From: Owenia fusiformis
Taxonomy: Eukaryota > Annelida > Polychaeta > Sabellida > Oweniidae
Length of the DNA stretch: 64,000 nucleotides
Assembly: GCA_903813345.2 (NCBI GenBank)
Contig: CAIIXF020000011.1
Coordinates: forward strand, 10,698,842 to 10,762,841
Direction: 5' to 3'
Positions 1 through 64,000 of the stretch are shown piece after piece. The notes beneath the pieces are model-generated. The model was not told where the DNA came from and made no database searches. It saw only the letters and a program-made list of their open reading frames with translations. How positions within the stretch are numbered: the first letter of the stretch is position 1; every line of letters starts with the position of its first letter. The translations under genes were made by a program, and so were the position numbers.

Positions 1-55
1 GTATGACTGAGAATAATAGTGAAAAGATAAAAGGAGCAACCTTTCAGAAAAATAC

Positions 56-244
56 CTTATTGTGGTTCATTTTACGAGAGTTTTTCTTCATGCGTTCCCG
101 ACAGAGTAGAACGACGCCAGTCCTGAAAACAAAGCATGTGCTGACAACCTCCATTCCCTTCTTGATCTTGCCAATGTTTTCATGTGCATTCATCCATTCT
201 ACATTACCATACATTTGCAGTTCTCCCACATTCAGATCTATGAT
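56..244 (-). CDS. TIAM1: TIAM-like GEF exon 19, start of C-terminal PH domain
   Basis: 189 nt, 63 codons, phase 0 at both ends. It encodes [19 protein letters not shown], then [20 protein letters not shown] and [11 protein letters not shown]. The order GDLL-x(n)-VEWLN-GKIKKGLE-CFVFK-VVFLC is that of the PHc domain of sif/TIAM. The donor is taken as AAG|GTATTT at 55, with a preceding Lys codon; it is not a strong match. The rest of the gene lies left of the window. Confidence 0.88.
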
Positions 245-3200
245 CTGCAAACAAAAAATTAAGCACTGATATCACTTTATAAAGGCATAAACATTATGTA
301 TATGTTTGGATATATTTTACAGTAAAGCGGTGTTAAATTGAAATTAAGTTTAATGAATGAAACATGTGATCACATTAAATTAGAGTGGCTTCTTGTATGT
401 TAAATATAAAGAACAAGGCACAGACGTGAACAATATCGTACCTAAAACACAGCAGTGTGACAGTGAAGAATTTAGGACAGAAAATCCAAAATGGCCACCT
501 TAAAATTTACCCAGAATGCCCAAAAAGTAATCAGTTCTTAACTTTGATACGTAGAAACATCCCTGAAAATTTCAGATGAATCCATCAAATGGTTTGGCTG
601 GAAACCTGTAGACAAGTCTTGAAAGTGAAGATTTTAGGACGGAAAATCCAAAATGGCCACCTTAAAATTAACCCAGAATGCCCAAAAACTAATCAGTTGT
701 TAACTTTGATATGTAGAAACATCCCTGCAAATTTCAAATGAATCCGTCAAATGGTTTGGCTGGAAACCTGTAGACAAGTCTTGAAAGTGAAGATTTTAGG
801 ACGGAAAATCCAAAATGGCCACCTTGAATTTTACCCAGAATGCCAAAAAACTAATCAGTTCTTAACTTTGATACGTAGAAACATCCCTGAAAATTTCAGA
901 TGAATCTGTCAAATGGTTTGGCTGGAAACCTGTAGACAAGTCTTGAAAGTGAAGATTTTAGGATGGAAAATCCAAAATGGCCACCTTAGAATTTACCCAG
1001 AATGCCCAAAAACTAATCAGTTGTTAACTTTGATATGTAGAAACATCCCTGTAAATGTCAAATGAATCCGTCAAATGGTTTGGCTGGAAACCTGTAGACA
1101 AGTCTTGAAAGTGAAGATTTTAGGACGGAAAATCCAAAATGGCCACCTTAAATTTTACCCAGAATGCCAAAAAACTAATCGGTTCTTAACTTTGATACGT
1201 AGAAACATCCCTGAAAATTTCAGATGAATCCGTCAAATGGTTTGGCTGAAAACCTGTAGTCAAGTTTTGAAAGTGAAGATTTTAGGACGGAAAATCCAAA
1301 ATGGCCACCTTAAAATTTACCCAGAATGCCCAAAAACTAATCAGTTCTTAACTTTGATACGTAGAAACATTCCTGAAAATTTCAGATGAATCCGTCAAAT
1401 GGTTTGGCTGGAAACCTGTAGACAAGTCTTGAAAGTGAAGATTTTAGGACGGAAAATCCAAAATGGCCACCTTTAAATTTACCCAGAATGCCCAAAAACT
1501 AATCAGTTCTTAACTTTGATACGTAGAAACATTCCTGAAAATTTCAGATGAATCCGTCAAATGGTTTGGCTGGAAACCTGTAGACAAGTCTTGAAAGTGA
1601 AGATTTTAGGACGGAAAATCCAAAATGGCCACCTTAAAATTTACCCAGAATGCCCAAAAACTAATCAGTTCTTAACTTTGATACGTAGAAACATTCCTGA
1701 AAATTTCAGATGAATCTGTCAAATGGTTTGGCTGGAAACCTGTAGACAAGCTGAAAAGTGAGACGCTGCCCGCCGCCCGCCGCCCGCCTGCCACCCGCCC
1801 GCCGCCCGTCAAGCTGACGACAATATCGTACCTTTATTAGGTACGATAAATAATTAAAAAAAATGGAACCTTGTGGGACATCAACGGAATCATGCCCATA
1901 CAGAATTTCTGCATACTCTGCACCCACCTTGCTATGTGACAGGGAATGTGTCTCCTTGTAGCCCTTCATGAGTTCATCAAACACTCCCCCATACTCCTCA
2001 TATATCTTCTGCATCTCATTAATGTGTTCAGCCACTGCCTCCATGCCCTTGAGTGCCTCTGTAAACACATGTCCCTTATCATCATCATTCCTATTGACAT
2101 GATCTAATGAAATTATGCCATAACACTCAGCACCAGTTTTTCAAATTATGTTATTTTTTCACACAAACCTCTCCTTAAAGGACAACTGAAATAGCTTTTC
2201 TCAACTTGCAGCTACGAAAATGCGGGTTTCTCCATTGTAAGCCCACCGTAGAGTTCTTGCGATAGCCATTATAAAATAAATGTTAGATAACTGCTAACGG
2301 TCATAGATAACGAAATAAAATTAACTGATAAATCAAATTGGCCCCCACGTGATTAGTAACGTCATATACAAAATATAGCTTTGGTTTATTGGTTCCATAG
2401 TAATCACAACCTCACGGCAACCATAGGATTGTTGTGTAAACAAATAACAAAACATTTTGGCATTATGACGTCATGATCTAATGGACCAAAACGGGCCACG
2501 TGGGGACCAGTGAGAGATCACGTGGGGGCCAATAACGTCACAACCAATTCGAATATTGCTTATTAAGCAGCTATAACGATCGTTAGAGTGAAATAGTTTT
2601 CACACTACTGATGAGAAAACATGTCCAAATACATCTATCAAAAAATTATATTGATTCCTTTAGGTTAAAAATACCATTTCATATCTGCTTTAAAGGAATA
2701 TTCCTTGCCGGACCTTTTCTCTCTTGATATGGTAGCTATAATCATATATATAGTTTCCATATTTAGCAAAACATGGGAAAATGTTTTAATATGGTCAATA
2801 TTGATCATTTAAAAATCTAGTGCTTATTTCCAGTCAGCTGCCATCTTTTAAGATTTCTTGCAGGAAGTGATGTCATCAACTCTCAACTTCTATAACCTTG
2901 CCCATAACAGTATAGGAAAGTAGCACAAAATGACTTCTAGACAAGTGATCATTACTTTCTGTGCAAAAATATTTTTCAGGGCTTGTCAACTTAGAATAAA
3001 AGAAGAGATTTTCAGAAGGATTAAATAAGATACAAAGTTGAAAAAGAATATTTAGCTGGTTTTGTAATTCTTAATAGCTCCTCACCTAATGCTAAATGCA
3101 AAGTTGAGAGTCGATGACATCACTTCCTGTGTGAAATTTTAAAAGATGGCAGCTTACTGGAATTGAGCATCACATTTCTAAGTGATCAAATTTGACCATA

Positions 3201-6200
3201 TTAAAACATTTTCGCGTGTTTTGCTAAACATGGCAAGCATATATATGGTTATAGCTACCATATGAGGAGAGAGATGGTTTGGCAAGGAATATTCCTTTAA
3301 TTTATGTGACAAAGTGTCACTTTTAAAGATTTCATGAACTTCAAAATATTTTGACATACTTTGGATTTTAATAGACATGTAATAAATAGATTAGTCCTAA
3401 ACTTGAAGTCATTGTTGTTAACCTGGAAATTAAGGTATCTGTACAATCTCAAGCAAATTGATGGAATACTTATGGGGTACACATGTTTACATTTTATTGT
3501 ATGTTACCTGAGAGATGATTGTGCTCATCTGACTGTGGATTGGTAAGACTCTTCAGCTGTCGTAGAAGCAGGGGATACTTCAGTATTCTCTGTATGGGTT
3601 TGATCAGGTATGACTCTAGAGTTGCTGAATGCTGTTGTTTAGGATTACGAGCTCGTAGAAACTCTTTTAATGGAGTGTTATCATCTAAAACATAAGTACA
3701 ATAATTTTGACATTTAGTAACATAATCAATGTAGTTTTATAATCAATTGAAATGAGCTTGACAATCTTTTTTAGGTCATATATATTTGCCAGATCTTTGT
3801 ATTGAGGATAGTAAAAGTATGTCTTATTAATCCAAAACAATAGGTGATCTCTGTTGCAGGCTAGAGGATGAGTTGTCCAGTTGATGAGATGTCCAGGGGA
3901 TGAGTTGTCCAGTGGAAGATATGTCTAAGGTATGAGTTGTCCAGTTGATGAGATGTCCAGTTACCCCCCAGGCTGCCATTTCACAGTTAGGTCTAAACCA
4001 GGGAAGTGTAACTGACCTGGATTGAGAACCTTCTGGGCCTTGGAGTGGCTGGCACAGAATGAGCTATAAAGCTTGAAGTGGTTGGCATAGTACAGGAATG
4101 AACCTCCCAATGAGAACAAGATCCTCTGAAATATATAGAGTATGTAATATATAGAGTACTTACGGTAAGCCATAGTACTTAAAATGGAGAGTTCTTAATA
4201 TAGAGACTACCTCAAGTATAGAATATAAAGAGTACATGTACTTAAAATATTGAATAGATTTCATCTAAACATTCTGATCATGCTTACTATGACATGCCCA
4301 TGTACCTGCAACAATTGTAAACAGAATTCATTTTCCATTTAGTGGAGCAAATTACTCTTTTCTTTTACCTTATATCATTGTATACCATGTAACTGTCTAA
4401 ATGAATAGACGCAAATAAAGAATACATACATACATACAATACGAAATATTAATCAGAAAACAGCATCGCCAAGGCGTAGCAAATCTCAATGAACAGCCAT
4501 GGCTGCCATTTTTACAAAATCCCTCCACTACTTTTTCAAATTGTCATAGAATACTCCAGTAAAAACACGAAAAATAAATGAAAAAATTGCAATACTTATT
4601 AAACCTAGTGCAACGAATGCATATTGATGAGTTTAAAGACATATTAAAAATCTAGAAAAATCTAAGTAGTGGAAGACATGTAAAAATCACTATTTGTACC
4701 CCCTGGTCTTATTTTATGAGGGGGTACTGTGATAAGCATTTATATCTTCTGTTGGGTGCCTCCAATCACATTCAAATTTTCAGGGATTATGCATCCATAT
4801 ATAGTTAATTGTCATGAAAAGACTGATCTTGATTGGTCAATTGGTTACCATGGTAACATAATTTAATTGCAAAATATTGCAAATATTAAGGATAAGTAGA
4901 TACCGTTTCCGTACAAACAGATCGTAGTTTGTCAATTTTAATTTTTCAAAATGAACACAAAGTTGAGCGTAATACATATTGAAGGAGTTTACAACAAGAT
5001 AACATGATAAATAGGTTAATTGGATGGCATATTTGGCTCATGTTTGATAACTACTGTTCAATTTACCACAAAGTGGGCGTGGCACTTTTTGTTATTACAA
5101 TTCCAAATAATTTCATGTTGACAGAATCATATTTACAAGGGTCATTAATACATATGTAATTATCTGAAATGGTGAGTCCAAATATCTTTTGTCAATTGGT
5201 TGCCATAGTAACACAACATATTGTATGTGAATCGTGGGTAGAGGTCATTTCAGGCAATCCTTGTTAATCTTAATTGTTTATTACATTCATCCTTAAGAAC
5301 TGTTTTAGTGTATGATCTTTTTTAACAAATACAGGTTTGGATAATATTGATATGCGTTTGCTATGGTAACACAACTAATAATGCTGTTTCTTGAAATACT
5401 GCTCTGTTTGTTCGTCTGCCCGCCCATCTGTCTGAGCATTTCCTGACCTATTAATTAATCACAGATTAGTGTTATATGTGACAAAACGGTGATTCTTGAC
5501 ATCTTAGACTCAAGAAGATGTACCAACTTAGACCCTGTACGCTGTATCAATCTTAGATTATGGATATTCTACCCATTGTAGACTTTGGAGGATGTACCCA
5601 TTAAACACTAGAGTCTACAACCTCTAAGACTCTAGAGGCTGTACCATCTTATATCTATTTATTATACTCTGGATGTTGTACCATATTAGACTCTGTAGGC
5701 TGTATCAATTTTAAATTATAGAGGCTGGGTCATCTTAGACTCTTGGAATTGAAGGTTGTAGCCATTATAGAAGTAGATGTACCCTGCATTAAACTCCTGA
5801 GGCCATATTAGACTCTAATTGTTAATATTAGTCGTAGGCTATACCATTTTTAACTTTGGAGGCTGAACCATTTTAGGCTCTGAAGGATGTACCATCTTAG
5901 AATCTGGAAACGGGTCCTATGTTATATCGAGCGGCTGTACCATCTAAGGGTTGGAGGCTGTACATGTTAGACTCTTGGAGGCTGTACTTATCATAGGCTC
6001 TGAATGCTATAGCAATCAAATGATCTGAAGGATCTACCATCTTGGACTCTGGAGACTGAACCCATGTTATATCTGGAAGCTGTAACATCTTAGACTTATG
6101 GAGGCTGTACCATCTTAGACTCATGGAGGCTGTACCCATCCTAGGCTCTGAATGCTATAGCAATCATAGCCTCTGAAGCTGTATCATCTTAGACTCTGGA

Positions 6201-9200
6201 GACTGATTCCATGTTATATCTGGAGGCTGTACCATCTTAGACTCATGGAGGCTGTACCATCTTAGACTCATGGAGGCTGTACCCATCCTAGGCTCTGAAT
6301 GCTATAGCAATCATAGCCTCTGAAAGCTGTACCATCTTATACTCTGGAGACTGATCCCATGTTATATCAGGAGGCTGTACCATCTAAGGGTCTGGAGGCT
6401 ATACCATCTTAGACTTATGGAGGCTGTACTGATTCTAGGCTCTGACTACTATAGCAATCTTAGATTATGAATGTTATATCATCTTGGACTCTGGATGCTG
6501 AATACATATACTACTTGAGGCTGTATCATATTAGATTCTTGAGACTGCACTAATTTTATACTCTTGAGGCTGTACCATCTATTTACTCCGGGGGCTGAAC
6601 CAACTTAGGCTCTTCTGAACTATTCTATAGTCTCAGGTTCTACCATATTAGACTATTGGATGACATGTTCTTGGTATTGAAGGACACCATATACGCCGGG
6701 GATTGAATCATATTCTATGTTATGAGATAAGTTTTTTCAGAACATATGTACTACACTATTTGCGTTTATTTTGCTCTATGTTACTATGGCAATCCCTTGA
6801 CCAATCATGTACAGACTCACCATATTAAAGAATAACATCCGTATCCATGAACCCTATAAATATAACTGTGACTGATTTTGTAAAAATAACTGTTTTAGGA
6901 CATTATCACTGAAAAGTGCCACGCCAACTTTTGAGTAGATAGAGAGATAGTCACCTAATAGAATAGAGTTCAGGGTCAAAGATATCATATAATTTATCAC
7001 ATTTATCATGTTATCGTATTAAACACTCCCCAAATATGTTTTTGGGGTAGTTTAATGTTCATTTTCAAATGATTTGAAAAGAAATGGCAACATCTGTTTT
7101 TATAAGAAGCTTTAGATTTACCTGAAATATTTAAGATTTTGAGCAATTAAATTGTGTTGCTATGGTAACCAATTGACCAATTAATTTCAAAATTGTCGTG
7201 ACAACTCATTATATATAGGCGCATGATCCCTGAAGATTTCATAGTGATTAGAGTTATGTAACAGGAATTATTAATGATTATCATATTACCCCCTCATAAA
7301 ATTATCCCAAGGGGTATAAATGGTGATTTTAAGGTTTTCCACTACTTAGATTTTTCTAGATTTTTGATATGTTGTTTTACTTACCAATGGCTATTAATTA
7401 CACTAGGTTTACTCTGTGTTGCAATTTTTTCATTTATTTGTGAAAATTTACAACGATTTTACTGGAGTAGAAAGTATAATATGATCATAAGTAGGCACAT
7501 ATAAAATGTTAACAAAATTACGCCCCTACTTTTTCAGTTATAGTAAAAAACGAATAATAACACACATAAAAATGGTGGCCATTTAGAAAAACAACCACAT
7601 ACTAGCCAGTGTCAAGACAGTGTGCCATGATTTGGAGTATTCACATCAAATATGAACAAATTCGCTCCACTATTTTTCCAGTTATCATAAAATAATGTGT
7701 AATGGCTGCCATTTTTCAAGATGGCCACCATACATTTTCTGCATCATTAGATTTTTATGTAAATCTATATACTATTTTTTGCATTCAAAACATACTGTAA
7801 AATTGAAACATATTGTAATTATAAATAAATTTACCCTCATGTTTTGTTAAGAGTAACAGAACCATATAAACAATCTTTACACATAGATCAATAGATATCT
7901 ACTGAAGCCGTTCTCTATATCCCTCCAAACTTTGTTTAATGGAATAAAAATGTTTAATTCACAATACAGTACAACAGATTTAACAAGGCACATACTTTGT
8001 AGTCTAGAGAGACCTTTTTAAGAGGCTTGCTTGAATAAAAGCATTTTTTCTCATTTTAATAAGCATTTAATTAATAAAAAGCATGGAACATTCAATTGTG
8101 CAAAAATAGCTGTTTGCTCAAGATATATACTGGGTGAGTGTCTATTATTTCAAATTGTTACTAGATTTCCCTTATACCACTGAATAAATATACTGTATTA
8201 GTATTAATTCAAGGTCAAAATGTGATATCAATGTAATTTAAAAGTATTTGTAAGGTGTACAAGTAATTTTGAGACCAAATGTAGCATGAGGATTAATGTG
8301 GATGCTTAAGTTAAATGGTTAAAATTAAATAAAATCTATAAATGAATCTCCTGCAACAATGATACAAATATTTCATTCCATTGAGGTGAAAACCTGTGCA
8401 TCTTTCCCAAGAATATCATTGTGAAAGTGCCACAGATAGAATGAAATATTTGTTTTATTTTATAACTGTCAAGCTCACTATCCTCAGCATTATAAATTCA
8501 TATTAGGTTTAAACAGCATATGTAAGCAATGCACTTATGTAGGTTAACACCTCTGTTCAAGTGACATGATAAATTGATAATAATCTTGGTGTTCAATGAC
8601 CAAATAAATGTGTCTTGAAAATACCCAGGATCTGAAAATGCCTAACTATTCAGAGTGTCTGATTTGATAACCATGTCCACTAAATATCACTAGATCTTTC
8701 ATGATATGTGACCTGGTTTTGATAAATCATACAATTGCAAGCTTGACAGTGATATTATAATTATATTGAGGCAAGTGAGCTATTTGAATTATATTGAGGC
8801 AAGTGAGCTATTTGAATTATATTGAGGCAAGTGAGCTATTTGAATTATATTGAGGCAAGTGAGCTATTTGAATTATATTGAGGCAAGTGAGCTATTTGAA
8901 TTATATTGAGTTATATTGAAGGGAGCAATTCATGCAGATTTCACCATACTCTCATAGAAGGAGAAAATGCCATTACAAAGGCAATGAATATTTAGTGTCC
9001 TGATACCAGAGACTTTATAAAAGATATATTTCATTTTGTTGGTGTTATACTACAGATGTTATTATGGACAAACATGTCTAGATACTAATAAAGATATGGA
9101 TAAGGTTCATGTCCTTTCATCTACACGGATAATGAAAAATAACTGTCATGAATTTTATTTTTACATAACTTGCACAATAAAACATGCATGACTTGGGTAC

Positions 9201-12200
9201 TAATTAGGTGGTGCTACAGGTCTAACATATGCGTTTGCCGAAACATATTTCATATTAGTGTTCTTACCCGTAATCTATCTTCCTGGAAAGGCAGTAAATA
9301 AAGAACAAATGAATGAAATTACCAGTATAAATATTAGAATTCATGTGAAGTCAGTTTGTACGCATCCATGTGTAAGATAATATAAAGGTAATTATTATAA
9401 TTAATTACCCAGAAGATTTTGACATAAAAATGAAAATTCTAAATTGGACTATTTGAGAATAAACATATTGTTCAACTTTATATTTCTCAACATGTCATTC
9501 TTATTGAATTACTGTCCATCCAATGGGACAAAACAAAGAGCCTTCACAAGAAGACCTTTATAAAAAGGTGCTTTATGAAGTACTTTAACTCACCCTGAAG
9601 TGTCTGGTGTCTGCTATGGTTAGGAAGTCTGGCTCTAGCTCCACAGCTTCCTCCAGGCTGAGCAGGAACTGGCGCTGGAAGGCCACAATCTCCTGGATGT
9701 TGCCAAACAGTTGTTCAATGTCATCATTGGAGAGAAATGTCTCTGCCTGTAGGGGCTCCAGGTACCTCTCTATCAGACAGTTCAAGTCCTGCAACAGTCA
9801 CATCATACAGTTTGATGTCTCTGCACTTGTTTGTGCAGTTGCACTTATGATACATGTAAGTACTCCTATATACAAGTACTACATACATGGTGATATTGTT
9901 TGGTTCTATTAATGTGTTAAATAAGGGGAGGCTTCTAGGTTCTACTACTAGTGACATAAATGTGTTTTTTGTACCTTCACGTATTGTCTCTCAGTGTCAA
10001 TAAGCTCAAGGATGACCTTTCTGACCCTCTGGGCTCCACTCATTGGTTGAGCCATAGGAACATTCTTTGCATCAAGACCATCATACAGGTTGCCATAGAG
10101 ATCGCGGCACAGGACAGTCACTTGTTCAGTCCCCTAGAGACAAGAAAGAATATAAACTTTCTAAAGATTACATGTTCAATATTTAAATGTGCATTGCTGC
10201 ATTCTCACATGGTGATATGTGATTATTATCTTAATTAATGTGGTCACATTTTATTAAAGCAAGAACATTTGTTTCATTCATCAATCAGTTATGTGTTTAG
10301 CAAATCCTTCGGGAGACTCTTTTTGGGTTGAAGAAGGTACAAAGGGGACCTGTTTTATAATATATAAGAATAATCTGATTCCAACCAGGATCCTGCTACC
10401 TACAAGCCTCTAAACATTGTAGTTACAGCCTGCCATATCAATTGGTCATTTTATTGAGAAATTGCAAAAATCAACAATTTTTTGTCTATGATGTTTGGAG
10501 ATATACAGGACTGGTGAGGTTTGCATGTATGTGTTACCTTTAGTAATGTGTCGATGTGCTTGTTAGAGAGATCATGTGGTACCATTCTAGTTGGTTGGTC
10601 ACCTCTTCCTCCTGAGTCCACTGAAAACAAATAAACACCCTGATCAGTATAACAATCATGTTAGATCAGGTATCAGAGATCCCCCGGCAATAAAGTCACT
10701 AACCTCTTACTGCAAACATCCTAGCATTGGAATTACTTATTTGTACACAGTGAATATTTTGAAATTTGGATATTTTAACAAAAGTAGTACTTGGTCATTC
10801 ATTTGTAAGTATTCTTACAATTTCATGTACAGAGAATATTGGCTGTCATAAGCACAAAATATATCAGCTGGAATGTAAATCAAAACAAGAACACAAATGT
10901 GTACAAAATGTCCCCACCAATGGGTGATCCCATCAAATGGTTATCCTGAAAATGAGTAGACAAGACTTTACCAACACAATTTGAGGACGGAAAATCCAAA
11001 ATGGCCACCTTTAAATTTACCCAGAATGCCAAAAATTTAGTCAGTTCTAGATTTTCAAACTAAGAACCACCCCTGAAAATTTTTAATTGATCCATCACAC
11101 AGTTAACTAGAAAACATGTAAACAAGACTTTACAGACAAGATTTTAGGATGGAAAATCCAAAATGGCTGCCTTGACATTTACCCAGAATGTCAAAAAACT
11201 AATCTGTTCCTAGATTTTCATACTAAGAATCATCCCTGAAAATATGACATTGATCTACCAAATGGTTCACCTGAAAACGCGTAGACAAGACTTAACAGAC
11301 AAGATTTTAGGACAGAAAATCCAAAATGGTTGCCATGACATTTACACAGAATGCCAAAAAACTAATCAGATGTAGATTTTCACACTAAGAATCATCCCTG
11401 AAAATTTGAAATTGATCTACCAAACAGTTCACCTAAAAACGCGTAGACAAGACTTTACAGGCAAGATTTTAAGACGGAAAATCCAAAATGGCTGCCTTGA
11501 CATTTATCCAGAATGCCAAAAAACTAATCAGATCTACATATGAACAAAGTAATGAACAAAGCTATGAACAAAGTTATAAAAGACTGCAACATAATGGAGG
11601 TATATATGGGCATAATCCAAGATTTCTGTTGTATGTGGCCTCACAACCGAGCTTGCCTATGTATGCTTCACATGCATTGTCATTATATAATGCATGCTCT
11701 TGGAATAATGGACATTCATATGATCAAATATTTGGTCAAATGTTATGAGACGAGTAGCAACTTGTAATATACAAATCATGTATATTTAAGGAATAAAGAC
11801 TGAGATTTTATGATATATGGCATAATATATGACCGAAAATGTTGTTCTGTTCATTGCTAAAAGACCAAAATTGCGTAGTGATTGAGATTTTTGGCAATGG
11901 CCAGAATAAAATTTAAGGTCATATATTTGACATAAATCATAAAATTGAGGTCTTTGTTACGATTCTAATGTGATAAGCAGACAAGACACACAACTATTTG
12001 CATTTATGAATTTAAGCGGTCATACATACGCCAATATAGACAAGTAGTAAATCAATTGTTCTAGGTATTGTCAAGTTACATATTAGAATCTAGAATATAC
12101 AATAATTGTGAAAGGAAAATATTAGTGCAAACTACTACCAATAGGTGGCGCTCATGCTACTTACCCCAAGTTGGTGCGGGAATGATCAAATCCCCAATAA

Positions 12201-15200
12201 TTTTATCACTAATTCTTGATTGTGTTGGTGGAGGGGGGCACATCATGTTATCAATGTACACATCTGCATGACGCATAAGTAATGTGGATTGCGTTGGACG
12301 TTCAGTGCGACATGATCGTATCGTCAAACAAACCGTAGGGCACTCCTGTAGTAGGGCCTCAATGTAGACCATGTCCAGATCTGAGACGACGCGACCATTG
12401 ATGACTAGAATCTCATCCCCCACTATAAGCCCTGGATAGAGGATTAACACATGCAACATGCAGGTTATGTAAAGGCATCTCTTCTCCCTCACTCAGAATA
12501 GATGAGCCTTCTATGTAGAATATATAGTCAGTCAATTAATATAGGGGCCATGTTTTAAAATGGAATTTTGTTATATGATAAAAAGTTCATTATTACCAAG
12601 GACGTCTATCTTGAGATAAATATCCTTGGTATTAGGTTGTATTAATGTTTTAAAGTGGACAGATATTTCCAACAAGGCACAGGCGTGAACAACATCGTAC
12701 CTAAAACACAGCATTGTGGTCTTGTTGACCAAGAAAGCAAAATGGCCGCAGAAAAGTTAATCAGCTCTAGAACTTATCACTGTGTAACATATGTAAAAAT
12801 TTGAACGGTTTGGCTGGAAACCTGTAGACAAGTCTTGAAAGTGAAGATTTTGGACGGAAAATCCAAAATGGCCACCTTAAGATTTACCCAGAATGCCCAA
12901 AAACTAATCAGTTCTTGACGTTGATATATAGAAACATGCCTGAAAATTTCAGATGAATCCCTCAAATGGTTTGGCTGGAAACCTGTAGACAAGTCTTGAA
13001 AGTGAAGATTTTAGGACATAAATTCCAAAATGGCCACCTTAAGATTTACCCAGAATGCCCAAAAACTAATCAGTTCTTGACGTTGATATGTAGAAACGTC
13101 CCTGAAAATTTCAGATGAATCCCTCAAATGGTTTGGCTGGAAACCTGTAGACAAGTCTTGAAAGTGAAGATTTTAGGACGGAAAATCCAAAATGGCCACC
13201 TTAAGATTTACCCAGAATGCCCAAAAACTAATCAGTTCTTGACGTTGATATGTAAAAACATCCCTGAAAATTTCAGATGAATCCCTCAAATGGTTTGGCT
13301 GGAAACCTGTAGACAAGCTGAAAAGTGAGAGGCCGCCCGCTCACCCACCCGTCAAGCTGACTACAATATCGTACCTTTTGTTAGGTACGATAAAAAAACA
13401 GAAAAAATTAAATAAGCCAGAAACCAGAATAAGATTGTATAATTGTTGGAGATGTATCAAAAGAGAGTTAAAAGATAGGAATCATATAAACAAATTGTAA
13501 CCACCACATGGGATTATCTTATTCTTGAAATGTTTCTTTTTGGTCTCTATGATATTTTCAAAACACTGTAATATACCACCCCCTGTACAGTGTTTTATAT
13601 GCAACAAACAGCACACTTTACTTCTAATTCTTTGATACCTCATTGTGGGATACTCATGATGCTGATAATAACTAGTAGTTCCCCATGCTTAGATGCTTTA
13701 TCTGTTCATGCTTATTCCAGGCTAATGTTCTCTATGAATATCCTGTCTTACATTTCTACACAATTTAGAGTCTCAGAATGTCTATATTTCTATATTTATT
13801 TCTTGATAATAGATGGGTTTACACTCTATTCTGTGTTTAAAACATGGCCACAATGACACCTGATCCAAAGTTAGTAGGTTTTACATGCTGGTTGTGCAGT
13901 CCTTTGTTTGTAGAGACTACTAAACAACATAGGGTTGTGCATTATATATCACAGATTACAAGTGCTTTTAATACCAAAGTGCACATGGTCAACAAATGGC
14001 CAGAATATCAAGTACTCTATGTTCTAGCTATAATTCATGTTTCCAAAGGGCACTTCATATACATGTATCAAAACACATTTATTGTATGGGTGTACAGATT
14101 AGAATCTGCCCCAGAATTGGCCCTACCTTGAGTCTGTCCAAGAGCACCCTCCTTCATCTCACTGACAAACACACAAAGTTCATCATCACGTTCCGTATCT
14201 TCTGCCAGCTCAGCTTCAATTTCAAATCCAAAATCGGGGATTGTTTCATTTCTGGACAGCTCTATTTGGAAGATAGTTTTGGCACATACCTCAATGCCCT
14301 CGTATGGCTGCAAGAGAAGGCAAATGTCACATGCAAGGTTGCTACAATGTCAGCTGAGGATAATGACTGAAGAAAAGTCATCACATACATGTAAGTCAGA
14401 AATAGCTACTGAATAATCTCTTTACTTGAGATTTCATGCAATACAAAATATAACTTTTTCAGTACTGTTTACAAAAACTCCAAATTGTAGTCACACTACT
14501 GTTGATCACCATGTATACTTTTTGACCACCTTGTACATTGAATGGCCACTCTGTACATGGTATGGTCACACTGTCCTTGAATTATCACCCTATTCACTGT
14601 GGGATCAACTTATACTTTATGACCACCTTGTACATTGAATGGCCACTCTGTACATGGTATGGTCACACTGTCCTTGAATTATCACCCTATTCACTGTAGG
14701 ATCAACTTATACATTGTAAGAGCACCTTGTACATTGAATGGCCACTCTGTACATGGTATGGTCACCCTGTCCTTGAATTATCACCCTATTCACTGTGGGA
14801 TCAACTTATACATTGTATGGGCACCTTGTACATTGAATGGCCACTCTGTACATGGTATGGTCACCCTGTCCTTGAATTATCACCCTATTCACTGTAGGAT
14901 CAACTTATACATTGTAAGAGCACCTTGTACATTGAATGGCCACTCTGTACATGGTATGGTCACACTGTCCTTGAATTATCACCCTATTCACTGTGGGATC
15001 AACTTATACTTTTTGACCACCTTGTACATTGAATGGCCACTCTGTACATGGTATGGTCACACTGTCCTTGAATTATCACCCTATTCACTGTGGGATCAAC
15101 TTATACTTTATGACCACCTTGTACATTGAATGGACACTCTGTACATTGTATGGCCACCCTGTCCTTGGATTATCACCCTATTCACTGTGGGATCAACTTA

Positions 15201-18200
15201 TACATTGTATGGGCACCTTGTACATTGAATGGCCAATCTGTACATTGTATGGCCATCCTGTCCTTGGATTATCACCCTATTCACTGTGGGATCAACTTAT
15301 ACATTGTATGGGCACCTTGTACATTGAATGGCCAATCTGTACATTGTATGGCCACCCTGTCCTTGGATTATCACCCTATTCACTGTGGGATCAACTTATA
15401 CATTGTATGGGCACCTTGTACATTGAATGGCCACTCTGTACATTGTATGGCCACCCTGTCCTTGAATTATCACCCTATTCACTGTAGGATCAACTTATAC
15501 ATTGTATGGGCACCTTGTACATTGAATGGCCACTCTGTACATTGTATGGCCACCCTGTCCTTGTATTATCACCCTATTCACTGTGGGATCAACTTATACA
15601 TTGTATGGGCACCTTGTGGACTGAGCCCTACCTGCTGTTGGAGGTAAGAAGACTTCTCTGGCACCAGGTAATTGTTCAGCCCTTGTAGCTTAAGACGTAT
15701 GAAATGGTCTCCAGGGTTGAGTTGTCGCTTGTTGCATGCAGCCTCCAGCACCTCTTGCATGGTCATGTTTTCCTGAGTTAGACCAACTATGACACTCTGC
15801 AATAAAACAACAATGCAATCGTCTTCAATCAAGTGATAAAGTTCAGCTAGGAAAGATTGTAAAAGTAGTTTAAGAACATTATTGTGATAGTATGATTAAG
15901 ACATGAATACAGAACTGTTTAAAAGGAACACTTACTTGATTATTTGGCAATTTGACTCTGATGAGATTATCATTGTATGTCATTGGATCTCCCCTGGGAC
16001 TTCCCAGCTCTTCTGGATTATCTACATTGTGCTTGGTGAAGTCAACCACTGCATTCTCATCAATATCTGACACCTTGTACACAGACCTGCAAACATACTA
16101 TGGCTATAGGTTGTTTCTTGACCAAAGATATTTGCTTTGCCCGTTTTGGAATATTATATTAATCTCTCCAATGACATCAAAAGGAAGGAAGTTGATCTCT
16201 TCAAGGAGAATGTGTTCTAATTTGTTCTACAGATAGTATACTATCCCTTTCTGATCATTCTTTTCCACCATGTTTTGCATTTTCAAGTGAAGCCCATAGG
16301 CAATATATTCACTTACCCTTGGGTTGGACTTAATGCTCCAGATGCCTTTTTCTTGCTCCTCAGGAGAGCATCCTGTTTTGTCACCTTTGACCCCTGACCT
16401 TTTCTTCCACTTTTCCCATATAAGGTCATAGACATGGGGGACCGGGCACAGACAAGAGCATGGAAAGATGTCACTGTGAACACTCCTAACCGTCCCAACA
16501 AACTCTTTGTTGCCTTGGAAACATTTGTGAGCAAGTTCTGAAACATTAAAAAGGGGAAATTAGTAGATTTTTGAAGCAATGCTGCTTAAATCAAATATAT
16601 TATACATGGGAAAGCTTCAGAAATAGGACTGTTCACGTCCACGAAAAACTGAACACATATTTTGTTTCCAGTAAACATTCTGGTATGGTGCTATCCTTCA
16701 AGTAAATAGAAGTAACTAGCATTGCTTCTACCAGCTAGAGTACCTTTGGATTTGGAAGCTCTGAGCCCTGCAATGATGCCATATAGCACCTAAGTCTGTA
16801 CTGCTCTATGTAGATTTTCTCCAGATTCTCCTCCCACTGGTTTATCTGCTTCACTATAGCAGCCTTACTCTTGGGGTCTGTCACCACAGTCAGTTGGAGA
16901 TCAGCCATCTTTTTCATCTTGATGTCCTGTATAATAAAATTCAATTCAATTTGATAATTATTTTTTTAACCAAAATTAAAATATCCATAACTGGTAAGAC
17001 CCTTCATGATAAATGCATTGTATTAACTTGTATTAATTATGCAAATGAGTACATTTACATCATGCATTTCTCAAATAGAATTGTATGGAGTTCAATATAT
17101 ATTTTTACATATTAAAATATTTAAATTGAGTTTACCCACCGAGCATATTCCATTATCAAGTTTCTGTATCTCTGAGCGCAATAGTTTCAATGTGTTATCC
17201 TTCCCATGCTGCCTTGCAAACAGTGACGCGCATGCGGAGTGTATACTCGTCACCCAGTTCTCCAGCTCTATCTGGGTTGGTGCCTACAATTACAATTTAA
17301 AAAAGTTTAATAACATTTCATATTGAAGAAGGATGAGCATTTGTCTAATTAAGCTAATTGTACATAAAGGCCTTCACACTATACTATTGTCATATGGCCA
17401 TCCAGGAACAAGTTATTCTAGAGCAAGCATGACTTTCATAACATAAAGAAGTAGAACCCTAGTGGAAACATCCATTCCATGAGCCTGCTACACAATTCTA
17501 AACATACCTGGAACAAGTAGGCATCTCCAAATGCTGTGCTCAGTGAGAATATATTGTCTCTCTTAGGGTGCTCAGGCACTGCCTGTGTAATACTGCCTTC
17601 TATCACTGCAAAGAGACACATGCATTTATAAATGGAAAGGTTTTCATGTTAAACTATTTGAATGTTCAGTGTATGAGAATATATTGTAGCTCATGTTGTT
17701 TTCTATGTGTTATGGCATTATCAATGATTCCTTGATGACTTACCCAGCATATGTCTTGGTGCAGTGTCTTCTGATAGAGAGCTCTGTTCATCACATGTAA
17801 AGAACAGCAATGTGGTTCCCTTCAAGCACACCCAGTACTTCTTCCAGCTCCTTTTAGAGGCCAACTCTACCTTTCTCTTCTTATGAATCAACCAGTTCTT
17901 CACATTTAACCACCTGTAAACAATACCATTAACATCACTTTATGAGTGAACAATATCATAGTGTCATCATATATACTTTGCACAAGATACCTATTCACCT
18001 ATTCCTCAGAATGGCTCAGATGGCGAAATATCTTTGCAAATAATTGGTGCACTATTGAATCAAAATTTGAATTTTGATGTGTCTTTAAAGGTTACAAATA
18101 TGTGTCATCCCACTCCTTTTTTCTCACTTTTATGTCATTTAATCATATATTAATAATATATCTACTGCAGCAAAGGAGGTATGACATACCCAGCTTTCCT

Positions 18201-21200
18201 AATGGCCCCACTCTGGCGCACAAATGAACCATGGGATTCAGAGACTGCTGTGTGAATGCTGCTATTACTGTCTCCCTCATCATCAGACACCTGGAAAACA
18301 AGACACATGTAGAATATTATTAGACACATGTAGGGCATATTGGACACATGTAGGGCATATCTGAAACATAGAGAGCTATATAGAGGACATATGAATATGT
18401 AGAATGTAAGGACACATAACAATGAATGATAGATACAATTGAAAACATATAAAAAAGTGTTTGACAGGTAACAATATGGTATTTTAACAAGAAGACCACT
18501 CTGATTGTTTTATGAATCATTTGTCATAGCACAATATCATCAATTAGAGATTATCTGCAGACCAGCTATGTAATTAAAGTGTTACAAAGTCAAGTAAGTC
18601 ACTATTATTTACAATTCATATGAAATACAAAGATGAAGCAAGATTTATTTTGATTGGAATATCTACAAAAATCAATATTTTCTGAAACAGGGCATCTAGT
18701 TTGGATCAAACTACCAATACTTTATGGGATAATCCCAGGGGAACCTAACCAGGGAAACATTAAAGCTAAAATCCCCAAAGCAGATTATATAATTATAATA
18801 ATTACTTGTCACTATGATAATTAGACACGAAGTAGTTCCAATAACCTCTAAAGTCTCCATTGTATAAAGACCAACATCAGCTTTCACCAATTATCAAATG
18901 ACTACACAATCCCAAAGTACTACATATTTGCAGTTCTATACATAACCACTTGAGAGGTGTCATAGAACTGTCAACATGGTCATTCATAATATCTGATCTA
19001 TTTTTCTGGTATTTTTATAGTAATTCAATGAAAATAGAATATTCTTTGACAATTCTGCAATATTTTGAATTTCACGCCATGCCCAAAAGACAGCTTGGCT
19101 ACTTTGGTGAATCAGTGAATATTCAACACTGCAGACATATAAAATATTATGAGGTGATCACTCATCAAGTTTTTACCCATAATAAAAAATAAATAAAAAA
19201 AATTGAATGAATACAGCTATCTGCAATTTGGTTGGTTCATAGATGACTCCTTTACGACTAGATGTTCTTACTATGCTACCCTAGGTGTGAAAGTAGGGTG
19301 TACACCAGGGCTAGGTAAGATGTACATAAAATATAGTTTCCATTTTAATAAAACAAACATTGAAAACTCTTTCAGTTATTTGAAATATCCTTGAAATGAA
19401 TCTCCTATGCTAGATCAATCAGATTGCAGATAGGTGTGTGTGACATGTTATGAGTTTATAAGTTATATGTCGTAAAGCATTCTTATAACTATGGTATATA
19501 TAACTTCATACTTACAACTGTATTCAGTTTGTTTTGCAGATTTTTCATTGCCTGAATGTCAATAATGATCCAGTTGTCATAAAAACAGATATAATCATAT
19601 ACTTTCCAAGAATAACTGTTATCATTTCTACCTCTACTTGCAAAAATACAAAATTGGCACTTTCAAAACTAACATTTAATGGCAGGAAAGATGTGTGTAC
19701 TTGGTGAAGATCGAGGTAACGTGGGCTACCACTCTGCCTACCACCTGAGCATGTAACAAACCACATGTTTTCAAATCACCTTTCTGGATTTAATATCATT
19801 TTTGAGACATGATATTGCGATTGTGTTCTATACCATATTTGATTGCTGGAATGGCAATTAACAGTACATAATAGACAACCTTTAATAAGCAAAATTTGAT
19901 GTCCTTTTCAAGTTGCATGATTTTGCTTCATCTGCAATTACTTGTAATAACTACATAGCCTCCAGGCCTCAGGGTTAATATTTGATTGGTTGAAAAAGCC
20001 AAGCCTTATCTAACTGACTTACTTTCTTCAGTTTACTTTTGATACGTTTAAAAACCTGAAAACAGCAAACATCACAGAAGAATATGTCTTAAAGGGTTTT
20101 AGCACCGTTATTAAATCTTTCCAGTGGCGGATCCAGGAACCAACAAGGGGGGGGGCCCAAATTGTTGGTCATAGAAAAAAATGAAAAGTGGGCCCAAATT
20201 TTGAAAATTTGAGGCCCATTTTCTTCAAAATTTGGCCTGAAATTAAAAAATAAGGCCTTAGAAGGCCTAGTAATGACCAAAAAGCCCCTTTTTTTAGTGC
20301 CTGAAGGCCTTTTTTGGCCCAAAATTTTTTGAGCCCAATTTTTGTTTTTTCTGGGCCCAACTTAGAGGGGGGGCCCTGGCCCCATGGGCCCCCCCCCCCC
20401 CCCCCCCCCCCCGGATCCGCCATTGCTTTCAATAGTTTGAAAAAGCTGGTTAAATCATATCAGGATTGATTGATAGCCATGTTTTGCAGAAATTTTTTTT
20501 TAGAAACTTTTCTATTCCTAAATTAAGTTGTGACTCCTTAGTGAAAAACCAAAACCAATGTAATATGTTCTGTCCCTCTTACCTCAGATGATGTGAGACC
20601 CCGTCTTCTGCCACTAGAGCTGCCTGTACCCTCAGACCCATAGGGATGTAGCAGGTCACTCTGTTTGTCACTTATGCTACTGCTTCCCCCACTGCTACTG
20701 GCTGGGTGACTTGCCTTGGTCATCTTACCCAGCCCTGGCAGACCTACAATTATAAACAGTAATAGGTATTAAGGAGTATAGCAGGTCATTTTGTCACTTA
20801 TGCTACTGCTTCCCCCACTGCTACTGGCTGGGTGACTTGCCTTGGTCATCTTACCCAGCCCTGGCAGACCTACAATTATAAACAGTAATAGGTATTAAGG
20901 AGTATAGCAGGTCATTTTGTCACTTATGCTACTGCTTCCCCCACTGCTACTGGCTGGGTGCCTTGCCTTGGTCATATTACCCAGCCCTGGCAGACCTACA
21001 ATTATAAACAGTAATAGGTATTAAGAAGTATAGCAGGTCATTTTGTCACTTATGCTACTGCTTCTCCCACTGCTACTGGCTGGGTGACTTGCCTTGGTCA
21101 CCTTACCCAGCCCTGGCAGACCTACAATTATAAACAGTAATAGGTATTAAGGAGTATAGCAGGTCATTTTGTCACTTATGCTACTGCTTCCCCCACTGCT

Positions 21201-24200
21201 ACTGGCTGGGTGCCTTGCCTTGGTCATATTACCCAGCCCTGGCAGACCTACAATTATAAACAGTAATAGGTATTAAGGAGTATAGCAGGTCATTTTGTCA
21301 CTTATGCTACTGCTTCTCCCACTGCTACTGGCTGGGTGACTTGCCTTGGTCATCTTACCCAGCCCTGGCAGACCTACAATAATAAACAGTAATAGGTATT
21401 AAGGAGTATAGCAGGTCATTTTGTCACTTATGCTACTGCTTCCCCCACTGCTACTGGCTGGGTGACTTGCCTTGGTCATCTTACCCAGCCCTGGCAGACC
21501 TACAATTATAAACAGTAATAGGTATTAAGGAGTATAGCAGGTCATTTTGTCACTTATGCTACTGCTTCCCCCACTGCTACTGGCTGGGTGCCTTGCCTTG
21601 GTCATATTACCCAGCCCTGGCAGACCTACAATTATAAACAGTAATAGGTATTAAGGAGTATAGCAGGTCATTTTGTCACTTATGCTACTGCTTCTCCCAC
21701 TGCTACTGGCTGGGTGACTTGCCTTAGTCATCTTACCCAGCCCTGGCAGACCTACAATTATAAACAGTAATAGGTATTAAGGAGTATAGCAGGTCATTTT
21801 GTCACTTATGCTACTGCTTCCCCCACTGCTACTGGCTGGGTGACTTGCCTTGGTCATCTTACCCAGCCCTGGCAGACCTACAATTATAAACAACAATACG
21901 TATTAAGGAGTATAGCAAAACCTTACACCCTAAATAAATGATGATCTTACATGTACAGAATCAGTGTCCAATTCCCCCTCCTCCCTACCCATACCATTCA
22001 TTTTGCTCAATCCAAACCAACAAGACCATTTGAGACTTTAGTCTTACGAAGGTTAGCACATTATGTATTGAGGGGTACATCAAATCAATAGCAATTTGCT
22101 CACTCATGTCAATCAATGACATTGACATCACAGACATACTATCAATCATATACAAATAAGCAAATAAATTAGAATGAATTCTCTTGGTAGAAATGAAATA
22201 TGAAACCATTTGAAAGACAGATGAGAACAAGTCTGCACAAAAAACAGCATACTGTAGCCATGAGAAGTGGTATGAGAATATCAAACTTTAAAAAAGAAGG
22301 GAGCAAATGGAATATATATGTACTGCTCAAATAAACTTCAAACATATTGCAATAATCATACTTGTAGCCAGCTTTTTGTAACACCCTCAGTACCCCCCCC
22401 CCCATCCCGCTTTTCCCCCCTCTGAACCAACTCCCTTTGCACTGTAAAGGGATCTAAAGGGGCTAATTGGGCACAAATTTTGAAAATTCATAGCCCATTT
22501 ATTGATAAGGCCTAAAATTAAAAAATAAGGCCCAAAAGCCCAAGTAATGCCCAAAAAGCCCTACTAATGAGGCCCTACAAAATCTTTTGATAGATTATTT
22601 CGTAACTCTAGGTTGTCAAAAGGTCAAAATTATCAATGCAATACATTTCTCAATATAAACAAAGCTACATATAGGTCCGTTGCTGCCATCTTTTGCCAAT
22701 CAACACTCTCATTGCAATTATACATTTCTTAATAGCAAAGTTCCATGTCTTTTCACTGTTAATATGCAAAACCTGACTTTAGATGCTGATATAGAGGTAT
22801 AGTTCAGTAATTAACAAACACCATGGGGGTAATATATATCAGAATATTAGACAATATTAATGCATATGATATCATTCATATGGAATATTATATTCTCATT
22901 GCTGCTTTCTGCCTGAATTACACATCCTGAAATGAAAATATCTGAATTCATATAAAAAATGAGCTGCTGATTCCTGTAAGCATACAATTCATCATGAAAA
23001 CTGCAAAATGTTCGAGAGTGATGGCAATCTGAAAATCTCTTAATCAAAACCCCTAATTCCCCCTCATCAGAAGAGGCACATTTCCCAATACAAATACTTT
23101 TTTCAATTCAATCTTGTATATTCCTCACACATCGTAATGCTAATTTAGCATAAATGAAATGAAGAAGAGCAGATATAGTTAGATGTAACGTCTTCCTCAC
23201 ACATCGTAATGCTAATTTAGCATAAATGAAATGAAGAAGAGCAGATATAGTTAGATGTAACGTCTTTTTTTCTTAATCCTAGGATGTAACTGAACCTTAG
23301 TATGTGTCAATTTTGCTTCTTTTATAGTCTGGCGCACAGCTACAAGAACATCTGATAACTAAGGTAAAGAGTCAAGTCTGGTAATTTGAGGCTGTCAGAA
23401 AACCTCTCTTATATAAGGGCACTAGTCTCACATAAGTAAATCTATGTAATCTAATCATTTATGCCTTTGCCTTTACTGTTATCAATATTATTTTTAAGCA
23501 TTTAATATATTTTTGTGAAATAATGAATATTGTTAGTACCTCAGTTGAAATACTCGATTTTGATTGGTCAACGAGCGATGGATAATTTTAACTGTACACC
23601 GCGCATGCATTGCCGGTGAATAATATTCCCAGCATTCCACTAAAATGACGTCATTATCAGACGATAAAATGGCCGCCGCTAGCACTAGCCGTTTCAAAAA
23701 TGTTGAAGATGAGGATATTATTAGTCTCTTAGAGAGTAAAGACAGTCAAATTACGAAGAAAAATCTTAGTGGACTTCGCCCAGGAGAGTAATTTGACTCC
23801 ATTAAGTGATGTAAGGAATATTGTGTTTGAAATACAACATGAACGTCTCGAGGGTCTGGATCCAACTTCAAGTCAACTTCAAGGGTCAGAAAAATCTAAG
23901 ATATTCTTCGGACTAACAAAACAATTATAGACCTCTCCATTCGGTTTACTGTCAAAATTATATCCCTCGACTGTAAACCTCGACCTACGGTCTCGGTTTA
24001 CAGTCTCGGGATATAATTTTGACAGTAAACCTCTGGAGAGGTCAATAATTGTATACAGTAAATGATTATTCAAGAGAGTACAAAATCTGATTAATTCCAA
24101 TTAATTTCAAAAGATCATATGATCATAATAATATAACCACTTCAATGACACATTATATATGTGTGGGGATCCTGGAAAATACTATAACATCTACAGTAGT

Positions 24201-27200
24201 AACATGCAATAAAAGATCCTAACAAGCATTCATAATTACCATGAATCCATTGTTTTATCCAGTGATCTGAATTCTCCATAAAAACATCATCTTCAGAAAC
24301 ATTCTTTGAACCCATGTCTTTCTTAAAAAATATCCATCATTGTTTTGAGATTTTTGTCAAAGTCAATATTGAAGTTTGATAATCCTTGATGTTGATCTAA
24401 TCCCAATGCTTTACTGTATAATCCACTATTAATCCCAGTGCACTAACACTCATGCAACTATATATCCATGTTTTTAAATAAATACATTAAAGTTTGATTC
24501 AAGTCCAACAATCACCCAAAGCTTGGGGAGCTTGTAAGATATTTGCCAAAAACTGTATTTAATCACAACAAAACTCCACATGAACTGTTCAACATTATTG
24601 GAGGATTGGTGAGCACCTCATGTGTATTGTACTATATTGATGTTACAGAAATGTTAATCTCCAAAATCAGTCTGATCTTAATCCTAATGATTTCTATGTA
24701 TATTCAACAGTTATATTGTAATTTAGAGGTTTCCAAATATACTATGTTCTGTATTTTTATATTCCTCTGATGTCCACAACAGAATGGAAGCAATGATTAT
24801 GTTTTTTAAATTCTAGAGCTGCATCTTTTGAAGTTTGTTCTGTGTTTCACTCTCAGGCTTCACCTGAAGACAACTTGGAAATAAAATGTTTCTTGCCTCA
24901 TGAATACTTTTTAATATCCTGTATTAAAACACATGGCATCCAGCGTTTATTTACAATTTACTCAGTCTGGATAACATACCTGTTCTATCTAACAAAATAA
25001 TGCATTTTCTGCTCTATTTTGCCTTAAAACAAAACTAAACCCTAGCTTTTTCCATGGGTAAGTTGTCTGTAAGTGAACTCTAGTCACATCCTAATAATTT
25101 GCCAACAGCTTTCAACTTCTATAATTATCAATTGTATTTTATCCCCATATGCAGCCAGTCTCCCATCTGCCAGTTCTAACCACATACTTACAATCTTGCG
25201 GAGAAATCCTGCGGGTGGCCATATATTAAAATGCAAAATAGAGCAAAAAATATTGTTTTTTACAATGATTAAAGCAAACAGGCATGTACATGTAGTGAAC
25301 ATATATATGAAGAAGGTTTTGATAGAAATGATGTATGGTAGGAATGAATGCTGGGTGAAGTGACTTTTACAGAGTCTAACAACAAACTGCTATATCTTAG
25401 AAAGTGAATGTTCAATAACAGAAAACTTATGGCTGATCTGAAATTGAAAACTCCAAGGAATCAATTGCAGTTGACACTTCTATGAGATTTTACTGTCTGT
25501 ATTCTATATGAACTATCCTTGACATTTTAAGTAAATCCAAACATAGTTGAAAAAGTATGTTTTCAGATGTTTTCATGTTGCTTCCCAAATTCGAACTCCC
25601 ATAAGAACTTAACATGACTACTTCTTCGAGGGAACATAAAGCTCTCATAGAAGCAAAGAAAGACCATTTGTATTTTTTGTAATCTAATTGATTTTATATA
25701 ATCTCCAAATCTCAGTTATTGCCCTATATTCTGATTAATGCCAAGTACATTGGCCTCATCCAAGGTTTTACCCTATGAGTCAAAATCAATTAAATCAGCC
25801 TAAATGTCTTCTAGAACCAAGCTAATGAGCTGCAACCTGCCTTTGTTTTCATATTAAATTAATTCTTTAAATTAGACAATTTAGTCAGTATAGTCCCTAA
25901 TAGGCCCTCTTACCCCCCCCCTTTGAGTCTTCTCTCTATATATCCTCATCATGCATATTCAGCAGCTGTTTCAATTAATTTTAAAGCAATAACACAGAGG
26001 ACTCATAAAATGACTCAACTGAATTCAGGAAATTACGAATCTGTAGATAATACAAATACCTAATATAGCAGAACAGGATGTTTTGGGGTATCATGTTTCG
26101 AAACTCAAAATTAAATGAAAATATTAGAAAAAAGAAAACATACATCAAGTTAATCAACTATAAAATTTCTCTTAATGCCAGGAAAACAGACTTTAGAGAG
26201 AAAGTTCAGAGAGAAACGGAGTGAACCACAAAATGATATTCAAGCCAGACTATGTTTTGACCACAGAGATCCCTATAACAGATCAGGGGGTTAATGCAAA
26301 ACAAATCCACTGGTATCATAACAATATAATGTAATGCTTGAAACATTTAGTAAAATGAATGTGTACAAACATAATGAACAGTATGCATATATGGATCCTT
26401 GATCCAAGGGTATTTCACTTCATTCCTAAATTGAAAAATAAATGAAGCCCTTTGCATGAAGGATGGCATATATGTATTGGGTGTATTGTTCATCACAGTC
26501 CATTCACAGCCGAGTAGAACAGTGTATTTAACAGTCTCTTAAATAAAAGAAGGAAATAATGAAATAATGTCAATATTTCCATTCAAACAGCATTACATCT
26601 CTTTGCATGAGAGAGTCATCATGTTGAATACCCAGGTTCTACAAAACATATTTACTTAATAGTGATGTCTGATGAGAATCCAATGTCAAAGAAGCATGTA
26701 AAAAATATCTGTAATTTCCCAGAACAACCTCTGGATCTTAATACCAGATACTTCCAAGCTTGGTTTAATTCCACATTTTTATGTGATCATTATACTCTCG
26801 ACTCCATGATTTTTATTTGTATTCCATATTTTCAAGTTCCGATTTCCAGCTTTGCCAAACTGTGAATATTGCACATTTTTCGGATGTTATTAGCCTATCT
26901 CCAATTTGTTTCTTCTCATAGTTGCTATGTTTACTAGCAGTAAGAATATTATGCCAGCTTACTTCACATACTCTACCTAGCAACTGTTAATCCTATCTGT
27001 CTCCCTTGCATCCATCCAATATAGTCAAGAAGTAGTCCAAAAACATTATAAATACCTTATTAATAATTGCCCCAGTTTTCTAATCCACATTTTGAACCTA
27101 TTGAGCTCTGTGTCTCCTTCATGTTCAAGTCATACACGAATCATTCATTATTTTCTAATCAATGGGCTTTCACCGAAACATGTAACTCTATGGCTCCTTT

Positions 27201-30200
27201 GTTTTTAAATAACTCAATATTTTCATTACAAATAATAGAGATGCAATTTCTCTGTGTGTTTCTCCCAGCTAGCATTGATTCTCTATTCTATTATACCAGA
27301 ACATTATTGTTGTTATTCACCATAGATGGAGTTATCACATTTCAGTTTTACAATAATAAAGAAGCTTGCGTTGAATCAATGTTCTCAGCTGTAATGTATT
27401 TTACTATAGTTACACTAAATTCTTGTTTCCCTGGTCCTCCTGTGGAGTTCCTTGCCCAACTCTAGACTTCCTTTCACTTTCTACTACCTAGCTTGTCTCT
27501 CCTTAACAGCCATTTCAAAAATGAAGCTATTTCAAGTTCCAAAACATGTTAAATTAAAAGCCTCGATGCTGCTAACCTAATATATCTGATAGCCTATATA
27601 TTCGCAATAAGAAAAATTCAGTGACACCAGAATTCAGAAACCTTTTCAAAATTGCAAATTCATTACTTAATTTGAGAAACACCAGCTTCAAAAAAGGTTC
27701 AAAACTGTAACATTAAAAGTATATAAAAAGCTAGCTACCATGCACTTGCTTCACACAAAAACATTATATGCTAGCTGTGTAAATACATGCCAGAGCCGGA
27801 TGAATTTGAGGACAAAGTAGAACTTGATATTGAATGTCTTCCAGAGGAAGAACTATAAGGTTTCATTCAGATTCCTATATTCATAATAACAATACCAGAT
27901 GTAGTAACAATATAGTCTAAATACACAATTTAGTCAATATATGCTCCTATAATCATATACAATGCGCGCAGAGTCTAGTTATAAACTACCCTCTGCCTAG
28001 TATTGACAGTTTAACAGCCCCGCCCCCATGACTGGTACCAGTGACAGCCTACTGGACTGACCTGTTCACAACCAATCAGTAAGCTGGATGGACATGCGCT
28101 AAATACGTCCTCATTAACTATATGCGATTACGTCAGAGGAAATGACCATATATAGAAAGTCGTCCGTATTTCAACGATGAATTCTGATTGGCTCGGTGAG
28201 ATCAGAGAGTGAAGATGAAGCTCTCTTTTAGGAAGGGTAGTTGAAAGAATGCTAAGGGTAATAATCATATTTCACAAGGCACCAGCCAAGTGCCATGGCA
28301 ATCCACATAAAGTCAATACAAAATGATAAATTGAATGAAATTGATCTAAACCAAAGACATTTTGAAAACTCAAAAATATAAAACTGCAGTAAAGTGATGT
28401 AGAAAACCTAATATGAGAAAAATATAATAAATAGTAAAACCAGTATATCTGAACACCTCTCTTATCCCAATATCACTCAATTTGAACACATTTTCTTGGT
28501 CCTAATTATGTTATCTTGTTATCTCCTACTGATTCAAATATGACGAAATCATGAAAGGAACACCTGCCAATTCAAACACTTCAGTTAAGTGTTTCAATTA
28601 GACAGGGTTTTACTGTATTAGCCCCAAGATTAAGCATATATCTAATCCTAAATCTAAAACTTCACATTCTCTGAAATTGTACCATCATGATATCCCATTC
28701 CTCATATATTATTCATCTTAATTAAATTAGTGTATACTGCAATTAGTAAATGATACAATTAAAATATTATTATATATCCCTATCAACACCAATTTAGAAG
28801 CCACAATGCCTATAAAAGGATATTTAGCTAACCATTATCATTATTCAACTCAATATAGTATACTATATGTAGAAAACCTGAGAAGATTTGTAAAAGGGGC
28901 AGTCAGCGGCTTAGAAAAAATGCTAAAAAACTTATAATTGTTTTGTGTTACCACTGGATATATTGTAAATATATTTTCCTTGCAAATTGATACCAGGTTT
29001 ATAAAGATAAAATCAAATTGCTCCCTCAAGAGACCCAACGATCTGAACCTAGACCAACATAGTTTCCTCATTGTTGCCCCTTAAACATACATTTGTCTGA
29101 GGTTTGCTGGTAAACCCAAACATCCCCGCACTGTCCCCTCACTTCAACCATATATTCAGTCCCCATATGATCCAGATCTTGAAGCTCATTAATCCCTTAA
29201 GTTGGTTGATCCTAGTAAGCTTCAGTCAAAAGTTTTAAATATTTAACGTATACATAAAAATATTGGGTGAGACTTGAGATAATGTATGCGGCGCCAGTCA
29301 AAATTGAAACTTCTGATTGGGTTCGAAGCCGAGATGCCCGAATATGTCCCAGCAAAAGCCGGAATTCACGTGATTTTTCACGAAGAAGGGGCGGAGTTTA
29401 AGCGAGATTCATTGAGACTTCTTCGTGTCAATCGGGTAGAGGTTCTATGTAAGCAGTCACGACACTTAGAGCATTTTCTCATTTAGGACACCCATGGAAA
29501 TTCTCCTTGTATTATTAATAAGATAAATGCTATACTGCTCATTTCTTAGTAATTTCTAAATAAATCATGCTGATGTGATGGCCCCAGAATTGTACTGATG
29601 TGATGCCAACTGAATTGTACTGATGTGATAGCCCCTGAATTGTACTAATGTGATGGCCCCTAAATTGTACTGACGGGATGACAACTGAATTTAATGTAAT
29701 GGCCCCTGAATTGTACTGATGTAATAGGCCCTGAACTGTACTGACAGGATGTCAACTGAATTTAATGTGATGGCCCCTGAATTGTACTGATGTAATAGGC
29801 CCTGAACTGTACTGCCGTGATTCCAACTGAATTGTGCTGATGTGATGGGCCCTGAATTGTACTGATGTGATGCCAACTGGATTGTACTGAATTGATGTCA
29901 ATCCTGAATACATAGACCACAAGAGATTTTCTGCACCCTCTTGATATCATTTTATTCCATATTGCATGATTTCAATAATTTCCTTTCAATCTTTTCAGAT
30001 ATTTCTATAAGGCCTCATTCTTGTTGCCATGGTAATTCATTAACAGCCAGACAGCTTAATGTAAAATGAAACAAATATTTTTCATTCATATTTCAACTAT
30101 TAACATGTACTATTTTGAAAATGTCTGTTTAGATGTACAACCTTGTGATTAGTGATATCTAAACATGATAACAGCAAAAATACACACTTGGGCGTAAGAT

Positions 30201-33200
30201 AGGGATTTCTAAATAGATTCAAACAAGTAGTTTGATTGAGAATCTGGATAAACATCCCTCTAGAATGTGTGTTTGACGTCATTATATTAGCCATTAAAGG
30301 TCTAACACCTAAGCCTCAATGTTCTTTATATAGTTCTCTATTAGCAATATGTTCAAGTTATAATATATCACAAGAATATATATACCATGTGAAATAATCC
30401 CAGAGAGCTGGTAATTAAAACTGTTATACCCACTACTAAAGACACTTGATCCCTGCATTCAGACACACCACAATACAACAAGATAAAAAATAGCAACAGA
30501 AAGCAATTAAAAAAATATAAACATGTTACATTAGCCTTTAATAAATCACTTATCTTTTATCTTACATTCAAATAACAAATTGTCAACTTTTGAAAGGTTA
30601 TTGTACAATAGCTGATGGCACTTGTTGATGAAAACAATAATAGAAGTTTTTCTCACAGGAATTTGACACCCTGATCCCTCTGAACCCACCTCCCTGAACT
30701 TAACTCTCTCAGACTGCCAACCTGTTATAACACATATTTAGAGATTTGAACTCAAAATCTGAAAATTTGAGCCTGTTTTTTAAAAATCTAGGATCGTTTT
30801 TTTCTATACAGGCCCATTTTCTCCAAAAATGAAGTCTATAATATAGATGTGGCCAAGCAGCAAATTTAGGGCCTAAAATCTCTTCTTTTAGCCTAACTTG
30901 GATCTACCAGTGATGATTAAGGTAGGCAGGGTTGGATGACTTTTGAACATTTGTGTGTGAGTATGGTAAGTCAGATTAGGATCTGAGAGGATTGAACTTT
31001 TAACTTTTTTTAGGAAAATAATAACTTCTGACAACCACAAAACAAAACAAATAAAATGAAAGAAATGTTTATACCATTTTTTCTTAGAAACCACTAAAAC
31101 AAAACAAGATGAAAATGCAAGCTATATTGATGGCACGCTTTGTATAAATGCCAAAACTTATCTCAAAATATATATCTGACATCAATGGCATTAATACCAT
31201 TAAGAGCTTTCCAAATTACCTTCAAAAGTCTTCATTTTACAATTATTTGACAAATCACCTGTGGTTTCTAGGTTGATTCCTGAGTGCAGATTTGCTGTGC
31301 CAAAAATTGGAGGAATATTTTTCTAAAACATCACAAGACACATGGAGTTCACTGTATTGATGTTTGTGTACTTAGAATCCCCCATACTCTATATAACAGA
31401 ATCTGAAAATAACTCAAGCTGGAAAGATGTATTGTCCAGTTTTCCAGAACTCTATTAGGATGGCCTTCATGGTTGTTGATTTTAGTGTTATTTTTATGTT
31501 GACTTGTTTAATTCCTAACTTATTGCATTATTTCTCACTTTATTTGGTGGAGTTAAGCTCTTCGTGTTTTCATCTAGGATTTCACATTGTGGTTACATGT
31601 TACTTATTTAGAATATGATCTCAATCCCATTCAGCTGCCAGGCACATCTCAGAACAATCATGTCAAAACCAAATGTTTAATACATTTGGACGTAGACAAC
31701 AAACAATTCCAGTGCATTTGGCCAGCTTTAGATGTTCTAATATGTTTTTTATTCATTTCTGATGGATTCAATTTGTAGAAAATTCAAGATCAATTACCAT
31801 GTCAGATTGAACCCTACTGGGTTTGTATACAAGCGAAGTGTGTATAAAATGACAGAAAGGCTATGTAGAATAGCATTAGGCTGAATGTAGTTTACATTAA
31901 AATAATGATCTGTCCAATGTTCCTTCTTTCTGTTGATGTCTGGAGGCCTGTGATCAGAAGATGTGAACTGCCTTATGTCTAGCATTTAATTTGGCCTGTT
32001 TTAGTATATTTTTTGCTACTTTGGCTCTTTTTCTATTAATATTGTGGTTTGGAATACATTGGCCTGGTCTGTTATTGTCACTCATATAGTCTTATATCGT
32101 TATTATCTTGTCACCATGTTCATTTTCATTCCTCAAAAAACAAATAGATGGCATATATGTGATGGCATTTGTATGATCCATTGTACTACTACTATAAAAA
32201 TGTATAAGGATACGATCTAGGTCACAGTGACCTAGTGTTCTGTCTTATAAATCATAATTTGCAAAATAAAAACCTTTCTCAAATCAAGAAGTCTCTGATT
32301 GTGAATGAAATGTTATAAAGAAATACATTAACTTTCAAGAATAAAGCGAAATATATACCAGCTTTATATTTTTACTTTTCATTTTTTGATGAGAGCTGGA
32401 GCTTCCAAGAATGCAGTTCCACCTGACCAGGCACCTTGGCAATCACTACACACAGACATGTGCAGGATGAAACAGAAGCTTCTATATCTCCATGGAAACG
32501 TAATGAGAAAATATCAAACATTTTGTCTCAGCAGCAGTGAGCACTAGGAAATACCTCCCCTTGTTGATTGCTGAATAAGAAATGGAAAATATTAGTCATA
32601 TCATTTCTGAGCAATTGGTTAATACATTATGATGTCATCAGAAGTCCCCAGAAGAATGGATTCAAAAGATACTTCTATGGTTAAGTGGTATTATTTGATG
32701 GGATTCATTCACACACTGGACTTGCTAACATTGTTAAAATGATTGCAAGATTTTACTCTTCTGGATGCTGCAGCCAAATTGCTACTTTAGCCAGTGGCAT
32801 CCATGCTTAAAATCTCTTCTGGTTATTCAAATTTTATATTATTTCCTCTAAAATTTGCAAATTTACCATGTCTTCTTACATTTTTATATAATGTGGCATT
32901 ATATATGCTTGTTTATTTTATTTGCAATTTTGACTTTTTGAAAATTTTGCATTTTAGATATTTTTAGCCAGGGTAGTGGTCACCCTATAGGAGTCCTAAC
33001 TGATCATTTTCAGACTTAATTAACATGTACACTTTCATTCCAACCTCCTATTGTACCACAACAGTAATTCATAATGAAAATAAAATGAGACACTTATGCA
33101 GATTAAATGTCAGCTAAATGATGGCACAAACAGCAAAATTGGGAGAAAGTCCAGGATCAAATTAAAAAAGATAAATGATGCATATATTCCAGAGTGACAT

Positions 33201-36200
33201 ATTTTAACCCTTTCTCTGCCAGTAACTCAAATAAGTGAAGAGGTTAAATCACTAGAGGGAGAATTGTAATTAGGCTAGCTATAAGTGAGTTAGTTTTCAT
33301 GAATATCAGATGGCTGTTTAACCTCCAAGTGACCAAACAATTAACACATACTCTTCAGCAGGCATCAATGGATAACAGCTTTTTGTATGTCATTTGCATA
33401 CTGTTCATACTAAAAATGAAGTAAATAAAGAAATGACATTATTTGAAACAATATATTATTGGCAATCTTAAGATCACTTTTAAATATCATGTACATGTCT
33501 AGGCCTAAATGTATCATATAAAAAAACCAATGCAAAATGTATTATAATATTGCCAATAATAACAAGTTCATATGCAAAATGTATTACCATTTGTTACAGA
33601 TGCCAAATGCCAAACTCCAACCAACAAATACCAGACACCAACCATCAGACACCGTCCACAAAAAGTTGGAGACTATAACAATATGTCACCACTTAAATTG
33701 TGGTGGTACATTGCATTGCGTTGGTTTAACATACGATACATTTAGACCTAGACAGTGCTATATCATGAGAGTGAAATATCATGACCAAGTGTAGTATAAT
33801 AGACTTACATTCTTCCTTGTTTTTCTCGAGACACCACAAGACCATATTAATTGGGAACTTTTGAGTATATTGTTTATCACAGCATGAATCTCCTTGATTA
33901 TCCATAGATCATATTTTAAGCCTCATAATATAACGTTTTCTCTCTTACATAATTCAATGTTTATATTACACTTGGAATTTTTCATTTGTAAGTAATATAT
34001 CCAGCACTTGTATCTTTTCACTCTTTGATTCCTTGTATTACTTCTTTGAAAGTGCAAGTTTTATGTTTTATTACATTTAAATTAGTGGTTTTATGTAAAG
34101 AATACATTTTATCTTTACATAATTGGCCAATTGTTTGGTATGCCGATAGTTTCTGAATTTCCGTTTTGCAAGAACATAGTTGATTGATGCACCAATATTT
34201 TACTACAATACAGAGAGCACAACGCTTCACTCATGTAATCTTCATATGTCCATCTTCTCTTTATAATTTAAATGACCATTCTGATGTCATTATACTTTGG
34301 TACAATTTAGAGTGTTGTCTACATTCCTGTGCACTTTATTCCTTCTTATTCATGTCTTTTCCAAATTATTTAGATCTTTAAATGATGGCCATGAAATTTA
34401 GCTGAGTTGATTCTCCCATGATGAGTGTAGTGTTGTTCTTGGTGATGATGTGAGACATGAGCACCAAGTGAAGAATCTTTGGTGTAATCTTGTGATAATA
34501 GAGTGGTAAAAGCTAGCAATGTTCTCTTGTTAGTAACTGACAGTTCTTCAAATCACCATTTTATTTTGCCACTAAATATCGCCATTTTTGCATATTGTAT
34601 CAGTGTCTTCATGTCATAAGATATAATAAAATTTAATATTATGACTATTTTGACTGATATCAAAATAAACTTAAAATTTCAAATATAACCATGAAGTACA
34701 AAGTTAATCTTATATGTTATCTTTCATATTCTCTTGTAATGTCTTTAGATATATTCCATCCACATTCACCTCTTTATATCAGTGCTGTCTTTGGGTTGTT
34801 ATATTTTATCTTCTCTCAGTTAATTCCATGTTCCAGTCTAGGAAATGCCATAAAGATATATCCATGGTGCATGTTAAAATTCTGCTTCTTCTTCATTTTC
34901 TAAAATATTTCCCAGTTGGGACGTTTTTCCAATACGCTGAATTACCTTCACATTAGACCTTCACAAGTACACAATATAAAATACCTCAACGTGAATTTGC
35001 TTGTAAATTGGAAATGGATCTTTGGTCAGATATTGGTGTTATCTAGGATTGAGGTTTTATTTCACAGGGGTATCTGAGAAGATAAATAAAAACAAAGGTT
35101 TTGTCTTGGAGGTATTCTACTAAAGCTAGGAATCCTTCTCTAGCAAAGCTTTTTCTAATGAACATCTCTAGAATTTGAATGCATCCCATCCTTTTCTGCT
35201 ATTTCTATACAATTAACATGTCTATATACTTATATTCTTGCTAATTTATTGAATTTACCCAGTTGTAAATTGAAGACATGGAAACCATGATGTGTTATTA
35301 AGTATTATTATTAAGTAAGTATGTTAGTTACTAAGGTAACTCAGGTAAAGATAAAGATGTCAGCCGGGTGGAACAGAAATATTTTGATGTGTTTTCCAGG
35401 TATGACCAAGATAACAAGTTACACAATCCATCTTAGGAAATCTGAGCATACATGTATTATAGACAACATAATTGCAAGTAGGTCATGCTAACCTCATTTA
35501 GAACAATCATCATTATTAACTGTAACTGCAACTCAAAGTAAAGATTGATTTTGACTTCTATCCCCTTTGCTTTCCTAGTTCATTTTAATCTTATCAAAAG
35601 AAACGGCTGCCTTTTAAATTTTCTTGTTTCAAATACAAGATCCCTTTATCTGACACAGATAAAATGTTTTGTTCTTTCCAAACCCTATTGGATTAACTCT
35701 TCAGTGCAATATTTCAACTTCACACTTTTCTCAATTTGTATTACATTGTAACTTAGAAGAATGATTGAATCTAACAAAGCATGGGATTTAATTAAACTTC
35801 TACATTTAATGTCTTGCAAAGCTTTAAGTACTAATACCATGGCCATCTATTTCATGTCATTTCTCTCTAAAATATGAATGAAATACATATTTTCTGGCAT
35901 TTCTATATAATTTTGAGTGTTGACTAAATGCTGATTAACTAATCCTTGCTAATTCCATTCAATCTCACTCTATTTCACATCTTAAGCATGACCTCTGGGA
36001 CAAACATCCAAGTTTTGATTCATTATTATGGTTATAATGCTTGGTTGCTTCCATCATGAGATGTTCAGAGAGATCATTGAATTATTGAGCCATCAATTCA
36101 ATTATCTGGTCAACAAATTGTGCACCACAATTCCTTAAGATCTTATGATATCTATATTTCTATAGTAGCTTTTATAGATCTATTATGGAATTTGGGAAAG

Positions 36201-39200
36201 GGGTAATGTTTAATTACAAAATTACATAAATGACATCAATTATTTTTGAATAGGATAGTATTGCAGAAAGTCTAAAGATTCTGATACCCCCCCTCCCCAT
36301 GAAGAGATGAGGAATATATAACATAATTGTAAAATGAATATTTCTCTCTGACTTACCCTACTATCACACCAAACTAGTTCTCACTACGTTCTCGAAAACG
36401 GGTTTCAACTGTGTACAAACGGATTGGACGTACTTAGAACCAGTTGGGGTCTATTTACAGACTTCATAGAACGTACTTGAACGGGTAGGTCTAGATTGAC
36501 ACCAAGCAAGTTGCCACTACGTTCTTCAAAACTGGTTTTAAACTGTGTGCGAACGGAATGAACGTAGCTACAATGTTCTACGGTCTGTTTACGAACTTCA
36601 TGGACTTTCTCGGATGGGGAATGTGATTTAGAATTTTGAATCAATTCAAAATTCGATGGCGACCATACAGTTCTGTAATCAGGTCATGATGACCTTCTAG
36701 ACTAATGGACGCATTATACGACGTTGCACACCGACGTGGTGCGACTTGAACGAACTGCGAATGAGATGGACGTATTGAAGACTGTTTATGAACGAAGTAG
36801 CTAATTATTTTAGACATATTTCCCGACCACAGCCAGATTGAGCCCATTTTACAACGTTTTCGTAGGACTGGCAAGAACGGGTAAGAACTAGTTTGGTGTG
36901 ATAGGGGGGTAAGGATCAAAAAATGTTCTGACCATACTTCATAAAGTCTCTAAACAGCAATGATGTGGTTACCTTGGCAACCATAAATGAAACTGCATTT
37001 TTGCATTCAGGATTAATAAGAAGATAAGATATACGATCGTATAGAGAGATGATTCAATTGTCATCTTGATTATTCTATCTATATCTGTTCTGAATGCTAG
37101 CAAGAATTGCTTATTAAGTGAAGTTCAATCAATATATCTATTACAATAGAGCCCTTTAGAATATATCAGTTAAGGTGGGCGAAGTGGGACAACATTGGGA
37201 CCTGCTGGCTAATGATAACTCATTACATTCAGCCTACCTAAACTTATGATAAAATTTGACAGAGGGCTGAAACATCACCCCAAGGAAATCATTCAAGGGA
37301 CCAGACATTATTAACCTTTCAAGCAAAATGTTCAAAACAAGGCATTAACATGACAAAATTTCACCACCACCTAGAAAATATAATCAATTTGAAAAATACT
37401 TTTTTGACCTTTTTAACCTAAATACCTTTTTACCAGTCAAATCTAAAGTCAGATTTGAATTTCTGAGAACTTGTAGGTTGATGATTTTGAAAAAAAAATA
37501 AACCAATTTCAAGCAAGTTGAAAAAATACCTTTTTGACCTTTTTTTTACCTTGAGAAGGTCATTGAATGTCAAATCTCAAATCTCTATAGTCAGATTTGA
37601 AATTTTGAGAACTCGTAGATGATTTTGAAGAAAAAATGTAATCAATTTGAAGCAAGTTGAAAAAAACCTTTTTGACTTTTTTTAATCTAAAGACCTTTTT
37701 GACCTTTTTTAACTTGAGAAGGTCACTGAAGGTCAAATCTCAAATCTAAAGTCAGATTTGAATTTCTGAGAAGTTGGTGCAAGTTGAGAAGGTCATTGAA
37801 GGTCAAATCTATAGTCAGATTTGAACTTCTGAGAACTCGTAGATGATTTTGAAAAAAATCAATTTGAAGCAAGTTGAAAAAAGACCTTTTTTAAACTTTT
37901 TTTGACCTACTAAATCAGCTTTGAACTTCTGATAACTTATAGATTATTTTGAAAAAAAAAATTGAAGTCAGTCTAAACAGTATTTGTTTTGTAATTGAAA
38001 CTTATAAGAATTTGTTACAGATGCCACCCGCCAATCGTAAACATTTTGTTGACCTTGAAAAGGTCAATGGAGCTCAAGTCTTAAATCTAAAGTCAGATTT
38101 GAACTTCTGAAAACTTGTAACATAAACTGTATTTGTTAAGTTATTGCATAACAAACAAAGTCTTGTGCTACTTTTTTAATTTCAAAACTGGTGTCCTATA
38201 TCTAATCCAAAAACAGAATTTAATGTTTAAGCTACATGAACAGATTTGCCAGAAAACACCAGAAACTTTAATGACACATCTATTGTACATTTAGATATAA
38301 AATGGTCCAGGCTTTAGCTTGTATTCGCGAATGCAACTAACGCCTGTCGGCTACGATTAACCTACTATGTTATGGGCAACGCATTTAAATATGAATAGTA
38401 CCTGCCACTATTCCATTCATATTTAAATGAGTTGGTCATAAAATAGAAGGTTAATCCGGTAGCCGCTAGACATAAGTTGCATTCGCGAATACAAGCAAAG
38501 TCAGATTGGTCTCAATATATTTTGATATGAATTGTTGAATATATAACAGTGAGTGGAATGGTTGGTGCATTTTATTAATGGCATCTATTGCAATTTCCTA
38601 GTATTTCAACCTCAATTACTTCTAGTTTAATTCCATTCCAGTTCTATCAAATTGTGCTTATGTCATCATACAGTAAAATTTAGTCGTCCTATCTACTTTT
38701 GAAATTAATATCAATAGTAGTTTCCGATCAATGTCAACAATTCTGAATTAGGAATTCTCTCAATTTTTTTATGTCATTACATTTATAAATGTGAAACTGA
38801 TTTTGTTCAAATTGAAATGCCAACAATGATGCAATTTATTGCTCTTGTGGGAAAGGTCAATCTGGAACAAATAGTAGTATATTCCCAATGGAAATAATGA
38901 CAATGTCAACACAACACTGCAGTGACTTCATGTTAGTCTCATCCATGTTGGAAAGCCCCTCCAATATTTCAATACTATTACACAAGGATCTCATCATCAA
39001 ACCTTAAAATTAGAGACAGAATAGAAAAGATTTGCTTGAGTTTAATTCAAATATCTAATGTTAGCTCTTGCATTTGGGATCACTACTTAAGTGATAAAAA
39101 GTGTGAAATGTATATTTTCAAGAACTAATAGTACTTCCCTAATGGTAGTTATACATGTGCAGTATGTGTTCACAAAAACAATGCACAAATAAATCAAACT

Positions 39201-40660
39201 GAAAAATAAAATAATTAATAGAGAAGTACTTCACTTTATACATGTTTAGTGCCTCCAGTTATATTGAATGCAAAATAATAATTCTGGTCAACCTTATTTC
39301 TCCTAATTTCTATCATTTTTTCAAGATAGAAGTATATTCATTTTGCCTTTTTCTAATCACTTTATTGAATATAAGAATGAAACAAGACCAAAATTACATT
39401 CCATCAAATGTATATGATTTTAATTACAAATCCAATGTATAGATGTCAGCACATACCTGGTGGTAGAGTAGAAGATCTCAAACTGTCTGCAGATTTTGTA
39501 GATCCTGTTCCAGAGTAAGTCATGCCACCTATACCACTATCAGGGTAACTATCACGGACACACTGGTTCCGCAAATGCAGCTCATACTCTATGTTTTCCC
39601 GATTTTGTTTGTTAACCAAGCGTGGATCCTGCTGGACATTCTGAATATAGGTGTCCTCCTGGTGAAACCTTGGGCTCAGCCTTTTAAGTGGTTCTTGAAT
39701 GTGATCATCAGGTATAATTGGCTTATTCAACATTTTATGTATTTCTACATTGTCATAATAATCACCCTCAACATCACAAGCACCATCCTCCTCATCTGTG
39801 TCATTGTTATCACTACTTATATCAGATGGGGGAATATTTTGTTTCATTGGGGTATTCGTTGTATTTGTGTTATTAATATTGTTAAAGCTGAATACCTGCT
39901 GTTGTGTCCCCTTCCTCGGGGATGCTGGTAAAGATCGTAACATCCGCTCAAGGGTTCCACTATCAAAACTTGCAACGCAAACTGGGTTTTTTGGTGTAGT
40001 TGGTGTGAGGGGTTCAGGTGGAAGGGGCCAATCGGGGGAGCTTGAAGAATGACTATTATGGGGTGGTGTTAAGGGAGATATGTCATGAGACGCACCACTG
40101 TTTGGATCTGAACCTGGTAAAAGTAAACCACCTTTATTTGATGATTGTCTTTGTTGTTGATACACATTAGAAGGGGTCTCTGACTGTTTGGAAGGGCTCC
40201 TTATAATATTACCATTACTATTCTGATGAGCACTGCTCTGTTCATGATCACGAGCCTCAATAGATGCAGGTTTGAAATGTTCCCCTTCTTGAATTGTTTT
40301 ACTGCCATAATCACTATGAGGTCTGTACATGCGCAGTGAATTACTTCCACTGTCATAACGGTCATATTTAGTTGCCCTTCGTGGGGCTCCTCCATAACTA
40401 ACATTATCATACACTGAGTTGTTAGATTGGGGCTTAATGATTTCCCCTTGGGGTCCAAATATGGTTCTCGCATCAGGAATATGCCTGCTGCGCCCTCTAG
40501 GGAGGGTTGCAACAGCTTCCACTGTGCTGGGTCTAAATCCTCCTTCATCATCATCATCTAGACTGTTATTGGTCGAAAGATCGTCTGGTGTCGAAAGGGC
40601 TCTTCTGGGTGTCCCTACAGGGGATGTTGGGGCAGAGATACCTCTCTTGCTACGTAACCT
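56..40660 (-). CDS. TIAM1: TIAM/Still life family Rac GEF, partial (19 exons)
   Basis: Spliced gene. Exons in transcription order: 40660-39457, 20743-20583, 18290-18190, 17913-17744, 17605-17508, 17283-17140, 16926-16744, 16537-16317, 16086-15936, 15796-15632, 14307-14127, 12431-12165, 10620-10538, 10133-9975, 9788-9594, 4125-4017, 3684-3508, 2058-1928, 244-56. Every junction is GT-AG and all phases agree, giving 4089 nt = 1363 codons with no stop. Approximate residues of this partial product: disordered 1-485, PHn 485-600, coiled-coil extension 600-720, Ras-binding 795-866, PDZ 870-965, DH 1080-1290, start of PHc from 1300. This domain order is diagnostic for TIAM1/TIAM2/Drosophila sif, which load GTP on Rac at membranes and in neurons at growth cones and synapses. 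The three DH contact residues known in TIAM1 (Glu1047, Lys1195, Asn1232) are present. Initiator exon and 3' end are not in view. One-to-one orthology with TIAM1 rather than TIAM2 cannot be claimed for an invertebrate. Confidence 0.95.
245..411. other. intron sequence, nothing recognised
   Basis: AT-rich intron between the last exon in view and the mobile element that begins near 412. I see no open frame or repeat here. Confidence 0.6.
412..1850. mobile_element. Helentron/HINE ('pearl')-like element with eight 162-bp core repeats
   Basis: Eight tandem units with a period of 162 bp (anchor GGACGGAAAATCC at about 477, 639, 801, 963, 1125, 1287, 1449, 1611). The core is bounded on the left by CAATATCGTACCTAAAACAC and on the right by a GC-rich CCCGCC microsatellite and then by ATCGTACCT-ttatt-AGGTACGAT-like hairpin sequence. 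The left ATCGTACCT and the right AGGTACGAT also form a sub-terminal inverted repeat. Core repeats, microsatellite and 3' hairpin are the layout of non-autonomous Helentrons and oyster 'pearl' elements. A second copy with the same ends is at 12671-13393. Confidence 0.7.
1851..1927. other. short spacer between mobile element and splice donor
   Basis: Only 77 bp separate the hairpin end of the element at 412-1850 from the exon 18 donor. The minus-strand reading frame of exon 18 runs open through this spacer into the element. Confidence 0.6.
1928..2058 (-). CDS. TIAM1: TIAM-like GEF exon 18, end of DH domain
   Basis: 131 nt between acceptor gtttacag and a GTGGGT donor (the same non-standard donor as exon 6). 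It encodes [19 protein letters not shown] and [19 protein letters not shown], ending SLSHSK. The Asn of HINEMQK corresponds to Asn1232 of TIAM1, which contacts Rac. The frame stays open past the donor into the neighbouring mobile element, but the splice to 244 restores the family sequence. Confidence 0.95.
2330..2545. promoter_or_regulatory. cluster of CACGTG and ACGTCA motifs within an inverted repeat
   Basis: CACGTG palindromes lie at 2346, 2497 and 2519, and a full TGACGTCA at 2466, with further ACGTCA at about 2356 and 2535. ATTGGCCCCCACGTGAT near 2338 recurs inverted as ATCACGTGGGGGCCAAT near 2517. This could be a bHLH/CREB-binding intronic element or the core of an old foldback element; motifs are seen, function is inferred. 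Confidence 0.4.
2691..3299. mobile_element. foldback element with ~210-bp imperfect inverted arms
   Basis: The left arm starts TAAAGGAATATTCCTTGCC and runs to about 2900; the right arm ends GGCAAGGAATATTCCTTTA at 3299 and begins near 3095. The arms match over about 210 bp when one is reverse-complemented (for example GGAAGTGATGTCATC against GATGACATCACTTCC), separated by a ~190-bp loop with no ORF. The terminal AAGGAATATTCCTT is itself a palindrome. Confidence 0.75.
3508..3684 (-). CDS. TIAM1: TIAM-like GEF exon 17, DH domain catalytic helices
   Basis: 177 nt between acceptor gttttag and donor GTAACA. It encodes [20 protein letters not shown] then [20 protein letters not shown]. The Lys of YLIKPIQR is the equivalent of Lys1195 of TIAM1, needed for nucleotide exchange. 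Confidence 0.96.
3870..3962. repeat. short minisatellite, GATGAGTTGTCCAGT type
   Basis: Alternating GATGAGTTGTCCAG and GATGAGATGTCCAG units repeat four to five times just past exon 16's donor in the intron. Confidence 0.6.
4017..4125 (-). CDS. TIAM1: TIAM-like GEF exon 16, DH domain
   Basis: 109 nt between acceptor tatatttcag and donor GTCAGT. It encodes [20 protein letters not shown] and [16 protein letters not shown], near-identical to the [26 protein letters not shown] segment of TIAM1. It sits 5.5 kb from the previous exon, the intron carrying a large foldback element. Confidence 0.96.
4250..4440 (+). mobile_element. possible 3' tail of a LINE/SINE
   Basis: Sequence ending GACGCAAATAAAGAATACATA followed by a CATACATACATACA simple repeat resembles the microsatellite-tailed 3' end of a retroposon. 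No coding remnant is visible. A similar CAGTAAATAAAGAACAAATGAATG stretch occurs near 9290. Confidence 0.3.
4553..7468. mobile_element. giant foldback element, ~670-700-bp inverted arms
   Basis: The left arm starts ACTCCAGTAAAA (4553) and the right arm ends TTTTACTGGAGT (7468). Matching stretches include ACCATGGTAACA-type sequence at 4850 against TGCTATGGTAACC at 7155, and GGCGTGGCACTTTT at 5078 against AAAAGTGCCACGCC at 6913. The arms extend to about 5225 and 6760. The loop is filled by the degenerate repeat at 5500-6690. No transposase frame is present, so it is non-autonomous. Confidence 0.7.
5500..6690. repeat. degenerate tandem repeat, GAGGCTGTACCATCTTAGACTC type
   Basis: About forty imperfect units of 25-35 bp. 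Between 5900 and 6430 a higher-order unit of roughly 120 bp (with CATGTTATATCTGGAGGCTG and CTCTGAATGCTATAGCAATC) recurs three to four times. It forms the loop of the foldback element. Confidence 0.75.
7560..7745. repeat. dispersed repeat fragment (CTCCACTATTTTTCCAGTTAT family)
   Basis: Resembles segments at 4490-4552, 51640-52345 and 52920-53300: a CTCCACTA-TTTTTCCAGTT core with nearby ACACACATAAAAAT and AAAATGGCCAC blocks. No ORF. Confidence 0.45.
7746..8758. other. intron, mostly unassigned; contains a dispersed repeat at ~8340-8520
   Basis: No exon was recognised. The stretch AGAATGAAATATTTGTTTTA followed by CTGTCAAGCTCACTATCCT at 8437-8485 recurs at 47978-48025, so at least 150 bp belongs to a dispersed repeat family. 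Confidence 0.5.
8759..8910. repeat. 28-bp minisatellite, five copies
   Basis: Unit GAGGCAAGTGAGCTATTTGA plus ATTATATT, 28 bp, five nearly identical copies in tandem within the intron. Identity among copies suggests recent expansion. Confidence 0.9.
8911..9593. other. intron, nothing recognised
   Basis: AT-rich intron downstream of exon 15's donor. No frame, RNA gene or clear repeat is seen apart from a weak retroposon-tail-like stretch near 9290. Confidence 0.5.
9594..9788 (-). CDS. TIAM1: TIAM-like GEF exon 15, DH domain
   Basis: 195 nt, 65 codons, phase 0 at both ends, acceptor gttgcag and donor GTGAGT. It encodes [20 protein letters not shown], then [20 protein letters not shown] and [12 protein letters not shown]. 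It matches DLNCLMERYLKPLQKETFL of TIAM1 almost residue for residue. Confidence 0.96.
9975..10133 (-). CDS. TIAM1: TIAM-like GEF exon 14, start of DH domain
   Basis: 159 nt, 53 codons, phase 0 at both ends, donor GTACAA. It encodes a linker ([16 protein letters not shown]) and the first DH helix [20 protein letters not shown]. The Glu of DTERQYV corresponds to Glu1047 of TIAM1, a Rac-contact residue of conserved region 1. Confidence 0.94.
10134..10537. other. intron, nothing recognised
   Basis: Intron between exons 14 and 13; no further signal seen. Confidence 0.6.
10538..10620 (-). CDS. TIAM1: TIAM-like GEF exon 13, linker
   Basis: 83 nt between acceptor tgttttcag and donor GTAACAC, phases 1 to 0. 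It encodes [20 protein letters not shown] then KHIDTLLK. It is too short and divergent to assign on its own; the call rests on splice sites and on the phase being the one required between exons 12 and 14. Confidence 0.75.
10930..11530. repeat. diverged copy of the 162-bp core repeat, four units
   Basis: Four units with a period of 162-163 bp (anchors near 10987, 11149, 11312, 11474) share GGAAAATCCAAAATGGC and ACCCAGAATGCCAAAAA with the elements at 412 and 12671, but they differ at many positions (GTAGACAAGACTTTACAGAC). The terminal hairpin was not found, so this is an older relic. Confidence 0.65.
11531..12164. other. intron with a short AACAAAG(C/T)TATG tandem
   Basis: At about 11538-11580 the 12-bp motif ATGAACAAAGYT repeats three times. 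The remainder shows nothing I can identify. Confidence 0.45.
12165..12431 (-). CDS. TIAM1: TIAM-like GEF exon 12, PDZ domain (second half) and linker
   Basis: 267 nt between acceptor tctatccag and donor GTAAGT. It encodes [20 protein letters not shown] and [11 protein letters not shown], the classic G(L/I)xxGDEILxING PDZ core, followed by a linker with a CPPPPTQS proline run and [14 protein letters not shown]. The linker leads to the DH domain. Confidence 0.94.
12671..13393. mobile_element. second Helentron/HINE-like element, three 162-bp cores
   Basis: It shares its left end (AACAAGGCACAG, CGTGAACAA, ATCGTACCTAAAACACAGCA) and right end (GTCAAGCTGACTACAATATC, then hairpin ATCGTACCT-tttgtt-AGGTACGAT) with the element at 412-1850, but has three core anchors (12854, 13016, 13178) instead of eight. 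The shared ends define the element's limits and show that the number of cores varies between insertions. Confidence 0.72.
13394..14126. other. intron, nothing recognised
   Basis: AT-rich intron between the mobile element and exon 11. The open plus-strand frames here have no splice or family support. Confidence 0.5.
14127..14307 (-). CDS. TIAM1: TIAM-like GEF exon 11, PDZ domain (first half)
   Basis: 181 nt between acceptor tctcttgcag and donor GTAGGG. It encodes [20 protein letters not shown] and [20 protein letters not shown] is the carboxylate-binding loop position of the PDZ domain (GLGF-like; FSLSS region in TIAM1). An internal GAG|GTATGT close to the exon start is not used, because using it would remove the PDZ domain. 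Confidence 0.9.
14510..15616. repeat. 97-99-bp minisatellite, ~11 units, filling an intron
   Basis: Unit with TACATTGAATGGCCACTCTG, ACACTGTCCTTGAATTATCA and CCCTATTCACTGTGGGATCA, 97-99 bp, about eleven copies. Sub-types differ in CATGGTATGGTCAC versus CATTGTATGGCCAC and are clustered, with the left half of one type and the right half of the other. It occupies over 80% of the intron 14308-15631 and stops about 15 bp from exon 10's donor. Confidence 0.92.
15632..15796 (-). CDS. TIAM1: TIAM-like GEF exon 10, Ras-binding domain
   Basis: 165 nt, 55 codons, phase 0 at both ends. It encodes [20 protein letters not shown] followed by [19 protein letters not shown], the remaining strands and helix of the Ras-binding domain, and ends YLQQQ at a GTAGGG donor. 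The 97-99-bp minisatellite starts only about 15 bp beyond this donor. Confidence 0.93.
15936..16086 (-). CDS. TIAM1: TIAM-like GEF exon 9, linker and first strand of Ras-binding domain
   Basis: 151 nt between acceptor tttgcag and donor GTAAGT. It encodes [19 protein letters not shown], a divergent linker, and ends with [13 protein letters not shown]. That last strand looks like the beta1 of a Raf-type Ras-binding domain (IRVxLPNxQ). Confidence 0.88.
16317..16537 (-). CDS. TIAM1: TIAM-like GEF exon 8, end of PHn-CC-Ex
   Basis: 221 nt between acceptor gtttcag and donor GTAAGTG; ends with two nucleotides of a Gly codon. It encodes [20 protein letters not shown] then [13 protein letters not shown], matching the GRLGIFSVSSFHALVAART segment of TIAM1, followed by a basic, poorly conserved linker ([13 protein letters not shown]). 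Confidence 0.94.
16744..16926 (-). CDS. TIAM1: TIAM-like GEF exon 7, coiled-coil extension
   Basis: 183 nt, 61 codons, phase 0 at both ends, acceptor ttatacag and donor GTACTC. It encodes [19 protein letters not shown] and [19 protein letters not shown]. The ending is almost identical to the CYLASLQGGELPNPK of TIAM1. This part packs on the PH domain and binds Par3, IRSp53 and other scaffolds in vertebrates (established for the family). Confidence 0.95.
17140..17283 (-). CDS. TIAM1: TIAM-like GEF exon 6, PHn C-terminal helix and coiled coil
   Basis: 144 nt, 48 codons, phase 0 at both ends. It encodes [19 protein letters not shown], the C-terminal PH helix with its invariant Trp, then the amphipathic stretch [16 protein letters not shown] that starts the coiled-coil extension. 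Phase demands the less usual donor TCG|GTGGGT rather than the GTAAAC four bases further on, which would break the frame with the next exon. Confidence 0.92.
17508..17605 (-). CDS. TIAM1: TIAM-like GEF exon 5, N-terminal PH domain (middle)
   Basis: 98 nt between acceptor ctctttgcag and donor GTATGT. It encodes [19 protein letters not shown] and [20 protein letters not shown] is nearly identical to AVPEHPKKD in TIAM1 and to the fly protein, making this one of the firmest family markers in the gene. Confidence 0.95.
17744..17913 (-). CDS. TIAM1: TIAM-like GEF exon 4, N-terminal PH domain (first part)
   Basis: 170 nt between acceptor tttacag and a GTAAGT donor. It encodes [16 protein letters not shown] and [19 protein letters not shown], the beta1-beta4 strands of the PHn domain. 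The basic KKRK and KRSWKKYW stretches are those expected to bind phosphoinositides. The match to TIAM1 (VKNFLVHKKNKKVE, WKHYWVSLKG) is clear by eye. Confidence 0.95.
18190..18290 (-). CDS. TIAM1: TIAM-like GEF exon 3
   Basis: 101 nt from acceptor tgttttccag to a GTATGT donor, phase 0 in and phase 2 out. It encodes [19 protein letters not shown] followed by [10 protein letters not shown]. The last residues match the RKAG motif that opens the N-terminal PH domain in TIAM1. Confidence 0.9.
18295..18375. repeat. short tandem, GACACATGTAGGGCATAT
   Basis: Two to three copies of GGACACATGTAGGGCATAT beside the acceptor of exon 3. Confidence 0.55.
18376..20088. other. intron, nothing recognised
   Basis: Intron between exons 2 and 3. 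Open frames (for example near 18950-19400) lack codon bias, splice signals or recognisable family motifs. Confidence 0.5.
20125..20422. mobile_element. ~300-bp MITE with TGGCGGATCC terminal inverted repeat
   Basis: Begins TGGCGGATCCAGG and ends GGATCCGCCA after a run of about 30 C. The interior has GGCCCAAATTTTGAAAATTT and AATTAAAAAATAAGGCC blocks. Decayed relatives lie at 22385-22600 and 30760-30900. It has no ORF of its own; the homopolymer C run may be misassembled. Confidence 0.75.
20583..20743 (-). CDS. TIAM1: TIAM-like GEF exon 2
   Basis: 161 nt; two nucleotides complete the Gly codon of the preceding exon, then 53 codons end in Glu before a GTAAGAGG donor. It encodes a Gly/Ser-rich linker beginning [19 protein letters not shown] and ending GLTSSE. 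An in-frame ATG (MTKASHP) seven codons into the exon could start a shorter isoform (inference). The acceptor-side 93 bp of this exon, with the acceptor and about 38 bp of intron, is the founder of the adjacent 126-bp tandem array at 20781-21917. Confidence 0.85.
20651..21917. repeat. 126-bp tandem array derived from exon 2 and its splice acceptor
   Basis: Nine units of exactly 126 bp start at 20781, 20907, 21033, 21159, 21285, 21411, 21537, 21663 and 21789; a founder unit (4 bp longer) lies at 20651-20780 inside exon 2. Each unit carries the first 89 bp of the exon, the acceptor (ATTATAAATT/GTAG on the minus strand) and about 37 bp of intron. Three sub-types can be told apart (gtgac/catctt, gtgcc/catatt, tctccc/gtgac) and run A-B-C-B-C-A-B-C-A, so expansion also happened in multi-unit blocks. 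A 4-bp deletion shifts the frame relative to the true exon. Confidence 0.93.
21918..22384. other. intron, nothing recognised
   Basis: AT-rich intron upstream of the duplicated array; nothing further seen. Confidence 0.5.
22385..22600. mobile_element. decayed copy of the TGGCGGATCC MITE
   Basis: A C-run followed by GGCACAAATTTTGAAAATTC, CTAAAATTAAAAAATAAGGC and AATGCCCAAAAAGCCC parallels the interior of the element at 20125-20422. Ends are not preserved. Confidence 0.55.
23121..23264. repeat. 72-bp direct tandem duplication
   Basis: Two identical 72-bp copies beginning TTCCTCACACATCGTAATGC, at 23121 and 23193. Absence of mismatches indicates a recent event or an assembly artefact. Confidence 0.9.
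23561..23653 (+). promoter_or_regulatory. CCAAT/CRE promoter-like patch
   Basis: TGATTGGTCA (inverted CCAAT) at 23561, CpG-containing ACCGCGCATGCATTGCCGGT, and a perfect TGACGTCA at 23646 whose TGA overlaps the ATG of the downstream small ORF. Composition differs from the AT-rich surroundings. Confidence 0.4.
23645..23791 (+). pseudogene. fragment resembling the N-terminus of a Crypton/DUF3504-type recombinase protein
   Basis: 48-codon ORF starting [14 protein letters not shown] and continuing [29 protein letters not shown], then stop. 'RF-x-x-(V)-E-x-E-(L)-L-x-x-KD-S-x-x-TKK' resembles the opening of the multicopy Crypton-derived (tyrosine recombinase, KCTD1/ZMYM/QRICH1-related) proteins of invertebrates. 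The catalytic domain is absent; the frame stops where the family would continue. A solitary first exon of a longer gene is the alternative. Confidence 0.4.
23919..24051. repeat. long near-perfect hairpin (stem ~64 bp)
   Basis: Left arm ACAATTATAGACCTCTCC, GGTTTACTGTCAAAATTATA, TCCCTCGACTGTAAACC; right arm the reverse complement with only a few mismatches, the turn at about CCTACGGT (23988). It could be the terminus of the same mobile unit as the small ORF at 23645 or a small palindromic MITE. If transcribed, the RNA would form a long stem. Confidence 0.85.
24061..27960. other. long intron segment, nothing recognised
   Basis: Within the 18.7-kb intron of the GEF. Open frames such as 27067-27465 (plus) have unbiased composition, no splice signals and no family likeness. 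No RNA gene found. Confidence 0.5.
27965..28260. promoter_or_regulatory. candidate internal promoter of the GEF (GC box, CCAAT, CRE)
   Basis: A CpG-richer island in AT-rich intron. CCCCGCCCCC (GC box) at 28018, ACCAATCAG at 28071, ACGTCA at 28130, CTGATTGGCTCGG near 28184, and TATATA near 28150. On the minus strand the order CCAAT, CRE-like, CCAAT, GC box faces exon 2 at 20743, which has an in-frame ATG. Motifs are seen; promoter activity is inferred. Confidence 0.4.
28261..29284. other. intron segment, nothing recognised
   Basis: AT-rich sequence with no supported feature. Confidence 0.5.
29285..29490. promoter_or_regulatory. second CpG/CCAAT-rich patch in the long intron
   Basis: GCGGCGCC, TTCTGATTGGGTTCG (inverted CCAAT), TTCACGTGATTT (E-box) and GGGGCGGAG (GC box) lie within 200 bp of otherwise AT-rich DNA. 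A 66-codon plus frame crosses it (including [16 protein letters not shown], faintly like the extracellular part of DEG/ENaC channels), but there is no splice support, so I treat it as regulatory or as a mobile-element remnant. Confidence 0.3.
29575..29900. repeat. minisatellite, TGATGTGATGGCCCCTGAATTGTAC
   Basis: About thirteen imperfect units of 23-27 bp alternate between GATGGCCCCTGAATTGTACT and GATGCCAACTGAATTGTACT forms. Confidence 0.8.
29901..30759. other. intron segment, nothing recognised
   Basis: No coding, RNA or repeat signal that I can support. Confidence 0.5.
30760..30900. mobile_element. ancient relic of the TGGCGGATCC MITE interior
   Basis: CTGAAAATTTGAGCC, CAGGCCCATTTTCTCCAAAA and GGGCCTAAAATCTC echo the interior of 20125-20422. 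Heavily diverged. Confidence 0.35.
30901..36352. other. long intron segment, nothing recognised
   Basis: 5.4 kb of AT-rich intron. A TTTGTTACAGATGCCA motif followed by CCAACAAATACCAGACACCA at 33592-33645 recurs near 38015 and 42370 and marks a small dispersed repeat. Nothing else is supported. Confidence 0.5.
36361..36904. mobile_element. 544-bp DNA-transposon MITE with 21-bp perfect TIR
   Basis: TIR starting CTATCACACCAAACTAGTTC at 36361-36381 is repeated inverted at 36884-36904; flanking CTTACCC and GGGTAAG extend the symmetry. The interior is CpG-richer than the host and contains repeated ACGTTCT-AAAAC-GGTTT blocks. The minus-strand frames inside (36405-36919) are by-products of the composition and resemble no transposase. 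Confidence 0.85.
37385..38110. repeat. degenerate repeat, AGGTCAAATCTCAAATCTAA/AGTCAGATTTGAA type
   Basis: Five to six irregular units of roughly 110-160 bp containing GACCTTTTTTAACC, TTGAGAAGGTCATTGAAGGT, AGTCAGATTTGAACTTCTGA and GAACTCGTAGATGATTTTGA. Confidence 0.75.
38317..38496. mobile_element. 180-bp full-length palindromic foldback (MITE)
   Basis: Begins GCTTGTATTCGCGAATGCAA and ends with its reverse complement; the symmetry continues inwards (GGCTAC, ATTAACCT, CATTTAAATATGAAT) to a centre near 38405. A TCGCGA palindrome lies in each terminus. Confidence 0.85.
38497..39456. other. intron next to the large exon, nothing recognised
   Basis: About 960 bp of AT-rich intron downstream of the large exon's donor. 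Confidence 0.5.
39457..40660 (-). CDS. TIAM1: TIAM-like GEF, large exon with disordered N-terminal region
   Basis: Open for 401 codons plus 1 nt. It starts after an acceptor reading tttgcag and ends at a GTATGT donor. The product is low-complexity, rich in Ser, Pro, Asn and Asp, with no recognisable folded domain. Visible motifs include [18 protein letters not shown] near the start, [13 protein letters not shown] in the middle, an acidic [13 protein letters not shown] stretch and [13 protein letters not shown] at the end. Repeated Ser-Pro/Thr-Pro pairs suggest proline-directed phosphorylation (inference). The frame is open upstream of the acceptor for a few codons but has no ATG there, so at least one more 5' exon is expected. 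The final single nucleotide joins in phase with the exon ending at 20743. Confidence 0.88.
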
Positions 40661-41565
40661 CTGCAAATACAATGGATAACAAATATATACTATGGGAAAC
40701 CAATATCAGGGTGTACATTGTACAAGAATATCACAAGTTCACAGGAACACTGGCTCCTATTCATCTCCTGAAAGGCAAAATTATCACTTTTATCATCCAG
40801 GGTGATTTTGGAAAGTTGAAATAATATTAACAACAACACATTCAACAGCTGTAATTACTTTGCTGAAATTGCATAGGTATAAAATATGATCATGAGGTAG
40901 AACAATCTCCAGTTACAATCCTGTCATTACTGAAGAAGCGTCTCACAACACTAAGGAGACACTGAATTAGTCAGCTATGTTCATCCAGGCCAAACCACAA
41001 CACTGTGGCTGTGTCATTAGACTGAGCTCAATATATCACCAACTTCAAGTCTAACAATGGTCATTAACTAAATGAAATCTCATGGACATTTTTAATAAAT
41101 CCTGCCATCTTTTGCTTCATTAGCAAATAGCTTACATTGGAATTGGTTAGACTGATTATGTTGCAGGTTGTAGTTAATCAATATTAGCAATAAGTTCAAC
41201 CTGTCCTCCATGAATATGTTGCTACCAGCTACCTGTTACAGACCTGATGACAACAGGCAACCTATGACATCAGCAATCTAGACAATACATCCTAGCTGCT
41301 TTGATGTAACAAAATATAGTTGGGTTCATTAGAAGTCAGTTGAAATAAGATTCTGGAAACAGCCTCCATACTAATTCTAATTGTAATTAGAGCACACAAT
41401 TGCTTGGCCAGAAGGGGAGGTCTCAACTAATATGGAAAGAAGAGTTGTAACAGTGGGAGATACTGCACAAGTTCTATACCTTCTAAATTCAAAAATAGAA
41501 CAAATAAATATTTTTTGTCATAATAAACCTGAATTAATGACTTGGATGCCATAATTGGATAGCAC
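40661..41565. other. upstream of the large exon, nothing recognised
   Basis: Probable intron of the GEF. I looked on the minus strand for the expected PH/WH1-like N-terminal exons of sif and for an initiator ATG and found none. Confidence 0.45.
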
Positions 41566-41999
41566 ATCAATTAACAGATTGAATAAGCAATACAGCAATT
41601 GACAGATTGAATAACCAATACATCAATTGACAGATTAAATAAGCAATACAGCAATTGACAGATTGAATAACCAATACATCAATTGACAGATTGAATAAGC
41701 AATACAGCAATTGACAGATTGAATAAGCAATACAGCAATTGACAGATTGAATAAGCAATACAGCAATTGACAGATTGAATAAGCAATACAGCAATTGACA
41801 GATTGAATAAGCAATACATCAATTGACAGATTGAATAAGCAATACAGCAATTCACAGATTGAATTAGCAATACATCAATTGACAGATTGAATAAGCAATA
41901 CAGCAATTCACAGATTGAATTAGCAATACATCAATTGACAGATTGAATAAGCAATACAGCAATTCACAGATTGAATAAGCAATACAGCAATTCACAGAT
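41566..41999. repeat. 28-bp minisatellite, ~15 copies
   Basis: Unit CAATTGACAGATTGAATAAG plus CAATACAG, 28 bp. Variants (AACCAATACATC, ATTAGCAATACATC, CAATTCACAG) alternate in blocks. 28 is not a multiple of 3, yet three frames remain open on the minus strand because the unit has no stop on that strand. Confidence 0.93.
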
Positions 42000-43316
42000 A
42001 CATATCAAGTGCCATATTAGTCCTGCATCAAGCCCATGTTTTGCTCCCTAATCACTCTTGTTACCAGAAGTTATTTGGGTAGGGGTCAAAGATTTAATGA
42101 AAAAGGTTTTTAGGTATAACTGCATATCAGAGCAACAAATGTAGCTAACTGAAATGCCAAGGGATAGCAAATCCCATCAAACATCTTACCAAGCAGCAGA
42201 CAAGACTGCCAGTCAACATTCCTCCAAACACCCACCATATTATATAAATTGTCAAAACAGAATATATACAGCTTGCATGAATTTATATATCTAATAATAA
42301 TAAAAATAAAATTGGTCTTTTTCATTTTGACTTATAAGGCATCATAACATACAAAATGCCACCACCTGCCATTTGTTACAGCTGCCAACCACCAAATATA
42401 AAATGCCAAACACCAAATACCAAACATCAACCACCAACTGCGGAACCCTGTCGGAACCCTGTGCACAAAAAAGTGCACCACTTGTGCTGGTTACATAAAA
42501 CTGTTTCAGAATAATATTGCCTAGAACTCAGTGCTGACATTTCTTAAAGTGACCAAAGAATTCATTCCACCTTTACATTGCTTGAAATCTTATACTGTCA
42601 ATTCCTATTTAGCAACCAATTTGTAATATACTAGGTGCCGAATGAAGTTACCAAAAGGAAGCTGATTTATTGTTTAATCAATAGCACATCCCTGAAGGCG
42701 TCAAAACATTCTAAAAAGTCCATTTAGCAAACTAAATGCAGTTACTGGGAGAAGCCACTGAGTTCAACGTAAAATATTAATCTCTTGCGTGTTGTCTATG
42801 AATACAAAGTCATAGTAGGGATGCCATAAGAACACTCATTAGAGACAAATGAGTAGATTTCAACAATTAAAGGTAAACAAAGCTAAAGACATGAGCAACC
42901 ATAGAAATGCCAAGGCAAAAGACAACATACAAGAAATGATGTAAACATGTTTAAGTTGCAGGATCCTTCTACACTCCTTAATGATCTACCATTATCACAG
43001 ATACTAGAATTCACTGATTTCGCCGCAGAAAAACCACAGAATTTTGGTTTTCAAAATGCTTGCAATATTACAATGTACTAATGGTACTTTACATGGTACT
43101 AAAATTACACTAACGCTTTATAAGCACGTTTGGTAACCTTGGTAAAGACTATGTCATCAATACTGGAATTCTGAGAGATGGTGTGAAATTCATTAAAGTT
43201 GTCAGGCAGTACTATGACAACACATAGCATTTGATATAATGTAGCCTTAATCAACAAGATGTGCTAAACGGGGCTTTGGGATATGTTTTCTCAAATGTTT
43301 TTGTTTGGGTGCATGT
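42000..43316. other. intergenic or intronic, nothing recognised
   Basis: Contains the ACCAAATACCAAACATCAACC low-complexity stretch at 42380-42440 after a TTTGTTACAGCTGCCA motif shared with 33592 and 38015. No gene seen. Confidence 0.5.
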
Positions 43317-43321
43317 TACTA

Positions 43322-44019
43322 GAGAGGTTAAGCAACACTACTTTTTACAATGTAAACCAAGAATGGGAAGGAGTGTGTAGGTTTTTCTCAGGACGTGACG
43401 TCATATTGTTCTACTTGTTTCCCAGTTTACATTCATCGCAAATTAAGAAATCAAAGTCTGGGTAGGTTGTTCCATAAAGGATTTGTACAACTTTATCAAG
43501 CTCAATCGAGATAAATATGATATAAGCCGAATGTATCAATATGTTTGACACAAATCTGTGTATATATCGAGACCATAACTTGAATACCGAGGCACCCATT
43601 TTGTATGTAAATTCTGATGAGATTACCAACATGGCGATTGTCCACATGTCAACTGATCTCAAATCTACTATACATATTGTGTTTCTTCAATCAATTGCTT
43701 TAGGTCTTCATAAGAATACAATGTAATTGTATCCTGTTATATCTTGTAAGATTCAAAAATCATAAAACACTGCCAGACTGTAAAACATCTCCCTTTGTTA
43801 ATCACTTTCATCAATTTGTCATTAAAATGTTTTTATACTTTTTAAGTAGAAAATGGAACATAAAGGCTAAGAGCAAAAAGAAAAGTCATTTTGGGGTTTA
43901 CGTTTGTTCAGTATCTAAAGTGCTTAGCTTAAAGCATTTTTGTTCATAGAACGTAAATGGGAACATATAGGTTTACATTTGCGCTTCACATTATAAAAAA
44001 TCGTCTTGCTTAACCTCCC
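43322..44019. mobile_element. 698-bp MITE, GAGAGGTTAAGC termini, 5-bp target duplication
   Basis: Left end GAGAGGTTAAGC (43322), right end GCTTAACCTCCC (44019); similarity of the arms continues inwards (TTTTTACAATGTAAACC against its inverted counterpart). Flanked by TACTA at 43317-43321 and 44020-44024, a probable target duplication. A GTGACGTCAT motif lies near 43395. It shares termini with the element at 46323. Confidence 0.8.
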
Positions 44020-44024
44020 TACTA

Positions 44025-46322
44025 TTTATTTTTTTGTTGATCATTTTTCATAAAGTAATATCTATGGTGTACGAGGGAGAAGTTGGTAAGAGTTACAAAG
44101 TTACCGATATAGATAATGTGCAAAATATGTCTTTTGAGACAACCCCTTTCACCATCACTCCCACAGTAAGGCTGTGACCAGTGACCACAGATGGTATCAT
44201 GGTATGTTATCATGATCCCTTCAGGTATATTTTCAACATGCTTTATTGTTCTCTAATTGGAAAACATGTTATTATAGAAGTCATTCTCCTAGAAACCGTT
44301 CAATGACCAGAACAGAATGTTTAATGAGAAATTTGATATATTTGATATTTCATTATTCAAACTACATCTGAGAGACTGTCTGGTGTCTAATACCTTCAAT
44401 TGATATGATACAACTTTACCCTGTATAGGTCCTATCAATTTAAAAAAACATTTCAAGAAATAAAAATGGATGAATTAAAGAGAATTCAATTTGGCTACAA
44501 AATTGTCCAAGTACTGTATATATAGTTATATACATGAACATTGAGATTTTTTTATTAGCAAAGCAAAATCACAAGTTCAGACCAATTAAAGGCAAAACAA
44601 ATGCCATAAATCCAAATCCTCTCTGTAGTGAACACCTCATTAACGTGAACATTTATCTCAACAAAAAAATGTTCACTATATCCATGTAGAGGTTTTACTG
44701 TACACTCTTTATTGCTAACAAATTCAAACAAATACATGATTAGTGATGCATGTTGACCACATGTGCATATGCTTCTTATTGTTACTTATGTCTTTGTTAT
44801 ATATGAAGCCCAGAGGCAAACAGAAGCATTAATAACAAAGTGAAGGCCTCTCAGTGACCAAAACACTTCATATTATATTATTTTTTCTCCGAACATTTGT
44901 ACAACCTAATGTGACTCATGTTATGAGAGTTCATTTTCTGGGAGAATCCGCTTGAAATAAGGATGGACCAAGGATGGACGGATGCCTGGTCGATCCCATA
45001 GGCTCACTGTGTGAGCCCAAAACGATTGTAGAGGGCTACCTAAACAAAGCTTCTGTTTAAGATGCGATAGACCCGACCATAACATAATATCAGGAAGGAA
45101 AGCAATTGTGGGTACCACATATTCTTTGACTTGGAGTTGATTAATTAAGCGACTGTCAAGGGATAAGTCAGCTTGAGTTGATCATTACTTCAAGAGAAAA
45201 TGTCAATTAGATCAGATGTTATTTATTTTATCTTGAGGACAATATGTTTGTGTCATTATGACTGCTAATATTAAGACAGAAGTGCCAAAAAGTGACAACA
45301 TCAGAGAATGCGTTACACTGATTGATGAGCATGGGTGAAGAAATAACAAAATTAAAAGATTTTAACTGCCCAATTTCCCATAGTGCTTAATATTCTATTT
45401 CCCTTGTTCAGATGGGCATAGCTTGTAGTCAACAACATAAATACAGATTCATCTTTCTTTTCAATTTCTGCCACTCACCCAGCATTGAATCAATCAAATT
45501 ATGTATTTTTCCATGTTTACATCAGGCATTTTCAACTTGGAGCCTACAAGTCCTTTAGTAGTGCATAAACAAACCAAACAAGACAAAATTCAAACAAACT
45601 GGCCAAACCTACCAAACAACCAAAAACCTATCAAGCAATTAGCAATCAAACAACATACCTGTATAGGTGGTACAGTTAAATAATCAGCTACATGTGTGAG
45701 AAGTCCCCACAAATAGTCCATAATCCACACTACACTAATATGGTAGTAATACCTTGGATCCATTTGTTGTTTAATCCATCATTATAAATGCAGCCAATTT
45801 TTCAGTTTAATAGTCAACTTGTCTGCATTTACTAGAGGCATCCTGGTGTGACACATCTCTTCCTGTATTATTATATTTGAAATGTATAATTATATGTGAT
45901 CATTCTCAAACATGACTTTTCCACATCATCTTTCCACCTTATTATTACATTTCATCAATAAATGAAGGAAATTTGATAAAAGCATCCAAAAATAAACATT
46001 CAAAACTAAACACAGAATCTAGATTATTTACGATATTAGTTTAAAGTCTAACCCTTTCTCATAATATCACCATAATAATTTTTATAAATGAAACTTGAGT
46101 TCAGAGGAGTGAAATCAGCAAGAAATAAAGTAACAAGCATGTAATAAAATTTTAAATGGTGAAGAACTACTTCATGATTCAGAGAGGATACATGTTGATT
46201 AAGTATGACATGAGAGAAACATCAAAACTTGGCGATGCTTTAGGACATTTTGATGGATATGAATTAAACATTAATAAATCTGCATTTTACATGTCAAACT
46301 GAAGTGGTCATTTAAAAACACT
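44025..46322. other. no gene recognised
   Basis: 2.3 kb AT-rich. A CpG-containing block at 44930-45110 carries a 65-codon minus frame without family likeness; it may be a remnant of a mobile element. Confidence 0.45.
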
Positions 46323-46833
46323 GGAGAGGTTAAGCTTTGCATATATAATCGAAACTGAACCTGTACGTATCACTCGACCATATACAAATTCATGTAGCCT
46401 TCTCATATAAATAGCCGTTCAAATCCAGTGTTTGTTTAGACTACACCATAGCGTGTAATGATTCTATAGTATGTCATTGATGCGGTTTTATAGCTGGTTT
46501 TCTAATACATATTTTAAACGAGCTCGTTTCGTAAGATTTTTGGCGCTAAATCATGCATGACATACATCATCGTGTTCAGCAAGAATTCAACTGTGCATCG
46601 AAATCAAAATTGACAGCATAGTGTTCAATATAGACACGAGTAAAATGGTTCCCGTTGACCCAACGTCAAATATTCAAATCTCCCGTTCTAAACCCGAAAC
46701 TCTGAAGCTGAAAGAGTATCTGAAGTAGACTAAGCGCGCTTAAAACTATGAGCGCTCGATACATTCCTTTGTTAATTTTTGTACTTTGCGTTCACGGTTA
46801 CGTTGTGAAAAACATCGTTAGCTTAACCTCTCC
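46323..46833. mobile_element. 511-bp MITE sharing the GGAGAGGTTAAGCT terminus
   Basis: Perfect 14-bp TIR GGAGAGGTTAAGCT at 46323-46336 and inverted at 46820-46833. Same terminal motif as the 43322 element but different interior (CpG-rich AAGCGCGCTTAAAACTATGA near 46733). No clear target duplication. Confidence 0.75.
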
Positions 46834-46839
46834 ATTATA

Positions 46840-47040
46840 TGAGGGACCATCACATAAACTGATATGAGGGATTATATAAGGGACCATCACATAAACTGAT
46901 ATGAGGGATTATATAAGGGACCATCACATAAACTGATATGAGGGATTATATAAGGGACCATCACATAAACTGATATGAGGGGTTATATAAGGGACCATCA
47001 CATAAACTGATATGAGGGATCATATAGGGGACCATCACAT
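46840..47040. repeat. 37-bp minisatellite, five to six copies
   Basis: Unit GGACCATCACATAAACTGAT plus ATGAGGGATTATATAAG, 37 bp, directly abutting the right end of the MITE at 46323-46833. Confidence 0.9.
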
Positions 47041-48361
47041 ACTCCCTTGTCATTTAGTTTTTCATAATATTTAAAAAAGTGCATAATGGTTTTGTCCCAC
47101 CTTTGGGTATTATATTGTGATCAGTTTCCTTGCTGGACTGGTGATGGTCAGACATCCTGAAATCATGTTTCAGGGCAAACCATTTTTGAGAGATCTTACA
47201 TTTTCAGAGATGTTTCTTGGTAAGAAGATCTGATAAGTTTTTCAGCAAGTAGCATAAATTTTAAGGTTACCATTTATGACTTTCCATAATAAAATCCTGT
47301 GTTCACCCTTTTAAATGTGGCGATATTGTTCACTCTGTGTCCGGTTTCTTTTCAATCTGAAATAATGTTTTTCTGGTGCAAATAAGGATATATCTTAGTG
47401 CAATTTTAGGTTGAAATGTGAAAGCAATGTGATAGAAAGTGGAGTCAGTATAGGACTAGAGATATACTTTGAACATATCAAGTGGATACTTGAGTTAGGT
47501 ACTTCATATATAAAATGTACATGTATATTTAGCCTAAATAAAACACCCTTTTCTACACTCTAGCAGCGGCTTTAAATCTATCTATGAATGAAAAGCATGT
47601 CTGTCACTTTTCTGCAATTTAATGTGTGTACTCCATATCTCTGTTTTCTTCTTTGCTATTTTCATAATTTCCCACTATATTTTCATTTTAAGTCACATCA
47701 GAGTTGCATTATTTACATGTGCCATATAACATTACTGATAGCTGGAAGTGTTTCAAACGATTTAATTTGATGTTTTAACCCAAGGTTTAACACCAAGGGA
47801 CCATATCATGGTATTATTTTATAAGTCACAACACAAAACGAAAATAATTATTCAGAAACTTTCAAACCAAAAGTGTTTAAATATTGTACAGACATTTGAT
47901 TCTGTTGCAGTGAATACCTCTGCACGAAGGGCTAGAATATCATCTTATGAAAGTACCATAGATATTCACCGAAAACAGAATGAAATATTTGTTTTATTAT
48001 ATCACTGTCAAGCTCACCATCCTGAATATCATTAATTCATAAGCATTGATAAAAACATTTATAACTTATTTACATGCTATGGTTATGGTTGAAAGTGATA
48101 TAACATTACTCACTGGCGTTAAACGTAACTTGGACATACTGCTCCATAACGTAAAGATCATGGTACATGTATATCTATGGGGGTTTGGTAAATTCTTTAG
48201 ATCATTAATTTGATATATTTGTCAACCACAAATGGTGTGAGCGTGCTTTTATTCATATTGACGATTGGTAAAATATAATATTAGAAAGGTTTGTTAAAAG
48301 ATTTCAGTTGATTTGTCAAATTGTTTTACTTCTACGTAACAAAAGCATCATAATAACGTAC
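47041..48361. other. no gene recognised; dispersed repeat at ~47880-48030
   Basis: Contains AGAATGAAATATTTGTTTTA then CACTGTCAAGCTCACCATCC, the counterpart of 8437-8485. No coding support. Confidence 0.5.
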
Positions 48362-48631
48362 ATTATCCTACACTTAGTGTACTAAATGTATAATAACATT
48401 AAAAAATAAATTTGATATTTATTGGCAAAATGAATATCCGGAGGATATCGTAATGATATACTACGGGTGGAGGATATTGTGACGATATACTCCGGAAAAC
48501 CCAATATGTGGAGGATATTGTGATGATATACTCCGCTTGTTGATTTCCCGCCAAATTGACTCTATTTGGTATGGAATTCATTTTGCAATGATATTATACA
48601 TTTAGTACACTCCTTGTAAGTGTAGGATAAT
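48362..48631. mobile_element. 270-bp MITE with ATTATCCTACACTTA termini
   Basis: Left ATTATCCTACACTTA and GTGTACTAAATGTATAATA; right end the inverted equivalents with a 6-bp insertion. The interior has three copies of GGAGGATAT-n-GT-GATATACTCCG, each itself an inverted repeat. Confidence 0.8.
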
Positions 48632-48637
48632 AAGAAC

Positions 48638-48772
48638 ATCCTATGATTTTTTTCAGAATATAATTTTAATCTACTTGGTGATATTGATATATGCACTCGT
48701 TCGCTTTGCTCTCTCGTGCAGATATCAATATCACCTCGTAGATAAAAATGATATTCCTCAAAATCATAGGAT
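48638..48772. mobile_element. 135-bp palindromic foldback next to the MITE
   Basis: ATCCTATGATTTT and AATCTACTTGGTGATATTGA on the left against TCAATATCACCTCGTAGAT and AAAATCATAGGAT on the right, with a short central loop (CGTTCGCTTTGCTCTCTC). Confidence 0.8.
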
Positions 48773-49119
48773 ATCCTATAAGTAACACCTACCTCATTTC
48801 AGTGAATACCTGTTGAACAAGATATTACAAGATTTATATTGGACTTGTTGACATCACAGGTTGATGAACTTAGTTATCTAAACAAAGACAGCCTCCAAAA
48901 AAATTTAATTTGGATTAGTTTGATGTTGGATGTGATAACTTTCTTTGATAGCGTTTGTATTCATTAATGTCAATTTGAGACTCATCAAATATTTATTTCT
49001 TGCAACTTAAGATGCTCTGATATTATATCTGATCTTATGTTATTAATGGATTTAAGCCCAAGACTCAATGCATTGTTTGCTGAATCATACCAAGAATGTG
49101 TAGTTTCCACGACGAGTGA

Positions 49120-50790
49120 TATAAAGTCATTGAGTGATATCAAGACGAGTGATATAAAGACAGAGAGTGATATCAAGACGAGTGATATCAAGACGAGTGA
49201 TATAAAGACAGAGAGTGATATCAAGACGAGTGATATAAAGACATTGAGTGATATCAAGACGAGTGATATAAAGACAGAGAGTGATATCAAGACGAGTGAT
49301 ATAAAGACATTGAGTGATATCAAGACGAGTGATATAAAGACAGAGAGTGATATCAAGACGAGTGATATAAAGACATTGAGTGATATCAAGACGAGTGATA
49401 TAAAGACATTGAGTGATATCAAGACGAGTGATATAAAGACAGAGAGTGATATCACGACGAGTGATATAAAGACAGAGAGTGATATCAAGACGAGTGATAT
49501 AAAGACATTGAGTGATATCAATACGAGTGATATAAAGACATTGAGTGATATCAAGACGAGTGATATAAAGACAGAGAGTGATATCAAGACGAGTGATATA
49601 AAGACAGAGAGTGATATCAAGACGAGTGATATAAAGACAGAGAGTGATATCAAGACGAGTGATATAAAGACATTGAGTGATATCAAGACGAGTGATATAA
49701 AGACATTGAGTGATATCAAGACGAGTGATATAAAGACAGAGAGTGATATCAAGATGAGTGATATAAAGACATTGAGTGATATCAAGACGAGTGATATAAA
49801 GACAGAGAGTGATATCAAGACGAGTGATATAAAGACAGAGAGTGATATCAAGACGAGTGATATAAAGACAGAGAGTGATATCAAGACGAGTGATATAAAG
49901 ACAGAGAGTGATATCAAGACGAGTGATATAAAGACAGAGAGTGATATCAAGACGAGTGATATAAAGACATTGAGTGATATCAAGACGAGTGATATAAAGA
50001 CATTGAGTGATATCAAGACGAGTGATATAAAGACAGAGAGTGATATCACGACGAGTGATATAAAGACAGAGAGTGACATCAAGACGAGTGATATAAAGAC
50101 ATTGAGTGATATCAAGACGAGTGATATAAAGACATTGAGTGATATCAAGACGAGTGATATAAAGACAGAGAGTGATATCAAGACGAGTCATATAAAGACA
50201 TTGAGTGATATCAAGACGAGTGATATAAAGACATTGAGTGATATCAAGACGAGTGATATCACAACGAGTGATATAAAGACAGAGAGTGATATCAAGACGA
50301 GTGATATAAAGACATTGAGTGATATCAAGACGAGTGATATAAAGACAGAGAGTGATATCAAGACGAGTGATATAAAGACAGAGAGTGATATCAAGACAAG
50401 TGATATAAAGACAGAGAGTGATATCAAGACGAGTGATATAAAGACAGAGAGTGATATCAAGACGAGTGATATAAAGACAGAGAGTGATATCAAGACGAGT
50501 GATATAAAGACATTGAGTGATATCAAGACGAGTGATATAAAGACATTGAGTGATATCAAGACGAGTGATATAAAGACAGAGAGTGATATCACGACGAGTG
50601 ATATAAAGACAGAGAGTGATATCAAGACGAGTGATATAAAGACATTGAGTGATATCAAGACGAGTGATATAAAGACATTGAGTGATATCAAGACGAGTGA
50701 TATAAAGACAGAGAGTGATATCAAGACGAGTCATATAAAGACAGAGAGTGATATCAAGACGAGTGATATAAAGACAAACTGTAATATAAT
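49120..50790. repeat. 33-bp satellite-like array, ~50 copies
   Basis: Each unit is a dimer: GAGTGATATCAAGAC (15 bp) plus GAGTGATATAAAGACAGA or GAGTGATATAAAGACATT (18 bp). About fifty copies; blocks of the two 18-bp variants recur in the same order (for example 49800-50100 and 50330-50640), so segments of several hundred bp were duplicated. As 33 is a multiple of 3, frames of 400-585 codons are open on both strands; they are not taken as genes. Confidence 0.95.
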
Positions 50791-50794
50791 ATAA

Positions 50795-51590
50795 AGACAT
50801 AGTAGATATACAAAGACATGAGTGAAAGAGTGATATAAAGATATTCTGTCTTTATAGATTATATTTTCAGATGCTATCATTGTGTTATCAACAGCCTTTA
50901 CATATTTGTTGAAGCAATACATGTAGTTAGATTATTAAAGAGGTAAATCAGAATAATGAGGTGTTAATGAGGTATTACACTTGTGGCCAATTAGTCTGTT
51001 GTGCCTTAAATATACGTTTGTATATTTTTTTCTGTTCATAATTGCACTGGTTGATTTCTTTTTTCATCAAACATGAATATGTAACAAAAATGTGACTTCA
51101 ACTGTGCAATGATAAAACCAGACAGTTATATTTTACCTATGCTAGAGTGATCACAAAAAAGGATATTAAAAAATTTCATGTTAAATGGATGATGCTAATA
51201 TGATGAAATTCTCTACTTATGTAATAGTGCATGCTACAATATGCACTGCTTTATTGTTCTGGATTGATGAGACAAGAGATAAATTAAGTAATAAACTAGA
51301 AATAGTTCTTTCAATAATATCAAATAGTCTAGGTGAAGTGGATGAATGCAGAGCTAATTCAAATTGATGACAACCAAAGGAGAGACATTTTGCCTGATAT
51401 TTCAAAACAATGAAGAACACAAATTAATGTGGGTCTACATCTTCCTGAAGAATGTAAATACAATGCATATATATTAAGACAATATCATTATATACAGTAT
51501 GTAGGCCATGTAATTATAAACTTGCTAACCAACCTCTACTAAATATTTTCAGAGTAATGAAAGTGGGATGAGTCAATTATTAAGTGATAC
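50795..51590. other. no gene recognised
   Basis: AT-rich, nothing supported. Confidence 0.5.
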
Positions 51591-51594
51591 TGAC

Positions 51595-51626
51595 GTCACT
51601 GCATAATCACATAAACACTAGAGGAA
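51595..51626. repeat. isolated unit of the 52353 minisatellite, left of an insertion
   Basis: ACTGCATAATCACATAAACA followed by CTAGAGGAA matches the units at 52353-52700 and is separated from them by the 51627-52345 element, so the element probably inserted into the array. Confidence 0.6.
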
Positions 51627-52345
51627 CTAGAAAACGGCAACTCCACGGAGTAGCAAATCCCAACGAACACTATAACATATATGAATCTGTATTTGTCAAA
51701 AAAATATAAACACTGGAAACATTAGAGATATACCAGAATTTCTACTAATTTTAAGAGCATTTGGGTGACCATTTAAAGGCACAAATGATAAAGACAATTT
51801 GAATTTTCTGGGGCACAAATCAGGGAAACAATACCAAAATAGTGATCTGCCCTAAATTTTCTTCAATTTGAGAATAATATAGCCATACTTTGAAGATCAG
51901 AAAATTATTGCGAAATTCGACATAAGGCGGCGGCCATTTTTATTTTTTCATTTGAGTATAATTAAGCTATACTTTAGAAAGATCTCAAAATTAAAGCAAA
52001 CTCCCATTTTTCAGACCCCTATACATGGCCGTGGGGTCATGGTGAAAAACTTGGAATAATATGAAAAAGATAGATGTTGTGAATATACTACCTCAATTTC
52101 AAACGATAATATTTATTACTTTGGTTTAAAATGAAAAACTTAAGATTTTCACATAAAAATCCAGCCATTTTTAAAGCGCCATCCATCTAAAAAAATTTTC
52201 TTGCGTACAGCTATTCACCAATATACATCTTTCCACCAAATATGAAGAAAATCTGTCCACTAGTATTCAAGTTATCTTCCGGGCAGATAAACGGACAGAC
52301 TGACGGACGGCTTCACTATATCTCTACCAAACTTCGTTCGTCGGG
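51627..52345. mobile_element. ~720-bp non-autonomous element, CCCAACGAAC/GTTCGTCGGG near-terminal inverted repeat
   Basis: Left part ACTCCACGGAGTAGCAAATC then CCCAACGAAC; right part GACAGACTGACGGACGGCTT and CAAACTTCGTTCGTCGGG. Partial relatives with AGCAAATCCCA occur near 4475, 52740, 52970 and 59065. No ORF. Confidence 0.6.
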
Positions 52346-52352
52346 ACAATAA

Positions 52353-52700
52353 CTGACTGCATAATGATATAAACACTAGAGGAAAAATTGATTGCATAAT
52401 GACATAAATACTACATGAAAAAATTGACTGTATAATGACATAAACACTTGAGGAAAAACTGGTTGCATAATGACATGAACACGAGATGAAAAATTGACTG
52501 CATAATGATATAAACACGACAGGAAAAATCGACTGAATAATGAAATAAACACAACAGGAAAAATTGACTGCATAATGATATAAACACAACAGGAATAATT
52601 GACTGCATAGACATAGACATTTGCAGAATTTTAAGTGCATAATGACATAAATAGAAATGGGAAAAATTGATTGCATAATGATATAAACACTAGAGGAAAC
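52353..52700. repeat. ~35-bp minisatellite, about ten copies
   Basis: Unit AAAATTGACTGCATAATGAT plus ATAAACACTAGAGG, about 35 bp, diverged. A relic of the same motif recurs near 53405-53490. Confidence 0.85.
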
Positions 52701-52919
52701 ATTGATTCCAAATTGAAACTAGAACAGCAAAATCAGGGAGTTGCAAATCCCACCGTACAAAACATATTTTTATTAAACACCTGATTTTGCCATGTATTAA
52801 ATTCTTTCTTGAGCAGAGGTCTTATGACCATAAAGCAAAAGCATTAAAAATTTGGACCATATCTGGTAATTGGAATATTTGTTATCAGAAAAATCATAGC
52901 CATTTTGATTTCAGCATTT

Positions 52920-53320
52920 CTTCTTGACTAGAGTCCTATGCCAAAGAGATAACAGCAATGACAAGGTGCAGCAAATCCCATCAAACAGCTGCCTATTAGC
53001 CAAATTGCCACATGACAGTGCTTCAAAGTATTCAAAACATGACATGACAATGCTTCAAAGTATTCAAACATCAAATCACTCCACTACTCTTCCAGTTGAG
53101 CAACAAAGTAAAATAACACACATAAAAATTTCAGCCATTTTCAAAATGGCCACTCACAAGCCAAATTGTCAAAATGAAGTGTTACATGGTTCTTATTATT
53201 CACATCTGAAATTTCAACAAAATCGCTGTTTCAGTTTTCAAATTACAGCAAAAAGCACAAAATGAAACATGTTAATATGATGGCCATTTTCCAGGTAGGC
53301 TTTCACAGGCCAAATTGTCA
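52920..53320. repeat. dispersed repeat (AGCAAATCCCA / CTCCACTACTCTTCCAGTT family)
   Basis: Shares GCAAATCCCA, CTCCACTAC-TTCCAGTT, AACACACATAAAAATTTCAG and AAAATGGCCACTCAC blocks with 4470-4552, 7560-7745 and 51627-52345. The 113-codon plus frame across it looks fortuitous. Confidence 0.5.
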
Positions 53321-55195
53321 TCGGAAAGCGGTTGCTATTTTAAATTGAGCGGTCTTATTGAAAATTCCTTCTTAAGTTGAGAGAGGTCTAAATGCAAGAA
53401 CAAGTTGACTGTCCAATTAATGACATAAACAGTATAGTCTACTAGGGGAAAGGGGAAATGTATAATGATATAAATACTACAGAAAAAATGATAAAACACT
53501 TATTGCTCTATACTAGGAGTATATTATAGCTTGACTTTATTCAATATGTAGGTTCTTTCTATTTGTACACATGTTTGAGCAACTGTTTCTGTCAACCCAT
53601 AATGAAATGAAGCCTGTTGTTTGAAATAATATGTATTCAACTAAATGTGATGCAAATATGAGGTAAATACCATATTTGGCTTCAATGACAGGTGTGCTCT
53701 CTGCTGATTGGCAGAAACCTGCAAAGTGATGCATCATTAACAGACGTGAATGTGGTCTGGAGGTATATAAGAATAATTATCAAACAAGCCATTAGAGATC
53801 AGAGACGCACTTGGATCTAATAAATGCAATGAGACATGAATTTGATGGAAAATGACATGTTCTTTCACAAACTGTAAACTTAAGGTAAGTTGTATTTGCA
53901 ATAAAAGGTCAACAAATGTAGATAAGTTGGAAATAAAGGTAATAACTACAACTGTTTATCATATATAATAATAGAGAACTAATTGAAAATGACCAAAAAC
54001 AAGTGAAATAAACTACTTTCAGATAAGATTATTAATGCATATAATTTGTAATCAAAAATTCAACTGTAAAGAATTATTTAGAAATCAGCATTCCCTTTAT
54101 TGTATTGAAAAATAATAGTAATACTGTAAATGTAAACAAGGTAGATTTCTAGCAAGGGTCATCATCATATGGAGGAGTGCTATAATGCAATTATTCACAT
54201 AACTTTTTATTATTCAATATTTCAGGTTGAACATTCACAAGAATTTATTTATTATAAAAATTAATTAAAAACTTTGTTTATGACCATCTCTGTAATGAGC
54301 GCATAGCAACATCTTCTAATAATAAGCTGCAAATCCTACCAACAATCATTAAATATGTTATTCTGGAATATACTACAGCAAAAAAACTCCATGATTAGCA
54401 AAAGATGGCTGAAGCCAATTCATATAATCAAAAAATAAGTTTCCACGCTATATTGCAAAAAGGTTTGATATACCATACCATATATGGTATGTGTTATATC
54501 ATTCACATAATCATAGACAAAACACCAACATTTGGCAAAAACTTGTGGCCATTTTGAATTTAGCACACAAAATTTGACAAAGGTGGAACTTCTTTAATAT
54601 AGCAACATGTACAATGCCAACCCAATCCACCGTATAGAATTTGAAATTATATGTTATATCTATTTGTGAACAATTGTGAAAAACTAAAGTGTATTCCAAG
54701 AAGAATCAAATAGAAAAGTGTCCCAATATCAAGAAGAAAACATCTCAAAAATCAAGAATTCTGTCGCAAAAAGGGAAGAAACAGACTCAGGAAGCAGTTT
54801 ATATTTGACTGATTCATTGTGTATATGAGTATTTCCCTATTCAATTTCTTTTGTAATATATTCTAAATGTCACAATGTTGTACATGCCATGTTATGCAGA
54901 ATAACAGGAAACTTCCAAATATGTTGAATCAGATCTGAGTTCAGCAGGTTTGGAAATAGAATTTGAAATAACCTTACAACTTTTATGCACTATGAATATT
55001 TTACACTTGAATGGTGGGAGAGGAGGAGGTATTATACATTGTTTCTTTTCATATTAGATCATGGTTTAGGATAGTTGGGGTTTGTTTTCCTTATGACTGG
55101 TGTACTCTTAGATGTTTTCTTTTTTTTACTATGTTTTGTAACAATTTTTGTCCTTTCCATTTGGCACTTGTGCATACATATTTATACAAGGCATT
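53321..55195. other. no gene recognised
   Basis: AT-rich, no supported feature. Confidence 0.5.
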
Positions 55196-55960
55196 AACAT
55201 GACAAATAGGTTTGCGGTTTAACAAAAGCGCTTTTCCAAATCTGCTAGGACCCTAGTCACTAAAAAACGTCTTAAATCTTTATGCGCTTTAGGAGTGTAG
55301 TGTAATACCAATCGGTTTTTGTAAAACGCCTTACCCGAGTTTTTACCATTTGCCCTAAACAAAATAAGACGTATTTCGAATGCTACACATTTGGGCTGCC
55401 GCAAAAATACAGGAAATGATGGATGGTACCCAAAAAATACAATTTATATCTTAAAAATTGAAAGTTAGTTCACATCACCGGCAAAAGTCTTGATTACATT
55501 TTCTCTTAGATGCTAAAAGAATACATTTATTGTATATATATCTTTTATTGACTCTTTAGATGTCATATCATAGCATATTAGTCACTAAGGTAGAGCAGTT
55601 CTTCCCATTGTCGAGTTGAAGAACTGGTATCTTTATCCTGGCTAGAACCATAGACAATTCTAGCCAGCGCCAGCCTTTTATCGAGTTAGCAGCACTCTAG
55701 TAATCGCCGGTATAGGTCAGCAGTCATAGGTCAAAGACAAATCACAAGAAGTGCTGTGACCTGGGTTTGAACCCATAGATGTACTCATCTGCTGGATATT
55801 CTACACATGTACATCGTTAAAAGTGCACAAAAGGCATTTTAGAAATTACAGGTGTAATTTCGAAATAAAATTTCAAAGGCGCTTTAGAAATGTTGGTGTA
55901 ATCAGGAATGGCGATTTTCTACTAAAGCGCTTTTTGTGTTTTTTCTAGTGTAATTCCAGC
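55196..55960. mobile_element. possible mobile-element remnant with AAAGCGCTTTT motifs
   Basis: AACAAAAGCGCTTTTCCAAA near 55217 and CTAAAGCGCTTTTTGTGTT near 55923 are in inverted relation, and the stretch is CpG-richer than its surroundings. Near 55762 GGGTTTGAACCC resembles a pol III B box (GGTTCAAACCC on the minus strand). Boundaries are uncertain. Confidence 0.3.
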
Positions 55961-56094
55961 AAATAACAAAATGTTACCACTTTTTGGTGATGACATAAAA
56001 ACTAAAAACACCATTGATTCTTTAGATAAGAGTATGAGTCTGGATTATTTTCTTTCTTTCAATAATTCATTTCTTTCAATATTCTTAATTCTTT

Positions 56095-57280
56095 ATAAGT
56101 GAATATGTTAGACTCATAATGCATACCTTTACTGTTACCTCTTACTTAACTTTAAGACACATACTGCATACCTTTTTCTGTTACCTCTTACTTTAAGACT
56201 CATAATGCATACCTTTACTGTTACCTCTTACTTTAAGACTCATAATCCATACCTTTACTGTTACCTCTTACTTTAAGACTCATAATGCATACCTTTACTG
56301 TTGCCTCTTACTTTAAGACTCATAATGCATACCTTTACTGTTACCTCTTACTTTAAGACTCATAATGCATACCTTTACTGTTACCTCTTACTTTAAGACT
56401 CATAATGCATACCTTTTCTGTTACCTCTTACTTTAAGACTCATAATGCATACCTATACTGTTACCTCTTACTTTAAGACACCTACTGCATACCTTTTCTG
56501 TTACCTCTTACTTTAAGACTCATAATGCATACCTTTTTCTGTTACCTCTTACTTTAAGACTCATAATGCATACCTTTACTGTTACCTCTTACTTTAAGAC
56601 TCATAATCCATACCTTTACTGTTACCTCTTACTTTAAGACTCATAATGCATACCTTTACTGTTACCTCTTACTTTAAGACTCATAATGCATACCTTTACT
56701 GTTACCTCTTACTTTAAGACTCATAATCCATACCTTTACTGTTACCTCTTACTTTAAGACTCATAATGCATACCTTTACTGTTGCCTCTTACTTTAAGAC
56801 TCATAATGCATACCTTTACTGTTACCTCTTACTTTAAGACTCATAATCCATACCTTTACTGTTACCTCTTACTTTAAGACTCATAATGCATACCTTTACT
56901 GTTACCTCTTACTTTAAGACTCATAATGCATACCTATACTGTTACCTCTTACTTTAAGACACCTACTGCATACCTTTTCTGTTACCTCTTACTTTAAGAC
57001 TCATAATGCATACCTTTTTCTGTTACCTCTTACTTTAAGACTCATAATGCATACCTTTACTGTTACCTCTTACTTTAAAACTCATGATGCATACCTTTAC
57101 TGTTACCTCTTACTTTAAGACTCATAATGCATACCTTTACTGTTACCTCTTACTTTAAGACTCATAATGCATACCTTTACTGTTACCTCTTACTTTAAGA
57201 CTCATAATGCATACCTTTACTGTTACCTCTTACTTTAAGACTCATAATGCATACCTTTACTGTTGCCTCTTACTTTAAGT
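56095..57280. repeat. 40-bp minisatellite, ~30 copies
   Basis: Unit CTTTAAGACTCATAATGCAT plus ACCTTTACTGTTACCTCTTA, 40 bp. A marked variant (GACACCTACTGCATACCTTTTCTG then CATACCTTTTTCTG) appears at about 56160, 56475 and 56955, the last two 480 bp apart, showing duplication of a 12-unit block. Confidence 0.95.
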
Positions 57281-58000
57281 CCATATATTTGGGACTGGTA
57301 AAAATATAAAAAAAATATAATATGGCATGCTGTGATTCATAATTGACATGGTCTATGTACAGAGTGTACCATGTAATGTTAAACAGAACTTCAGAATTGT
57401 TTAGTTTGACAACTTGTATTGCTTGAAATTAAGTAACTTTAGATCAACAAAATGATTGGAAAACTATTTAATAACAAGATTTATTACCTGACCTAATAAG
57501 GGATTTGTTTTAAGACCTAAATATAGGTTCATTGTAGAAATAGAAGATATTGCATATAGGACAGGATCAGAGCAAAAAGAACATTAATGATGCAGAAAAA
57601 GATTACACACAATCAATCAATTCTCATTTAGAGATTAGATGTAATGAGGTTTCTCTGACACAACTCCCAAATACACCTGATGTTTCAAAATCTATTGCTA
57701 TTAATACACTATAGATGGTCACAGGTAAGGCTAATCAAATTGCTTGATTGAATACCTTTATCAAGTATAATCCTATCATTAGTAGAAGATGAGTTCAGAA
57801 GAACAGAATAAAGGATGGCTTATCTGAACAATGTATAAAGTATGGAATAGTTCTTGATTCTTGAATGCTCATTGTAACGTAAGTGAAAAGAATATATGTG
57901 AAATGTTAAAAATAAGTAAAAAGCAGATTTACTTTAATCCCACAGGACAGGATAAAGGGATTGCTTTGATATATCATTAATATAATATTTGTTATATATT
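57281..58000. other. no gene recognised
   Basis: AT-rich flank of the minisatellite and of the LINE relic. Confidence 0.5.
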
Positions 58001-58507
58001 ATTTATATAACTTTTATTGACATATTGTATCATTACATGATTATATTAGTCACAACTACTCACTACAACTACTGGCTACTATCTTTCTAACTAAAACTAC
58101 ATCAATATAAAAATATACATGATTTAATATATTTACTGAAACAAGTGAAATGCACAAATTATGCTGATTATTCTAAATTGTTAAATGAATGATATATAAA
58201 TTTACCAAGATGTCATTGGAGAATGATATTATCATTTGAAATTATATTTGTAAATAAATTGTTACTATTCAGATCGAATTTTGGTAATATTTCAGGAATT
58301 TTACTGAAAAATATTTTCCTGTGTTGAGAATGCTTTGTACAATTTATGATAAAATGGAATTCATCCTCCACACATATACATGTATTACATAACCTTTCAT
58401 TTACTGGTTTCACTCTAGGTTTTGTGTGTCTTCCTAATTCTATTCTTAACCTTAATCGACTTATTGGTAATCTATATTTTTGTTATCTTAGCTTTGTATA
58501 TGGAACT
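58000..58507 (-). pseudogene. 5'-truncated LINE (non-LTR retrotransposon) 3' end
   Basis: The minus frame ending at 58213 reads YRLPISRLRLRIELGRHTKP, then VNERLCNTCICVEDEFHFII and NCTKHSQHRKIFF. The pattern R-x-C-x2-C-x(n)-EDE-x-HF-x(3)-C is the C-terminal Cys/His motif of reverse-transcriptase proteins of I/CR1/Jockey-like LINEs. A one-base shift just upstream (KAKITK before YRLP) breaks the frame, and the reverse transcriptase itself is missing. The stop is followed by about 200 bp of 3' UTR with AATAAAAG near 58010. Confidence 0.6.
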
Positions 58508-61500
58508 TATTCACAAACACATGCTATCTCTTTAACATTCTTAGAAATGTAGAAAGTGAGTTTCAAAATTATACAATAAACACTGTAAAGGTAACATCAT
58601 AGTGAAGGTAATAACTTTAACATTACCAAGAAATAATAAAAGGAGTGGTTTGTTATTAAAATATGTAATTATATACCCCTTTCAGCTAAATATAGAACTT
58701 ATATGGTGTCTTAGAGTAAATATTACCATTAACTTGTTTTATAAGTTTCATGTCCTTTATGAAATATTTTGAGACAATGCTACAACAGTATTTTCCTCTA
58801 AAAGTATATGAACTTACACATTTTTGGATTTTTCCTCACTGTTTCATATTTTAAGACACTAAATCACAATTGATATTTTACTTAGAGCATGAAATTCATA
58901 TTAAAGATATAGATCACCCGGGCAACTGTTTGAGAGAGCAGGGTGTCTGATTAGAGGCTGTATTACTTCCCCTTACAACCTTTAACAATATTGGCTCTGC
59001 TGGGCATGTGTATCTATAGAAAGCAAACAACCGGGTCTACCTAAAACTTGGTAACTCCAGGAATAAGCAAATCCCAACAGAATAAAATTCCCTAAAATCA
59101 AGGTCTCATGAATCTAAGATGTCATACAATAAATGTCATCTCATTTGATTATACTAAAGCCATGCTTGAAAGTGATCTCAATAAATGTTAATTCCAGCTT
59201 TTTAGATAATCAATATTAGATTTTCTGAGGCTTGGTGAATCAAGAAGACATTTTTCTTATATTTCATTCAAAAACACTTCTTAAAATGCATTTTTCTCTG
59301 ACCCACTTTAATGCATGGATGAGATAATTTATTAATCAACCAATTTTCTTAATTTTTCTTCAAAAGACACTTCAGGATGAATGTTATGCATTGGTGTGAA
59401 TTATTGCTTATCAAAATATTTGTACAAGCTCTAAAATTTAGTTTTAAATAAATTCATGTTTTTTTCGAATAAATGTCCTTCAAAAACCACATTGTGAAAT
59501 TTAAAAACAACTACTGTATAATATCAGCCAAAGTTGTTTAAACTTTATATGGGGCCTTTAAACATTTCCTCGATGCTAAGACAATGATATCTATGAAGTA
59601 TGTTCAACCAATATCAAACTAGAGGATAAATATAATATTCCAAAGTCTTGATTTTCCCCAATAGGAGAATAATATATGAAAATAGACACATTTGCCTTCA
59701 CTATATTACATTAGCGAGAATTTGGAATAAAAAGCTAAAAAAAACTCTTGATTTAAAGCTTATTGATCAACAAACCTACTCCACACTATTCCCAAAACAT
59801 GCTCTTCTACTCAAATCCGCTTGACATGCAAGCATGTCGTTGTGTTAACATTTCTGGCTTTCCATTAGTATTCATAGAGCTTCAAGTCTATATTTTTTAT
59901 TCTATGATTCTACAATTTCCTTGTATCTTCTACTTGAATAAATTGTAAAATATCATAAATTTCAAATTTAATGAGAGTTAATGAAAAGCTGATTCCAATT
60001 ATTTAGTTTGATGGTTAATCAGGATGTATTTAAGAAATAAAACACACAGGTAGAAGTAGTTCTTGGATGTACAGGCCAATATAACACCAAGTAATTGCTA
60101 GCTTGACTGGATCATAAAATACTTTCTGTATAATACCATGTTGTAAAACATCATAGTGCCTGATGTACAAACATAAGAATAAAGTAACCAGGCCAATAGT
60201 CAATTCATTAATTGTTTTGAATCAATAGAAAATTATATTTTCCTCTTTTCATAATGGCCAAAAATGGTATGGATTGTGGATTAGCAAAATAATACAAGGT
60301 AAGAAACAGTAAATTTGTAGTAGTTGTAAAACTTACAAGGTTCCATAATACGCTATTATTTAGCCTTTTACTGTTTTCCTACAGTATAAAGGTAAGGTAC
60401 CATAATAAAGGAGTGTTTTATTTAGTTATTATCTTTAAGTGATTAATAATTAGAAACATCACGGAAGTAAGAGATTCTGTTTTAATGTGATAACAAATTA
60501 AAGTGGGATTAGATCAGTAATGTAAAGATGTAACATCATCTACAGGTTCTTCTATTCAAATGTGTTTCCAAGCTTTTCCTGCTAGATGTGATCAATATCC
60601 CAGATGCGAGTAGAAATAATCTTGATTTACGTCATTAAAAACTCACAAACAGTCAAACTGATGTCATATTTGGAATCTACATGTAAAATTACACCTAGAA
60701 ATGTGGTTTTGCAAAGAGTTTATCAACTATGAAAAATTATTTTTCTTTGAAAATGTGACTTCTAGGTCAGGGAGATTCCCCATAGACCCCATGTTGTAAA
60801 AGCACAAAAAGTGAAATATCTTTTCTTGTGTTGGGCAGATAATATTTTCTTTTACTGGACATATTTTAATTTATATAACTATCAGATACATAAGGGTAAT
60901 ATGAAAAGTGAACCACTAAAACTGATGCATATTCAAGTTTAAGGGAATTTTGTAATACCCTGCCATGTTAATTCCCCCGAATCAGCCACCTGGTGCCGAA
61001 ACTGGTAACTACCTACTCGCATCTGAGTAATTGTCATTTCACATCATTTTGACTATTGGCTACAAGTCAATGGTATTCCTTGTTTTCTGCCTCTTTTAAT
61101 TGGGTACTCTACTACTAATTAAAGCTATTAATTTAATTCATTTAGAAAACATGAGACAATACTTGGATGTACATATTTTTGATGCACTGTTAACACATCA
61201 GGAGTGATTGCTTGTCTACAGTTTAATTGAATATAGAAATTTAATAATTTAATAACTGGTCAATAAATTGCTGCCTACAGGGATATTTCTTCATGCTTTA
61301 GCAATAGGAGAGAAAGTTTGTATCAATGTTTAATGATGGCTGCCTGGAATTTGACAAGGTAAATGGTGTCAGAGTTAGAGCATAGCCCCCTTTTACAATA
61401 AACTTACAAATAATATACTGTCCCAATACTAAATATGTGATCATAACACCATTTCATTCATACTGAAGTCATTACAATGCATATTAAAAATGATGTAATA

Positions 61501-61640
61501 CAGACAAAATTCAATCTCGTCCATAAGCATATCAAAGGGTCAACATCCGTCCGTAAAGCCATCACCATAATCTATACAACACAATATTTCACAATGGTCA
61601 TCATCTAAAACATCATCATCTAATGATGACATTATTAGTA
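58508..61640. other. no gene recognised; short AGCAAATCCCAACAGAA fragment at ~59050
   Basis: 3.1 kb of AT-rich DNA between the LINE relic and the receptor gene. Only a fragment of the AGCAAATCCCA family is seen. Confidence 0.5.
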
Positions 61641-61804
61641 TACTCATATGTCATTGAAATGAGGTATCTATGTACCCTATGACTTAAATTGCTGAATTAT
61701 TTCAGATAATAGGTGTCATTTGACAAAGTTGTACAGCAAGAATGACAACAATCAATCGGTGACAATTACTACAGAACTGCACAACCATATATGTGAAATA
61801 CAGG

Positions 61805-62138
61805 ATGCTAAGATTGCCTCCAGTGATGCATCAATGCATCATTCTCCTAATCTTAGCCCCCACCACCATCGCATTCAAGAACAAGAACAACCAAATCAAG
61901 ACTGTGTATCGGAAAGATGGTGATATCACAATAGGTGCAATATTTCCAATCCACCTAAGCACACCTGATCGCCAATGCAGTGATAAATTGCTTGTGTTTG
62001 GAAGAGGGGCAGGCGCTATTGAGTTTGTTGAGGCTATGGAGTTTGTTATCAATAAAATCAACAGAAATGACTCCATTCTACCAAATGTGACCCTGGGATT
62101 GGTCGTCCTTGATGATTGTTTTTCACCCTTTTCTACAT
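61805..62138 (+). CDS. metabotropic-glutamate-receptor-like class C GPCR, exon 1
   Basis: ATG at 61805 is the first Met after an in-frame stop at 61760; a second Met at 61826 would give a shorter leader. The product opens with a signal peptide (MLRLPPVMHQCIILLILAPT, then TIAFK) and enters the Venus-flytrap domain: DGDITIGAIFPIHLS, CSDKLLVFGRGAGAIEFVEA, MEFVINKINRND and LVVLDDCFSPFST. IGAIFPIH and LDDCFSP are typical of metabotropic glutamate receptors. It ends after ACA T at a GTAAGT donor, phase 1. The tetrad before EAM reads AIEF where glutamate-binding members have (I)QR. Confidence 0.9.
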
Positions 62139-62342
62139 GTAAGTGTGCCTGTGTGTATTGTTATTCCTAGAGCTAACATTTAAAACAATAATAGAGCATG
62201 CTACATTTTAGTTAATGGGTTCATTATAAGAATTGACAAAGGAATAAAAAATAACAAGTTATACATCATTCTTTGATTGTTCAGATGGCATTCAATTATG
62301 CATGACCCAAGCAGCCCAACATGTTCATATGTCTGCTTTCAG
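62139..62342 (+). other. intron of the class C GPCR gene
   Basis: 204 bp, donor T|GTAAGTGTG, acceptor ctgctttcag|AC, phase 1. Splitting FST|YQALQ restores the family motif CFSPFSTYQALQIGR. Confidence 0.9.
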
Positions 62343-64000
62343 ACCAGGCACTCCAGATTGGACGTACCCATGAGGTAACCCCAAATCCAGATGAATATGA
62401 TGAAATGCAAGGAGTACGAAACATAACAGCCGTAATCTCAGGGCCAACTAGCTCAGCTTCAATGCTCATAACTCAGATGCTAGAAGTATTCCAGGTCCCC
62501 ACCATTGGACATGCATCTACAAGCGATCAACTCAGTGATAAAAAACGGTTTCCATACTTTTTGAGAATAACACCACCAGATAGTTTTCAGGCTTGGGCAA
62601 TTGTTGACATAATCTCATACTTTAACTGGACATATGTATCTGTTATATACCAAGATGATGACTATGGCATTAATCTACTGAAGAACATTGTTAGACTGAC
62701 AGATGAAAGGGGTATCTGTATTGCGAATGAGAATCCCCTCACAGACCACAGCACTGAAGATGATATTGATAAAGTCTTCAACAATATCAATGATGCTAAT
62801 GTTGAGATTGTAATCATGGTGGCCTTCTCAACTGTCATCAGGACAACCTTCAAACAAGCTATCTCCAGAGAGATGTATGGAAAAGTGTGGATACTGGGGG
62901 ATGCTGGCTTCAAAGTGTTCCACAATACAGGCTTCGAAAAGATAGCAGCCAGTAGCATTATGGTGTCTCTTTATTCAACAATAGATGAAGAATTTGAAGA
63001 GTTTCAGAACAATCTTACCCCTGCTAACAATCAAGATAACCCATGGTATCCAGAATTATGGGAGAGTTACCATGGGTGTCAATGGGTGAACAGCAGCACT
63101 GATTCATACTGTGAGAACTATGGAAGCATCAATTATCCCATCACTAACAACAATATCTACTCCCTTACCATGGATGCCCTGAACAGTGTTGCTAATGGTC
63201 TCAACAATCTGATCAGTAAAGTCTGCCCTGAAGTATTCACAAACACAGAGCACCTAAAGACATGTCTATCAGATGGTGCTAGGGTCTTAAAGTACATACA
63301 AAATGTCAACTTTCATGGGATCACTGGACATATTCAGTTTGATCGCAATGGCGATGGCTACCTTAGATACAAGGTCAACCAAATCCAATTTAATGGTCCA
63401 CAGTACGTCTTAGCTGAAATAGGTTATTGGGATCGAGATGAGGGTTTGTCGCTTCAAGTGAAAGAACAATGGATAGATGTGGAGAATAAAACAGAGATAG
63501 AGATTGTGAGTGATGCCCCAAGAGCTATCTGTAGTGAACCATGTCTCAAAGGACAGTACATGATAAAGAAGACTCTCCATTGTTGCTGGGACTGCCACAC
63601 ATGTAGAGGCAATGAGATTGTTATCAACAATTCTAAATGTGAACAATGTCCTGACAATCAATGGCCAGATCAGACAACGTATGAGTTCTGTCGACCAATC
63701 ATACCAGAATTCTTAAAACTGGATGATGTTATATCAATCTGTTTGCTATTCTTTGCCTCAGTGGGACTTTTCGGATGCATCACTGCACTCTCACTCATGG
63801 TTAAATACAGGAAGGAAAAACTGATCAAAGCATCAAGTCGTGAACTCCTAGCTGTTACCCTGTGTGGAACAATACTCAATTTCCTCACAGTGTTTTTCAT
63901 TGTGGCCAAACCGACTACTTGGTCATGTGTGATGTACCAGAATGGCTTCTACCTAAGTGGGTCTCTCATCTATGTCCCTCTGCTCATCAAGGCTAACAGG
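62343..64000 (+). CDS. metabotropic-glutamate-receptor-like class C GPCR, exon 2 (partial)
   Basis: Starts after acceptor ctgctttcag in phase with exon 1 across a 204-bp intron and is open to the end of the window (553 codons). Venus-flytrap core: AVISGPTSSASMLITQ, FQVPTIGHASTSDQLSDK, ITPPDSFQAWAIVDIISYF, NWTYVSVIYQDDDYG, KVWILGDAGF. Cys-rich domain near residues 507-565: ICSEPCLKGQY, LHCCWDCHTC, CEQCPDNQWPD. Transmembrane helices 1-3 begin at about residue 575 (LDDVISICLLFFASVGLFG), with the family hallmark IKASSRELLAV in loop 1/helix 2 and the conserved Cys of TM3 (TWSCVMYQ). Several NxS/T sites. It is a receptor for an amino-acid-like ligand signalling through G proteins at the plasma membrane; ligand identity is open (see findings). 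Confidence 0.92.

Follow-up and report, generated by a model that had tools for sequence, protein, structure and literature searches.

Nine tandem copies of an intron/exon boundary in a TIAM-type Rac GEF gene, probably a neutral minisatellite of the mirage kind

Gene Identity and Exon Model

The analysed window is a 64-kb stretch of DNA without N bases, has G+C content of 34.5% and a CpG observed/expected ratio of 0.32, and holds many other long tandem arrays. Judged by its predicted domains, the gene on its minus strand is a TIAM-type Rac GEF, as the initial annotation had it (a Rac GEF). Pfam domains are collinear and in TIAM order, with PH (2.6e-05), Tiam_CC_Ex (2.5e-29), RBD (8.2e-07), RhoGEF (1e-09 and 1.9e-12), and PH_Tiam1 (4.5e-15), and TIAM1 and TIAM2 PDB chains are among the matches of the exons. 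It is the CC-Ex domain exon that fixes the gene as TIAM. Eleven exons or exon-bearing frames were tested, of which seven had clear matches, one a weak match (PDZ), and three none (the large upstream exon and the next exon of Table 1, for both of which no Pfam match of their own was found, and 14128-14307). The weak match is at 12157-12492, between RBD and DH, with PDZ_6 (0.00093) and PDZ (0.0083), both below the Pfam cut-off; its PDB matches were harmonin (0.0035 and 0.0046), not TIAM.

In the hand-made exon model, phase 1 is kept from 39457 to 20743, and the limits given initially (39457, 20743-20583, and 18290) agree with it. The designation 'exon 2' for the exon beside the array, here the true exon, is a label only; the annotation begins at the large exon (acceptor 40660).

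Table 1. Coordinates of the array and of exons of the TIAM-type gene in the 64-kb window (a slash marks a splice junction)
Feature	Position	Strand	Remarks
TIAM C-terminal PH domain exon, start	48..244	-	PH_Tiam1 4.5e-15
RhoGEF (DH) domain exon	3508..3684	-	TIAM1 1foe E 1.2e-20; Pfam RhoGEF
TIAM CC-Ex domain exon	16744..16926	-	TIAM2 3a8p E 1.9e-23; Pfam Tiam_CC_Ex 2.5e-29
Next exon (VSDDEGDSN...GAIRKA)	18190..18290	-	phase 0 in
Candidate 36-nt micro-exon	19516..19551	-	phase 0; predicted
Candidate 33-nt micro-exon	20023..20055	-	phase 0; predicted
True exon ('exon 2'), 161 nt	20583..20743	-	phase 1 in, phase 0 out; donor GAG/GTAAGA
True-exon 15-nt core GTCTGCCAGGGCTGG	20729..20743	-	followed by GTAAGA donor-like site, same as in 5/9 decoys
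Nine 126-bp decoy units	20744..21917	-	within 18.7-kb intron, adjoining true exon; unit limits arbitrary by register
Last decoy 15-nt core	20855..20869	-	acceptor 287 nt from true donor
First decoy 15-nt core (5'-most in transcription)	21863..21877	-	
Large upstream exon, 1204 nt	39457..40660	-	ends in phase 1 with CAG/GTATGT; from open frame, phase, and splice sites

Structure of the Array

The sequence TTGTAG/GTCTGCCAGGGCTGG occurs ten times on the minus strand of the whole 64 kb, once at the true exon (first base 20743) and nine times in decoys, the first exon bases of which are 21877, 21751, 21625, 21499, 21373, 21247, 21121, 20995, and 20869. The spacing of all ten boundaries is exactly 126 bp, and TRF reported 20664-21917 with period 126, 10.0 copies, 97% matches, and a score of 2396, which bears out the earlier claim that the exon start has been copied with its acceptor into nine 126-bp tandem units. 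The 15-nt core GTCTGCCAGGGCTGG had no copy in the 64-kb window outside the array and the true exon.

Each unit is composed of 40 nt of intron (TGCTA to TAG) with the acceptor, not the about 37 bp first described, and 86 exon-derived nt, against 90 nt in the true exon; the change from CAGAG to A (net -4 nt) is common to all nine decoys. Against the consensus, individual units show 0-3 differences in 126 positions, except for the first, with 5. In the 42 nt upstream of the boundary, six of nine decoys are identical to the true acceptor, and the first decoy is off the consensus at 5/42 positions, three of which fall in the shared 40-nt intron part. Downstream, the true exon is identical to the array consensus over its first 80 nt, and all nine decoys differ from the true exon there at 0-2 positions. 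The donor-like hexamer at +15 was said to be GTAAGA or GTAATA, and it is so in eight decoys (five and three, respectively), but the decoy at 21121 has GTAAGG. The GTAAGA at +15 of the true exon itself, where use breaks the frame, was omitted from the initial annotation.

In order, the unit types are A C B A C B C B A, followed by the true exon as A. Type C is followed by B in three of three cases (p = 0.008 when ten units are shuffled and 0.012 for the nine decoys, with types set post hoc). The middle of the array is homogeneous and its outer edge diverged, a pattern read from one haplotype. Five kinds of variants were found in the decoy exon parts, four non-synonymous and one synonymous, too few for proof; these variants and the 4-nt frame-changing difference are as expected if the exon part of the decoys is untranslated. 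Selection on the core was considered and rejected: seven of 126 positions are variable and none of them is in the core, for which chance is about 0.4 (by hand calculation, with the 5 differences of the first unit and 2 of the true exon left out), so invariance of the core in 10/10 copies is not evidence of selection. Selection against the decoy donors was rejected as too weakly indicated, as the donor hexamer holds two of the seven variable positions, for which a post hoc hand calculation gave p of about 0.04.

Origin of the unit from a dispersed repeat or a transposon was also rejected, as the core is confined to the array and, among 39 annotated exon edges, only that of acceptor 20743 is present in further copies in the window (minus strand, ungapped 50-mers, at most 14 mismatches). 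The gene span contains nine arrays of at least 100 bp. When arrays were placed at random, 55% of trials with one unit of each had at least one unit spanning an annotated exon edge, and 95% of trials with whole arrays had at least one array that did so; this test assumed uniform placement and used the 39 annotated edges only, with TRF rows merged by hand into 23 loci.

Splice Sites

Sites were scored with a matrix of 19 donors and 20 acceptors of the gene, hand-placed from open frames and partly by resemblance to human TIAM1, with two candidate micro-exons included, and the scores are rough. The decoy acceptors had been called near-identical to the true one, and indeed seven of nine score 8.84, equal to it, and two score higher, so that all ten are at 8.84 or above. 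The donors proposed 15 nt into each decoy are plausible, with 8.47 for GTAAGA, 9.24 for GTAAGG, and 4.30 for GTAATA, while the 19 donors of the gene range from 0.10 to 11.28; the decoy acceptors and all nine +15 donors score inside the range of the gene's own sites. In all nine neighbouring pairs, the donor-like site is followed over 111 nt by the complete next acceptor. These inter-unit 'introns' of 111 nt are slightly shorter than the gene's shortest introns, of 138 and 139 nt. Branch-point-like sites (TNAY) were listed only.

Strong acceptor and donor pairs 3-60 nt apart number ten on the minus strand of the window and zero on the plus strand. Seven of the ten are in the array (six decoys) and the true exon; of the three outside, one is the 33-nt candidate micro-exon and one lies within a TIAM exon. 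In ten runs of first-order Markov sequence, 0-5 pairs per 64 kb were obtained (mean 1.7). Pairs outside the array are thus at about chance level, and those inside represent one event copied.

Comparison with Known Systems

Mirages are said to have been first described by Canestro et al. in 2002. The TIAM array has their anatomy, namely a boundary-spanning unit beside the authentic boundary, splice signals, and a concerted pattern with an exempt edge; this kind of repeat is already described in lancelets. The lancelet cases include PGBD5, plus TnC as cited in PMC3902484, and are reported to leave regular splicing undisturbed (PMC3087553; PMC3902484). A homogenised middle and an exempt edge are given for them too (PMC3087553), and they are likewise multi-copy, with 6 and 3 copies in two haplotypes against nine decoys here. 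Their identity is given as 81-100%, while TIAM units are more alike, each with 0-5 differences in 126 positions. The TIAM array is set apart by its 126-bp unit, its nine decoys, the TIAM gene as host, and a donor-like site that each unit carries in phase at 15 nt.

In a potato RdRp gene, a duplication across an intron/exon boundary turned a cryptic GTAAG of the upstream exon into a donor, and the new intron, which inherited branch site, tract, and acceptor, is reported with support from 106 RNA-seq reads (PMC4974935). The TIAM array also has a donor-like site in the exon copy and then a complete acceptor in the next copy. However, the potato gene has one duplication and an RNA-seq-backed intron, whereas the TIAM array has nine extra copies and its introns are predicted.

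Minisatellite-type repeats of exon-intron boundaries in human segmental-duplication genes are reported to be able to create alternative splicing and new introns, and a single locus can yield transcripts with different numbers of repeats (PMC2812944). These repeats concern paralogues, with 30-bp units present 4 times on average and up to 39 copies in one family; a series of complete near-identical acceptors, as in the TIAM array, is not described in the part of that paper available (PMC2812944). In the standard duplication model, as far as outlined in its sources, an exonic AGGT segment is duplicated, whereas in the TIAM array it is a real acceptor. Intron gain by tandem genomic duplication was reportedly described in Rogers 1989 and Hellsten 2011. 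The duplicated exon sequence supplies the splice sites of the new intron according to a review (PMC3443670), PMC3629103, and PMC2891723 (Drosophila), and intron gain in fission yeast is described as involving several 24-nt copies (PMC3629103).

Origin and Splicing of the Array

The array is probably a minisatellite seeded across the TIAM intron/exon boundary, a mirage in anatomy, and as such would be a neutral repeat mostly spliced out whole. The sequence shows a duplicated segment that starts 40 nt within the intron and reaches about 90 nt into the exon. The unit junction lies within a 5-bp microhomology, TGCTA, present in intron and exon alike (intron flank AAGGTTTTGCTATACTCC, true exon GTGACCTGCTACATCCC, unit junction TGACCTGCTATACTCC). 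One altered copy may then have been amplified to nine, partly as multi-unit blocks, and unequal exchange would maintain homogeneity both within the array and over the true exon's first 80 nt, which suggests that the start of a coding exon takes part in repeat homogenisation.

The array probably does not disturb the protein. Most transcripts would have the large exon (39457) joined to the true acceptor (20743), with the array discarded within the 18.7-kb intron. The near surroundings are common to the decoys and the true acceptor, and therefore the distinguishing feature should lie further downstream; the true acceptor may be marked by the exon body beyond nt 80 and by the donor 161 nt away, that is, by exon definition. 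If decoys were used at a low level, most of the resulting mRNA would contain a stop and an occasional transcript would have GLPGL inserted in frame, and the array would be a neutral passenger that costs splicing little. The frequency with which randomly placed arrays fell across an exon edge and the regular splicing reported for lancelet mirages count for this neutral reading, and the potato duplication with its used new intron counts against it. The decoy sites that score like the gene's own, the near-normal length of the 111-nt introns, and the failure of the large exon and the next exon to match a database entry also count against it.

It is unlikely that the decoy acceptors are used frequently, paired with the true donor or that of the next unit, so that stop-containing mRNAs are degraded and copy number acts as a brake on TIAM output. 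All nine decoy acceptors, when read through to the true donor, do lead to a stop 33 codons after the junction, and with the donor of the next unit each gives an exon of 141 nt, within the size range of the gene's exons, with a stop at nt 98 (9/9). Decoy acceptor scores that equal or exceed the true one also favour such a brake. However, selection would be expected to remove a strong brake from a signalling gene, but nine units are present, and the lancelet cases are reported to splice normally (PMC3087553; PMC3902484). The stops from these two pairings, the others tested beside the micro-exon one, were omitted from the initial annotation.

Use of the decoys as micro-exons is possible, if unproven, and the full model, with each decoy a 15-nt exon followed by a 111-nt intron and adding (GLPGL)n to the linker between the N-terminal part and PH-CC-Ex, is rather improbable. 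Its arithmetic, put forward initially, is correct, as each unit adds GLPGL in frame, with no stop for n = 0, 1, 3, and 9 (four values tested), and the donors are within the gene's own range. Short introns favour recognition across the intron, for which a long exon is not needed, and this suits the model, but exon definition over only 15 nt is sterically awkward. The identical +15 site of the true exon, when spliced to each of the next three candidate exons, frameshifts into stops, and therefore the donor signal must be ignored in at least that copy. The donor is also weakened in three of nine decoys, and core invariance is no sign of selection. The cryptic GTAAG of potato is a precedent for the model (PMC4974935), whereas lancelet mirages are reported not to disturb splicing (PMC3087553).

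A copy-number-dependent device, which would be entered at the first decoy and have its 111-nt introns removed singly, so that (GLPGL)n would track the repeat number of the haplotype and faulty pairings would end in stop-containing mRNA, is quite improbable. An assembly error, in copy number or in the array as a whole, is very improbable: mis-assembly readily affects arrays of near-identical 126-bp units, and a genome draft apparently contained an aberrant assembly of the published BflGb6 mirage, but the distinct unit variants in block order are unlike simple assembler duplication, and the window, without N bases, holds many other long arrays.

The TIAM array is a good natural test of splice-site choice among near-identical sites. 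If only the last acceptor is used, the information that marks the real acceptor must lie further downstream. This would separate exon from intron definition in one gene: a chain of 15-nt exons would point to intron definition, whereas exon definition would be indicated by skipping or by poison exons of 141 nt. Mirages would extend to another lineage should the host prove not to be a lancelet. Through homogenisation, the protein could take up decoy variants (K to N, S to R, and G to R).

Repeat array and its units

The minus strand of the window carries ten occurrences of the string TTGTAG directly followed by GTCTGCCAGGGCTGG, in exact steps of 126 bp; nine belong to decoys (copied intron/exon boundaries with an acceptor), and the last marks where the true exon begins. 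The 15-nt core of this string has no further occurrence in the window outside these copies. TRF scored the array at 2396 with 97% matches, and the existence of the tandem repeat itself is beyond doubt; the nine decoy units described in the initial annotation were confirmed. The units have 0–3 differences from the consensus in 126 positions, and the outer flank of the first unit has 5; the array middle is homogeneous and the outer edge diverged. Exon start and acceptor are present in each unit as claimed, but the intron share is 40 nt (TGCTA to TAG) instead of about 37 bp, and 86 nt are exon-derived.

Positions of the array, related exons and other features of the window
Feature	Position	Strand	Source
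Decoys, first exon bases	21877, 21751, 21625, 21499, 21373, 21247, 21121, 20995, 20869	minus	string search
True exon, first base (tenth copy)	20743	minus	string search
True exon	20743-20583	minus	hand-placed
Large exon	40660-39457	minus	hand-placed
Candidate micro-exon, 33 nt	20055-20023	minus	
Candidate micro-exon, 36 nt	19551-19516	minus	
162-bp-period arrays	458-1761, 10934-11536, 12807-13328		TRF
Arrays close to exon edges	14514-15617, 18301-18369, 40667-40706		
G run between inverted ends	20121-20425		
33-bp repeat	49111-50776		
Weak ANF_receptor match	61763-62170	plus	Pfam

When the intron flank at the outer edge (AAGGTTTTGCTATACTCC) is set against the true exon (GTGACCTGCTACATCCC) and the junction between units (TGACCTGCTATACTCC), it can be seen that exon and intron were joined by the duplication within a TGCTA common to both. 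With the true exon as reference, CAGAG is replaced by A (net -4 nt) in all nine decoys, and therefore these are probably descendants of a single altered copy. Three unit types, set post hoc with the data already seen, follow in transcription direction as A C B A C B C B A, with the true exon, also of type A, in last place. Every C unit (3/3) is directly followed by B (p 0.008 by shuffling, 0.012 for decoys alone), so the array probably grew partly via blocks of units. Arrays of 162-bp period with similar unit sequence are present at three places in TIAM introns; this family is thus dispersed, while the 126-bp unit is not.

Host gene

The domain matches mark the host gene, which lies on the minus strand, as a Rac exchange factor of TIAM type, in agreement with the Rac GEF first proposed. 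The CC-Ex exon matches TIAM2 (3a8p, E 1.9e-23) and Pfam Tiam_CC_Ex (2.5e-29), one exon matches the first PH domain of TIAM1, one the RBD, three the DH/RhoGEF part, and the last exon the second PH domain of Tiam1. The PDZ match is weak and under the Pfam cut-off, with harmonin, not TIAM, as PDB matches. Pfam gave no match for three exons: the large one, the one at 18290 and the one at 14128-14307. The 20 exons were hand-placed, partly via resemblance to human TIAM1. In this model the large exon ends in phase 1 and is continued without a stop by the phase 1 start of the true exon, over an intron of 18,713 nt.

Two candidate in-frame micro-exons, both phase 0 and lysine-rich with a similar ..KL pattern at the end, follow the array exon and precede the next TIAM exon. 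They may be alternative micro-exons that arose long ago as a duplicate pair. The intron directly after the array exon also has a long G run between inverted GGCGGATCC and GGATCCGCC ends, possibly a small terminal-inverted-repeat-like element.

Splice-site strength and predicted splicing outcomes

Sites were scored with a matrix trained on the gene's own hand-placed sites. The acceptor score is 8.84 in eight of the ten copies (9.57 and 10.08 in the others), and 8.84 exceeds 13 of the 19 other acceptors of the gene; none of the decoy acceptors of the initial annotation scores below the true one. At the +15 site, a donor-like hexamer 15 nt into each copy, the GTAAGA (score 8.47; five decoys) and GTAATA (4.30; three decoys) noticed previously were found, together with GTAAGG in one decoy (9.24) and GTAAGA in the true exon, both previously unmentioned. 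The gene's 19 donors range from 0.10 to 11.28. From a decoy donor to the next acceptor there are 111 nt; the shortest introns of the gene have 138 and 139 nt. Given these scores and spacing, each pair of neighbouring copies is a complete potential intron.

Read-through from a decoy acceptor to the true donor gives a stop after 33 codons, and a 141-nt exon made with the next unit's donor has a stop at nt 98, each in 9/9 cases. A poison-exon brake, in which decoy use would yield stop-containing mRNA, is on the whole unlikely. Chains of 15-nt exons keep the frame at the values tested (n = 0, 1, 3, 9), with GLPGL added per unit. This in-phase part of the original micro-exon proposal holds, but the proposal left out the two stop-giving uses above and a third, splicing at the +15 site of the true exon. 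With each of the three candidate exons that follow, this third use puts the reading frame out of register and leads to stops. Splicing of the decoys as such a chain is less probable still. Invariance of the 15-nt core has a chance of about 0.4 and therefore says nothing on selection. Four of five kinds of decoy-exon variants are non-synonymous, as would be expected for untranslated sequence, and they are too few for proof.

Best supported, from precedent and anatomy, is that the array would be a neutral, recombining minisatellite. Its decoys would mostly be passed over by splicing, because the last copy alone has behind it the exon body in full and, at 161 nt, a donor.

Comparison with known repeats

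Lancelet tandem repeats across exon–intron boundaries are called mirages; homogenisation spares their edge units, and Adh3 data and globin RT-PCR are taken to suggest that regular splicing is not interfered with (PMC3087553). The PGBD5 paper adds more mirages, with undisturbed splicing inferred there without RNA across the repeats (PMC3902484). Other reports describe a single duplication of like kind in potato, which activated a cryptic GTAAG and gave a new intron with 106 RNA-seq reads (PMC4974935), and new introns that can arise in human genes from repeats at exon–intron boundaries (PMC2812944). With lancelet mirages the array shares, in one haplotype, boundary-spanning units, splice signals and a homogeneous inside with a diverged outer edge. 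Owing to the lancelet, potato and human precedents, it may be assigned to this known, mirage-like kind. Among the passages and listings of open-licence papers covered, none described so many complete acceptors in a row or an example from a TIAM gene.

Arrays at exon edges and other repeats

Merged by hand, the TRF rows make up 23 loci, which together take up 16% of the window; nine are arrays of at least 100 bp within the gene span. With random placement of these nine, one or more lay over one of the 39 annotated exon edges in 55% of 20,000 trials when a single unit per array was placed, and in 95% when whole arrays were placed. Some array crossing an exon edge in this gene is not surprising. 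At the sensitivity used, the acceptor at 20743 is the only one of the 39 edges with other copies in the window. Three further arrays end 15, 11, and 7 nt or less from TIAM exon edges and leave the edge out; by a rough hand estimate, about one such array is expected.

The whole window has G+C content of 34.5% and CpG observed/expected of 0.32, which would be compatible with a heavily methylated animal genome. In the repeat of about 50 units of 33 bp, one plus-strand frame is open from stop to stop over 608 codons (SDIKTSDIKTE...), and the minus strand has long open frames as well; the repeat is probably without coding function. The ANF_receptor match, under the Pfam cut-off, may mark an exon that belongs to a class C receptor.
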